From Bimastos eiseni (Eukaryota; Annelida; Clitellata; Crassiclitellata; Lumbricidae): a stretch of 64,000 nt of DNA. The DNA is taken from positions 33,646,995 through 33,710,994 of the forward strand of contig OY365813.1 of the NCBI GenBank assembly GCA_959347315.1. The letters are read 5' to 3'. The translations under genes and the position numbers were made by a program. Under the pieces are notes generated by a model that was not told the origin of the DNA, did not search any database, and saw only the letters and a program-made list of their open reading frames with translations. Below are positions 1-64,000 of the stretch, piece after piece (the stretch's first letter is position 1; each line of letters starts with the position of its first letter).

Positions 1-388
1 TTTCCTAATCTTTATACCTTAATTCTTTTGGCGTAACCCCTTCAAAACTAAGTATATTCTGTCGTAGGTACAAACACTTGGGAATTGGTTAAGGCCTAGA
101 TAGGATTAATAACAGCACACACATCGATAACAATTGCGTATGAATTCTCTTTCATATTCATGTAAAGTTATACACAGAACTGATGTTAACAAAAAGCTTT
201 CTATACTTGAAGCCTTTTGTTCGCACTGAAGGAACCATTGTCTTCGCCTCACGGATTACACGGAACCATAGGGTTCCGCGGAACACAGCTTTGGAAACGC
301 TTGATTATTATATAGAATATTTAAACTGTGTTTATATGAGTTTTGTCGATTTCTAGAAACGATGTTCTTGTTCTCTTTGCGTTTAGGT
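1..388. other. AT-rich sequence, no gene seen
   Basis: I see no convincing coding exon, RNA gene or named repeat here. Confidence 0.5.
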
Positions 389-633
389 CTAGCAACCTCG
401 CCTCAAAGACGTAAACGTGATTATTACAAGCAGGTCTGCGAACAATCGTGTTGGTTGTTGTTCTGTAGTTCGGTTTGTAAGTGGGTGGTAATACGTAATT
501 GAACTGGGTCCATCGACTTCAACTAATGGACCAACTGTAGAATAGTCGGGATTGCGCAATTCTGCAGTCATTCGTATCGTTAACGATTTTCGCTTTTTGT
601 GATTTAGCAGCCAGGTACATGTACCTTGTACTA
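389..633 (-). CDS. possible cytoplasmic-tail exon, unproven
   Basis: On the minus strand an acceptor-like site (gaccgatttag) before about 633 opens a phase-1 frame that runs to a TAG stop at 389. The peptide begins with a basic stretch (NHKKRKSLTIR) and continues with the tyrosine motifs PDYSTV and TYYHPLT. That looks like a juxtamembrane region plus cytoplasmic tail, and YYHPLT is reminiscent of the YYERPLT end of gene B at 49.9 kb. I found no transmembrane exon upstream on this strand (750-3050), so the frame may be chance. A donor-like GTAATA also lies inside the frame near 417. Confidence 0.2.
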
Positions 634-748
634 AATCGGTCATTTGATAAAGACAGAATGTGAGACACAGTGGTGGAAAGAATGATTGCAGTTGGATATT
701 GAAAACAGTTTCAAAGAATCTGACAATGACTGAAGAATCTTTTCGCAT

Positions 749-3054
749 AAATGTAACGAAATGGTTGCTGCTGGGACTAACGTTGATGCTTTTAGTGCTA
801 CGTTTACTAATATTAGAACAAAATCATATTCGATACGTTGGCGTTAACGAAGACAGTTTTCGATTTTATGTGATATTGCTTTTGATGATATTACGCTTCG
901 TCTGTTTAAAATGAGCATGAAATCAATTTCGATAACCTGACTGCAGCAGGCCTAAGTGCAATTTCTCCAAGACTTTGACATTGCGATTGAAACGTTTCTG
1001 CTTAATATGCTTTTAAATATTTAAGACTGAAAGGAAACTTGTTACGTTGGTTTGACTAATGCATGTTTTTCAACTGAAAGTTACGCCGCGTTTGAAGTAT
1101 TCTGCAATTCAAATAAAAATTTTACCGTGATGAAAACAATTTTCGCTTAAAAGTGGCGACATGATTAATGCGTCTAATTTATCGGCGATTAATTTCAGAG
1201 CAAATTTTATTAACATTTGCGAAAGAGAGTTTGTTCATTATATTATATCGCACAGTTGTCATTAAAATTGATAATAAAGAGGTGGAACTTTATTGCGTCG
1301 TTAACTTTATGTTGGCTGCTGTCTCTGTGATCGTTGCCATATATTAATTATGATTAAACGATTTGCCACGTATATTGCCCTACTTAGTAGCTTTGCCATT
1401 GGCCAGGATATGACCGGAGGATTAATGTGGGGATGACAAAACATAAAAAAACATATATCAATACACACGTTTAATCGAAAAGCATTTATTATAGACAATG
1501 CATAAGATTTTGTCTTGAGTACAAAGTTAACAGTTGAAGCTGGAACTAACATGGAAGGAATAAGGAAGCCGCATCGTGTCAGCCAATCAGTGACTGTCAT
1601 TTCTGATGCATTGCAGATGATGTCTTTTGTCGGCTCTGTAATTATTAGAGTGACATCCGGGCACTCGGCATGGTAACTTATTACGTAGAGACGCCGAAAA
1701 GATCATCTAAATGCATTCTGCACCATTAAAAAGTCATTCTCTGAACACATTTAATTCATGTGGCAAGTTCCATTATTAAGTCGTTTAATCTCGTTAAGAA
1801 AACAAATACGACTGACGATTTGTCATCCAAAAGTCCCGAATGTAGTCACAGACATAGTCTAGGTCAATGACTCAGTCTTCGTCGGTTTCACATCCCTTTT
1901 ATAATAGTCCGAGGTGGAAGCATAAAAAGCATCTATCATATTATCATATTAAAATTACAGTGGTGGAAACAATTATTGAATTACACTGCCAAAACCTAAA
2001 AATCTGTCTAGCATATTAAAATCAATTATTTACTTGGTCTATATAAGGAAGAAAGTGAGATAAAAATCATTGCTTCTACTCAATGCGTCCTAACATTTAT
2101 AGGTATCGTCAACTATTGCTCTGAGCACAGGGTCATACAATAGTTATTCCTACTATTGTATCTCAAATTAAATCTTAAGCAATATTGCGCTTTATGTCTT
2201 CATCAAATAATCGATTTAGTTGTAGTACCTAGCTGCTTGATCATGATAAGCGAGAATTATTAACGAAATGATAATGGTTGCAGAAATGCGCAGTTTAAAA
2301 TGTCAGGTTGATCACAATGAGAACGCTTCTACAGCTGCTCCCAATTGCTCACAGAACTCAGCTTAAGTGCGTATCAGCACCTGCCCACAAACCTTAGCAC
2401 AGAGACCCCAAACACAAGCTTCGTAGCACACTTCAATGTAATAATCACGCTTACGCCTTTGAGCCGTGGTTAACGGACCTAAATACAACCAAACATTGCT
2501 CTAGTAACAAACAAAACTCATATAAACACAGTATACATATTTAATTTGAGGAACAGTCAAAATTACATAATTTTAATCATCAAAAACGATTGTGTTTTAA
2601 ATATCTTACATAGTAATCAATCGACATGTATATTAAATATAAACATGAATATTGCTCTAAAAATAGACAAAACCCGAGTAAACACGATTAAATATTTAAT
2701 ATAAATAATAAAAAAAAGGCAAATAATTATAATAAAATGCGAATGCGGAATCAAGCAGATCAATTTTGTCCAGGGTGGACTCGATCACATGCCTACTTTC
2801 TTATCGAAAAAGACTGTCCGTCTATCCATATTTTAAAAAATAATCAATGTTTCCTTGTCTGGCGGCAGCTATTTAGTAACTCCACTCCTCAAGAAACCCT
2901 AGCTTCATAAAGAAATCTGTTGTAACTACTTAGGCCTACCCGTTTATGATCTGTCATTCATCTCTCAATTAGCCAAAGCACAATACTATTTTTATGTGGT
3001 TTAGGGTGGAACAGCTACGGTAAATATGTCAACCTGCTCCTTTTAGTTCAGTTC
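749..3054. other. intergenic, nothing recognised
   Basis: AT-rich sequence 3' of the BRICHOS gene. Scattered frames, including a hydrophobic one at 760-905 on the plus strand, look like low-complexity chance frames. No clear polyadenylation signal for the minus-strand gene was recognised. Confidence 0.5.
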
Positions 3055-3210
3055 TTAGAGTTTCATACCGTTTGAAGCCTCGCATTTTGGGTAGACCCAA
3101 TAGGTCGAGACTCCTTTGCAGCTGTCTTTAGCTGCCTTGCAGAGGAAAGACGAATCCGGGATTGTAGTATCTGATGTTTGATAAGTCACGGTGTATGTTG
3201 AGTTCGGTTT
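3055..3210 (-). CDS. BRICHOS gene exon 5 (stop)
   Basis: 52 codons including TAA at 3057-3055, acceptor gatttaaag. Encodes FLCKAAKDSCKGVSTYWVYP and KC, the cysteine-bearing end typical of BRICHOS domains, then eight more residues. Confidence 0.85.
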   Translation of the reverse strand, partial: KPNSTYTVTYQTSDTTIPDSSFLCKAAKDSCKGVSTYWVYPKCEASNGMKL

Positions 3211-6200
3211 CTTTAAATCACAGACATAACATAAATCAAATATAAATCGTAAACTTAGTATTTAATGCCAAACTTTCAAGATCTTCTCTTAACTTTAAGA
3301 TAAGTCAATATTTATATAATATTATCTCATAGTGTAATATAATATCACATATATTACGCGAAATTTAAGAAATAAACCACAAAGCGATTAACGTCGCAGG
3401 CAAGAGAGATCAAACCATTGGTGACTCGTTCAGCTTACTCTGAACTGTTTTATTAACTATTCTCACAGTCGTTGAAATGAAGTTTAAACATCATGTTGCT
3501 AGCGCAGAGAGCGCCTCTGAGTAGATTTATGAAGAGGCGCTATATCAATGTTCATCGATTCATTCATTCATTGAATAATAAAATGTTGCTTCAGAACTTA
3601 TAAAATAGGATTAAATAATTTATTCACTTGCAATTCACATTATGAAAATTATTGGCTCTTGTATGAAATTCTTCCGCTTAGGTCTACTTTGGTAGCCTAG
3701 TATTACAATGTTGCAAATGTATTTCCATTTACGATGGACCGACATTTCGTCCGGAAATTCTACTGACCACGAATGAGGTTGATGCACATTGTGCAACGTA
3801 AGCCTACTTTATTTCAGTACCTCAATTGTTATGCCTTATAAGCTTACACAATGCCGTTGAGTTGTGATGAGGCGTCCTCGCTCACGGGTGGCTTTACGCC
3901 ACCCGTGAGCGAGGTGAGTGAGGTGGTTTGGCTTCCCGTTGCCCCTCACAGACAATTATGAGTGAGCAACTTGCCAAGGTCGCTGCGCAGAGACCCAGAG
4001 TGGGTTCGAACCTGCGATCCTCCAAATGCAAGGCACGTAAAGTCCTACTAAGCCACCGCGCCCCGAGTCGGGTGAAAACCATAGTCAGTGACACTTTACA
4101 CAGCTAATCCCAGAATCCTGTAAAACACTTGCATTGAGTGATATTTTTTTCATACATCATCATGTTGAGATTCAAGACTTAGCCTACCATTGTCTCCGGG
4201 TTTGACGAAGCACTGATTTTCGACGGATCAAGTGCCATTGTTCTATTCAGTGGAGCCACGTAACAATTGGTTTCAGAGTCTCTTTGTATTTTCATTACTC
4301 GGATATCCTACAAAGACAATTAGGCAACAACAGTCAGCTTTCTGAAAGAATGCAAGACTCGTTTTGTGTGTACGCATATATGTGAGCATGTAGGAGACAT
4401 GTATGTAGGTGGGCGCTTGATATGGCGCCTTTTTGGTTTCAGTTGCTTTTATATACATGTAAGCACAGAAAGCCATTGACAGATATGAGTGTGATTACTG
4501 TCTAAGCAAATGAAATATTTATGTTCTATATTAGGCTTATAATGACCATAACCATCAGTTTTATTGGCAATTGATCAAACCGATTGACCAGAATAGCAGA
4601 ACGTATACAAGTTAAACAGAGGATTGACAGTCAACAACAGTGAAAGAGACGACTCACAAGGAACCTAAGTCACGCTAGCTGAGAGACCCTTTCAATCTAT
4701 GGAAATTATGACGTTCAAACATTTTGTTGGTGTATGCGTAAATGTGGTTGTAGGATTTAACGAGTTAATTAGAGAATTACTAAGGATAGTTAGTTAGGAT
4801 TAATATCAACTGTTCATGTGGAATGGGAGTTAATGAGAGAGTAAGTATTCACGCAGTTTGCGTTTAAAAAATTATGTTGCGTATACAACATGTCACTGGG
4901 AAGATTGTTCCAGGCTTTTGGACCCGAAGACATGATATAATTATTACATAGGGGTACTACTGGTCCCACGCGCTCGATCCTCGATTAAGCAGCACCGAGA
5001 CTTTGGAATGGGCTTCCGCAAGTGCTTCGCATCCTCACCATAGGAACAATCTATCTGTCATCTATCGTATCTTCAAGTCTTTTTTGTTTGGCCGTAGCCT
5101 GGCTGGAAGCGACTCTGAGTGGGTTTCTCTAAGTGCAAATTTTCGAAACGAATGAATGAATAAATTTTAGCGAAATGTATTATATAGTATCATATATTAC
5201 AGATATATTACATCAAAGAGCACCAAAAATATAGTTATAAATTTGAGTCACTTACCCGATTGAAGTCATCAACCACCCACATTTCGTAATCTGGACTATT
5301 GACGTGGTACTGAAGGATGTTGGTGTTTGGATCACTGGTAACGTCTTCCTTCGTGTTCTCGTCTCGATTGTAGGAAAACTGAAACAGGGAACAAGAAGAT
5401 GTTTACGAAGACAAACGAGAGGAAAAACAGAGGAAAAACAACAAGAATAGGAGCAAGAAGAAGAAGAAAAAAGGAGAAGAAAAACAAAAGAAGAATAAGA
5501 GGAAGCACCCAGCTCATTAAATTAGTTCTTGTTCTTGCCTGGGTGATATGGAAAACAATATTCGAGTGATACTATAGAGGGATATTGCGACTGAACTGGA
5601 CGATAAGAGTTACACACACTGAAGTAAGAAGAAGATAAAACATCAAAGAGAATACTGATTAAGTCATTTAAAAAAATGAAACGAAAATTGGGATCATTGA
5701 TGTATGGCACATCTGTAGAATCAATACGAGAGCAAAATAAGGAGTGTAATGATAGGAATTATGGATGAAACGGGACAAAGATAAGATCCTGCAGATAATG
5801 GCTGAATGACATAGACAACTTATTACAGCTAACCAGCCAGGACAGAGGATCATGGAGAACAGCGGTCAAATTTACAGTGGACACCTACGGGCTTTAACCC
5901 ATGGATGATGCTCATGATGATGATGGTGGTGATGATGATGATGATGTTGATGATGATGATGATGATGATGATGATGACCACATCAGGTTCTGGTTGAGAT
6001 AATGCTATATAAATCGAGACAGTTAAACACGGATCAGCCGACTCATATGTACAACGGCATTCGCAATTAATACACTACGGAACCAATTCACTGAAGCTTA
6101 TCTGAGGAACGTTCATGATCAGCAAGAATAGTTATTGCTATCACGCCGTATAATGTTACTAAAACGTCATAATTAATTAAGGGCCCTGTATCAAATTGGC

Positions 6201-7353
6201 ACAAGAAATTCTTCGTCAACACATACGGTAGGCCTGAACACTCCCTTCTTGAAATTTTGATATTTTAGCACAATGACAAATATGTTCGTGCATTTTTAGA
6301 TAATAACCCGAAATATAATATAATTTGTCCCTTACAGATATTTACTCAGAGACACTGGCATCACTAATTCCAGCAGACATTAATAAAGAACGCCCATGCA
6401 TCATCACAATTCCTTTGTTTAAAATTCCAGATATTCCAAGGTTGCATCACCAACCTATGACTCCCTGCAATACCATTAGCCCATATATCCTTACAAACTC
6501 TTCAACATCCAGCCAACCCGTTTCTATCCGATCAACGGGTCCTTTGGTTGCTTTACCTTCACAATATCTTTTTGTGCTTCGGTGAAGCAGTACATTCCAA
6601 CCAAGATGGCGGTCAGAATGATCGCTGCTACCACAATTCCGGCCACTGCAATGATGACGTACTTCCGGTAGGAGCGGGACTTCGAAGGAATAGCAGAAGT
6701 CAACACCTGCAATAATTGACGATGTGATGTCTCTCACTGTGTATCGTATCTTTAGATTTACATAGCGCCTCTCACAGAATGACTATTCAAAGGCGATCTC
6801 AGCACGGAAACTCAGAGGAAAAGAAACTCCCTTAAAGAGTAAGAATCTGATGGAGATAATTAAGCCAGTTTTGGTACCTAGTGAAACGAAGTAAGGTCAT
6901 TCCACGTAGAGGACCCATAAACGTAAACGTCCTATGTTGGGCCAAGGAAGTCTTAGTCCTAGGAACAGAGAAGATCAAGACGATCAACAGAGCGCAAGGA
7001 ACGAGATGAAGTTGAAGATAAAGACTTTCGCAAATTTAATGGTCAGAGAGATATCTCGGACACAACCTAGCTGGACTTTGAAAACTAGAAAAAGATCTTG
7101 CATATAGCGGGTACATTCAGTTACGAGAAGCCAGCTCAAGGGTTCAAGTATATATGCAGAGAAATATGTATGCGCACATCTAGTGAGTAATAATTGGTGA
7201 GCATTTATTTTATGATTACATTTAACAAAAATGAGAGTTATTTCTTCAGAACTAGTTCTATACTAGCGTATGGTCTCCATTATTTACCTCATTCGGGGTT
7301 GAAAAAATCGTCACCGGTGCGTGTGCCTTCTCTTCCGACATCTTCGGTAGCAT
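3055..7353 (-). CDS. BRICHOS-domain type II membrane protein (5 exons)
   Basis: Five minus-strand exons, 7288-7353, 6557-6706, 5256-5378, 4188-4307 and 3055-3210, join in phase 0 at every junction with GT-AG introns to give about 204 residues. Residues 1-37 are cytosolic with basic SKSRSYRK; residues 38-61 are one transmembrane helix; residues 73-204 form the extracellular BRICHOS domain. Hallmarks seen are the acidic MWVVDDFN (about 106-112), NCYVAPLNRT (Cys128) and the C-terminal SCKGVSTYWVYPKC (Cys184, Cys196), with another Cys at 177. BRICHOS families (chondromodulin/tenomodulin, gastrokine, ITM2, SP-C) use the domain as an intramolecular chaperone for a C-terminal or core peptide. This protein stops just after the domain, so the client segment, if any, is short. 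The start may be 7353 (MLPKMSEE) or the in-frame ATG at 7341. Confidence 0.88.
3855..4070 (-). mobile_element. tRNA-derived SINE (family 1)
   Basis: Read on the minus strand, GGTGGCTTAGTAGG matches a pol III A box and GCAGGTTCGAACCC a B box, at tRNA-like spacing. The distal part carries a perfect 17-bp hairpin at 3876-3914. It lies in the last intron of the BRICHOS gene. A second copy is at about 14780-14950. Confidence 0.65.
4188..4307 (-). CDS. BRICHOS gene exon 4
   Basis: 40 codons, acceptor ctttgtag and donor GTAGGC. Encodes DIRVMKIQRDSETNCYVAPL and on to NPETM; carries the first conserved cysteine and a sequon NRT. Confidence 0.88.
4960..5170 (+). mobile_element. LINE 3'-end fragment with (GAAT)n tail
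   Basis: Contains a decayed frame like the end of CR1/L2-type reverse transcriptase ORFs (GATTTTGG-type 'R-DFGMGFRK' remnant) and ends in gaatgaatgaataaa, the short tandem tail common to these elements. Inside intron 3 of the BRICHOS gene. Confidence 0.45.
5256..5378 (-). CDS. BRICHOS gene exon 3
   Basis: 41 codons, acceptor ctgtttcag and donor GTAAGT. Encodes the first BRICHOS strands, ending in EMWVVDDFNR with the conserved acidic residue. Confidence 0.9.
5903..5978 (+). repeat. (GAT)n microsatellite
   Basis: Imperfect GAT/ATG trinucleotide tract in an intron of the BRICHOS gene. Confidence 0.95.
6557..6706 (-). CDS. BRICHOS gene exon 2 (transmembrane)
   Basis: 50 codons, phase 0-0, acceptor attattgcag and donor GTAAAG. 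Encodes basic SKSRSYRKY, then an uninterrupted helix of Ile/Val/Ala residues, then CFTEAQKDIVK. Confidence 0.88.
7288..7353 (-). CDS. BRICHOS gene exon 1 (start)
   Basis: Encodes the cytosolic N-terminus, ending ...FSTPNE before a GTAAAT donor at 7287. Two in-frame ATGs (7353 and 7341) are possible starts; I cannot choose from sequence alone. Confidence 0.75.
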
Positions 7354-8332
7354 TCTGTGCTGAAGAACCTTCGTTGTAGATGACGCAAGACTTGCTCAAG
7401 AAGATGTATACGCTTCTTCTGCTGTATGAAACTACAGCAAAGATCAGTCGAATTTATACCATTCAGCAACAATACTGAGCAAAACATGTTTTTGGTCGGC
7501 TATTATACATATGCGGGCCTGTAAAAATCTGAAGATACAATACGATGCTCTTCAATTTTTACTCCTTTAACTTTCAACAACTGAGCAAAACATGTTTTGG
7601 ATCGCCTTTTAGATACATGTATGTAGGCCTTAACTGAAAATAACAGTCTGAGGACCATGTCATCCTTGTCATGCGTGGCTAGACAACCCTTCACAACTGA
7701 ATGAATAGCAGACTGAAGTTTGATTCAGACAAACGCTTTGGCAGAACTGCATTAAACAATCAGAACTGTAAGGTGGAGAATTGAGAGAGACAGGCTAAGT
7801 TGAGTAAACTTGACTTTTAAGTGCTAAAACATCAACAAAGAAGTCAATTACTTACGATCCTTTAAAATGGACTGGGCCTATAGTCCAACAAAACAGACGA
7901 GCAAGTTAAAACAACCTGTGAGTTTGAAAGAAATTTGCTCTTGTTGATGATAAGTTAGACTGAAGAAGATGAGGATCTAGCTTGACTCGATTCATCGAGT
8001 AGGTTATGCTGATTTGACAATTTGTCGACCCCAGGCCAATATTTCTACGCCGCCTCTCCCTAAAATTGAAATTGCATATTGAAATACACAGATGTTAACA
8101 GACTTTCTAGTAGGAAGAGAAAGCAGCACTACCAATCTGTTTCTGTCAGAAAATGAAAATAAATAAAAGTATTAACTTAGTGAGTGTGACCTATAATTAG
8201 TCTAATCGTTTCTAACAGTACAACACCACGATTGAACGTCTTTCTTAGTCCACTGGCTTGCTATCATTTACTTTTACATTAAAAAAATTAATTAATTAAA
8301 CTTATGCCTACCATTTGAAATGTACCTCCTCC

Positions 8333-8480
8333 AGGCCGGGGCCTTGTTGGCCTAGTGGTAAATACGGCGCTCAGTCATGTCAGATATGTTTTCGTCGAAT
8401 TAATTCAAGATGCCTATGACTGAAAGCCCAGTCTGTTTTTCTCTGCTGAATAGAGTCTCGTCTGGCAGATTATTATTTGT
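8333..8480 (+). mobile_element. SINE-like tRNA head, tentative
   Basis: TTGGCCTAGTGGTAAATACG resembles a pol III A box followed by a tRNA-like D arm. The B box is degenerate, so this is only a tentative SINE. Confidence 0.35.
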
Positions 8481-10914
8481 CACAAACAAACTATAAAAAT
8501 TGCACCTTGGACTAAAGCCCAATTTCTTTATCTCGCTTTCGTTTAAATCACTAGACGAAGTGAAGGATTCTGAAACACTGCTTTGCAGTTGAGGTTACCA
8601 GATTGAACGTCTACTTACAAACACCAACAATCGATACATTGTGGAATTAATACATGGGCTACAAAAGTCGATGACCACGCTGTGTAATTGTAATTGTTAT
8701 CGGACATTGTTCTATGAAGCGTCGTTCGATGGTCATGGCTGAATACTTTGCATAACAATAAGTCGAAATGCATGGCCTTAAATGTCAAATCGAGTAGATG
8801 CCCTTTCCATTCTGTAAACCCATGTTTGTTATGGCACCTTCATAAGCGTGCATTGGCCAATTTCATAGAATAATTTGTTAATAAGAACTACAAATGTCAG
8901 TATTAACTACAAAAAATTAGGATGTCCTGTGAGTTATTGAGGTCCATTTATCACACACTTGATTACTGTAACGCCATACATCGCCTCATTCGGTTCACCG
9001 TCCACTTCGTTCGTCCAGTAGACTTGACCTCTTGGTTCCTCGCACCAGAACAGTACTGCCTTGGCTCAGTCTTGATCCTTTGCTTAAATCATTCCCTCTC
9101 ACTCTTTCTCGAGTGCGTTTTCTCCTTGTGTTTATTCTTAACTTCCATCTCTCAGTCTCTCATCCTCTTTTGCTTTTCTCATAACCTGCATCTCTTCGTG
9201 GGGCCTTGCGCAGTTGCAGCGCTTCTGAACGGTTTACCCTACAAGAGGCGATTTACAACTGCCTAAATGCAACACAAAAAACAAAATATCGGACGTTGCA
9301 CAATAGGCTGAAATTAAAATCTGTTAGTTGGTTAATTACTGCTGACAGGGGTCCGAATCCGAAAAGCTTCTTCTCGGCTGGCGAACTTGCATGATTTATT
9401 ATTCATCAGTGCTGTGATGTTAGGTTGCCATCGCCACGACTGAATTTCATAACATATTTGATTCACTCTGGTCTTTTAGTTCGACACGCATGATAACTTA
9501 CATGTACTTTATGCTGGCTGTACAATAAACAAGGATAAATCTTCTGCGGCCGAAAGTTCGGCCCCAATGAAAACGAAACGTACAAAGTTTAGCGATTGAA
9601 GACCTTTGCGAAGACCTGGGACTGACATTGTCAGAGTGCGGATATTGACTCAGTCATCGCCGAGCTACTGTTTAGGGTGTAATAATTATGCTTTTTGCCG
9701 TTGCCATCTTAAGAAAGGAACATTGAATCCATACTTTCTGTGATACACGATTAAGTAAAAAAGGAGTCAGTTTCCTGCAAAAGACCGTTGGTGTTGTTTT
9801 TATTGACGTTGTTGCCCGAGGTAGCCTACTTCGTTTCCCCAGGGACTTTGAAAGTAATATCATAATTATTTTGTTAACATTAGTTCTAAAAGCAACCGTA
9901 ACGATAGCATGGGTGCAATCATTGGATGGATTATTAGAATTACAACCTTTTGACAGCATTGAAAGCAGGCCCATAGATCACATCGAGGCAAGACGAGGTA
10001 TGTCTCGTCGAAAACTTGCCTCGTCTTGTTAAGTTGCTTTGATATGATGAAAAGTATTTTAAAATGAATATGTAAAAAGTATTTTACTTCGTTGCCTAAT
10101 TTGAGTGGCTTCTTCTCGAAACGTCTAAGCACTGCCTTGTCTTGCTTCGAAATATTCGGAGTATTTTAAAGATAGTGTGCAGAGTCATTGATGTCGTTGC
10201 CTACACTGAGTGGTTTCATCATCTGACGAATTATATGTTACGTGTGTTTTTAGTTCGTAAAATTATTCGAATATGAAATCGAAAGATTTTTACGCTATTA
10301 TGATGAAGTCTCAAGCAAATGTGCATCAAGACAACACGTGAAACCTCTTTTGATGTGATATAAACAAATTAATTCACGTTGATCATTGATTATCAATTAA
10401 TTTTGACAACTTTGAACTGCTTTTCTCTTTCAATTATCTGTGTGAAGTCTCACAACTAAGGGACCGCAATTAAAATAGTGGCGTTACATATCCGACGTGC
10501 GTTTGTTCGTCAAAACGCATTACGCAGGTCGCATAAAGGTAGGGTAGCGAGACGTGCGGCCAAAACGAGGACATGTGTGCTCCAGTCTGGCCTAAATATC
10601 CCATGTCCTGCCAGCACTTCAAGAAGGAAAGGTGTAATTGAGTTCTCAATGAAACAAATTGCAACATTTTCTAAGGCAAACAGCCTCATTTAATACCATA
10701 CATATATCCAATTATTATGACATTGTTTCTTTGTTACTTACTTACTTACCTAGGACCAAATTATGAGGCGTCTGAGGTAAACATATATTTTATCACCGTA
10801 GATTATTTCCATTGTGTGAACCATGTATTTACACAATGATTGGTGATTACACGTGATTGGTGATATTAAGTATGTTTAATTGTGAGCGTCGAAAATTAAT
10901 AATGCGAGATCTTT

Positions 10915-11200
10915 AATGGACGCTGGATCGACGAGAAGAATTATATTCAACTAGAAGCTTGGAATTCTATTTAACTACAAGCTTGAAATTGTATTTAAAC
11001 TGGGAACCGTATTGATGAATAGATTCATTCATAAATGGAAGCTAAATTGGTTAAATGAATCATGCTTAGACGGAAGGAGGATTGGTGAGAAGATTGTGCT
11101 TAATTGAAGGTTTTAGTAATGAAAAGAATGCTGTTCAAATGGAAGCAGGACTAATGAACATAATTCTGTTTAACTAGAAGCTGATGCGGGTTTCATTGAG
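10915..11200 (+). repeat. 33-35-bp GAAGCTGGATTGATGA periodic repeat
   Basis: Six to eight diverged tandem units of a motif of the form aaaTGGAAGCTGGATTGATGAAAAG-aattatgctt. The same motif recurs at 21780-21990 (minus), 38060-38370, 51900-52400 and 62500-63200. Confidence 0.7.
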
Positions 11201-11361
11201 TACGAGAGCCTTGATGGCGGAAGAACTGGGTGAATCTGGGTAGGATCATGATTGGGTAGACAATGGTGCACCATTAGGATTGAGGCGATTGTAGTAGAAA
11301 TAAAGTAATACTGAATGAATCGGAGTACGATTAGGAGTGAATGGATAAGGGTAGGATTAAG

Positions 11362-12075
11362 CAGTGGCGTAGCGAGGCAAACTGCCACCTGGGGCGAGGG
11401 CACAAAATGCCGCCTCTGTCTATTATTTCCATCACTCTATTCTTGTGTATATCCCGGGATATGCGCAAGGGGTGATTGTCATAAGACGCTTGTTTTGAGT
11501 GTTTACATTATATACATTATGATTATTCTATTTAGTATTCAATTCATTATACAGTTAGTAACAGCATCAGCTTGCACTGTCAAAATTAAAACTGTTTTAC
11601 TAATTAAAAATGCGTTATCACTTGAGATAAGAATAAGAAAAGATAAAAAGATAGTATTAATTAAGACATAAAACATTTCTAAAGCAAACAAATAAGCAAG
11701 CCTCATAAAAAGTTACTAAACGTCTTGCGAGCTAAAAAGTTGACATAAAATTAAAATGAAGCAGTAAAAGGTTATTCTTTCTCTCTACATATTGAAAAGA
11801 ATTAAAGAAAATCCTAAATAATATAATTTAATCATGATAAAACTATAGTAAAGTATAGTTATTAGAATAGACTAGTTACTGGTAAATTATCATACACATT
11901 ACGGATGTGGTATAGTTTCATACTATCAATCCAAATAAAAGATTAAACAACATGGGTATAATGTCTAAGTTCTTTTTGAGCCATGTCCATCAGGGTCGGT
12001 TCCTGGCATAGGCGACATAAGAAGTAACCCAGGGCGTCAAACTTTAGGAGCGCCAAATTTTAGGGGCGCCAAATT
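11362..12075. mobile_element. hAT-like terminal motifs, tentative
   Basis: CAGTGGCGTAGCGAGG (11362) and CAGGGTCGGTTCCTGG...CATAGGCG (11991) resemble the 5' ends of widespread non-autonomous hAT-type elements. No matching right ends were paired, so element limits are unknown. Confidence 0.3.
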
Positions 12076-12589
12076 TTAAGGATAATAATGTAACGTTTCA
12101 GGAAAAAATTTTTGATGATGCAAACAGAAATTTTTAATTATTCTTATTAAAAACTAGTTTTTGACTAATTCCAATTCCAACAACGATATTCAATCTCTTA
12201 ACACCTTAGTGAATATCCCGCTCTTTCCCTATTAATTTTCGTATGCCAGAATAGTCTATATATCATGACAGAGTCTCTGGGCCAAGTTGCGTCAATGATT
12301 TAAGCTTACCAAAAGGTAAGCCTAAGGTGCCTGAGCACGTAACACAAAAGGCGTGTTGCAAAACAAAGTTCAGTAGTAACGATGTTTATCTTGACTATAG
12401 TTATTGAGCACAGCGGTGCTCAGTTGTCGAAGTTAGTTACGTGTCTTCAGTCAAGCGTGTCCGCAACGCGTGACCAGCCTCTATTTTTCGCGTGCTATAA
12501 CTGAAGCTTAACAATTCCTTTGTTATCACGCTCCACGGAACACGAATGAAGCACGAGTTTAAAGCGACCTGATTCCACGACTTCTAAAG

Positions 12590-12905
12590 CGCCTCATCTT
12601 GATGCAAAGATTGCCCACCACCATCTATCTCAAGTTTCCTTATCTATCACCCTCTGGCCTTCCATTCTAAACTTAAGTCTCACCTTTACACGAACTCTTA
12701 CTCATACTCACTTGATCATCTACCTTTCAATCTTCGACTAAAATCACACACGCTTTAACAGCTAATCTGCCTCCTCTGACCCTCTGGAAACCGAACACTG
12801 ACCTTAGGGCAACCACTTTTATTTGACGCGGTGCTCGTGAATAAGCTGGTACACTGTGCTTGGCTTTCGAGTGGCGCTTTATAATTTCAGGATTGTTATT
12901 ACGAT
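12590..12905 (+). mobile_element. LINE 3' end (same family as 36466-37800)
   Basis: Shares with the long LINE at 36.5 kb the ordered blocks ttccattctaaacttaa, ctctggaaaccgaac, gctcgtgaataagctggt and tcgagtggcgcttta. A 5'-truncated insertion. Confidence 0.75.
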
Positions 12906-13924
12906 TACAGGGCGATTTGTTTATTTTCAGTGGAGGTAGATACATGTACAGAGGAAAAAGTAGGGTGTGGTACGTTAGGGCAGGCATAACATAGTGTTGG
13001 GCAAGAAAAAAACGAGGAGAAGGTCGAATAGTTTAAGGTATCTAAGGACCCCTTAGACCGTTGGGTTAGGGTCGACAGAGAATGCCAGATCAGTTTTTAA
13101 GGTATCTATTCAAGGCAAAGTGTTGCCTAGTCAACAAAACAATTATTACCTGCCCTCGGATTTCTTTTCAAAGTATCTGAATTGGCAATTGCCTAGATTC
13201 AAGCCAGAGTCTTGCCATGTCTACAGCATAATTATCTGCCCTTATTAAAATACTAGATTTCTCGTAGAGAGAAATTCTCAAATCGTGTCAGCAGTTAATA
13301 CCTGCTATAGGCGTTTACTTCCATTGCAATCGATTCATTGTGCCCCTCCCCCGTATTCCGGCACGCCTTCTACCACACAGAAAACAAGTACCCGCTTAAT
13401 CACTCATGTACCTGGGGTGCCTTCTCTCCATCGCACCCCTTGCCACCTCAACCACCGTCGGGGACCTTCCTGCCGCTTACTGCTCGTTTTACCCTACCCC
13501 AATCGTTCATTTGCCCCGTTTTATTTTACTATAACTCTTCGCACAGCAAGAGCGTTGTTCTACTAATCCTCGTCAAATATTTAGCCGCAGGGAAATACAC
13601 AGGAGCTTTCAAGATTTATCTCGCCACCTCGCGAGTCAACTCTACCGTTACGCTTGACAGGCACACAGCCGGGTTTGCATCTTAAGTGGACGGGACGCAA
13701 AACTTTTACTGTTTATTTTAGTATCCACTTAAATGAAAACGCCCTACTACACGAATAGCCATCTCTACCAATCGTACGTGACCGGGAAGGCGTAGTTGCT
13801 TTGTGTTTGCAGTTTAAGTGATCCGTGGCTAAGATGTCCAATGTAGAAACGATTTCGTTCTTGTAACGACACTGTATGAGTCTTGTCCATAGGAACCGAG
13901 TCTACAACCTTTGACTCTTCTAGT

Positions 13925-13943
13925 TATATATATATATATATAT
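13925..13943 (+). repeat. (TA)n microsatellite
   Basis: Short perfect TA run. Confidence 0.9.
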
Positions 13944-14059
13944 GAAATGTTGGCCACTCTGAAAAAGTGTTCTGCTTATAATGACACGCCTCTGAATAGC
14001 TAGCATCGGGCGTGAGAGACGCTATATAAATTATATCAGCAATACAAGCGAAACCCCGC

Positions 14060-14240
14060 CCCTTAACAACCAATCTGCCTTCTCTGACCATCTGGAAACC
14101 GGACTCTGACCTTATTCCGACTACCCTTTTGACTACCCATTTGATTTAACGCAGCGCTCGTGAACAAGCTTGTGACCTACGCTTGACTTTCGAGTGACGC
14201 TTTAGAAATATGGAGATTTTTATTGCGATTACGATAAATT
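14060..14240 (+). mobile_element. LINE 3' end fragment
   Basis: Same 3' UTR blocks as the LINE at 36.5 kb (tctggaaaccggac, cagcgctcgtgaacaagct, tcgagtgacgcttta). It ends about 230 bp before the first array-gene exon, so it may lie in that gene's promoter region. Confidence 0.75.
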
Positions 14241-14467
14241 CTCAAACACAAAACGATCTACTTGAGGGATTTGGCTCTCGGTCGGAGTTTGAGCAACGTT
14301 CTTAAGCGAATCTCGGCTGGCGCAGAACTTCAATGCCCCAGTAACCACGAGTTAATGCTTGAAGAAGCATTCGTGAATGAGTTGGTCGCAAAGTATTGAG
14401 TTCTGGGACGACGTCTGGAGATTACTAGTCTTCTCCAGCTTCACCGATTCATTCTGTGTTTGGTTAG

Positions 14468-14573
14468 ATGGACGGAGATACGAGGAGAATGTTTAGCGGA
14501 GTGGAGAGATCTGCGTTGGATTGGAGTCAAAGGATGGTGCGAATTTTATTGTGCGTAATCGTCTTGATGTCAG
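14468..14573 (+). CDS. array gene A, exon 1: signal peptide
   Basis: An ATG at 14468 and a second in-frame ATG at 14534 lead into the hydrophobic stretch MVRILLCVIVLMSG, then a GTTGGT donor after the first base of a codon (phase 1). Starting at 14534 gives a conventional signal peptide; starting at 14468 adds 22 polar residues in front. The phase fits the first cysteine-rich exon at 16430. No TATA element was recognised. Confidence 0.65.
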
Positions 14574-17500
14574 GTTGGTATCTGGTATCTTTTCTATTCA
14601 TTCATCCATTACAATAATTCAAGTAAGTAAATGTTAATGATGAGAACTCCGTCACTGTGCGCGCTCTCACAGTGCCAGTCTCAAGTCTGGGTAAAGTAGG
14701 AGGGCGACGTTAATAATCGATGTTATCACACAGTGTCGTTAAACTGCAACTTCCGCCACAATGGTGATCGATGAGTTCTATGCCCGAAGGCATGTCCATT
14801 GGCTTTACGCCACCGAGGGATGAGATGAGTGAGGTGGTCTCCCGTTGCCTTCGTCACAGCAACTCGTAACTCAGTGACTGGTGGGTTAGAGCCTGTGAGT
14901 CTGCGACCCCTTGGTTGCAAGGCACATGACATACCGCCACGTTACTGCAACCCATTTAGTGAGTAAGAAAATAAGTAAGAAAATGCTTTATTAGACTACC
15001 AGAAAACGCAAAAATAGCTTACAATGGGTATGAAATATATATGAATTTTTGACAGTCATTTGGCATCCGTATTATAGCAGATTTCTTAGCATAGGCATCA
15101 AACCTAGGTACGATGAGGTCATGTGGCCTGGATAGCCCCCAGTTCTCTGTGCAGAGGCACCCCGACCCAGGAGAGGCGGAAATGGCGATTAATAGGATGG
15201 AAAAGGAGGCAAACCTTGTCCAGAGATTCTGAACATCCATGCCATCTGTCAGCTGTCGACAGGTATTAGTTGGTTGGTTCCACACTTGTGCGAGAGCCCA
15301 CCACTGGCGATTCTTTCAGCTCACTGTGCATAGTTTGCTAACAGACGTATTTTACTCGTTCACTGTGACACTTGGCATTACTTAGGCCAGCGCAGAGAGC
15401 ACCTCTGACTGAGTAGATATCTTGAAGGGCGCCATATAATTGCTTGATTACATCATATTACATTACATTAATTCGTCTACAAACCCTTTTTGATCTTTTA
15501 CAGGTTCAATTTGACGTAATTATGACATGACGCTGACAATGCTTTGCATTATCCCTTTTTATCTTATTTATCCCTCATTATCTTACTTAATCTCTTCTTA
15601 TCCTGACTTGATTTTTCTCTTACAAAACTTTCAATGGCGTTGTTTGTTTTGTTTTGACAGTCATTGAACAAGTTGAAGGCGGGTAAAATTTTTCATCTCC
15701 ATTTATGTTCGAATAATTATGAAATGACTTTATTAAACTAAAGTATCTCTCTAATAGCCTCACTAGTAATTAAATCTTGAATAATAATGAAACCATTTAA
15801 TAACACAAATATGTCTTTAGTAAATTTAGTAAATAGCAATTTAATATATCGAATTATTATGAGTTGATGTTATTAAACGACTCAAACAAAATATTTTATT
15901 CTTAATGCTCTCATTAGAAATGCATTATCAAATAATTATGAAATAATATTATCAAACATCTAAGGTACATCTTTAGAAGATCCTCCCATTGTCTCCATTG
16001 TTATAGAAAGCTATTGTCATAGAACGTTCCTCCTCCGTATTATCTAGAGATTTGCCACTGTGGTTTAATCACTGTATTATCGCCATCTTCGTTTGCATCA
16101 TCATCATCGTCGTCGTCATTCTCATCACCAACTATTCTACAAAGTTTCTTAAACGAAATCGTGCCTTTTCAGTGGTTGGCCGTCACTCTGGAACACGCCC
16201 CCATTGGCTTTGCGCTTGTTCCACGTGGTCCACTCAGACTCCTTTTATACTCGCCTTATAACCGTTCCTTTCAGCCGTGCCGGGGTCGGTAGCGCTCCTG
16301 ATTATATGTCTTAAAGGGGCACTATATAAATTATTGTAACGAGTGAATGAATGAATGAATGAATGAATGAGCGTTTCAACAACTGACTTATCTTGCCTAA
16401 CACCTGTTTCTACCTATATCTATGTACAGGTGTGGATTGTCCAACATCCTATCAATGCGATACCTGCAACGTTACATCCTTAACCTGCAGTTCATGCAAA
16501 CCGCTGTATGGCCTGACACCTACCGGGTCCTGTCAGAGTGAGTGTGCTCCCCAGTACATACCAGGGCATGGTCGCCGAGTGGGTAGAGGTAGAGAGCGGG
16601 GAGTATTAGCGTGGAGGGTACGGGATTTAAGATAGTATTCGTCTGAGACGGTTATTGTGTATGGACCTTGTGCAAGTCCTTCGCGCACAATTGCTGAACG
16701 CTGTTGTATGGTGGAGTGTGCACTTCTGAACCGCTTTATAAGAAGGAACGAAATATCTAATACAGTTAGAATGACAATCCAGGAAGACACATTATGGGAA
16801 GGGAGGGGAGAGGAGGGGATATTAAAAATTAATTGCTGATCTACTTTTCATTGCGTGACAGACGCCGCTGTTTTCAACTTTTGAAGAGACTGGAATGACA
16901 GTGATGAAAGCGGGAAGACCGTGATCATCCTGGCACTATAACCTATCGGCCACCGTGCCAGGATGATCACGGTAGCCGATAGGTTATAACGGTCGGCCTG
17001 TAACGCGGAGAGCCCGGGTTTGATACTCGTCCAAGGCGTCGCTGTGTAGGGACCTTGAGCAAGTCTTTCGTGCACATTTGCTGTGCAAAATATTTGCAAT
17101 TGCGCCGTTGAAACGTGTGTGCACTTATGAACTAATTGTAAGAAGGGCAATATCAAATTACAATTGTACTGTATTTTACCAACCTCTCAAATGTATGCAA
17201 GGGGTGGGATGAAAGGGGAGGGAAAATAAAGAAATGAACTGACAAGTGTTTCGTTGCGTAATGATAACTACTGTTTGGCAATTTCTAAAAAAGTAGAAAT
17301 TTGACAAAAAAACGGGGAGACACATTACGGGAATGGAAGGTCAATGCGAGGTGAGGGTAGGGGAGAGGAGAGGGAATAAGATGGCAAACTGAACAATCTT
17401 TTCTTGCAGACTGTGGAAGTTCCTGTGGTGATTGCAGCGTCAATGGAGCCGGATTATGTGACTCTTGCGAAGCATCCTTTTTCCTAAACGATTCAAAGCA

Positions 17501-20500
17501 GTGCAGTCGTAAGTAAAGATCATAATTGTTTCACATAAAAGTAGTCATTAGGCTAATAATTACTGTCTCGGCCTTTTGAAAAGCGGTGATCGCCTCGTTA
17601 AGTGACATGGCTCCATGTAAAGCTACTTTTGAATGGTTGATTGAAAAACTCATCAGTAAAAGAGGTAATGATAACTAAATTGATTATCCAACTAACTCAA
17701 TTGCAACGATGTTCTGCTGGTTTTCAGCCTGCATTTCGAATTGCTTTTCGTGTCAAGATAACGTCAGCTGCAGTTCTTGTGTGACAGGGTACACACTCTT
17801 TTCCAATAACAACACATGTGGAGGTTAGTAATAGTGATATCATGTTACCGTCCTTAGTAATTGGGGTACTGGAATCACTTATGGGAGATTCTCATGCGTT
17901 TGTATGTGTGAATGTATTTCTCTTCTTATTCCTCTTTTCTTTCTTCTTCTTTTTCTTCCTCTTCCTCTTCTTCGTTTTCTTCTTCTCCTCCTCCTCCTCT
18001 GCCTTCATCATCTTCTTCTTCTTCGTAATTCCTCCTCCCCCTCCTACTTCTTCTTCTGCTTCTTCTTCTTATTCTTCTTCCTCTCTTCCTTCTCCTCCTT
18101 CTTCTTCTTCTTTTTCATTTTCTTCTTCTTCTTCATCTTTTCCTTCTTATTCCTCTTCTTTCTCTTGCCCTTATTCCTGCTTTTCTTTTCTTTCATTTTC
18201 TTCTTCGCTTTCATCTTTTCCGCGTCTTCTTCTGCTCGTTAGGCTATAAAAATTCTCCGTTATGTCACAGTGAATTGACTTTTAATTAAAGGTCGCACTG
18301 TCTTCAGTTTGTTCCAGTCACTGCTCTCAGGGTTGCGATAAAACAGGAGCCGGAAAATGCGATCTATGTGACCTCGGCTACGGAAACTCTTCGGACGGAT
18401 CTTGCGCTCGTGAGTACTCGCAAACAACAACATCAACATCTTGCTATGTAATGTAACGTTTGCTAGCTTCATTTCATCCTCATCAATTATTGGTTTGTTT
18501 GTTCAAGATAGATGGCTAGTTTGTAGTATAAGCGTAATCACCAGACTTATAAATCACCACTCTAAAGCCAAGCTCACAGCACAAGGTTATTCATGAGCGC
18601 TGCGTTGAACCAGAGGGGTTATCTCCAAAGGTTAGTCCGAAGAAGGTCAGGGTTCGATAGCTTATGAGCTATATGGACTGCTTGTCAATTCTACGGACTC
18701 AACTTAGGGATATCGTTGGCTGATGCTGCGTCAAGAATGATTGTGCACCATTGCTTTATGTCTTGCTAAAAAAAGTACGCGCTTATTAACTCCGTCGCTT
18801 GTTAAATATCCTACTCTAGTTCCGTCTCTTCTTTCTGTCGTTCTCGCCTCTTACTAATTATCCAGTTTTGCTTATTCCAGGTTGTTCTTCATCCTGTTCG
18901 CGATGCAACATCGTCGGAGCCGAAAGATGCGACCAATGCAATTTTGGTTATGGAATAACGTCGAATGGTACATGCGATGGTTAGTCGTAAACGCATTTTA
19001 ATGCAATGCAACGTCATTAGAAACAATGCATTAGAAAAGGTAGTGCAACACATAACAATGATGAATAAATAGTAACTTACGCAGTACACTAGGATCCGAT
19101 GCAATATAATATCCGATACAATACACTGGAAATAAGTAAGTATAGGCCCTATCCGCACTCTGGTGTAGCCTATAATACTGGAATTATTCTGACTTTGGAA
19201 TACATGACCATGTTATTCCATAGGCAGATAGTCTTGCGCAAACACTTTTTTTATTAGGATACTGTAATTTTAAAAGTATTGTATATACCAGAGTGCGGCA
19301 ATGCAGTTGGTCAAATAAATAATATATTTAGGCTACTTTTTTACAGCGCAATAAGATTCAATTTAGGTTTAATTCAATGCATACGTTTGACTTCTGCATG
19401 AAAATTATTTTAGAGGCATGTTTTACACTCGTCGTTGAGGAAATTTTTCGACGCACTTCTGTCCATTTCTATTAACGGTTTAGTACTTTACACTAAACGT
19501 TACATGCAGTAGTTTAGTTTAACGACACTGTGTGATGACATGGATCATTTGCGTCGCCTTCCTCCTCCTCTTTTATCCTGGCTTGGGACTGGCACTGTCA
19601 GAGTGCAAGCAGTGGTGCAGTTGCATGCATAGTTCAGCATGCACAAATCATTGCGTCAGCTATGGATGCAATGCAACAGATGCTAACAAATGTGACAGGT
19701 GCGACATGGGATATGGTCTCACGTCAAAAGGATCTTGCGAGGTGAGAAGTAGGCCTACCTTAGGAGCCTAAATTACAACAGCTCTCTTATTGAAATTATT
19801 GCATTGTTTTCAATCAAGACTTCAATGTTTCATTTTATTACATCAAGCCAAAAGAAAAAGGTTACGGTATCACAAAGTCTTATTAAAACGCATATGACCA
19901 GGAACTATTATTAATAGAGGATGAAATTCTCGCAAGAGGGGTGCGTATTAGGTGATGGGTTTTGATGCCAATGATACGATAGTGATCTGATTATGATTAT
20001 GATAATGACATGGTTAGGCCTATGTTATGATAATGATATGATAATAATATATTCTAAACGCTTCATTCTTGTTTTCACTTCGTTACCAAAGAAGCTAAAG
20101 AGGAGATGTCTTGAAATAGTCACTATCACCTTTCATCGTCACATAGACTAGTTTTTTAAAGACTTTTTTCTTATTAGGCCTACATGTATGGACACAATAC
20201 GCATGCATTGCAACATAATAATTAGCAGAGTATTTTACTAGAGTCACTGAACATTCATGTCATATGGGATTTTAGTCTCCAACTGGTAACTGTTTATTTT
20301 CAGCATGTTCTGATCACTGCAACATAACGGGCTGTAAAGTTTCTGGAGCGTACAAGTGCGATAAATGCGATCCAGGATATAAGATGGCAACAAACAAAAC
20401 CTGTGGCGGTATTTATATAATCTTAATTATTAGGCCTACACGAACCGGCAGTCTTCTATAGTGACTTTAATTAATCGTTACTTAGGCTATTTATTGAACT

Positions 20501-23500
20501 ATGACTCATTTAATGTTATTTTACAGCGTACAGTAAAATCATTAAAGCAATTCTAGAAAATTCAACAGAAGTGTGTCCACTATAATTTTCTTAAGTAGGC
20601 CTAATACATGCAAACATACATAAAGGAGCGCCATTATTGCACTTCTACGTCATTGCTATGTCATTATTACGTCATTATAGCGACACACTTACGTCAGTCA
20701 AATTTTACCTCATGTAAACATACCTTACTGCGGTGGGTCAAAAATGTCTACTAATGAACGAAGATACGGTACAGCGTCAGAGTTTTGTTCAATTCTTGAT
20801 TGTTATCTTTTTCTTGATATTATCCATAACTTTTGTGAAGCTGTTGCACTGAGAAAATTCTAAGATTTACACTTACAGTACAACTTACACATGCAAGTTT
20901 TAAATTGGTTTTCTGATGAAATTAATGAATATTTATTTTTTGCATTTCACTTAGCTTGCTCTCAACACTGTACAAAATACGGTTGCAACGTCACTGGGGC
21001 TTACAAATGCGATAAATGCGACGCTGGATATGGCTTCACGTCAAGTGGAGGATGCGATGGTAACAAGTACCAGCGTTTTGTAATTTAAATATGCATTTGC
21101 TTCGAGAGTCCTGAAAGCCAGAATCATATCAAATAATGATTAACAAGGAATCTATATTAGATAATTGGCTACTCGTTAAATATAAATTCGTATACACGAT
21201 TTACTCTTAAACAGATTTCAACAAAATCTAAATTTTGGTTCTGTTGAAAATATGATGTTTTTCATCCGCCAAAGGCATTTTTTAATCTTTCCGACATAGT
21301 TAATCGTCAACTTTCCTTCATTACTAAACATTAATGAATCAGCCTTGCTATGTTGACAAATGTGAACATTTCTTGGTCTCGATTATCGCCCCAAAACGAG
21401 TGACACGACTTTGACTTACATGGGAAATTTCCAGTCCTGTGCATAATAGATCCTAGGCGTTTAGACAACGTTTATTCAACACATTATGAGATTTAAGTAC
21501 GATTTAAGTTAAAGCAACCATGAAATGATTGCATTACAATTACCAATGTCACCAGTTTGCTAAAACTGAATTGTCTTGAACTTCCAAGAAACTTTTGAAA
21601 TCTGAATCCATGCTCTTGGCTTTTGAGTGGACTTTGGAGTTTAGGATTATGACTACGCTAAACATTTAGGGCCTACTCGACGTCACCGTTGATGGGTGTC
21701 TTGTACATTACTGTAACGCATGACGGAAGTCATTCTATCACATGCGATTGATTCTCTGACAAATGGTTCACCGACAAATGCCTGCTAATCCAACTTCAAT
21801 ATCAGCAAGAATTTTTTGCAATCAATTCAACTTATTTTAAAGCAAGAATTTTTGCCAGTAATCGAACTCCTATTTCAGCAAGAATTATTTGAATCTATAT
21901 GTCATCTTTTTTGTAAGAATTACTTTCATCAATCCAACTTCTATTTAGGCAAGTACTATTACATGTATTGACAATCCAGCTTCTATTTTAGCTAAAACAG
22001 TTGGCGAATAATAACCTTTATGGTCCTGAACCTTTCTGTCCATGAACCTGTTATCGGTAAACCATTTGTCGGTGAACCATTTGATGTGACACTGATCATA
22101 CTATAGCGCGGACTTTACATGCCGCTGAACACAGATGCCTGTTCATTTCAGTCTGTTCTGCTTACTGCACCGTGTACGGATGCTACTTTGACGGGGCCTA
22201 CAAGTGCGACCAGTGCGATGCAGGACACCCTCGGGCTAACCGAACCTGCGTCGGTGACCCTCCTCCTCCTCCGACTGGAAGTAAAGACCCCTTAACTGAA
22301 TTCACCTGTCTGATGAAGAAATACATTATCGTTAAGGACGTTAATTCGTATCTAATCATTTCAATGCGTAGGCCTACTCCTCCATAGCGATGGTACACGT
22401 GTCTTAAATGCACAAAGCGTTTATTGATGAAGCAAAAAAGCGAACTGTCTCTGGTTAACATATAACGAAACCCATTCATTGTAGTCAACGTTAAATTTAA
22501 TTTTTTACTCTATTGATCACAAAAAAGTTAAAATACATCGCGCACCGATCGTTGCTTGTTCACTGTTCAGCGCTTTGATGTTGACAAAATAACTCATATG
22601 TTCAGCATCCATTAATCGCTCAGGATGTTGCTTTCTATTTCGGAAAAAACCTACATTGTGAAATAATTCTTAATAAGTTGGTTCTGAACACCGCAAAGTA
22701 GACATAGACACTGTGATAAAGCGCTACACGGACATTGGAACGCAATATGTGAATACTGAACGGGAAGTGAAAATGTAATCAATCAATCAATCAATCAAAA
22801 ATACTTTATATAGCGCCCCTTCAAGGTAATCGCAGACGAAGAACAAAGGTGAACGAAGAATTAAAGTGGAACTAAAAATTAAGGCATGACCACGGAATAG
22901 ATGAACCAAAAGTGAAAGTTGAACTGAAAAAGAAACCTAAACTAAATACGAAAACGTGATGATAACATATTGCTTAGAAATGCGATTTATTTTTCAGATT
23001 GCTCTGCCAACTGCACCGCATTCGGATGTTACGCAACTGGGGCGTACAAATGCGTACGCTGTGATTTCGGATATGGTCTGACTTTCAACGAATCCTGTGA
23101 CGGTAAAAACTAAATAACAATAACGATACTGATAATAATATTCACACGTGATGCGTTAGATTTAGGTTTCAAGTCGATGTTTCTGTCGAGTTATGAAATG
23201 AAGTTTTATTTGTTTAGTTTGTTCTTCACACTGTATGACGCACGGATGCAACGTTACTGGTGCCTACAAGTGCGATCAATGCGATGTCGGATATGGTCTA
23301 ACATCAAATGGATCGTGTGATGGTAATAATAATTATCAGATATACTCAACGGTTTTACAAGAATTATTGATTACACGAGTAAAAGAAACATAGCGGATCA
23401 GAGAGAATGTCTTCATGATATTCGACTTTTCTAAGTATGTCGGAACGCTGAGAGTGCGGAAGCGGGATGAGATACGAATAACAGCAGAAGAAATGAGTTG

Positions 23501-23686
23501 GCTGCGGAATGTCGCAGGTAATTTCAAGATTACTGAAATAAGAAACAATGAAATAAGGGTATTCCAGCAGATTTGCTAGACAAGGTCGTTCAAGAATTGC
23601 TTCGATGGACGGAAGTGTAGAGAGAGACAGACAGAGCGACATGTAGACCGACAGAGTGGATAGAAAGAGAGAGACAGAGACAGACG

Positions 23687-23752
<66 letters not shown>

Positions 23753-25474
23753 TATATGAAACAAAGAGTTACAAGTGCGAGTAGTGTGACGTTGTAGTGA
23801 CGTTGTATACGGTCTCACAGCAAACGGATCATATGCGACAGTAAGAAATTCACAGAGGCATCCCGACGAGTATCAAGCGACACACCTTTCGCATTCTGAA
23901 CCATTTTAGGTATTATTTTAGACGTATTGTGTGACGGTTCTAAAGATAACCAAAACTATTTCCAATTCAAAATGGCTATTATAAAAAATTGGAGAACTTA
24001 GATAATTTGATATCATTTCAAATTTTAAAGCACGGATTGCACATTTAGGTTGGCCTATAAGAATCTCATTTAGATGTTAACTGTGACATGCGATTTATTT
24101 AAGCTTGTTCTGCACATTGTGCTACTATTGGCTGCAACCTGACTGGGGCTTACAAATGCGACCAATGTGACGTCGGCTATGGCTTAACGTCAAATGAATC
24201 ATGTCACGGTAATCATTTCAATGCCTACATGCATTTATAAATGCGAGTTTGGTCCTTACAAAAATGATAAATCATCTAAATTTTGGCCACGATTTTTTTC
24301 GAAGGATTTCGTTAAGATCGTGCTTGTTGATATTTTTTATTCAGCCTGTTCCGCGTACTGTACGAAGTACGGATGCAACGTTACTGGAGCTAACAAATGC
24401 GATCATTGTGACGTTGGATATGGACTGACAGTAAACGGATCTTGTGACGGTAGTCATTTTAATGTCTACATGTTGCTAGAGATTTTCAAATGTGACTGAT
24501 TACTTGTGATCATGATAAATAAGTTATCTAAGACGTGTGTCAACGATTTTCCTAAGATTTGGAAACGATTGTGTTTGTTGATTTTAAAATTCATTTTCAT
24601 TGTTGTTATCATTACGTGTGTTGTTAATTCAGTCTGTTCCGCGTACTGTACAACATATGGATGCAACGTCACTGGAGCTTACAAATGCGACCAATGCAAC
24701 ATCGGATATGGTTTCACTACCAATGGATCATGTGACGGTGAGACATACCTAAGGGCAACTTGAAGAGCTTCAGACGACTAATCATTCATATTCTAAGCTA
24801 TTTTCAGAATTGAGTTGCATTGCCTACGTCATTTCAAATACGATTCGGAATTTAAAAGTGTAAGTGTGTTGGTGCAAATAACATCCATGAGGCTTCCCTG
24901 AAAACTTTCGACATAACTATCACTCAAGTTAAGAGAATTCAGATATCGTTTTTATCGGTTTGATTGAAATGACAATAATCAATTTTTGTAGAATCTCGTT
25001 TGAAAATTTGCCTTCATATGTTCTATAATGTGAATATTTTAGTTTGCTCTGCACACTGTACAACTGTTGGCTGCAACATGACTGGAGCTTACAATTGTGA
25101 TCAATGTGACGTCGGATACGGTCTAACGGCAAATGAATCATGTGACGGTAATGATTTCAATGTCTGCATGTTGCTAAGCATCAAGTAATGTGAGTTTTTC
25201 CTTAAAATGACGAATCACTTATAAAAATGTTTTGTCTACGATTTGTCTAAGTTTTCTTAAAGATTGCATTTGTTGGCATTTTCTATTCAGTGTGTTCTAT
25301 TTACTGTACAACTTACGGATGCAACGTCACTGGAGCTTACAAATGCGATCAATGCAACGTCGGATATGGTCTCACAGCAAATGGATCTTGCGATGGTAAT
25401 AATAACAGTAGTACACTCATTCAATTACATCATTAACTTGTATACAGTTAAATTAGTATTAGTAGGCCCTGTTA

Positions 25475-25507
<33 letters not shown>

Positions 25508-28500
25508 GTAATGATAATAATAATAATAGTAATGATAATAATAATGTTAATGATAGTGATATTATTATTATTACTAGTATTATTATTTTCATTATTTTAT
25601 TCACCAACCTGGTCTGATTATTATTTACATATAGTAGGCTATCTACGTTGAAATGTATGCCTTAATGTATTTTTTAAGTGATCAAAGTTTCATGTGAAAC
25701 TGGTTTTTCGTTTCTAGCTTGTTCTTTACACTGTACGAAGTACGGATGCAACGTTACTGGAGCTAACAAATGCGATCATTGTGACGTTGGATATGGACTG
25801 ACAGTAAACGGATCTTGTGACGGTAGTCATTTTAATGTCTACATGTTGCTAGAGATTTTCAAATGTGACTGATTACTTGTGATCATGATAAATAAGTTAT
25901 CTAAGACGTGTGTCAACGATTTTCCTAAGATTTGGAAACGATTGTGTTTGTTGATTTTAAAATTCATTTTCATTGTTGTTATCATTACGTGTGTTGTTAA
26001 TTCAGTCTGTTCCGCGTACTGTACAACATATGGATGCAACGTCACTGGAGCTTACAAATGCGACCAATGCAACATCGGATATGGTTTCACTACCAATGGA
26101 TCATGTGACGGTGAGACATACCTAAGGGCAACTTGAAGAGCTTCAGACGACTAATCATTCATATTCTAAGCTATTTTCAGAATTGAGTTGCATTGCCTAC
26201 GTCATTTCAAATACGATTCGGAATTTAAAAGTGTAAGTGTGTTGGTGCAAATAACATCCATGAGGCTTCCCTGAAAACTTTCGACATAACTATCACTCAA
26301 GTTAAGAGAATTCAGATATCGTTTTTATCGGTTTGATTGAAATGACAATAATCAATTTTTGTAGAATCTCGTTTGAAAATTTGCCTTCATATGTTCTATA
26401 ATGTGAATATTTTAGTTTGCTCTGCACACTGTACAACTGTTGGCTGCAACATGACTGGAGCTTACAATTGTGATCAATGTGACGTCGGATACGGTCTAAC
26501 GGCAAATGAATCATGTGACGGTAATGATTTCAATGTCTGCATGTTGCTAAGCATCAAGTAATGTGAGTTTTTCCTTAAAATGACGAATCACTTATAAAAA
26601 TGTTTTGTCTACGATTTGTCTGTTTTCTTAAAGATTGCATTTGTTGGCATTTTCTATTCAGTGTGTTCCATTTACTGTACAACCTACGGATGCAACGTCA
26701 CTGGAGCTTACAAATGCGATCAATGCAACGTCGGATATGGTCTCATATCAAACGGATCTTGCGACGGTAATAATAGTAATAATAATACTGTGGCACGAGG
26801 ATCAGAAGAAAGCAGGTTCGATTTCTTCTGGTTCTATTAATTTTACATAGCTTCAAACATCATTTTAAATGTAAACACATTGTCGGTTATTTAAACAGTA
26901 TCGTATGACAATTGAAATGACAGTTCTACTGTATAGCCAACTATAAAATTTCGAAGACAAATATCACTCAGATTAGTTGGGGCATGTGACATAGCTTGTA
27001 AGGTTAGCCTCAGTTTTAAGAATAACATTTTGAAATTGCTTTGACATGCGGTTTATTTTAGTTTGTTCTGCACACTGTGCAACTTTTGGCTGCAACCTGA
27101 CTGGCGCTTACAAATGCGATCAATGTGACGTTGGATACGGTCTATCGTCAAACGAATCATGCGAAGGTAATGCTCCATATTTTTACAAGATGCAAAACAT
27201 TTCGCAATGAAGCCATTGGTTTTTATAAATATAATAAACTAATTATCTAAATTGGTCTTCTGTTTTTCTAAAGATTTCATAAAGATCACATTGGATTAAA
27301 TTTTGGTTCCATTAATGTTTTTAATTCAATGCGATTTTATTCAGTTTGTTCCGCATATTGTACAATATACGGATGCAATGTCACTGGAGCTTATAAATGC
27401 GACCAATGCAACGTCGGATATGGAATTCTATCAAACGGATCCTGCGATGGTAATAATCACAATATTCATTATCGTTGCTCAGCATTCACTAATTTCAATT
27501 TTTCTTTTCTAAGTTACTATATGTCCAAATGTAAATGAGTTTTTCTTAATATTGCATAAAAATTGTGTTGGTTGTAATTTATTTCAGCCTGTTCCTTATA
27601 TTGTACAACATTTGGATGTACCATTACTGGAGCTCACAGATGCGATCGATGTGATCTTGGATACGGTTTGACAGTAAACGGATCATGTGATGGTAGGCCT
27701 AATCATTTTAATGTCTACATGTTGCAACGCGTTTCTTAATTAATTAATGTTTTCATTTTATAAATAATACAACAATAGGCCTAACTTAAACTTTGTCTGC
27801 GATTTTCATAAGATTTTGAAAAGACTGTCGTTACTGAAATAATTATTCAGCGTGCATTACATTCAGTTTGTTCTTAATTCAGTGTGCTTTAATTTCAGTT
27901 TGTTCCGCGTATTGTACAACTTACGGATGCAACGTCACTGGAGCTTACAAATGCGACCAATGCAACCTCGGATATGGTCTAATGGCAAACGGATTTTGCG
28001 ATGGTAATAATTATAGTATCACAATGAGTTTAACTTGAATACCCGCTGGTCTCATCAATTCAGCTCAGCTTTAAACGGTAATATAGTTTTAGGGCTAAAA
28101 CAAGCTTTTATATTTTGACCTGACCGTTTAGCGGCTAAAACACATTTTCTTAATCTAACTATCCAGTCTCGTCAAGGTAATTTATAAATTTGCTTTTCTG
28201 TATATTTTAGTTTGTTCCGCACACTGTGCAACAATTGGTTGCAACGTCACTGGAGCATACAAATGTGATAAATGTGACTTTGGTTACGGTCTAACGGCGA
28301 ATGAATCATGTGACGGTAATGCTTTAGTATGTCTACGTGTCGCTAAGCATTTCTTAATTAAGTTATTCCTTGCAAAAGTATGACAGATGATCAGCACAAT
28401 AACAATTTTGTCTACCATTTTCCTATGATTTCGTAAAGACTTGTTGTTTGAAAATAACTGTTCAGTGTGTTTTACTTCAGCGTGTTCCGCATACTGTACA

Positions 28501-30769
28501 ACCTATGGATGTAAGATCAATGGAGCTTATAAATGCGATCAATGCGACATCGGATATGGTCTGACGGCAAATGAATCATGTGACGGTAATCATCGCAATG
28601 TCTACATGTTACCAAACATTTCCTAATAATGTTGGTAGGCCTACTCTTGAAAATATGATAAATGAATAATCTAAATCTTGTACATTAATTTTCCAAAATT
28701 TCGTGCAGATTGTATTTTGATGAAAATTTCGATTCAGTTTGCTTTTGATTCAGTGTGTTCCATTTACTGTACAACCTACGGATGCAACGTCACTGGAGCT
28801 TACAAATGCGACCAATGCAACGTCGGATATGGTCTCACGGCAAACGGATCTTGCAACGGTATTTATCTCAATGCTGAACGGCTGCTAAACCTCACCCAAT
28901 TTCAATTATTCTTTTAAAATTTATTTTTCAAAGTAATACCTTGGATGATTATAGTATTGGTTGGAATTTTTCAGCATGTTTCATGCACTGTAAACAATTT
29001 GATGAGGTGATTTTCAATGATACATAAATTTAGAGACAGATATGTCAGCAATGGATATATATCGTAGGTAATCAACATGCAATGTTGAAATGGTTGTTGA
29101 GCATAATTCGGTAATTGTAATTAGGGAACTACTAACATGTAACATGAACGATGGGAACCCAACCGTAATCGTAACCGTTATGTCCAAACTTCTACGCCAC
29201 TCAAAGACCAAGCGCAGGGCACCAGCTTATTCACGCGCGCGGCGTAAATATCATAGTGCACTTGTTGCGCCCCAGTTTGACGCTTCTGTGATATGAAGAG
29301 TAGGAGGATGGAACTCTGATGCAATGGAAGTGGGATAAACCATTTTTATATTCTCACTGTGTCATCAAAGTACGAAACAATAACCTAGACATAGAAACGT
29401 TGTACGAAGAGGGATGACTACGTATCTGGCATTTATATAGCGTCTATACATATGTTTAAAATCAGAGCAATGACAGAAGTCTTTTGAATTATTGCACTCT
29501 GTGCGGCCAATTGTGTGTCATGCGATGTGAACGGAGCTGATAAATGCGACGTCTGTAATGCAGGATTCGAACTGACAACCGAAAAGAATTGCACTGGTGA
29601 GCCTTTCATATAAAGATCTTTGCATGTACCTATGCATATATGCATGAATATACGTATGCATCTGTATAACTATGTTGCTTGTTTTGCGCCTCTTTAAGAT
29701 GACTCCTAAGCCAGGCACGGCCTTGTGACGTTCATAGAAAGAGCAAGATACCTGTGGAATACATGCATAATGTAGGTCCTGAAGGAAAGAACGCAGGTCC
29801 GAAGGGAGGCAATCCCTATCAATCCATCTATTTATCCATCCATATATCTATCTATCTGTCTATCTTTCTTTCTATCTATCTATCTATCTATCTATCTATA
29901 TATCTATCTATGTATTGAGAAGGCTCTCTTCTGCATGGTAGCTGTCTGAGCAAGTGGAACCACAAAGTCACCTCTTAAGGCCGAGCGCAGAGATCAGCGA
30001 CTAGGGCAAGCCACAGTTATTTATCCATCTACATGTTACCAAACTTCTCCTAATAATGTCAGAAGGCCTACTCTTGAAAATATGATAAGGCAAAGAGAAC
30101 ATCCCAAAGATAAAAAGGTCACGTCCTGCTAACTAAGACTTTTCTGGATGAAGTAGAGGCTTCTTGAGAGATGAAAGTTCTTTGACGAATAATCCATTAA
30201 TTCGACGAATCATCCGGTAACAAAACGTCCTCGTGCCCATAGACCAAATCGCGCCTTCTCAGTGGTTGGCCCCTCGCTCTGGAACAAGCCCCCCGTTGGC
30301 GATGCGCTTGTCACCCACGGGTCCACTGAATCTTTTAATACTCTCCTTAAAACCGTTCTTTCGGCCGTGCTGGGGTCGGGGGTGCTACTGAGTAGTTGCC
30401 TTTAAAGGGGCGCTATATTAATCTTCGCAATGAATTAGGGAATGAAAAAGGGAGCATTAGCACTAGTACTGTATTTTGTCACATTGCAGTACTTTACACT
30501 GTGTTAATTTCTTTAACGTAGCCACAACAACGTCGGACACAGCGACCATCGTGAAGACATTACTCGCGGCTGTGCTTGGAGCCATTGGCAGCGTCCTTCT
30601 ACTGACAGTCGGCATCACTGGGTTCTACTACTGTTGTCGTACAAATGCTCCTAGCATCAACACAAGACGACCAACGTTTACAGCGTCAAATGTAAAGACT
30701 TTTCCAGCAGAAAGGTTCACACGACCCACGTACTACAGATACTCGCCACGTGATCGTTTTTACCTGTAG
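14534..30769 (+). CDS. array gene A: tandem Cys-rich cassette membrane protein (gene span)
   Basis: Gene span over a signal-peptide exon, about 27 intact cysteine-rich exons and a terminal exon with a transmembrane helix and tail. Every internal intron is phase 1, so each exon is a symmetric cassette. Most are 105 bp and encode C-x3-C-x4-C-x7-C-x2-C-x11-C with the core GAYKCDQC and GYGLT, plus sequons at NVT and NGS or NES. The repeat resembles the growth-factor-receptor/furin-like cysteine-rich fold, where C-x2-C-x-x-G-Y recurs; assignment to a named family is inference. Predicted product: secretory signal, long glycosylated ectodomain, single type I membrane span. Read from the alternative start at 19535 through every intact exon, the frame stays open for 897 codons. 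Whether 14534-18979 and 19535-30769 are one gene or two is unresolved. Confidence 0.75.
14780..14950 (-). mobile_element. tRNA-derived SINE (family 1)
   Basis: Related to the copy at 3855-4070: shares tggctttacgccacc, gaggtggt..cccgttgcc and the minus-strand tRNA-like head. It lies in the first intron of array gene A. Confidence 0.6.
16160..16375 (+). mobile_element. LINE 3' end (family 2) with (GAAT)n tail
   Basis: Encodes a remnant of the conserved RAFSVVG...W motif that closes CR1/L2-type ORFs, then cgtgccggggtcgg, aaaggggcactatataa and a gaatgaatgaatgaatga tail. It abuts the first cysteine-rich exon of gene A. A sister copy at 30245 sits just before the transmembrane exon. Confidence 0.7.
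16430..16537 (+). CDS. gene A exon 2, divergent Cys-rich unit
   Basis: 108 bp, phase 1-1, acceptor tatgtacag and donor GTGAGT. Encodes GVDCPTSYQCDTCNV..CSSCKPLYGL, six cysteines. Its spacing matches the first Cys-rich exon of gene B (38423), so it is the membrane-distal type. Confidence 0.88.
16640..16845 (+). mobile_element. SINE body (family 2), headless
   Basis: Shares ggaccttgtgcaagtccttcgc..cacaattgct with the SINE at 16955 and the minus-strand copy at 43965; the tRNA head is missing. Confidence 0.55.
16955..17215 (+). mobile_element. tRNA-derived SINE (family 2)
   Basis: A-box-like GCCGATAGGTTATAACGGTC and B-box-like CGGGTTTGATACTCG, followed by the family body ggaccttgagcaagtctttcg. 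Its head is part of an exact inverted duplication (16918-16988) described in the findings. Confidence 0.65.
17410..17508 (+). CDS. gene A exon 3
   Basis: 99 bp, phase 1-1, donor GTAAGT. Encodes CGSSCGDCSVNGAGLCDSCE and on to KQC. A diverged unit with shortened first loops. Confidence 0.88.
17728..17823 (+). CDS. gene A exon 4
   Basis: 96 bp, phase 1-1, donor GTTAGT. Encodes PCISNCFSCQDNVSCSSCVT, then GYTLFSNNNTCG with sequon NNT. Closest in layout to gene B exons 42460 and 46848. Confidence 0.88.
17922..18245 (+). repeat. intronic (CTT/CTC)n polypyrimidine tract
   Basis: About 320 bp almost entirely C and T on the plus strand, in the intron between the exons at 17728 and 18308. Apparent Ser/Phe-rich frames here are artefacts of the tract. 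Confidence 0.95.
18308..18409 (+). CDS. gene A exon 5
   Basis: 102 bp, phase 1-1, acceptor gtcttcag, donor GTGAGT. Encodes VCSSHCSQGCDKTGAGKCDL, then CDLGYGNSSDGSCA; has the GYG core of later units. Confidence 0.9.
18881..18979 (+). CDS. gene A exon 6
   Basis: 99 bp, phase 1-1, acceptor cttattccag, donor GTTAGT. Encodes RCSSSCSRCNIVGAERCDQC, then NFGYGITSNGTCD with sequon NGT. Last unit before the internal start at 19535. Confidence 0.9.
19535..19748 (+). CDS. signal peptide fused to Cys-rich unit: second start of array gene A
   Basis: ATG at 19535 opens a typical signal peptide (MTWIICVAFLLLF, then PGLGLA), followed without an intron by ECKQWCSCMHSSACTNHC and a standard unit with NAT and GYGLTSKGSC. 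Two donors exist. GAG|GTGAGA after 19741 looks stronger but is phase 0 and would reach a stop in the next exon. A|GTAGGC after 19748 is weak but phase 1 and keeps frame. The same unit could instead be an internal exon through an acceptor-like agttcag ending at 19637 (phase 1), though that site lacks a pyrimidine tract. So this is either an alternative first exon, giving a product without the five upstream units, or the start of a separate gene. Confidence 0.7.
20304..20408 (+). CDS. gene A Cys-rich exon
   Basis: 105 bp, phase 1-1, acceptor tattttcag. Encodes CSDHCNITGCKVSGAYKCDK, then CDPGYKMATNKTC; the sequons are NIT and NKT, shifted from the usual places. Confidence 0.9.
20955..21059 (+). 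CDS. gene A Cys-rich exon
   Basis: 105 bp, phase 1-1. Encodes CSQHCTKYGCNVTGAYKCDK, then CDAGYGFTSSGGC; the second sequon is lost (SGG). Confidence 0.92.
21780..21990 (-). repeat. periodic GAAGCTGGATTGATGA-type repeat, reverse orientation
   Basis: Minus-strand diverged copies of the 33-35-bp motif in the 1.1-kb intron before exon 22152. Confidence 0.6.
22152..22280 (+). CDS. gene A Cys-rich exon with proline tail
   Basis: Encodes CTVYGCYFDGAYKCDQCDAG, a shortened loop (HPRANRTC) and, if the GTAAAG donor at 22281 is used, the extension GDPPPPPTG, giving 129 bp in phase 1-1. An earlier, poorer phase-1 donor (GTGACC after 22256) would give a normal-type end without prolines. The polyproline may act as a hinge between the older distal units and the homogeneous array. 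Confidence 0.8.
22770..22860 (-). mobile_element. LINE-type 3' end with (GATT)n tail, reverse
   Basis: atcaatcaatcaatca followed by tttatatagcgccccttcaagg: the reverse complement of the aaggggcgctatataa end shared by LINE family 2 copies. Confidence 0.55.
22998..23102 (+). CDS. gene A Cys-rich exon
   Basis: 105 bp, phase 1-1, acceptor atttttcag. Encodes CSANCTAFGCYATGAYKCVR, then CDFGYGLTFNESC; the first sequon is replaced by YAT. Confidence 0.92.
23218..23322 (+). CDS. gene A Cys-rich exon
   Basis: 105 bp, phase 1-1, only 115 bp after the previous exon. Encodes CSSHCMTHGCNVTGAYKCDQ, then CDVGYGLTSNGSC; first unit that fully matches the array consensus. Confidence 0.93.
23600..23752 (+). 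repeat. (GA)n-rich purine tract
   Basis: GA/GACA purine repeat ending in a perfect GA run, directly before a decayed cassette exon. Confidence 0.92.
23766..23840 (+). pseudogene. decayed cassette exon of gene A
   Basis: Matches the 3' two-thirds of a cassette (tacaagtgcga ... ggtctcacagcaaacggatc) but has a TAG at 23782-23784, an 11-bp duplication that shifts the frame, a mutated last cysteine (TAT) and no acceptor or 5' half; the GA tract replaces these. Confidence 0.85.
24104..24208 (+). CDS. gene A cassette, class H
   Basis: 105 bp, phase 1-1. CSAHCATIGCNLTGAYKCDQ, then CDVGYGLTSNESCH. Class H is marked by SAHC at the start and NES at the end. Confidence 0.93.
24345..24449 (+). CDS. gene A cassette, class V
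   Basis: 105 bp, phase 1-1. CSAYCTKYGCNVTGANKCDH, then CDVGYGLTVNGSC. From about 24358 it is identical to 25731 onward (1373-bp duplication). Confidence 0.95.
24633..24737 (+). CDS. gene A cassette, class Y
   Basis: 105 bp, phase 1-1, donor GTGAGA. CSAYCTTYGCNVTGAYKCDQ, then CNIGYGFTTNGSC. Identical twin at 26006. Confidence 0.95.
25043..25147 (+). CDS. gene A cassette, class H
   Basis: 105 bp, phase 1-1. CSAHCTTVGCNMTGAYNCDQ, then CDVGYGLTANESC. Identical twin at 26416. Confidence 0.95.
25291..25395 (+). CDS. gene A cassette, class Y
   Basis: 105 bp, phase 1-1. CSIYCTTYGCNVTGAYKCDQ, then CNVGYGLTANGSC. Diverged twin at 26662. Confidence 0.95.
25475..25575 (+). repeat. (AAT)n microsatellite
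   Basis: AAT/TAATGA tract in an intron of the array; absent from the twin intron after 26766 except for a short aataataat run. Confidence 0.95.
25718..25822 (+). CDS. gene A cassette, class V
   Basis: 105 bp, phase 1-1. CSLHCTKYGCNVTGANKCDH, then CDVGYGLTVNGSC. Only the first ~13 bp differ in kind from 24345, placing the duplication breakpoint inside the exon. Confidence 0.95.
26006..26110 (+). CDS. gene A cassette, class Y (twin of 24633)
   Basis: 105 bp, phase 1-1; same encoded unit as 24633, with the same flanking intron sequence. Confidence 0.95.
26416..26520 (+). CDS. gene A cassette, class H (twin of 25043)
   Basis: 105 bp, phase 1-1; same encoded unit as 25043. Confidence 0.95.
26662..26766 (+). 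CDS. gene A cassette, class Y
   Basis: 105 bp, phase 1-1. As 25291 but GYGLISNGSC; the near-identity of the duplicated block fades here. Confidence 0.95.
27062..27166 (+). CDS. gene A cassette, class H
   Basis: 105 bp, phase 1-1. CSAHCATFGCNLTGAYKCDQ, then CDVGYGLSSNESCE. Confidence 0.95.
27345..27449 (+). CDS. gene A cassette, class Y
   Basis: 105 bp, phase 1-1. CSAYCTIYGCNVTGAYKCDQ, then CNVGYGILSNGSC. Confidence 0.95.
27588..27692 (+). CDS. gene A cassette, class V
   Basis: 105 bp, phase 1-1, donor GTAGGC (inside a TAGGCCTA octamer). CSLYCTTFGCTITGAHRCDR, then CDLGYGLTVNGSC; the first sequon is lost (TIT). Confidence 0.93.
27899..28003 (+). CDS. gene A cassette, class Y, with stacked acceptors
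   Basis: 105 bp, phase 1-1. CSAYCTTYGCNVTGAYKCDQ, then CNLGYGLMANGFC; the second sequon is lost (NGF). Three more acceptor-like copies precede it at 16-bp steps (CAG ending at 27850, 27866, 27882). Confidence 0.93.
28211..28315 (+). CDS. gene A cassette, class H
   Basis: 105 bp, phase 1-1. CSAHCATIGCNVTGAYKCDK, then CDFGYGLTANESC. Confidence 0.95.
28481..28585 (+). CDS. gene A cassette, chimeric Y/H
   Basis: 105 bp, phase 1-1. Starts like class Y (CSAYCTTYGC) and ends like class H (DIGYGLTANESC); the first sequon is gone (KIN). A second acceptor 15 bp upstream would add VCFTS in frame. Confidence 0.93.
28754..28858 (+). CDS. gene A cassette, class Y
   Basis: 105 bp, phase 1-1. CSIYCTTYGCNVTGAYKCDQ, then CNVGYGLTANGSCN. 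Last fully intact cassette of the homogeneous array. Confidence 0.95.
28975..29006 (+). pseudogene. truncated cassette head
   Basis: After a good acceptor (aatttttcag) the sequence encodes [A]CFMHCKQFDE and then a GTGATT, losing the rest of the cassette. As a 32-bp exon it would leave phase 0 and break the frame, so it is probably dead. Confidence 0.6.
29195..29260 (-). mobile_element. LINE 3' end remnant, reverse
   Basis: Reverse complement of the tgaataagctggtgccctgcgc..gagtggcg end shared with the LINE at 36.5 kb. Confidence 0.6.
29498..29596 (+). CDS. gene A divergent Cys-rich exon with AC instead of AG acceptor
   Basis: A 99-bp unit encodes CAANCVSCDVNGADKCDVCN, then AGFELTTEKNCT, and ends at a good GTGAGC donor in phase 1. 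At the position where every other cassette has AG, the sequence reads ttattgcAC. The upstream in-frame sequence meets TGA, so no other acceptor rescues it. It may be recently disabled, use a non-canonical site, or be a base error. Confidence 0.5.
29820..29920 (+). repeat. (TATC)n microsatellite
   Basis: Imperfect ctat/tatc tetranucleotide tract in the last intron of gene A. Confidence 0.93.
30245..30440 (+). mobile_element. LINE 3' end (family 2)
   Basis: Same order of blocks as 16160-16375 (cgccttctcagtggttggcc, cgtgctggggtcgg, aaaggggcgctatat). It encodes a remnant of the FSVVGPSLWNK motif. It abuts the transmembrane exon. Confidence 0.72.
30522..30769 (+). CDS. gene A terminal exon: transmembrane helix and tail
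   Basis: Phase-1 entry through acceptor tttctttaacgtag, then Thr-rich ATTTSDTATIVKT, a roughly 24-residue hydrophobic helix (LLAAVLGAIGSVLLLTVGIT), a juxtamembrane FYYCCR (candidate palmitoylation site) and a basic, tyrosine-rich tail ending RFYL before TAG at 30767-30769. A cag acceptor at 30489 leads to an in-frame TAG before the helix and is unlikely to be used. The tail has no kinase or other enzyme domain, so signalling would need adaptors. Confidence 0.85.
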
Positions 30770-31951
30770 ATTGTTTTCTATGATATCATTGTTATCAGTT
30801 TTCTCTTGTAATGTCTAACTGCATGGGTGGAAACATAGGAGGGACAGGGGGGGGGGACTGTCCGCTCCAAAATTTAGAGTGAAGGGGATGGAGCTGCTTA
30901 TATATCATCACAATATTTCATAAATATTGTAAATGTCTGCCATGTTTTTCACTGTTCATCATTGTTTGCTGCACAAAAATGTTTGGGAATTGAAATTTCT
31001 TCGACATGCCCCCCAAAACCCCAATTTGTTCGATATGTCTCTCAAGTACATTACCAAGCCTCCACCTATGTCTAATATTATACATTACAATGTAAACGGC
31101 TATTCCCGATTCTGTTCGTTCTGATATATATCTCCCTGTATCCGTTCGTTCTGATCTCTCCATGTAGCTGTCTGTTCTGCTTGACATCTCTCCTTTTGTC
31201 TGTCTTTTCTGCCTTATATTTCTCCCTGTATCTGTCTGTTCCACTGAACATCTCTCCTCTGTGTCTGTCTGTTCTGTTTAAAATCGTTCAATGTATATGT
31301 GTGCTGTGCTCAATGTCTTACTCCCTGTATCTGTCATTTCTGCCTAACATTGTCTGTTTCTATAGAGGATTAATTACAGTTCAGTTGATTTCTATAAAAG
31401 TTACTTAAGACATTGACAAATATTAATACATTGGCATTGAGCATTAAATCTTAAAAAAGACAAACTAAAGTAAACGTGGGTAAGAGCCGGACTATTCATT
31501 TTTATCCGTAAGAGTAACTGATGTCGAAATAATGTTTAAATTATTCTCACGCAATTAATCGTGTTAAAATGATAGCGTGTAGGAGCCCGTGGAATGTATA
31601 GCAAATTTTGTCGAAAATGTATCTTTAATGGGAATTAGTCTTTAACTCTAATGTGTATCTTTAAATACTATAGAAAATGCAGTTCTATTCGTCTATTTAT
31701 GATTTAATTTACATTGTTGTTCGACTATTTTTTCTCCATCGTCACAATCAGGATATGATTTTATGCTTACGCTGTATTAAGGGATGGAACAAACTGTTCG
31801 TGGAGATATTCTTAACCGGTGATCGATGAATGCTCTGTGGACATAAAGGAGTGAAATCTATTGGCTAGGTGGCCTATATAAATGGGAGACAGAAGCGTCG
31901 ATCTGTATTCAATATTGGAGGAGCGCCAGATTTGAAAATAGCTGAAATAAA
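30770..31951 (+). other. likely 3' UTR of gene A
   Basis: No new exon is seen. It contains a diverged minisatellite of about 35 bp (ctccctgtatctgtctgttc) at 31125-31345. The first clear polyadenylation hexamer in this stretch is AATAAA at 31946-31951. That the transcript runs this far is inference. Confidence 0.4.
31946..31951 (+). terminator. candidate polyadenylation signal
   Basis: AATAAA, about 1.2 kb after the gene A stop codon. Confidence 0.35.
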
Positions 31952-32524
31952 GTTACTCATTATTGACTTTAATGAGAAATGGTGTTGCAAATAAAACTTG
32001 TTAGCATGAAACTGTATCCTATCATCAATAACTACGCTAAACCATTCCAACCAATGGAGGGTAGGCCTAAAAGTTCAGTAACGACCATCGACTATAGGGT
32101 AGGCAGTTAACAGGTTTAAGCCAATATGTTGAACTTTAATAGCGATAATATTGCTAAGTGCTAACATTAGGCTCGAATCACCAGAGCTACTTCTAGATCG
32201 ACGCCTTTGATGCGATATTATGTATACAACTTGAAATCAGAACGAACGGTAAGACGTACACAGAAGCAGCGTGAGGGTCTGAGTCAGGAGTACATAGGCA
32301 TACGGTACAGAGGCTATGCCCCCAAAACTACGCCTTGCCCAAACAATAGCTGAACAGGATATATTATAATTATTATCACATGTCAACGTTTAAAATCGTT
32401 ATTTTGTATTCGATTAATATCTACATGTATAAACGATGTGCTAATAATCTGACGTATGCATATCTAGTTGTATGTGAGGCGCCCTTGTAGCGGTATGGCC
32501 GCGTAACGGCGCCATATAAATCGT

Positions 32525-32553
32525 CTTTGTTATTATTATTATTATTATTACTA

Positions 32554-32611
<58 letters not shown>
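32525..32611 (+). repeat. (ATT)n microsatellite
   Basis: TTA trinucleotide run of more than 80 bp with one interruption. Confidence 0.96.
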
Positions 32612-32612
<1 letters not shown>

Positions 32613-33023
32613 CAGTGTTGAGGTGTTCTTCTTCGTGGTATTCCTACACTATGTCTCAATCGCATTTGTTTATTTAACGAATTAGGCCTAATGATTTTTC
32701 TATGTGTGAAGTAATAAAGGCCTATGGGAGCCAAGTGGTTAATAAATGATTTCTTAATTAACTCATGCCAGCTTTTGGTAGCCATCTTGCTCATCAGCAG
32801 ATTATAGACCGCGTCCTCATCTCTTCTCTCTCTCTCTCTCTCTTCTTCAGTCTTCTGCCAATGAGCAGCTTTGTGACATGAACGATTCTGCATTGTCCAG
32901 ATTCAATTGTTTCCTTCCATTTCTTTCCTTTCCCAGCATCTTTCTCTCCAGACCCTCTGTCGGAATATACCTGAGAAAGACCTGAGACAGAATGCTTAAG
33001 CACACACGCGCGCATACAGGAAA

Positions 33024-33075
33024 TATTATATATATGTATATATTATATATATATTTATATATATGTATATCTTAC
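33024..33075 (+). repeat. (TA)n palindromic tract
   Basis: Runs of tatata with tatgtatata interruptions. Confidence 0.9.
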
Positions 33076-33949
33076 ATATGCTCTACAATATCACGCTGAA
33101 AATCATTGTATTTCATATAATGTTCGACACGTCAATGGCTTCAAAAACAAACACATAAATAAGAATTTATAAAGACCTGCATAAAACGTCACTGGCGAAC
33201 CTGAGTTAAACGTTGTAACGAGACATTGTACAGAGCAGGAAGTAGTTTGCGTAGATTCACTGGTGCATGGCCATTGGCCTAACTAGTCGATCTGAGCGCC
33301 TGTTAGGGTTCCATGTTTAACCGACTAGTAGTAGCAGACGAGGGTTGGTAGTTAAGAATAGTTGTCTGGATCATAGCAGGGTCTCCGATAAATAATGTCG
33401 CTGCGAAAAGGCGCTCGAACTGTTGGACTACCGTTGAACGCTGGAAATCTTGTGCCTGTGATAGGCCTAGTCTTCATGGGTATTGATTCTTTCCTTGGGT
33501 ATTCGCATTAGTTTATATCGCTCATTTGTGTTCCCTAAAAACACGCCTTCTTCAGTATGAGGTCATCTCTGACATCATCTGTCAGTAGTAAATAAGTCTT
33601 ATCGATATACAGTCGCATCCACTTTGTCCACACCGCTCGTGAATAAGCTCTTTCCGTTCTCTTGGTCTTCCTGCCTTGCTTTTATCATGCCCTACATTAA
33701 CCTACCAATCTTGCTTTTTGTTACCTTGAATCATCACATCCTATATACTAAGCGAATTATGACAGGCTGATTTTTTTATAGAGATACAATATTTCACTTT
33801 TCTCTGTCTTGGCTTGCGCCCTCTCCTCGCTTCGATTTACATTACATTAACAAGTCTTACCACTTTCATTCGTTCATTCTTTCTGAGCATTTATATAACG
33901 CCACATCAAGAGCATACTCAAGAGCGCTCGATCACATCATGCTTGCCTG

Positions 33950-34265
33950 ATCTCGTCGAAGTCCCTCAAACTTTCCCTATCTAATCATTCCATGTCTCCC
34001 ATCTTACTTACAGCCAGGGAGGGAGTCATCGTTTCTTCACCGGTCAAAGTTTCACCCTTTCAAGAACTCTTACCCAGACTTACTTGATCGTCCACCTTCC
34101 CCTTGACATCAAATCAGCCTCAACTGACCCTCTGCATGGACACTGAACTCTGACCTCCATCTCAGCACCATTTGGACAACCACTCTCTGATTCGACGCAG
34201 CGCTCATGAATAAGCTGGTCCTCTGCGTCTTGCTTTCAAGTGGAACTTTAGATGTTTGGATTCAA
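33950..34265 (+). mobile_element. LINE 3' end fragment
   Basis: Contains tcaagaactcttacccagac, cactgaactctgacctc, gcagcgctcatgaataagct and caagtggaactttag: the 3' end of the LINE family at 36.5 kb, with an internal rearrangement. Confidence 0.65.
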
Positions 34266-34313
34266 ATTCCCACCAGAGCAGAAACATGGTTTGAGCTTTT
34301 CTGCCTCATTTGT

Positions 34314-34811
34314 GTTCCCTAACTAATATTCAACTATGACGAGTAGGCCTACACTGGCAGTACACAGTCGATGGAAAGGTGAGATGGTGAGGATTGGCTA
34401 CTCTTGATTCACACCTCATGCCAATGTCTGCCCAAGGGCCATATAGCATAGAAACTGCTCCTCTTCGCTTTTCCTTCTATAATATTTTCCTTCTTTTCTT
34501 CTTCTCCTTATTCTCCTCCTTCACATTTTTATCCTTATCCTTCTCTCCTCCTTCTCCTCCTCCACCATCTCATTATTCTTCTCCTCCTCCTCGTTCTTCT
34601 TCATCTCCATCTTCATATGAATATTATCTTCTTTCTCTTCCTCTTACCCTTTATTTTCTATCTCACCTTTCACTTCTTTCTCTTCATCCCCTCCTCCACC
34701 TCTCCCTCTTTTTATCGGATATCTTCTCTTACTTAATTGTTGGCTTTCAGCCTCAATTACGACCGGTTTCATCACCACTCCAAGCTTCACTCCTTCCACC
34801 TACAACGCCCT
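34314..34811 (+). repeat. dispersed repeat R1, copy 1 (~490 bp)
   Basis: From ccctaactaatattcaacta to ttccacctacaac it matches 47403-47896 almost base for base. The middle is a pyrimidine-rich Ser/Pro-like tract. Mobile-element class unknown. Confidence 0.88.
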
Positions 34812-35265
34812 TAGGTCCTACTGATCAGTGATCGCTAAGGGCCCGTAAGGGGCGGCATAATACTCTAAGACTGAAATAACATATATATTGTTACAGACTT
34901 AGTCAGACATCATTTCCGTATAAAATCATATAGATCGGTGATAGCTCAGGTGTAATATCGTCCTTTTTATATCACTTTCAGTACATCAACTTTATTCTTT
35001 ACCGTTATAGCTACTTTACTAAAACATTTCCAGCCTTCACGCTGGACAACGTCTTCAACCCAATGAGACAGCATGGTGCTGCGGTGGTAGTCTGCTGTGA
35101 TGTTGGTGACACAGGTATAGACTGAGGATGGCTGTCATAGCTTGCATTGAAGAGTTCGGTTTTCAGTCTCGAGTGAAAATTAACAGAGGAAAGAGACAAA
35201 GGCAGATGAACGGTAAAATTAAGAGGCGAGAAAGGAAGATGAGCGAATTGGTGAGAACTCTTTTG

Positions 35266-35781
35266 CTAGTCCATTCCAAAAAGCTCTTGCATCATAGACT
35301 TATTCTTTGCGAGTGCTTGGCTTGCTGAGCCAGGCCTTTCCAGCTTCTTCGACCCTGTGAAGGGCCGGAGACCGCCAGGAAGTCTTGTTATTGCGCAGTC
35401 CTCCACTATGTGGAACATCGACTGCATCTCGCCACACTCGCTCAAGGCCGACGTGGCCTGGGACCATCTGAGGAGATCAGCTCCACAGTGGCCGTGGTTT
35501 GTGCGGAAACGGTATAGGAGTGACCAGAGTCGGCGAGGTAGGTCTGTGCCGGGTGGTTTGCTGGTCGGGTCATCAATCAGGAATTTGTTTGCGACGTTTG
35601 ACTCCTCCTCTCTGCCCTTCAAAGGGCGTCCGCTGGTGCCGCCTGGAGGAGATTGGTCATCGTAGACTAAGAAGCGGCTACAGCACTTCAGGGATAATGG
35701 GACTGGAGTCCGAAACAGTAAAATCCTTGCTGTTCTTGGGACTACCTCTCCATCGGTCTCATTAAATGGGTGTAGAACCAC
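35266..35781 (-). mobile_element. non-LTR retrotransposon ORF2 C-terminal fragment, reverse
   Basis: An uninterrupted minus-strand frame of 171 codons contains LLYRFRTNHGHCGADLLRW, CGEMQSMFHIVEDCAITRL and GGLRPF. The pattern W-x-LNRFRT...C..C..Q-x-MxHI...C is the C-terminal zinc-knuckle end of Jockey/I-type LINE ORF2 proteins. The reverse transcriptase part is missing, so this is a truncated relic. Confidence 0.7.
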
Positions 35782-36465
35782 AGATACTGATCATTCTTTC
35801 TGCCCTGCTTATGTCCAACACAGATCTATTCCCGGTTTCTGTTATTTTCATTCTTCAATTATTCATCAAGCTTCCGCGTAGCCAATTATTTTGGAATCCG
35901 TGCAGCTACATCGATATGTAACGTAATGTAATATAACCAAACATTTAGCGCCCTTCAAGATATCTATTCAAAGGTGGTCTTTGCGCCGGCCTTAATTATG
36001 TATAGCTCGTACAGGTTACATGCTGTGTAATGCGCGATGCTAGGACTATTTTTCTTTCTTTGAAATCCGCCTCAAAACTCACTATTTCACATAATTTGTT
36101 TTCAAGATTACTAACAGTTTGTCCTCTGACGATTTACTCAGCACACCTCAGATTCTCATTTCTGTGTCACTTAGGGCTGGTTAAAATTATTTCAATGATC
36201 ATCATAATAATGGTAAAAATTGTAATTTAATGTCCATTTTAATTTTCAGCTCTCTTTCCGTACGCTGTACAAGGTGAGTGTGACTGATTCTGACTTCAAA
36301 CTTCTTCAGAACCCATCATGTCATGAGATTCATGACTAACATTATCACCTTCGCAAATACCTCCTTAATTTATTGCCTAATGCTAGGTAGGCCTACGCTG
36401 TGATGACAATTTACATCGCATGCAGCGTTGGGCTTGCGCTACTTATAATCTACTATACAAAATAT

Positions 36466-37800
36466 CTGCTATTCAAAGTCGGCGTTTCTGGGACTGATCT
36501 ACTCTGGTTCCAATCCTACTTATCTTCCAGATCATTCTCTATCGAAGCTTCCAACCTTTGTTCGCAACATCTCCCACTCACATGTGATGTGCCTCAAGGC
36601 TCCGTCCTAGGACCACTCCTCTTCATCCTCTATACCACACCATTAAGTCATCTCATACAATCCTCCTCTGTCGACCACCACCTGTATGCCGATGACACTC
36701 AACTCTACATATCCTTCTCCCAACCTCTTTCTCCACCTCCATTGCACAACTACTGAATGTAGTAAACTTAGTCTCCGAATGGATGTCATCTAACCTTCTC
36801 TGCCTCAACCCTTCCAAGACAGAATTTATCCTCCCTGATCAAATCAAGAAAACACCCGATCCTCCAATTCACTTACCCAATAACGGTTCATCCCTTCCCC
36901 TCACCTCAAATGCCCCAGTCAGAAATCTTGGCGTCACCTTCGATCCTCATCTCTCTTTCTCCAATCACATCTCAAACATCTTTCGCTCCTGTTTAATGCA
37001 CATTCGCGACCTTCGCCGCATCCGACCCATGCTCGACTCAAAACTGCCTATACCATTGCCACCTCCATCGTCCACTCCAAGCTTGATTACTGCAACTTCC
37101 TTTTCCTCAACCTTGAAGCCACACAAATCAAACGTTTACAACTAATCCAAAACTCATTAGCCAGAGCCGTCACCAGAACACCCAAGTATCATCACATCAC
37201 CCCAATCCTCAATTCACTTAACTGGCTCAAAATACCAGAGGGCATTCACTTCAAAGTCTTGTCACTAACTTGCAACTCCATACAATATTCCCAGCCCAAA
37301 TATCTTCGCGAACTCTTCACCATCCAGCCAACCCGCTCTATCCAATTTCCTCTTGCCTCACCCTCACTCAACCCCCGATCACATCTCATCTCAAGTTCTC
37401 CACCCGCCCCATATCAAACGCCGCACCTCGTCTCTGGAACGACCTTCGTCCTGAATTTCGTGCCTTCTCTGTTCCTCCATCATCACTGCCCGTCATGCAA
37501 CATCTTCTGTCCCTAGCGCCCCTATCCATTACACCTCGGGCTTTCCATTCTAAACTTAAATCACGCCTTTTCAAGAACTCTTAGCCAGACTCATTACTTG
37601 ACATTCCACCTGTCAATCCCCCAAAAGCGACAACCTCCTTAACAGCTACTCTACCTCCCTGCTGACCTCCTGGAAACCGAACTTTTGACCTCCCACGGAC
37701 TATCCTTTGGACAACCCTTTTGATTTTACTCAGCGTTCGTGAATAAGCTGGTGCCCTGCGCTTAGATTTCAAGTGGCGCTTTAGAAATTTTAGATTACGA
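36466..37800 (+). mobile_element. 5'-truncated LINE (CR1/L2-like) with RT motifs
   Basis: Three frames in series encode reverse transcriptase blocks: SGTDLLWFQSYLSSRSFSI, CDVPQGSVLGPLLFILY, and HLYADDTQLY with the YADD catalytic box at 36685-36696. These are followed by NLGVTFDPHLSF, SKLDYCNF.., RLQLIQNSLARAVTRTPKY and the closing APRLWNDL. Frameshifts near 36755, 37070 and 37400 disable it. Its 3' UTR (to about 37800) is the master for the 3'-end fragments at 12590, 14060 and 33950. No endonuclease domain is present. Confidence 0.85.
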
Positions 37801-38059
37801 TTACGATGTTGAAAGTTAAATAATATCTAACTCCATTTTATCATAAAATTTACTAGATAAACCAAACTGGACGTATTTTATATATTATGCATAGATTATT
37901 ATATAAACAAGCGTAGAAAATAGGTTTGTCCATTAAATTTTATGAAAATTTGAACTTCTTGAAAATTCTCGAACTTCCTGTAGCGTATGATGAAGGACCA
38001 TTCTACGTCTGCGGATCAGCCACCCAAATAACCCCATCACATGACATGGCGTCGTGATT

Positions 38060-38375
38060 CTCGACAGGTATGAGTCGAATATTAATTAAGCAGAAGCTGG
38101 ATTGTTGAAATGAATGGAAACGGGATCGATTAATCGAATTGTGCTTAAATGGAAGCTGAATTGATTTATGGAATTCTACTTAAACAGAGGCGGAACTGAT
38201 TAAATCAATTATATTTCAATGAAAGTGGGATTGACGAAGGAATTTCTGCTTTAAGTACATTTGGGTTGATAAAAAGATAGGCGTCTAAATGGAAGCAAGA
38301 TCGACGACATGACCCGCTCAAAAAGAAGCTGAATTGATAAAAAGAATTCTGCTTAAATTTTCCTCTAGAATTGAA
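38060..38375 (+). repeat. 33-35-bp GAAGCTGGATTGATGA periodic repeat
   Basis: Eight or so diverged tandem units immediately upstream of the first cysteine-rich exon of gene B. Confidence 0.75.
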
Positions 38376-38422
38376 ATTTCGTCCTATATAATGTACAAGA
38401 GAACTTATTGTTTTGATTGTAG

Positions 38423-38551
38423 GACTAGATTGCGACCCTGAACTTCAGTGCTTGGAATGTAACGTAACGACGAATAATACACAATACTGCACGAAGTGTG
38501 CCCCTAGTTTCGGTTTTCTCATAACTGGGACAAATCCTACGAGATGCCAAA
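38423..38551 (+). CDS. gene B first Cys-rich exon
   Basis: 129 bp, phase 1-1, acceptor tttgattgtag. Encodes LDCDPELQCLECNVTTNNTQ, then YCTKCAPSFGFLITGTNPTR; equivalent of gene A exon 2. Confidence 0.88.
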
Positions 38552-41500
38552 GTAATTATTTCATTGCTTCCAATTTTTGAAGCAGCGCGATCCTAACTAT
38601 ATTGTCATCGTGAGGTAAGGTGTTGCTGTTCATTTTTCTTAGTAGGTTTCTCTTTAAATAGTAACCTCTAAAGTTGTGGTTATTCGAACTAAGGAAAATT
38701 CGCCTAACTTGTTGCATAGCTGAGTAACGAACTACAGTTGAGAGAAGCTGATGAAAATGTAACAACCACATAAAGTCATAATTATGGCTATAAAGCCTAC
38801 TTGATTTGATTAAGTTATATAAATTAATTGTTTTACACAACCTCCGGATTCTGCAATACTGCACCTCCACGGGTCTGCAAGTCCATTCTCAACGGACTAC
38901 TCCTTCATCAATCCCACCCTGAAATGTCTATACTTTTGCCTCTAGGTTTCCATTTTACACATCGTTGAACTTAACATCTCACGTCTATCTGTCTGACCAC
39001 TGAATCTCGACCTGGAAACGAGCATGAATTACCCGACCTGTCAAAAGATTTTATTTTGACTGAGTGACTGATTAATCTAGTTGTTGTTCGGATATATAGA
39101 ATCTCGAGATTTAAATCAAAGACAATAATTTTCGTCAAGTGTGGAAAATATATAGTAAATTATTTTTGCCCATTATTTATCGAAGCATCTCCGTTTTAAC
39201 TATTGTGTTACATCGTCCTATGCATTCTACAGTACAAATTTAAAATAGTTTTTTTTACCTTTTCTTTGCCGTATACAGTCATATTAAAATTTTGGGCCTA
39301 TTATGTTTACGGTAAACTATATTCATAAATGCAATAATTAGATTAGGTCATGACGCAACTAAGGGCTCGCACTTCGTAGGTCTACGATAATCTCAAATTA
39401 ATGCGTCTGATAATTAAGTACTATCGTGTCGCGTCGTTAATTAGTTAAATACTTAATTAAGTTCTGTATGAATTGCATTTTTACGTTATGGAACCATAAT
39501 AGACACACGTACTCCGGTAACTAGAGCTCATTCTAATAATAATTTACAAGGCCTTCATTTTTTTAAATTACGCCACCAGTGTAGTCCTTCATTTAATTAT
39601 TTTATGTTACAGGGTGCGGTGTCCGTTGCACATCATGCAACATCATAGGAGAAGTGTGTCAACAATGTGTCACATCCTTCGGACCGATCTTCAGTGGCAG
39701 CGACAAAGGAAGTTGCGGACGTCAGTGGCATACGTTTTATTCGCATACCTGAATTTCACGACTACCCTGGACAGTGTGTTTTCTTGTTTACCAAAAATGG
39801 TGTTCCTCTAAAGCTGCCACGAAACCCTTAATAGCAATGTTCTGCGAAATCGAGCATTACCTGGTCAATGTCGATATCCACACTCATCCTTTTTAATGTG
39901 ATCATATTTAATAAATGGCAAAGCTGGATGACCATGTCAGATTCTCAGTGGAATCGGTCTATGATATACCACTCTGGTTTTTGGTCCAACACTTGTCGTC
40001 CGTGTATACACCTCCGCAATAGTAAAGTTAGTAAACTTGTTAGGAATTCTCTTTGTTTCTGGGAATTGATTGATTTCTCCAAGTGCGCCTAGAAAAGATA
40101 CAATTTTAATACGGCGGTTTCATTTTCTACTCTACTTCTAGCGGGATTTCAATCCCTTTCGGGGCTACCTTTGTCGCCTTTAGTTTTATTATTGATGTTT
40201 TTTATTTGTCCTGTTTGTTGTGGCAACAACTAAACAAATTGATTGAGTGATTGATTGATCGATCGATCAATGGATCGATTGATCCACAGTTCAAGAGCAA
40301 GTAGTTGCAACAGGCCCGTATCACTACATGGGCCAAGGCTAAAGAAATCGCCTTGCCTAGTACGTAGTTGACCCCTACTCTAATTCTGTGAAGGTGAGGT
40401 GGGGTATAACACAAACCACTGTTATTCTATGCTTCGTTTTCTACGTATTGAATCGTAAGAAGAGGTGTTGAGGTGAAAGTTCAGTAAGTGAAATAGAAGA
40501 TAGTGAGGAGAATTTATGGAATCAAACTGCTGACAACGACAGTAATTCTCAGTTGGTGCGTGACGGAGATTCGGATGCTGGTAGTAATATACTGGCGAGT
40601 CAGTGGGGAAGGCGGAAAAAGTAGAGAAGTGAGCAATCCTGAAAGTACAGTGTTGGACAAATACAAAGTGACAGTTTGGAGTTTTGGGACCAAAGAAGAC
40701 AGGGCCATCCGATCCCCTCTATGCAACAAGCTGGGCAAGCGGCTTCGTTTTAGGTATTGACACATACGACTGCCTACGGGAACCAAACAAAGCTCTGTCT
40801 GCTAAGAATTTTACTAACTTGTAATTCATTGGCGTCACTTAAATCACTTGTATATGCAAGTTAGCAAGGCCTAGTCAAATGTACATTTTCCGTTTAGTAT
40901 GCGTCACACTAGGTGAAAACTGTGTTGGTGGATGTGACAGAAACGGTGCTCGACAATGCGATCGTTGTGACTCGGGATTTGGATTGACAAATGGCAATAC
41001 CACATGCACGAGTAAGTAATCCATTTCCTTACAGTTTGCTAATCATTCTTATTCGCTGAAATCCAGCTTCTCATTTTTATCTTTCTGTTCATTGCACCGG
41101 ACTGGGATCTACGCTTGACATCTCAGGATAATTCATCTGGTACAACGTGGTGCTCTGGGTTACAATGTAAAGTCATAAAGCAATGGTGCACCATAACCAA
41201 GGCTGCAATATAGTCAGAATTCAAGTTAGTAGGTAAGAAATTTTTGAAAGGTAAATGTTCTGTTGATAACGAAATGATGGCGAATTGAATGGTCTGAAAT
41301 CTAGTGAAACAGATCAGCAGAGAAAGCTTCTTCAAAAGAACAATTATAGTCCTAGATGAGAGAATGCAATCGGATAAACTCTATGAATACTGTTAAGTTT
41401 GGTTGCATCTGCTGGCGATGATGAAGGCATGTGGGGCGGGTCAAACAAACACACGATTTTTACTGAATTTGCATAATGCGAGAGTGGCATTTAAGGCTGT

Positions 41501-44500
41501 TAACGTGTGTTTAACTTTAGGACTTCAATGAATGTACTCATGATTTAAGTTATAATATCTTCTATGTATCAAGTTTAGCAGCTAGGTTCTTCTACTGCTA
41601 TTATATGATGTCAAGATATAACTCAAAGCAGGTGTATATTTACACAGCAAGGAATGACCGGAGCAGCAGCAGAAACAACTGGCCCTCGCAGCTATGATGC
41701 AATTTTAATCTGACAGAGAAAATGCTAGCAAACCAGACGTTTATTTTAATTAATATAAAAACTGTCAATTGCGTTCAATTTCTGGCATGAATCGGTTATG
41801 CAATAGACTGCGACTGCATTTGACACATGATCACTTAGATAAGCATATCTTCCTCGCTGAAGAAGTGCTGAATTGCTGACCAGCATTCAATTTAGCAGAC
41901 AAAGTTCACATGTGATATAATGGTACACAATTCAGCAAGGCTTCAACTACCGAATCATAGTTGTTATAATGTAGGCTTAGTTTTACTAAACGTTCACGAA
42001 ACAAACGAGATTAAAATTTGACATGTTGAAATTTGTAAGATGGCAAAGTTTAGTTGTATACATGTATAAATATGACATCGTTCAGAAAATTTTATTAGCG
42101 GTTTGGCTCATTAAAATACAGTATATGCTGAATATACAATAATATCATGCATTAGTAAATAACATAATTATATATTATAACAGGAACCTTTTCAATGCTA
42201 TTAGTAACTGAAAATACTCTTATAATGTTATACTTATCATAAGGAAATTACTACTGGTGGATATCCTCTGAAGTGTATAGATTATGCACTGCTCCATTAA
42301 TAGACCCTATAGATTAACGCGAGGAGTGTAGGATTCGTATGCTACGTTTGGATCTGTAATGTTCTGTTACATTCTATCAAGTTACCTAAATGTGCGTGAC
42401 GTTGTGTTATTTTAACACATGTATTACATTGCGGATATTTCTTCAATCTTATTTTGTAGGGTGTGTTCCGAATTGCTTGTCGTGTGATACGAACATTACT
42501 TACTGCGATGTTTGCGATGCCTCATACTTCTTCTACCCAAACAGAACCTGTGGACGTTAGTATTCAAAATCACTGTAATTGCCTGCAAGTATTGAGACGA
42601 ACAACATAGTAATCATTATAATGGTTGATCTTCATTATTTTTATTTGTCCCGCGTTATCATAATTCATCAGGCTCTCGAAGCGATATCTATAGACACTAT
42701 CATGAACGTCGGAATTGCCACTAAAGTCGTTGTCATTGAAACACTAAATGGTAATCGCAATACGTTCGAAGAGCGGGCAAACACGGTTTGGGATCTCCAG
42801 AAGTTTGAGTTAAACAGCGCTATAATGATATTGATGGGACCATGATCCTCAAATGCCAGCAGTACAATTTGGTTGGTTAAGAGAACGTGGGTGTAGGCCA
42901 TCTGGCACCTGTTGTTCAGGGTGACGTCAACTCCGCAGCTGCTCCGGCTAACGTGGCTGTTGCTGCAGCTTACACTGCAGCTCCACTGCAACAGTTGCTG
43001 TGACTCTTGGCTGAGAACTTGGTGGTTCCTGCGTCTTCGCAAGCAGAGGGGCAGGATGTGCGGCCTTAAGAAATTGCATTCATTTCCTGATGTCGTCACT
43101 CACATCTTCAGTCGTAATTGTTCCTATTTCTCAGAGAAAAGTTATCTAAGTATTGTAAACTAAAGGAGGTCATCGATTTTACTGCATTGGGAGGTAGAAA
43201 TTAGCCGACCAATAGGATCATGCTCTTGTGGGCTGAATTATGTGAAAAGGATGTGTGGTCCAACCTTGACTATTATTATTACTACCTGTACTTCCACTTT
43301 CACACATTCGATTACTACTTCCACATACTACATTGTTGCAATGGTACCCGGGTTGTGATTTCAAAATTTTTTGACAACCTTAATCGCGATAAACCTGTGC
43401 GGGTCGTCATATGGCTTCCGAAAGACTGCAGTGACGAAGAAATAAGGATCAGTCACTAGACGACACGGTCACCTCCATGAGACTAAACTGAATTATTTTT
43501 TATCAACACATATATATATACATATATGTATATATGTCGTTAGCAAGGGCTCAATAAACGAATAGCCTACATGTGTAGACGTCAAATAAAATAACTGTTA
43601 CCTGCAGCTTGTACAGAATTCTGCAATGAAATTCGATATTAATCCTGCGATAAAACTAAACTGATTTCGTGTTATTTCAGGGTGTGCTCTTCATTGCACT
43701 CAATTTGGGTGCAATCAGCGTGGTGCAGATAAATGCGATAAGTGTAATGATGGATACGGGTTAACGCTGACAAAAACGTGTGAACGTACGTATTAAGATC
43801 GTTTTCAAAAAGAACCATGCAGGCCAAAAATGTCTGAGTGGATTAACTAACGTTCAAATCACTGTTAGCTTAGCTTAGACAAATTGCTAACAGATTAACC
43901 TTGAAAATATGAGAGTCGTGAAGATCACTACAATATAATGAAAACTAAAGTTGTAATGCAGAACAATTGTGCGCAAAAGACTTGCTCAAGGTGACGCACA
44001 GTCACGCCTCGGACGAGGGTTAAACCCGCTCACTCAGCGCACACTGAGCATTACGGGCCGACCGCTCTAACCAATTGGCCACATGTCATCACTGTGAAAG
44101 CTTTCCTGCTCGTGCTCTGTGCAAATCCGTGTAAAAAATTTATCCGCTCTTCCGTCACTCAAGACCGATACATCTGCTTTTCATTGCGGTTTCATCATCT
44201 TCACCTTTCCCGTTTCAACTTTAAATACCACGCCTGCCTGCTATTGACCCTGTACCTTCGGATTATGTTTTGATTAAGCGTCTGTTCATAGGCTAGTTCT
44301 CGTGACGTCACTCTTTGGGCGCTGTAAAAATTTCAGATAACGATTTTTATATGTAATTAATTAATCATTGTTTTATCACAAAATTTATCTTGTTGTGTCT
44401 GCATTTCCACATAATTATGCGGTGAATATAAATATTAGATTCAAAGAACCGCCTCTTTATTTACACATATTTGTGGCGTTTGCACATAAATAGTACGCCA

Positions 44501-47500
44501 CTATTCGTCTTCTGTTAGTGAAAAAATACAACGTGAAGTTTATTGACAAGTTTGTTAGTTTAATTTCTTAATCGATATTACTGTTCTTAAACTTTTAGCT
44601 AAATTAGGCCCCTACTCCAAAGTTTAGTAATGTTTAAAACATAATTTTATTTGTTCGTTGTTTTTTTTCTGCAAAATGCTATATTGTAATGTAATCCAAC
44701 ATATTGTCTTGATGTGATGTTTGCCATTTGTATTGCATGATCATCGTCTGCTACAGTCTGCGCTACTAATTGTGCATTTGGCTGTGCTGTAAATGGAGCT
44801 GGACATTGCGATCGTTGTGATATGGGTTTCGCGCTAACGCCAACAAATACTTGCGTTGGTAAGTATCCGCATCATTTATTATTATAACTGCATCGGTCAA
44901 AAAAAATACACGCATGATCTGTTAAAGATTGTCCCTCATCTTCAACTGAGATCCAGTGTGACCCACTTGGATGGGTTCATTATTAGTGATTCTTTGCTAA
45001 TGGAATTGGAAACTCAATATACAGAGTGTGCTTCTAAAAGTTTACCAGGTCATTTCCCCGCATAATTAGAGTGGTTTGAATTTAGACCAGTTAATCTTAA
45101 CTCTATTTTTTGTACTAATGCTTTAGCTAATAGGACGATTAAGAAACAGTATTTACTCCTTCTCTGATATTAGGGTTGTATTCATGTTTCCCACTCGTGG
45201 TTTAATAAATTATTTATAATCCATTTAGAATATTAGAACATAACGCCAACTGAAATGCAGTCGATGGCGAAGAGTAATTTTCGTCAGTGACAACTTGCTC
45301 AATAGCCCTACACAGTTCGAGGCTTACAGGAGGCTTTGAACCCCTATTCTCCAAGATATAAGGTTTGCTATCTAACCAATCGGCCTTCGTATCTTCCATG
45401 GTGCTCATAAATTGCATTATTACATTGACAGTTTACAAGATATCTTATATCTGCTCAGCTCCATCATCTATGGTACTTAAAATAGCGTTACGATACAGTG
45501 CATTAGTAAGACATGAATATTACACTTGATACACAACAAAATGTATGCTGTCGAAGAAATTAACCTACCATTGAATCTTTAAGATGATGGTTGAAATGCA
45601 GTTTCTGATTTAGACGTGACAGGTATAAATTATTAACGTTACCATCAATTTTACGATTTAGGGTTATAACGTAATTATCACTGATGTGGTGTGGCTCATT
45701 TTATTGTAGCTTGTTCTCCGAATTGCAACATTTCTGCTGGATGTGTCACTCCAAATACATGTACATCATGTAACTTTGGCTATGGAAGACTTCCTAATGG
45801 AACTTGCGACGGTAATTCAAAGTGCTGAGGATTTATTTATTCTTACAGGTCGTTCCAGAGTAGCTCTAAATTGTTCTGTATTGATTGATATGCCTGCTCT
45901 AATATACTACATAGGTCACCCTTTCCTGTGCTTAACTTTAGAAATTCCAATGTCGCGGTTCTTTTCACAGGCATTATCCAAAACTCCTTCATTTGAATTT
46001 ACAAAGCTTGAAAATTCAAATGTGTTCATTTAGCTTTTGTTTCGCCTGTGCCCCATATCTATTTTATCGAAAAAGTTTCGTCTCCGCTGTTGTTATTATA
46101 TTATCGCTATATTCTTAGTTTTACTATAATTGTTATATATAAAAACTGTCAATTGCGTTCAATTTCTGGCATGAATCGGTTATGCAATAGACTGCGACTG
46201 CATTTGACACATGATCATTTAGATAAGCATATATTCCTTGCTGGTGAAGGTGCTGAATTGCTGACCAGCATACATGCTGGTCAGCAATTAGCAGACAAAG
46301 TTCACATGTGATATAATGGTACACAATTCAGCAAGGCTTCAACTACCGAATCATAGTTGTTATAATGTAGGCTTAGTTTTACTAAACGTTCACGAAACAA
46401 ACGAGATTTAAATTGGACATGTTGAAATTTGTAAGATGGCAAAGTTTAGTTGTATACATGTATAAATACGACATCGTTCAGAAAATTTTATTAGCGTTTT
46501 TTTGGCTCATTACAATACAGTATATGCTGAATATACAATAATATCACGCATTAGTAAATAACATAATTATATATTAAAACAGGAACCTTTTCAATGCTAT
46601 TAGTAACTGAAAATACTCTTATAATGTCATACTTATCATAAGGAAATTACTACTGGTGGATATCCTCTGAAGTGTATAGACTATGCACTGCTCCATTAAT
46701 AGACCCTATAGCTTAGCGAGGAGTGTAGGATTCGTATGGATCTGTTATGTTCTGTTGCATTCTATCAAGTTACCTAAATGTGCGTGACGTTGTGTTATTT
46801 TAACACATGTATTACATTGCGGATATTTCTTCAATCTTATTTTGTAGGGTGTGTTCCGAATTGCTTGTCGTGTGATACGAACATTACTTACTGCGATGTT
46901 TGCGATGTCTCATACTCCTTCTACCCAAACAGAACCTGTGGACGTTAGTATTCAAAATCACTGTAATTGCCTGCAAGTATTGAGACAACCAACATAGTAA
47001 TCATTATAATGGTTGATCTTTATTATAATTCATCAGGCTCTCGAAGCGATATCTATAGACACTATCATGAACGTCGGAATTGCCACTAAAGTCGTTGTCA
47101 TTGAAACACTAAATGGTAATCGCAATACGTTCGAAGAGCGGGCAAACACGGTTTGGGATCTCCAGAAGTTTGAGTTAAACAGCGCTATACTGATATTGAT
47201 GGGACCATGATCCTCAAATGCCAGCAGTGCAATTTGGTTGGTTAAGAGAACGTGGGTGTAGGCCATCTGGCACCTGTTGTTCAGGGTGACGTCAATTCCG
47301 CAGCTGCTCCGGCTAACGTGGCTGTTGCTGCAGCTTACACTGCAGCTCCACTGCAACAGTTGCTGTGACTTCTTGGCTGAGAACTTGATAGTTCCTGCGT
47401 CTTCCCTAACTAATATTCAACTATTACGAGTAGGCCTACACTGGCAGTACAAAGTCGATGGAAAGGTGAGATGGTGAGGATTGGCTACTCTTGATTCACA

Positions 47501-49898
47501 CCTCATGCCAATGTCTGCCCAAGGGCCATATAGCATAGAAACTGCTCCTCTTCGCTTTTCCTTCTATAATATTTTCCTTCTTTTCTTCTTCTCCTTATTC
47601 TCCTCCTTCACATTTTCATCCTTATCCTTCTCTCCTCCTTCTCCTCCTCCATCATCTCATTATTCTTCTCCTCCTCTTCGTTCTTCTTCATCTCCATCTT
47701 CATATGAATATTATCTTCTTTCTCTTCCTCTTACCCTTTATTTTCTATCTCACCTTTCACTTCTTTCTCTTCATCCCCTCCTCCACCTCTCCCTCTTTTT
47801 ATCGGATATCTTCTCTTACTTAATTGTTGGCTTTCAGCCCCAATTACGACCGGTTTCATCACCACTCCAAGCTTCACTCCTTCCACCTACAACCCTAACA
47901 GGCCACCCTCTGGGGAAGCACGGACTGTGCCAGTCACTCAGATACCAGGCGAACGAAACACGGCTTGCCCAAGTACGTTTCAACGATTCATAACAGTTAA
48001 TCATTCAATCGAATCATAATTTATATATCGCCCCTACAGATTCATCCGCAGGCCGGACGGAATTACTTTATATCGTGTTGTCATTAATATTCCAAGTGTT
48101 AGAAAATTAAATGCTTGTCATAATATTATTATGACGTGCAATCTGTTTTGCGCAGAGCGAGGTGTGCCTAATTAAGTTAAGGTAGGCCTAGCAAAACTCA
48201 AGAACTAAAGTAAAGCTAGAGGAGACGTGTAATAAATCACGGCAATCTAAGGCAAGATGATAAAAAAGGCAGAGGTAAGGTGTGTCAACGCAACGTGGAA
48301 TTAGGAAGGTAAGATAAATTTTGAAATGTGGTTTGATATCAAGCTAAGGGTGGCCCGTAGGCCTACAGCAATGGATAACACACTGGGGAGCAGAGCTGAG
48401 GATCCGAGTTTGATACCCTGCCCGCGGTGTTGGTTCAATTATATTTTGTGTGTAACGTAATGGGCGCCCTGCATGGCTACCGATATCTTTCGTTCATATG
48501 TGTGTGTGATCATAAAGCGTTGCTGTAAGTTTTGTAATTGCTTTTGAGAAAATAAACGGAAATAATAATGATAAGTGTATTTATGATGTTCAGTTTGTTG
48601 ATTAAAGTTCTTGAGATTGGAGTTGGACTTGGCGTCTCATGCGGTTTCGTCATTTTCGTCCTCTTAAGTGTTGTCATCTATCTGTGCGTTGAAAACAGGT
48701 GATTTTGGCTTCTACTACTAGCACTTCTTGCACTCGGTATAATTATCTTAATCGGGATCCGCTCGATAATACGAAGGTTCGATAGTCTGAAGATTTTATA
48801 CTCCGACATCAATTTAACTAGAAGCTGGATTAATTGACGACGAGGATGTGCACAACTGGGAGAGGAATTGATGGGGAAAAGTCATGCCTAACTGGAAGCT
48901 GGATGAATGAAAAGAATGGTGCAATGCAGCATCTAGCCAAACAATTATTTTCATCAATTCAGCTACTAAGCCTATAAAGACCGCAATCTTAATTATCGCC
49001 CATCTACTGGACACCATGCAATCTTCGGACTATCGAACCTTTGGACTATCAAACCTTCGGACTATAGACACAGACCCATTTGAATTATCGGTAAGTGTGG
49101 CTAGGAAATATACGCACAGACCTCTCTCTCTTAAGCACACGACTGGAAAGTACCTATGTAACGTCGTGTCAATAGTTTTAAGGCGATATTCGGGCTCATG
49201 ACGTTTCACATCTTGTCGACATAACTATAGCTATATGTAGCTGATTTGTCAACTTTAAGCTATGGAGGTATATTGAAGGATATATATGTCAGCAAAAATA
49301 AAAAAATGCCTATGGAGATTTACAGCATCGTTTTAAAATGGAAGCAACTTTTGTAATGGTCCTATATCTATGTTTAATAGGCTGAGACTGCTCCTGAACA
49401 GTTTCTCTGAGGGGCTCTTTAACCGTTTAACGAGCAGCGTGTACTAAAGTTTAAGGCATAATCAATAGTACTGGTCGTTGTAGGGTTAATATAAAAAAGA
49501 AATCAGAATGAATTTACGAGTGAAACACTACAGCGTCTTCTTTTTGTCTATTGCCTATACATGTAACTCGAATGGAAAGACTATAATTATCTGCCGTTGC
49601 CATATCTCCCTATATAAACATCATAACCTTCTGGCTGTGAATGCCCAGGTCACTGAGACAGTACAAGAGAGCGAATATAGAACAAACCCGGAGTCAAAAG
49701 AATACACATCACCAGAACAAGAGTCAGAATCGTACGGCTGCTGCAGATACACCAGTCGTTCAGCCTTCTTCGTCGACCGAATACGAGCAGCCTGGGATGC
49801 AAAGTTCACGTCGAGACTACGCAAGGATAGATCCGTACAGCCGTATAAGTTCGGCAGAAACAGAGACCTCTGACTACTACGAAAGACCTTTGACTTAA
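38423..49898 (+). CDS. array gene B: Cys-rich membrane protein paralogous to gene A (gene span)
   Basis: Head-to-tail paralogue of gene A. Eight cysteine-rich exons (38423, 39613, 40898, 42460, 43681, 44757, 45710, 46848), all phase 1-1, lead to a transmembrane exon (48608-48698, phase 1 to 2) and a tail exon (49649-49898, phase 2, TAA). Joined, they give about 397 codons without a signal peptide. The ectodomain units are as diverse as gene A exons 2-6 and lack the homogeneous 105-bp expansion. No signal-peptide exon was identified: a hydrophobic MTIYIACSVGLALLIIYY frame at 36403 lacks a suitable phase-1 donor and runs into the LINE. The different tail implies a different intracellular partner from gene A. 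Confidence 0.75.
39613..39720 (+). CDS. gene B Cys-rich exon
   Basis: 108 bp, phase 1-1, donor GTCAGT. Encodes CGVRCTSCNIIGEVCQQCVT, then SFGPIFSGSDKGSCG. Confidence 0.87.
40898..41011 (+). CDS. gene B Cys-rich exon
   Basis: 114 bp, phase 1-1, donor GTAAGT. Encodes CVTLGENCVGGCDRNGARQC, then DRCDSGFGLTNGNTTC; lengthened first loop. Confidence 0.88.
41757..43038 (+). repeat. duplicated block D, copy 1
   Basis: About 1.28 kb nearly identical to 46140-47404, including one cysteine-rich exon and its flanks. Same orientation, 4383 bp apart. Confidence 0.9.
42460..42555 (+). CDS. gene B Cys-rich exon (twin of 46848)
   Basis: 96 bp, phase 1-1, acceptor attttgtag, donor GTTAGT. Encodes CVPNCLSCDTNITYCDVCDA, then SYFFYPNRTCG. 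Confidence 0.88.
43507..43536 (+). repeat. (TA)n palindromic microsatellite
   Basis: tatatatatacatatatgtatata, intronic in gene B. Confidence 0.85.
43681..43785 (+). CDS. gene B Cys-rich exon
   Basis: 105 bp, phase 1-1, acceptor gttatttcag, donor GTACGT. Encodes CALHCTQFGCNQRGADKCDK, then CNDGYGLTLTKTCE; the gene B unit closest to the gene A 105-bp cassette. Confidence 0.9.
43965..44100 (-). mobile_element. tRNA-derived SINE (family 2), reverse
   Basis: Minus strand: A box TGGCCAATTGGTTAGAGC, B box GGGTTTAACCCTCG, then body cttgagcaagtcttttgcgc, as at 16955. Confidence 0.65.
44757..44858 (+). CDS. gene B Cys-rich exon
   Basis: 102 bp, phase 1-1, donor GTAAGT. Encodes CATNCAFGCAVNGAGHCDRC, then DMGFALTPTNTCV. 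Confidence 0.9.
45710..45811 (+). CDS. gene B Cys-rich exon
   Basis: 102 bp, phase 1-1, acceptor ttattgtag. Encodes CSPNCNISAGCVTPNTCTSC, then NFGYGRLPNGTCD with two sequons. Confidence 0.9.
46140..47404 (+). repeat. duplicated block D, copy 2
   Basis: Twin of 41757-43038. Unique to this copy is a 30-bp palindrome at 46258-46287. Its right end joins repeat R1 copy 2 without a gap. Confidence 0.9.
46848..46943 (+). CDS. gene B Cys-rich exon (twin of 42460)
   Basis: 96 bp, phase 1-1. Differs from 42460 in two residues (SYSFYP for the ASYFFYP region). Last unit before the membrane exon. Confidence 0.88.
47403..47896 (+). repeat. dispersed repeat R1, copy 2
   Basis: Near-identical to 34314-34811, same strand, 13.1 kb downstream; fused to the end of duplicated block D copy 2. 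Confidence 0.88.
48350..48580 (+). mobile_element. tRNA-derived SINE (family 3)
   Basis: A-box-like GGTGGCCCGTAGGCCTACAG and B-box-like CGAGTTTGATACCCTG, then an AT-rich 3' end with aataaacggaaataataatg. It ends just before the gene B transmembrane exon. Confidence 0.5.
48608..48698 (+). CDS. gene B transmembrane exon
   Basis: Entered in phase 1 through gttgattaaag and left in phase 2 at AACAG|GTGATT (91 bp), which matches both neighbours. Encodes LEIGVGLGVSCGFVIFVLLS, then VVIYLCVEN: a single membrane helix. A nearer consensus acceptor (gttcag, exon from 48594) is phase 2 and would not fit the preceding phase-1 cassette. Confidence 0.75.
48755..49075 (+). mobile_element. foldback MITE with CGATAGTCCGAAGGTTC-type ends
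   Basis: Starts gctcgataatacgaaggttc and ends with the inverted form (aatcttcggactatcgaacc); inside are GAAGCTGGATTGA units in opposite orientations. Lies in the last intron of gene B. Relatives at 50260, 55965 and 62463. Confidence 0.7.
49649..49898 (+). CDS. gene B cytoplasmic tail exon
   Basis: Acceptor aatgcccag, phase 2 entry completing an Arg codon, 83 codons to TAA at 49896-49898. The tail starts basic (RSLRQYKRANIEQTRSQKN), is rich in Gln/Ser, then carries EYEQP, DYARIDPYSRI and SDYYERPLT. YARI and YSRI fit the Y-x-x-hydrophobic sorting motif; they are not strict ITIMs because the residue at -2 is Arg or Asp. Other frames here end early or are unrelated. Confidence 0.8.
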
Positions 49899-51110
49899 TG
49901 CTTTGTGGTTTATCATGGACGCTGGTATGTATACATCTTCGTTTATTAGACAAAACTGATACACCGCAGTAAGTATGTATGAAGCGAGACTTGGATGTCG
50001 ACGCATTGGGTCTGATTTTAGTTCATTTCTATTCTATTCATTGCAACTTTGTCAGTAGGCCTATACCTTTAAAATTAGGCCTACTCCTTAAACTCTGTTA
50101 ATAGGCCTGCGCTGAGACCGGGAATAACACACTGGGAGTCAAAGTGGGTTTCACCCTCTAGCATTATTAAATGATTGTTGTGGAGGATATTGAAGCGCTC
50201 AAGCAAGATCAATGAACATTTTCATCCCAAAATGCCAGTGACTAGGCCTATGACTAGGTGTCCGCTCGATAGCCCGAAGGTTCTCTAATCCGACATTAAT
50301 TTAACTGGAACCTAGCTTAATTGATGAAAAGAATGTGTAAAACTGGGAGCTGGATTGATATGAAAAGAATCATGCCTAATTGGAAGCTGGATGAATTAAA
50401 AGAATTATGCAATCCAGCTTCTAACAAACATAATTCTTCTCATCAGTCCAGCTCTTATCATTTATCCACCGGTCATCATGCAATCTTCGGACTATTGAAC
50501 CTTCGGACTATCGAACCTTCGGACTATCGATACAGAACCCTATGACTATTGTGATTCAGGCGCTACGTGTTTATCAGAGACGGCCAGTCGTTGTCTGCAT
50601 CAGTGACTCTTAACTAACCTGTGTGCCGCGGCAAACTACTGTGCAAGTGTGCCGGGGAAAAAATCTAATAGGCTATCTTATTAATTAATTAATGATAGTA
50701 ATTCAAAACAAAACTCTACAAAAGATATATAACGGTTTTCAAAAAGAACATTTGTTCAATTGATATGATGTTTTACTGTGGTCCAAGCTTCTAAAGACTA
50801 TGCCATTATAATCTACAAAGAGATAAATAAAGATCTTTCAAAAAGCAAATCTGTTCAATTGACGAGGTTTTTTACTGTGTCATTTAATGGCAAGTATTTT
50901 TAAGTGTGCCGCTAAAATTTAGTTCTTTCTTAATGTGCTACAAGCCAATAAAGGTTGGGAATCATTAATCTGCACAATAGATGTAATGTAATGGTAAACT
51001 GCCATGCACAGAGAGGCAAGGGATGCATACATATATATTATATATATTATATACATATGATTTAAATCAGTTTAAATAATTAATTTAAGTGGATTTATTT
51101 GACTACAATT
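49899..51110. other. gene B 3' flank and repeats
   Basis: No exon seen. ATTAAA at 50166-50171 and AATAAA at 50826-50831 are possible polyadenylation signals for gene B. A foldback MITE is listed separately. Confidence 0.4.
50260..50541 (+). mobile_element. foldback MITE with CGATAGTCCGAAGGTTC-type ends
   Basis: tccgctcgatagcccgaagg at the left, ggactatcgaaccttcgg repeated at the right, GAAGCTGGATTGATG units between. Closest to the copy at 48755. Confidence 0.75.
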
Positions 51111-51440
51111 TCTTTGACTTGGTATAATCCACGTGAAGGTGCTGCCCTACGATTGGGGTGAAGTTGCGCTGTAGCAATTTAAAGTCTTATAGTTAAAAAA
51201 CAAAGTGCTTGCACACAAGCATGAAGAATATATTTATTCGCTAGATGGCACCAACGTCGACAATTCAATCGTAGTTGTGCCTGTTGCTTTTTCATTAAAG
51301 CCATTTTAAAGGAACTTGATCCCGAATAAACACTGAAAAACTGAGTTTCTCATTATTTTACTGGTTTTGGCAAGTTTTATTCGCTCATCTGCCTTTAATT
51401 CACCATTTATTAATATTTTTGGTAATTTATCGTTTTAACA
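51110..51440 (+). repeat. unit-specific repeat U, copy 1
   Basis: gctgccctacgattg, tagatggcacc, actgagtttctcattatttt and attcgctcatctg appear in the same order at 55060-55400 and, more weakly, at 63340-63560. Confidence 0.75.
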
Positions 51441-51570
51441 AATTCCCAATTTCCGACCACTGTTACATAACTAAGCAGAAGTTGAGGCGATTTATCGTTT
51501 TGGAGTCCCAAATTCATTATACGCAAGGTGGCCACTTGATCATGATCAGGGTAAAATATGGTTTTAGCCC

Positions 51571-52475
51571 CGGTAATTAGATAAAAGTGTATTTTAACGT
51601 ATTTTATTAGGGATCAACCCGAATCATCGAAACCCGAAAACGCTGAAAAGGCCAAAAAGCCTGATTTCCCGGAAAAATGCATTATACTATTCAAAATCGC
51701 TGAACTGTCTCAAAACAGCGTGATTCATTCATCAATTCAGCTGCTACATAAATTCTTTTAATGGATCCAGCTTCCATTTAAGCAAAATCCTTTTCGTTTT
51801 CGGGGATACGACCGAAAGCAGTTTCGGCGATTCGGATTTCGGCGATTCGCTGCGCTCCCGTTTATTATACCACAGTGCTTCTAGTGTATTTTAGCACACT
51901 TTACTACTTGATGTGAATAGATGTCCAGCTATAGCTTAAATGGAGACTGGCTCGATGAAAAAGTATAATGTGCAAGTAGAAATTGAACTGATGAAAGAAA
52001 TTATGCTTAGATAGAAGCTGGGTCGATTAAATATCATGCTTTATTGACACGATATTGTTGTTACGATGGACGTAGAATCAATGTAAACAAAGCCAATTGA
52101 TGAAAAAAATATACCGAAATAGAAGCTGGATTGATGAAAAGAAATATATTTAAATGAAACCTGGATCAAGGAAGAGAAATATTCATCAAAGGTGAAAATA
52201 TCATGCATAATTAGAAGTTCAATTGATGACAAAAATGACGTTGCTATGAAATCTAGTGGAATTTCTGATCAACATTGTGTTTAATTAAATACTCTAAAGC
52301 ACACTTCAAAATTCCTTTTAGCGATCCAGCTTCCATTTAAGCAAAGTTATTACCATCAATCCAGTTTCTACTTACAAAATACATGATATAATAAAGGAAA
52401 TAATTATATACGCTAAAATAGACAGCAAGCACACGAGGTAATAAAATACATTAAAATACACTTTTACCGGTAATT
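51571..52475 (+). mobile_element. ~0.9-kb foldback element with ~35-bp terminal inverted repeats
   Basis: Left end gataaaagtgtattttaacg..ttatta (51571-51610) is the inverse of the right end taataaaataca..acttttaccgg (52439-52475). The interior carries GAAGCTGGATTGATGA units in both orientations. No transposase frame is seen, so it is non-autonomous. Ends about 370 bp before zinc-finger gene 1. Confidence 0.7.
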
Positions 52476-52843
52476 ATTCTATGTGTAAGGCCCGTTTTCA
52501 GTTCCATGTTGGTTAAGGTCATGTTTGCCGTATTGTGGATTGGTTAGGGTCAGGTTGAGCCTAGTGTTTCAAGACTGTTCGGACAAAATGACAAAACCTT
52601 AGGTCGCAGAAGTAATTTCTCCTTGAATTTGCTTTGAATCTGCTTATTACTGGTGTGGTGTGGCATAGCAGATATTTGAACTGAATTGCTACATTTGATC
52701 ACATTACCTGACTATGGCAAATATAACCAAGGACTTGGAATATTAGAATTTTGTTAGCAGACTATTGTCAGATTACAATAACTTTTGTAAATTGTCAAAG
52801 TTGTGAATATACAGTTTTGATGATTTTTATTAAAGATTTGAAG

Positions 52844-53878
52844 ATGAACGAAGGAATCATTCAGGATGAAAAGGAAATTGCTTGTGAATATTGTAACATA
52901 GTTTTTGGATCAAGACTTTGGCTAAGAATTCACAAATGCTCTAAACGATACAGGTGCAATTTATGCCATAAGGCATTTGTCAGTAAAGGTAGTCTCGACA
53001 ACCATACCAAGATCCACACTGAAAAACCTTGCCAATGCAATATATGTTGCAAGACATTTAGTAATAAGGGCAATATGATAAATCATACAACTATCCACAG
53101 TGGAGAAAAACCATTCCAATGCAGTTTGTGTTACAAGGCATTTGCAAGGAAGGGGGTGCTGGAAAACCATAAACTAATCCACACTGGTAAAAAAGCACAC
53201 AAGTGCAATTTTTGTAGCAAGGCATTTACACAGAAATGTGATCTGAATAGACATGCTAAAACGCACTCTGGAGCAAAGCCATACCATTGCAATTTGTGTC
53301 ACAAGGCATTTGCAAGTGGGGACAGCATCCAAAGGCACATGAGAATACATTCTGGAGAAAAGCCATACAATGGTGATTTATATGACACAGCACTTACACA
53401 AAGTTCAACTCTCAAACGTCATGCACTTGTAACATGCTACACTAAAGAAGCATTACATCAGAGTGATTTAAGTCATAGTGTTGAATCGAACATAATGGAG
53501 AGACGCCTTGGATGCCCTTCAGATAGGAGATTCAACTTACTTACTTATGATCAATGTTATATTCATGGCAGAGTTTCGTTAATAACAGAAATCACGGCAG
53601 GACTTTCAAAACAACAGAAGACTATTCAACCAATTCCTGATATTAAACATCATCTTCCTGGAGATCATTGGACAATTAACTTTGATGAAAATTCTGTTGT
53701 GTTGAGACTTTTTGGATGTGGAATTTGTGATGAGTTGTTTGAAATAGAAAAGGAATTTACAGAACACTGCAGGCATCACTTTGACATTCGAATGCATGAC
53801 GCATTTATTGATTTATGTAAACATCTTTCAACTTGTTCTTGTGAAGAAGCAAGCAATTTTGCTACAATATCAGTTTGA
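52844..53878 (+). CDS. C2H2 zinc-finger protein, copy 1
   Basis: An intronless frame of 344 codons from ATG at 52844 (in-frame ATG at 52820 would add eight residues; the ttttattaaag between them is a possible splice acceptor shared by all copies). It opens MNEGIIQDEKE, then a C2HC-type finger (CEYCNIVF..HKC) and five canonical C2H2 fingers, two joined by the HSGEKP linker or close to it. Next is a dead finger (YNGDLYD, cysteines lost), a linker and a C-terminal atypical finger CGICDELFEIEKEFTEHCRHH with SCSCEE. Tandem fingers normally bind DNA in the nucleus. Target unknown; no KRAB, SCAN or BTB domain. Compared with copy 2 it has three fewer canonical fingers. Confidence 0.88.
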   Translation: MNEGIIQDEKEIACEYCNIVFGSRLWLRIHKCSKRYRCNLCHKAFVSKGSLDNHTKIHTEKPCQCNICCKTFSNKGNMINHTTIHSGEKPFQCSLCYKAFARKGVLENHKLIHTGKKAHKCNFCSKAFTQKCDLNRHAKTHSGAKPYHCNLCHKAFASGDSIQRHMRIHSGEKPYNGDLYDTALTQSSTLKRHALVTCYTKEALHQSDLSHSVESNIMERRLGCPSDRRFNLLTYDQCYIHGRVSLITEITAGLSKQQKTIQPIPDIKHHLPGDHWTINFDENSVVLRLFGCGICDELFEIEKEFTEHCRHHFDIRMHDAFIDLCKHLSTCSCEEASNFATISV

Positions 53879-54172
53879 TCAACAACTTTTAAATCATAAA
53901 CTCTTTCTTTGCATACAATGTACCTTTCATGTCATCTTATGAGACTGCACTACTGGTCTAAAGTCAGGTGTAAATTCTTGAATGCATTTGCTGCAGTTTT
54001 CAAGAATCTTTTTATTGTTCGTGGCCATCTCATAATTGTGTAAGAAAATCATTGCTGACGTTGATTAATTTGATTCCAAAAGACAGCATTACTTCTGTAT
54101 AGACTAGGTTTGTTTGGAGTATATCTGTCGAGGCCTCGAGGATGCTATGCTAACATGCTTACACATGGTGTC

Positions 54173-54207
<35 letters not shown>

Positions 54208-54238
54208 GTGTGTGTGTGTGTGTGCTTGTGTGTGTATA
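54173..54238 (+). repeat. (TA)n(TG)n microsatellite
   Basis: Compound repeat 3' of zinc-finger copy 1; homologous TG tracts follow copies 2 and 3. Confidence 0.95.
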
Positions 54239-54479
54239 TATTTGTTAAATGCTAAGCCTATGTTCTACTTGACACTAGATGTCTAACATAGACTGCTGTC
54301 CTTGTAGATATTTTGTTATACTGAACTAAGATGATTTCTGGAACTGTCCTGATTTAGCTCCAATCCCCAAAATGACATGCCTTAACATGAGTGCTGCTTG
54401 CGATGAATGACACGTTTATTGAAGTTATCTGCTAAGAATATCAATGGATTGTATGTACACTCTTAGCAATAATTCATTC

Positions 54480-54570
54480 ATTCATTCATTACTGAGATTT
54501 ATATAGCGCCCCTTCAAGGCTACTACTCAGGAGCGCTCCCGACTTCAGCACGTTTTAAAAGAACAGTTTT
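54480..54570 (-). mobile_element. LINE family 2 3' end, reverse
   Basis: (attc)n followed by tttatatagcgccccttcaagg and ggagcgctcccgac: the reverse complement of the 16160 and 30245 ends. Confidence 0.6.
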
Positions 54571-54584
54571 ATTATATAGGTAAT

Positions 54585-54672
54585 GCCCACATACACACAT
54601 ACACACACACATACAAACATACATACACACACATGCACACACACATACATACACACATACACACACATATAT
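54585..54672 (+). repeat. (CA)n / CATA repeat
   Basis: acacac/acatac tract; apparent Thr-His frames are artefacts. Confidence 0.93.
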
Positions 54673-54929
54673 ACATTGTACACGTACATTATGTGTGCAT
54701 GCGTGCTTGGAAGTGTGAAGATGTTAGCGATGTGTCCTAACCCTGGTCTTTCAGTGAGAGGTCTACCTTGTTATGCTGTGCGCAATGCAGCGCTTATTTC
54801 AACAAGCTCTGTTTTACGACAATTTGAAAATACTTTTTAATAAGAGTGGAGCTTCTGCGGCCGAAAGTTCGTCCTAAAAATGCAAAGAAAAATGACTTCT
54901 GCTGCCGAAAGGTCTTTGTATGTATGCCT

Positions 54930-55030
54930 AAAAACGACACTGATCCTGACCCTAAGCGACCCTCACTTTTCATAATCTGATCCTAACCGACCCTCATGAT
55001 GCCTAGCATATACCCTAGACGACCGTCACG
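54930..55030 (+). repeat. ~31-bp CTGACCCTAACCGACCCTCA minisatellite, copy 1
   Basis: Three diverged units of tgatcctaaccgaccctca plus a tgatgccta spacer. The same minisatellite occurs at 63840-63935. Confidence 0.7.
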
Positions 55031-55059
55031 AAGCATATTACAAATTTAAAATGTTTTAA

Positions 55060-55400
55060 CAGTGCGCATGCGCTACCATTGGTAGCGAAAGTGGTGCCTT
55101 ACGATTGTCGCGAGTAGCGCATCAGCAATTCCAAATCTTATGATCAAAATTTCTTTCATACTTGCTCGAAAGTAGTCATTCGAAAGATGGCAGCAGAATC
55201 AGCAATCCAATTTTAGTTGTAACTTTTGCTTTTTAATCATTGCCATTTTATATGAGTTTGAGGCCTAAGGAACACTTAAATAAACTGAGTTTCTCATTAC
55301 TTTACTGATTTTGTGTAAGTTTTTTTTCGAGCATATGCATTTAACTAACCATGTTATTGGCAATTTATCGTTTTAGCGTCCAAAATTCCGTCCAAAATTC
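55060..55400 (+). repeat. unit-specific repeat U, copy 2
   Basis: gtgccttacgattgtcgcga, aagatggcagcag, aactgagtttctcattactt in the same order as 51110-51440. Confidence 0.75.
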
Positions 55401-55964
55401 CTATGTATCCCAAATTCACGGTAGCAATAAACACCGAAACGGCAGAAAAGATACCGAAAAGGCAACGAAAAGAACATTTACGTGATTACGAGGACATTAT
55501 ATCGGTAAATGCGAAGAATATAGTCCTGTAGTAAACAATAAGACCGCCTTTAAATGCGATCAAATAGAGCGCTGATAGTTACGTCGCAGTAAGAAAGTAA
55601 CAACGCAACCAAATTGTTGATGAAAAGAGTGCCGTTCAATGGAAGCTGGATAGATTAGAAGAATTTTGTCTATCTAAATACAATAGCTGAAACCTTTTTC
55701 GATGTGTCAGGCTGACTACCTGCTCTCTATTTGAACGCATTTCGGGGCGGCCATATTGTTTACTATAGGGGACTATATTCTTCATTGTTTTAATTAAAAA
55801 CTGGTAGTTATCGATTTAACGTCCCAAACTCATCCACTTTCTCGTTTTAGTGCTCCAAATTCATTGCATCTGATTAAGGCGACTTCGTGCTTGGTTGCCT
55901 GTTGTGACATCAATACAATATTTTTCATCAATCAAGCTTGCATTTGAACACGATTCTTTTCATC

Positions 55965-56165
55965 GGTCTCCGCTCGCTAATCCGAAGGTTCGATAGTCCG
56001 AAGATTCTATACTCCGACATTAATTTAACTAGAAGCTGGATTAATTGCTGAAAAGAGTGTATAAAACTGGAAGCTGGATTGATATAAAAATAATCATGCC
56101 CTAATGGAAGCTGGATGATTGATAAGAAAGCAAAATTCTTTTCATCAATCCGGCTACCATTAAAA
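55965..56165 (+). mobile_element. foldback MITE, left part only
   Basis: gctcgctaatccgaaggttc and gatagtccgaagattc then GAAGCTGGATTGATA units; the right half is replaced by the LINE at 56190. Confidence 0.7.
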
Positions 56166-56189
56166 CCGCCTCGGCATGCACATCCAATC

Positions 56190-56992
56190 TCAATAAATTA
56201 TCCGTCATGCAGAAAAAAAGCTATAAGATTTATGACCGGGTTGCCATTTAATGCTCACACTAGCAAAGTATTTAAAGCAAATAGGCTTCTGTCAATCATC
56301 CAGATCTAAAAATTGCAAATAGCCAAATTTATGTTTCGAAATAGTCGAAAAAAAATTACCTAATATATTTCACCAATACTTTTGTTATAACATGAGCTCC
56401 ATACACCGCGCCATAAGAAGTCCTCACGTCTTAATGGTTCCCTTTGCCAGAACTAATGCTAGATTAGTATCTATTCTAGGTCCCAGAATTTGGAATGCTA
56501 TTCCAGCCACCATTTACTTGTCATGCAGCATTAACTCCTTTAGAACCAAAATTATTTCTCATATTCTTGACCAATGTAAGGACAATTACCTAGCTACATA
56601 AATAAGATAACCTCTATCAACTAATTCTTTGTTGTATCTATTGTTGGGCCTTTTCACGTACTAGCTGCAGTCTGTTAGTTAAGACTAGTTAAGTTTTTGT
56701 TTGTACACCATTTAATCCACCATTTAATCTATTATTTTTTCCTTAATCTTCTCATACCGGCTATCTCTATTCTATAATTATGACCTATCCTACTAGGTGG
56801 CCCTAACTTGCGGGACCTTTGGTACCTGATTGGGTCTCTTAAGCTTATCTCAACTTCCTTGCTCACTCCATAACTACTTCTCTTCATTTTCAACTAGAAT
56901 TGACTTATTTACTATTTAGTTGTAGCTTTGTAGTAAATTGTTGCATATAATGCTGATCAGCCAAATAAATTTATTTTGATTGATTGATTGAT
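56190..56992 (+). mobile_element. LINE ORF2 C-terminal fragment with (GATT)n tail
   Basis: Encodes RKKAIRFMTGLPFNAHTSKV, then FKANRLLSI and, after a frameshift, RTNARLVSILGPRIWNAIPA: the conserved end of Jockey/CR1-type ORF2. It ends ttgattgattgatt at about 56992. 5' truncated; it interrupts the MITE at 55965. Confidence 0.78.
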
Positions 56993-57679
56993 ATGATCCT
57001 TTTCATCGATCAGGCTTCCATTTAAGCATGATTCCTCTCATCAATACAGTTTCTACTTGCTCAGCCTTACTTTCATCGATCCTGCCTCCATTTAAGCTAC
57101 AATTCACAGATCCAACAATGTTACGCTAAAACACACGATACAGTCAAAGAAATAATTAAATATGTAAAAATACAAAAATACAGGATATGAACTATGAAAT
57201 GATTCAACACACTAAATTACAGTTTTTCCAAAAGTTTTTTTTTGTCTAAAGAGGAATACTTAATATGACATAATTTATCAACTTAGAAAGGCATATGTTC
57301 TTTCCTATAATATATTGTATTGCCGTTATCAGCTCCGTGTTGGCTGAGGTCAGGTTCAGCCTCGTGTGGATTGTTTCGGTCAGGTTCGGCTAGGGTCAGG
57401 GTTTGAGTTAATGTCATCATTTGACAAATTGTGATAACCTTAGGTTGCAGAAATAAATTTTTAATTGCATAATAATAAATTATGTCTGCTAATGACTGTT
57501 GTGGAGAGTTTAATTATTTTGGGCTTATTGCTGCATTTCACAATTAGTAGTAAAGTAAAACCAAGTACTTGAAACATTTACATTTTAGCAGAGTATTGTC
57601 AGATTACAATTGAACTTATAAATTGTTGAATGTCACTAATCCAGACTTTTGCATGATTTTTTTAATTAAAGATCTGAAG

Positions 57680-58969
57680 ATGAACGGAGGAATCATTGAG
57701 GATGAAAGAGAAGTTGCTTGTCAATATTGTAACAAAGTGTTTGCAATGAGATTTGATTTAAAAATTCACAAATGTGCCAAATCTATGGAAACACCATACA
57801 ATTGCAATATATGTCATAAGGCATTTGTCACAAAACGTTCTCACGAAAGCCATACTAGAATCCACACTGGAGAAAAACCATACCAGTGCGATATATGTGA
57901 CAAGACATTTAGATATCAGAGTAATGTGATAAATCATAGAACTATCCACAGTGGAGAAAAACCGTTCCAATGCAATTTGTGTAACAAGGCATTTGCAAGG
58001 AAAGAGAAGCTGAAAGAGCATAAAAGAATCCACACTGGTGAAATGCCATACGAATGCGATTTATGTAGCAAGGTATTTAGACTGAAGTGTGGTTTCGATA
58101 GACATACTAGAACCCACACTGGAGAAAACCCTTACCATTGCAATTTGTGTGATAAGGCATTTAGATATAAGTACATTCTTAATAGACATGCTATAACCCA
58201 TACTGCAGACAACCCCTTTCAGTGCCATTTATGTAATAGGGCATTTACACATAAGTGCGCTCTGGAACGCCATAAAAAAATCCACACTGCAGAAAAGCCA
58301 TATCAGTGCAATGTATGTTTGAAGACATTTAGAACTAAGGGCAATCTGAAAGTCCATACAACTATCCACAGTGGAGAAAAACCATATCTGTGCAATATGT
58401 GTTTCAAGGCATTTGCAAGTAGGGACAGCGTCCAAAGGCACATGAGAATACATTCTGGAAAAAAGTCATACAAAGGTGACATATGTGACGAAGCATGTAC
58501 TCGTGGTTCAACTCTCAGACGTCATCTACTCGTAAAAAAATGCAATAGAGGAATATTAGATCAGAGTCAATTATGTCAAAATGTTATTCCAAGCATTAAG
58601 GAGAGACCGCTTGAATCTACTTCAAATTTGAGCTTCAACTTACCTACTGAAGATCAAGGTTATGTTAATGGCAGAGTATTGTCAATAACAGAAACCACAG
58701 CAGAACTGTCAATACCACAGAAGACTAAAGCAACTTCTGATATTAAACAACATCTTCGTGGAGATCATTGGACATTGGAAAATTCTGTTGTGTTGAGACT
58801 TTATGGTTGTGGTATTTGTGATGAGTTGCTTGAAACAGAAAAGGAATTTACTGAACACTGCAGGCATCACTTTGACACTCAGGTGCATGACACATTTATT
58901 GATTTATGTAAACATCTTTCAAGTTGTTCTTGTGAAGAAGCAAACAATGCTGACATGACGTCAGTTTAA
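57680..58969 (+). CDS. C2H2 zinc-finger protein, copy 2
   Basis: An uninterrupted frame of 429 codons from ATG at 57680 (in-frame ATG at 57653 adds nine residues; ttaattaaag just before 57680 is a possible acceptor). After MNGGIIEDERE comes a C2HC-type finger (CQYCNKVF..IHKC), then eight canonical C2H2 fingers with TGEKP or SGEKP-like linkers. A degenerate finger (YKGDICDEAC) follows, then a long linker and the C-terminal atypical finger CGICDELLETEKEFTEHCRH with FIDLCKHLSSCSCEE. The fingers differ from copy 1 in number and in helix residues (for example RYQSNVIN, RKEKLKE, RLKCGFDR), while the C-terminal block is nearly the same. Predicted nuclear DNA-binding protein; target unknown. Confidence 0.9.
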   Translation: MNGGIIEDEREVACQYCNKVFAMRFDLKIHKCAKSMETPYNCNICHKAFVTKRSHESHTRIHTGEKPYQCDICDKTFRYQSNVINHRTIHSGEKPFQCNLCNKAFARKEKLKEHKRIHTGEMPYECDLCSKVFRLKCGFDRHTRTHTGENPYHCNLCDKAFRYKYILNRHAITHTADNPFQCHLCNRAFTHKCALERHKKIHTAEKPYQCNVCLKTFRTKGNLKVHTTIHSGEKPYLCNMCFKAFASRDSVQRHMRIHSGKKSYKGDICDEACTRGSTLRRHLLVKKCNRGILDQSQLCQNVIPSIKERPLESTSNLSFNLPTEDQGYVNGRVLSITETTAELSIPQKTKATSDIKQHLRGDHWTLENSVVLRLYGCGICDELLETEKEFTEHCRHHFDTQVHDTFIDLCKHLSSCSCEEANNADMTSV

Positions 58970-59295
58970 TCAGCAACTGTCGTATCATAAACTTTTTCTG
59001 TGCAGACAATAATTATGTTGTGAACAGTTGTTCGTATCATCTTACGAAACTCAACTACAGTCCAGGGACAGCTGTCAGGAGAAATATTCTTAAATGCATT
59101 TGCTGCTGTTTTACAGAATCTTATTATTGTTCACAGCCATCTTTTAAGAAAGTCATTCTTGACATTGATTATTTTGATTGCAAAAGACTGCAGTCCTTCT
59201 GTATATACTTACTCTATTAATTTTATTAGGACTAAGGCCTTCAGGAATTTATGCGTATGACTTGTACATGGCGTTTGTCAGTTATTATATATGCA

Positions 59296-59299
59296 GTGT

Positions 59300-59380
<81 letters not shown>
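59296..59380 (+). repeat. (TG)n microsatellite
   Basis: More than 80 bp of almost pure TG, 330 bp after the stop codon of zinc-finger copy 2. Confidence 0.97.
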
Positions 59381-59381
<1 letters not shown>

Positions 59382-60139
59382 CAGATGTGGAATTTGTGAA
59401 ATCTAAATGTGATTAGACATGTCTTACCGATTCAATGAAAATATTGAGGGGCGTACTGCACTGAATCGGTAATGGAGTCTTGTGTATGCGTAGATGATTG
59501 TCTGAGGACAGAATAAGACGCCTCAACAGAAGTTCTGTCAAGGCGAAATGAATACGTTTATTGAATTAATCAGCTAAGAATATCTAACGAATTTTTTAAA
59601 CACTCGTAGCAATAAAAAATTATATAAACAGGGTCTGCATACGTAGGTCCTACACACATGTACAAAATTTGATGTATGTATGTAAGGCAGCTTGCGTTGG
59701 GATCGGTTAGTTTCGAAGGCATAATATAATTATCAGTTTAAATTGCGGAAAGTTAAACGATGAGCGTGTTAATCATCAGAAGGCTTGTATCAAGCGGCAA
59801 TGAGAGTGACTTATTTTTATGTACAAAACTAGAGGGCCTAATCGCCCTGATAAACGCAAATACTGTTACTCTTATTACTTATTAGTTATTACTTTCTAGT
59901 GTAAACTATAGGCTAGAGTTATAAAATTAAAAAAATTGTGCAAACTGCCAAACTAGAAATCAAACAATGAGACTTTTTAAACAAGTATCTCAACAAAATT
60001 CAACTCGTCAAACTCGTTGCTCGTACATGGCAAGAAATTAAAACTCGGTTCATTACCAGGGCTGTAAACATGTTGGTTTTTTGGTTATTTTGTTCTTTGT
60101 TTTTTACATTAATTGACACGATGCATGTGAGGAAAGCGA

Positions 60140-60505
60140 TTCCCTACGATTATTTATATTTATGTATATATATTATAATAGCATATATATCATATAATAT
60201 ATATGTATATATATTTTATATATATATATATTATGTAATATAATATATATTGTATGGCAGTATATATATTATACAAATAATATATTACATATATTATAAA
60301 TATATCTTACACATGTATATTTTATATATATGCATATATATATTAAATATATTATAATGTTATGCATGTGTTATATATATATGATAATTATATATTATAT
60401 GGAAATATATGTATTATAAATAATATATTATTTGTATTTTATGTATGTATGTATATTATATAATATATATATATTTTTTATATATATATTATATTATGTA
60501 ATTAT
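60140..60505 (+). repeat. AT-rich palindromic tract
   Basis: Hundreds of bases of tatata/atataa with very little G or C, immediately upstream of the pseudogene copy. Confidence 0.92.
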
Positions 60506-60585
60506 ATTAACATATACAGCAGAATACAGTTACACTTATAAATTGTCAAAGGTTGCAATTATTCACTTTTGCATGGGTTTTGTTT

Positions 60586-61745
60586 AAAGATTTGAATGAT
60601 ATGGGATGAAAAAGAAATTGCTTGTGAATATTGTAGCAAAAGTTTTTGAAACAAGACGTGGGCAAAAAATTCAAGCTCTGTTTTACGAATACACCAAATC
60701 TATTGAAAGACCATACATTTGCAGTTTATGCCATAAGGCATTTTTCACTAAGGCTTATCTTAAAATCCTATACTAGAATCCACTCTGGGGATAAACCTTA
60801 CCAGTGCAATTTATATGCAGCAAGGCATTTACACAGAAGTCTGGTCTGGATCAACATACTAGAACCCACACTAGAGAAAAGCCATACCAATGCAACTTAT
60901 GTGGCAAGACATTTAGAACTAAGGTTATTCTGAAAGATCATACAACTGTCCGTAGTGACGAAAAAACATACCAGTGCAATTTATGTGGCAAGACATTTGC
61001 ACTTAGGTGCAACCTGGTAAGACATTAAAAAATCCAAACCCGTGAAAAGCCATATCACTGCTTTTTTTTGCAACAGGGCATTTTTAAGTAAGCACAATAT
61101 TGTGGACCATATTCAAATACACACAGTAGAACCATTCAAGTGCAATTCGTGTGAGAAAGCATATGTAGGGAATTACAATTTCGACAGTCACATGAGAATG
61201 CATTCTGGAGAAAAGCCACACAATGGTGATTTATGTGACAAAGCAGTTACACAACTTTAGTTCTACTATCAAACGTCATGTACTCGTAAAATACAGCACT
61301 AAAGAAACATTTTAACAGAGTGAATTGTGTCAAAGTGTTAAAATGATCCTAATGGAGGAGACAACTTGATTGTGCTTCAGATGGGAAATTCAACTTGTCT
61401 GCTGATGATCGAAGTCATATCAATGGCAAAGTATTGCCAATAACAGAAACCACATCAGAACTTTCAATACAACAGAAGACTGAACCCGACTTCTGAGATT
61501 AAAGAAAATTTTTCTAAAATTCAATGGACAATTGACTCTATTGAAAATCCTGTTGTATTATGACTTTGTGGATGTGGAATTTGTGATGAGTTGTTTGAAA
61601 TTGAAAAAGAATTCACAGAACACTTCATCGATCAGTCATTACTTTGACATTCCAATGCATGACAAATTTATTGATATATGTAAACATCTTTCAAGTTGTT
61701 CTTGTGAAGAAGCAAACAGTTTTAATTGCTACAATGTCAGTTTAA
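60586..61745 (+). pseudogene. C2H2 zinc-finger gene, copy 3, degenerate
   Basis: Aligns throughout with copies 1 and 2, from gaaattgcttgtgaatattg to the tcttgtgaagaagcaaacag end. It has many frameshifts (near 60650, 60750, 60820, 61025, 61255), an abnormal start (ATG context disrupted) and a TGA at 61561-61563 where the others have an Arg codon. Readable pieces still show fingers such as YQCNLCGKTFRTKVILKDHT. The atypical C-terminal finger is also damaged (cacttcatcgatcagtcatt). Confidence 0.88.
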
Positions 61746-62059
61746 TCAGCAACTTTGAAGTCATAAACTCTTTCTGTGCAGACAATAATTATGTTATTTG
61801 TAACATCTTATGAGACTGCTACTGGCTTAATTAGGGACAGCTGTCAGGAATAATTTTTGAGAGCATTTGCTGTTTTATTTCCAGTATCGTATTGTTCATA
61901 GCCAACTCATAATTTTGTCATAAAATCCTTGGTGACAATGATTAATTTTATTCCAAAAGACTGCAGTCCTTCCGCATATGCTAACTCTGTTTGGGTCATG
62001 TCGAGGCCTTCAGGAAGCTATGCTTATGACTTATATATACTTAGTATTTGTCAGTGTAT

Positions 62060-62081
62060 ACATGTGTGTGTGTGTGTGTGT
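62060..62081 (+). repeat. (TG)n microsatellite
   Basis: Short TG run, homologous in position to those after copies 1 and 2. Confidence 0.9.
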
Positions 62082-62462
62082 TGCAAAATTTTATTCTTGA
62101 CAAAATAAAGGATTGGAATCTGTCAAATCTATGGGAGATTACACCATTGAAGTGATAAGCGAAGAAAATGAATCGAATTTTTGTGGCCTTCTTGGCAATA
62201 ATGTAACTTTTATAAGAGCGCCTACATAAATGGAAACATGTAAAAATGTATTTATATTTGTGCATGCACTTGTATGTATAAAGAGCTTATGCTGTGCAGT
62301 AACCTGGCCTTAAAGCGAGGTCTTGCTCGTTAATTGCCGTGTGCAACGCAAGGCTTATTTTAGCAAGTTTCGTAAACAACAATTTGAAAATTCTGATAAA
62401 ACCTGAATCAGATGTTTATTTTTTTAAATGAAAGGTTGTATTTTAGCATATTTCATTTGTTC

Positions 62463-62702
62463 TGTGTCTATAGTTCGAAGGTTCGATAGTCCGAAGATTG
62501 CATGGTAGCTGAATTGATGAAAAGAATTAGGCCTATGTTTGGCTAGAAGCTGGATTGCACCATTATTTTCATTCATCCAGCTTCAATTTAAGCATGATTC
62601 CTTTCCTATAAATCCAGCTCCCAGTTTTACAAGCTTCTAGTTAAATTAATGTCAAAGTTTAGAATCTTTAGGCTATCGAACCTTCGAAGTATCGTTGCGA
62701 AC
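62463..62702 (+). mobile_element. foldback MITE with CGATAGTCCGAAGGTTC-type ends
   Basis: gttcgaaggttcgatagtcc at the left, ggctatcgaaccttcgaagt at the right, with GAAGCTGGATTG and its inverse between. Confidence 0.75.
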
Positions 62703-62704
62703 AC

Positions 62705-63305
62705 CATTTTATTACCTTGGGTGCTTGCATTGTATTTTAGCGCATTTTATTATTTACTTCATTATATCATGTATTTTGTAAGTAGAAAGTGTATTTGTGA
62801 CAATGATTATGCTGACATGAAAGCTGGATCGATGAAAAGTATTTTCGAGTAAGCCTATTTAATTCAATAAAATATTGAGCAGAAATTCTACTAGCTTCCA
62901 TCGTGACACATTTTGTCGTCAATCGAGCTTTTAATTATGCGTGATATTTTCATCGATCCAGCTTCCATTTAGGTATATTTCTTTTTATCAATCCAGCTTC
63001 CATTTAGATATATCTCTGTTTATCAATCGAGTTTTTCCGTACACAACTTTGTTTACATTCGTCGCATAGACATTGTAGCATCAAATCGGCTACTACATAA
63101 GCATATTTTCATCAACCCAGCTTCAATTTAAGCATCATTTCTTTGATCAATCCAGTTTCTACTTGCACATTCTTCTTTTACATCGATCCAGTCTCCATTT
63201 AAGATACAGTCCGACATCTATTCAGACCCAATAATGAAATACGCTAAAATGTACTGGAAGCACCATGGCATAATAAAATACGCAAAAATACATTTTTACT
63301 AAGAC
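62705..63305 (-). mobile_element. foldback element related to 51571-52475, inverted core
   Basis: 62865-63205 is the reverse complement of 51930-52275 over about 330 bp, including gtaaacaaag and gtgcaagtagaaa..tga. The outer ataataaaatacgcaaaaat (63270-63300) matches the right terminal repeat at 52439 in the same orientation, so the core is flipped relative to the ends. Confidence 0.65.
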
Positions 63306-63339
63306 TGTTTAACGACTCCGCTACCATACCATTTGGACT

Positions 63340-63560
63340 ACCACATCAAGAATATTCTCATTCGACAGATGACAGGAGCGTTTTCTATCCAATGTTATTT
63401 CATATGCTTGTTGATTGACGCTATTTTGTATGAGTCGGGCACTGAAGAAACAGTTTGAAAACTGAATTTGTCATTATTTTTTACTAGTTTGATAAGTTTA
63501 TTCGCGTATTCGTATTTAGCTAACTAGTTAATTAATATTCAGGGTACTTGTTAATTCACC
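63340..63560 (+). repeat. unit-specific repeat U, copy 3, diverged
   Basis: acagatgacaggagc, cactgaagaaacag, aactgaatttgtcattattt and ttattcgcgtattcg follow the order of 51110-51440. Confidence 0.55.
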
Positions 63561-63839
63561 CCAAAATAATATTGCCTAAAAATATTTTATTTTATTTGTT
63601 ATCTCCTTTATTAAAAAAGTAAGCTTCGTGAGGGTCGGTTTTAGGGTTAATGTAGTTTACAGATTGTCAACAGGTGTCAAAGCAGGGTCGTTATGGATAT
63701 TGATTGATAGTGGTTCGTACGTACATGTAATTATATGATTGCGTATACTTTCGTAGGTCTACATATTTCTTGTCCTTGGTACATATTAAAGGAATCATAA
63801 TAATATTTAGAACGATGATGTTGCATTTTGATTTTTAAA

Positions 63840-63940
63840 ACGACATTAACCCTAACGACCCCGCGATGTTAAACTGACCCTAACCGACCCTCACGATGCC
63901 TAACCTGACCCTAACTGACCCTCAATGATGCCTGTTACTA
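63840..63940 (+). repeat. ~31-bp CTGACCCTAACCGACCCTCA minisatellite, copy 2
   Basis: Units ctgaccctaaccgaccctca-cgatgcctaac and ctgaccctaactgaccctca-atgatgcctg; followed as at 54930 by ttaacagt..gcatg. Confidence 0.72.
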
Positions 63941-64000
63941 CCTTTAAATGTTTTTAACAGTCCGCATGTGCCAAAGTTTATGGATGACCAGATGTCTTCA

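Follow-up and report, generated by a model that had tools for sequence, protein, structure and literature searches.

Dscam encodes Ig-type domains, whereas Pfam scans of the proteins described here found no Ig family. The likeness between arthropod Dscam1 exon clusters and the present locus lies in gene structure, as both are tandem arrays of similar symmetric exons within one gene; according to the available excerpts of PMC6071210, one exon per cluster is selected in Dscam1 by competing RNA structures. A further likeness is found in the echinoderm SRCR and SpTransformer families, which, in the excerpts of PMC10855680 and PMC9623053, are multigene families of large size and clustered arrangement whose immune proteins are cysteine-rich or carry repeats, although their domains differ from those reported here. 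In abalone VERL and other repeat-expanded fertilization proteins, a single gene likewise carries more than 20 tandem repeats that are homogenised within the array (PMC8830517, in part). The VERL repeats are, however, ZP-N repeats and not six-cysteine cassettes. Finally, R-spondins, as presented in the excerpted text of PMC4926470, combine two furin-like (Fu) repeats with a TSR1 domain, whereas the cassette family has 7 to 37 mapped repeats, a membrane anchor and one exon per repeat.

The exon array of gene 1

The window, that is, the whole 64,000-nucleotide stretch of DNA that was analysed, contains a gene (gene 1) at 14468-30769 on the plus strand, in which a signal-peptide exon is followed by 27 six-cysteine cassettes and then by a transmembrane exon that ends in a stop codon. 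Its exons, and two decayed cassettes, are the following.

14468-14573 (+), signal-peptide exon, phase-1 donor (GGTTGGT)
16430-16537 (+), cassette 1, 108 bp, six cysteines
17410-17508 (+), cassette 2, 99 bp
17728-17823 (+), cassette 3, 96 bp
18308-18409 (+), cassette 4, 102 bp
18881-18979 (+), cassette 5, 99 bp
19638-19748 (+), cassette 6, 111 bp in frame
20304-20408 (+), cassette 7, 105 bp
20955-21059 (+), cassette 8, 105 bp
22152-22253 (+), cassette 9, 102 bp
22998-23102 (+), cassette 10, 105 bp
23218-23322 (+), cassette 11, 105 bp
23770-23837 (+), decayed cassette fragment with a stop (nhmmer E 0.00041)
24104-24208 (+), cassette 12, 105 bp, first of 16 consecutive
24345-24449 (+), cassette 13, 105 bp
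24633-24737 (+), cassette 14, 105 bp
25043-25147 (+), cassette 15, 105 bp
25291-25395 (+), cassette 16, 105 bp
25718-25822 (+), cassette 17, 105 bp; first 12 bases outside a recent duplication, the rest a copy of cassette 13
26006-26110 (+), cassette 18, 105 bp
26416-26520 (+), cassette 19, 105 bp
26662-26766 (+), cassette 20, 105 bp
27062-27166 (+), cassette 21, 105 bp
27345-27449 (+), cassette 22, 105 bp
27588-27692 (+), cassette 23, 105 bp
27899-28003 (+), cassette 24, 105 bp
28211-28315 (+), cassette 25, 105 bp
28481-28585 (+), cassette 26, 105 bp
28754-28858 (+), cassette 27, 105 bp, last of 16 consecutive
29499-29584 (+), decayed cassette with six cysteines and a donor, no AG acceptor found upstream in range
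30522-30769 (+), transmembrane and cytoplasmic exon, phase-1 acceptor, stop codon

All 27 cassettes are open and encode six cysteines, and each is preceded by AG, followed by GT, a multiple of three in length and in phase 1 at both ends, in agreement with the original prediction of about 27 symmetric phase-1 cassettes. Two further predicted features were reproduced, namely the run of 16 consecutive exons at 24104-28858, each exactly 105 bp long, and the closure of the array by a transmembrane exon with an intact stop at 30522-30769. The interval first proposed for the array, 16430-30769, was correct as to its cassettes and its end, but the gene starts outside it, at 14468. Similarly, the intact set of 27 stood, but decayed cassettes are also present: in addition to those at 29499 and 23770-23837, a fragment with an early stop was noted by eye near 28976. 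In cassette 6 (19638), the strongest-looking donor, GTGAGA, lies at 104 bp and would shift the frame, while GTAGGC, seven bases further on (111 bp), keeps phase 1.

Joining gene 1 exons from upstream to downstream creates no junction stop in any ordered pair, and every ordered subset is an open frame, just as had been claimed. The complete joined frame comprises 1056 residues, and its product, as read from the sequence, is probably a cysteine-rich type I membrane protein.

A cassette profile was built from 18 cassettes of the window and applied at a threshold of 18 bits or more. It gave 35 matches in the window, all on the plus strand; gene 1 accounts for 28, including one decayed cassette, and a second gene (gene 2) for seven. 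In 20 dinucleotide-preserving shuffles of the window the same profile gave no match, the top score being 11.4 as compared with 64.8, which rules out chance open frames as an explanation; the absence of profile matches on the minus strand likewise rules out minus-strand genes for this family in the window.

Gene 2 and the family on contig C8

A search of the source genome (660 Mb, 118 contigs) with one cassette gave at least 122 matches, a lower bound since 146 candidates were scored, and all of them lie on contig C8. They fall into three clusters, at about 28.77-28.85, 32.30-32.35 and 33.66-33.86 Mb. The single array locus of the original prediction is therefore real but undercounted, as gene 1 is one of a chromosome-wide family in three C8 clusters. 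From these clusters 334 kb were read, covering six groups, g1-g6, of the third cluster (g1 and g2 lie in the window), parts of the first (stretches B1 and B2) and one stretch of the second (C), and 171 cassettes at 18 bits or more were found. AG and GT, both in phase 1, were located by script in 164 of the 171, or 165 if the exon at 16430, which the script mis-set, is counted; six cysteines are present in 165.

Of the nine groups or genes mapped, four have, after the repeats, either an exon that is Ser/Thr/Gly-rich or stalk-like or a transmembrane exon recognisable as conserved. Hydrophobic segments similar to one another and fitting the pattern (D)W-x-ILLT-x-LLL-x-x-GG occur in g3, g4, g5, g6 and C, less completely in g3; those of g4, g5 and C continue with RRR-[IV]-Y and KES. 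Sequence reading assigns a phase-1 acceptor to the transmembrane exons of g1, g4, g5 and C, and in g4 and g5 Ser/Thr/Gly-rich exons precede the transmembrane exon. The cytoplasmic tails are short and show, by eye, no obvious signalling domain. A search for signal-peptide exons identified them in g1 and g4, gave one weak candidate for C and found none in g3, g5 and g6.

Gene 2, for which a signal-peptide exon was also looked for and not found, is partial. The features in and around it are as follows.

34806-46140 (+), 11.4-kb segment with the head of gene 2, 98.3% identical to C8:33740279-33751637 (that of g4)
38423-46943 (+), gene 2 (partial), eight cassettes at 38423, 39613, 40913, 42460, 43681, 44757, 45710 and 46848
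47838-47972 (+), stalk-like exon, Pro/Thr-rich, 135 bp, phase 1-1

The transmembrane exon of gene 2 has its phase-1 acceptor at 48607. It differs from that of gene 1, and gene 1 is therefore not a typical family member. Near-identical pairs of segments surround gene 2 (34312-34806 and 47399-47893 at 98.6%; 41750-43038 and 46133-47404 at 94.0%), indicating that gene 2 is a patchwork of duplicated pieces from its own neighbourhood and from g4. Following gene 2, an open frame at 49508-49873 could be its cytoplasmic exon; an alternative frame there would encode a tyrosine-rich tail containing two YxxI motifs.

Several other open frames were recognised by eye. Within the duplicated 11.4-kb segment, 36480-37560 holds a LINE-like reverse transcriptase remnant with a YADD-type motif, a copy of which is at C8:33742178. 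Between gene 2 and g3 lie C2H2 zinc-finger open frames, at 52751-53878 and 57623-58969 of the window, which belong to a duplicated group at 74-79% identity, and at C8:33699721, 33704608, 33712140 and 33715716. At C8:33771985, between g4 and g5, an SRCR-like open frame was seen, which, if true, would place a scavenger-receptor gene inside the cassette cluster. An open frame resembling a von Willebrand D-type stretch, at C8:28839578, about 6 kb downstream of the B2 cassettes, may or may not be part of the B2 gene.

Selection on the cassettes and the probable fold of the repeat

Substitution rates and site tables were derived from equal-length six-cysteine cassettes only, comprising 20 of 26 in gene 1, 30 of 36 in g6 and, for dN/dS, 19 of 36 in C. 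Between cassettes, dN/dS was 0.19 in gene 1, 0.16 in g6, 0.29 in C, 0.22 in B2, 0.25 in g5 (only three cassettes) and 0.64 in g4 (six), and thus lay at 0.16-0.29 in five of the six sets. Synonymous differences between array cassettes therefore greatly exceed replacement differences, which marks these as coding exons under purifying selection, now or until lately. Array cassettes vary at about ten positions. Site by site, replacement relative to mean synonymous difference peaked at 1.04 at one position in gene 1 and at 0.86 in g6, and no cassette site in this test of gene 1 and g6 showed clear diversifying selection (pN/pS clearly above 1). N-glycosylation sequons occur at least once in 152 of the 171 cassettes and at least twice in 114; in g6, N11 is a sequon in 29 of 30 cassettes and N30 in 30 of 30. 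Two sequons per repeat are thus nearly invariant in the array cassettes.

The cysteines follow the spacing C-x3-C-x(2-5)-C-x(5-7)-C-x2-C-x(10-15)-C, with C4-x2-C5 in all 160 six-cysteine cassettes and C1-x3-C2 in 155 of the 160. The EGF-like domain has a C4-x-C5 spacing; a single residue between C4 and C5 was found in none of the 160, and no EGF Pfam family was matched, which rules out EGF repeats. The Fu repeat, conversely, has six cysteines, the fourth and fifth of which form a CxxC, and this arrangement the cassettes share. In the models, a predicted hairpin fold would superpose on the Fu repeats of RSPO1 and RSPO2. For a head-cassette model (pLDDT 83), R-spondin Fu repeats accounted for 13 of the 14 matches listed by Foldseek and nine of nine by VIA, with a TMq of 0.65-0.75 and an rmsd of 1.4-1.6 over 31-32 of 33 residues (VIA). 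Two modelled cassettes resemble R-spondin Fu repeats, at E-values that are not significant, and no furin-like Pfam profile was found in the cassette proteins at E up to 1 or 5. The models tentatively suggest that the cassettes probably fold like Fu repeats, which is a resemblance and not a membership.

In Pfam scans, no model exceeded its own cut-off in the cassette proteins. DUF6140 fell below it for gene 1 (20.2 compared with 27 bits), and a profile match among solved structures, to a BCL6 zinc-finger piece at E 0.28, was taken as chance. Searches of a collection of 5.8 billion proteins, with partial queries (13 of 27 cassettes of gene 1, 9 of 11 of g5 and 11 of 15 of g4), returned eight, one and one relatives for gene 1, g5 and g4 at 28-33% identity. 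The g5 and g4 searches scored the 8000 candidates sharing most words, so that absence from this collection counts for little. All ten relatives are cysteine-rich and without useful names, and two of them, the weak homologues P0005 and P0010, carry Pfam VSP. Giardia variant-specific surface proteins also resemble the cassette proteins in having a long CxxC-rich ectodomain and one transmembrane segment, but the cassette genes are animal, intron-rich and built of regular 35-residue repeats. Membership of this family is ruled out, as g5 scored 19.2 against a gathering score of 31.4 bits and the gene 1, B1 and g4 pieces gave no match; the likeness looks like one of common cysteine-rich composition. 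The original prediction knew of no named family with this exact cassette, and none was found in Pfam, in the protein collection (a weak absence) or in literature titles, which are not proof. Nor did it prove to be an already described family of fixed length: cassette number differs between the mapped genes.

Growth of the arrays and the use of their cassettes

A recent duplication in the gene 1 array is visible as two segments.

24357-25404 (+), duplicated unit, copy 1 (cassettes 13-16), 99.2% identical to copy 2 over 1048 bp, introns included
25730-26775 (+), duplicated unit, copy 2 (cassettes 17-20), partner of 24357-25404

As the identity extends through the introns, it implies that four of the 27 cassettes were copied very recently or, with less likelihood, that the assembly is at fault there. 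The copied stretch begins 12 bases inside a cassette, and the cassette at 25718 therefore consists of twelve different leading bases followed by a copy of that at 24345. Similarity between neighbours shows units of four cassettes in g6 (lag 4, 1 of 1000 permutations) and of two in C (lag 2, 0 of 1000); gene 1 also has a lag of 4 (0 of 1000), for which one recent duplication may be responsible, and periodicity in B2 was not significant (69 of 1000). In cluster C, identical or near-identical cassette pairs about 9.6 kb apart point to a recent tandem copy of about that size. Over much of the length of this cluster (C8:32319546-32347813), two kinds of cassette alternate as a strict dyad, which is shared with g4. 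About ten decayed cassette fragments remain in the profile search. The simplest account of these sequences would be array growth by unequal crossing-over with birth and death of cassettes, with assembly duplication as the remaining alternative.

A tree of 162 of the 171 cassettes, which has few columns and many open forks, groups the third cassettes of g5 and g6 (support 100/99), joined by one C cassette (98/85), and places gene 1 cassette 3 with g5 and g6 head cassettes (100/83); another supported set unites cassettes of g1, g2, g4, g5, g6 and C (100/91). Cassettes cluster by label in g1, g6, C, g4 and B2 (each 0 of 500 shuffles), and no such clustering was seen for g2 and B1. Cassettes 2-4 of g5 agree with the same positions in g6 at 0.67, 0.81 and 0.73, compared with 0.36, 0.43 and 0.56 for the best within g5, and the tree supports the second and third of these kinds; later g5 and g6 cassettes are mostly closer to their own gene, with exceptions. 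Some N-terminal cassettes thus appear to pair by position across genes, and most others appear to cluster by gene and to stem from recent duplication.

From the exon anatomy, the family and its clustering on one chromosome, the purifying selection and the recent duplications, we infer a reading to which, as a whole, a probability of roughly 0.55 is assigned. Gene 1 would be a member of a multigene family that encodes type I membrane glycoproteins, with an ectodomain strung together from ~35-residue six-cysteine repeats, probably of Fu-like fold and each encoded by one class 1-1 exon. A head, in part common to the genes by position, would consist of the first few repeats, which are diverse; the repeats nearer the membrane, each with two near-invariant N-glycosylation sequons, would make up a rod. 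This rod would lengthen via unequal crossing-over and lose members by decay, both of which the symmetric phase would tolerate. All intact cassettes would normally be spliced in, so that the difference between genes would lie in the length of the rod and in the head, not in cassette choice, and the putative head would bind a partner on cells, microbes or gametes.

The original prediction had instead proceeded from the symmetry of the exons to a combinatorial, Dscam-like system, and this step is unsupported. Class 1-1 is a general class of exon-shuffled animal extracellular modules, and indeed the rule for them, in the excerpts of PMC8001218, and the cassettes show its defining features, being extracellular, a multiple of three in length and flanked on both sides by phase-1 introns. 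Symmetry alone is therefore no pointer to combinatorial splicing, and would be expected of a constitutively spliced repeat protein too. In addition, head and array resemble each other in splice-site match, polypyrimidine content and intron make-up, no site was clearly diversifying, and a search for docking or selector sequences complementary to the array introns, a crude 14-mer test and a weak one, reached at best 6 of the 16 introns examined in one gene, compared with 5 of 16 in control stretches. It is thus quite unlikely that cassettes are skipped or chosen per transcript or cell to yield a repertoire for immunity, adhesion or self-recognition, even though all ordered gene 1 joins are open, the cassettes vary at about ten positions, symmetric modules are said to favour frame-preserving exon skipping (PMC8001218, in part), copy number is still changing (the recent 1.05-kb and 11.4-kb duplications) and the SRCR-like frame noted by eye lies in the same cluster. 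Very unlikely, in turn, is the fuller proposal of a multigene system, undescribed so far and with at least eight cassette-array loci on one chromosome, whose symmetric Fu-like cassettes would be included alternatively; together with rapid change of cassette number between individuals, this would give each animal or cell its own receptor set for immune or self/non-self recognition.

Recent tandem duplication inside the arrays, their clustering by gene and the glycosylation of the repeats would also suit a gamete-recognition or egg-coat family, with sexual conflict driving the evolution of repeat number and of homogenised repeats as in abalone VERL; repeat expansion is described for fertilization proteins, such as the 23 ZP-N repeats of VERL, in the excerpts of PMC8830517. 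Such a role is nonetheless unlikely, as the Pfam scans contained no ZP or other fertilization domain and purifying selection dominates inside the arrays. The near-invariant sequons and low variability, the Ser/Thr/Gly-rich stalk exons of g4 and g5 and the short tails could also belong to a mucin-like epithelial glycocalyx or structural adhesive, whose repeat number sets length only and which has no specific recognition role; this account is doubtful, however, because position-conserved, mutually diverse head cassettes suggest more than a spacer. That the dense array results from misassembly or represents a pseudogene is extremely improbable: despite the two segments at 98-99% identity, the decayed cassettes and the lack of a signal-peptide exon found for gene 2, the array cassettes outside the duplicated unit are far from identical (mean synonymous difference 0.53) and are still open, spliceable and under purifying selection.

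On the preferred reading, of a conserved head on a glycosylated rod of evolving length, what is new is the family; the exon logic is already known and the structural bead probably so. If the anatomy is as read here, this is a large receptor family, nameless in the libraries searched, in which an old structural bead has been expanded exon by exon and recent duplications are still visible in the array. The array, where the start of one recent duplication falls 12 bases into an exon, offers a direct case for how coding-exon arrays grow, for variation in cassette number between individuals, and for splicing diversity as opposed to length only. Should it prove true that cassettes are mixed per cell or individual, the family would constitute a new diversified receptor system in an animal.
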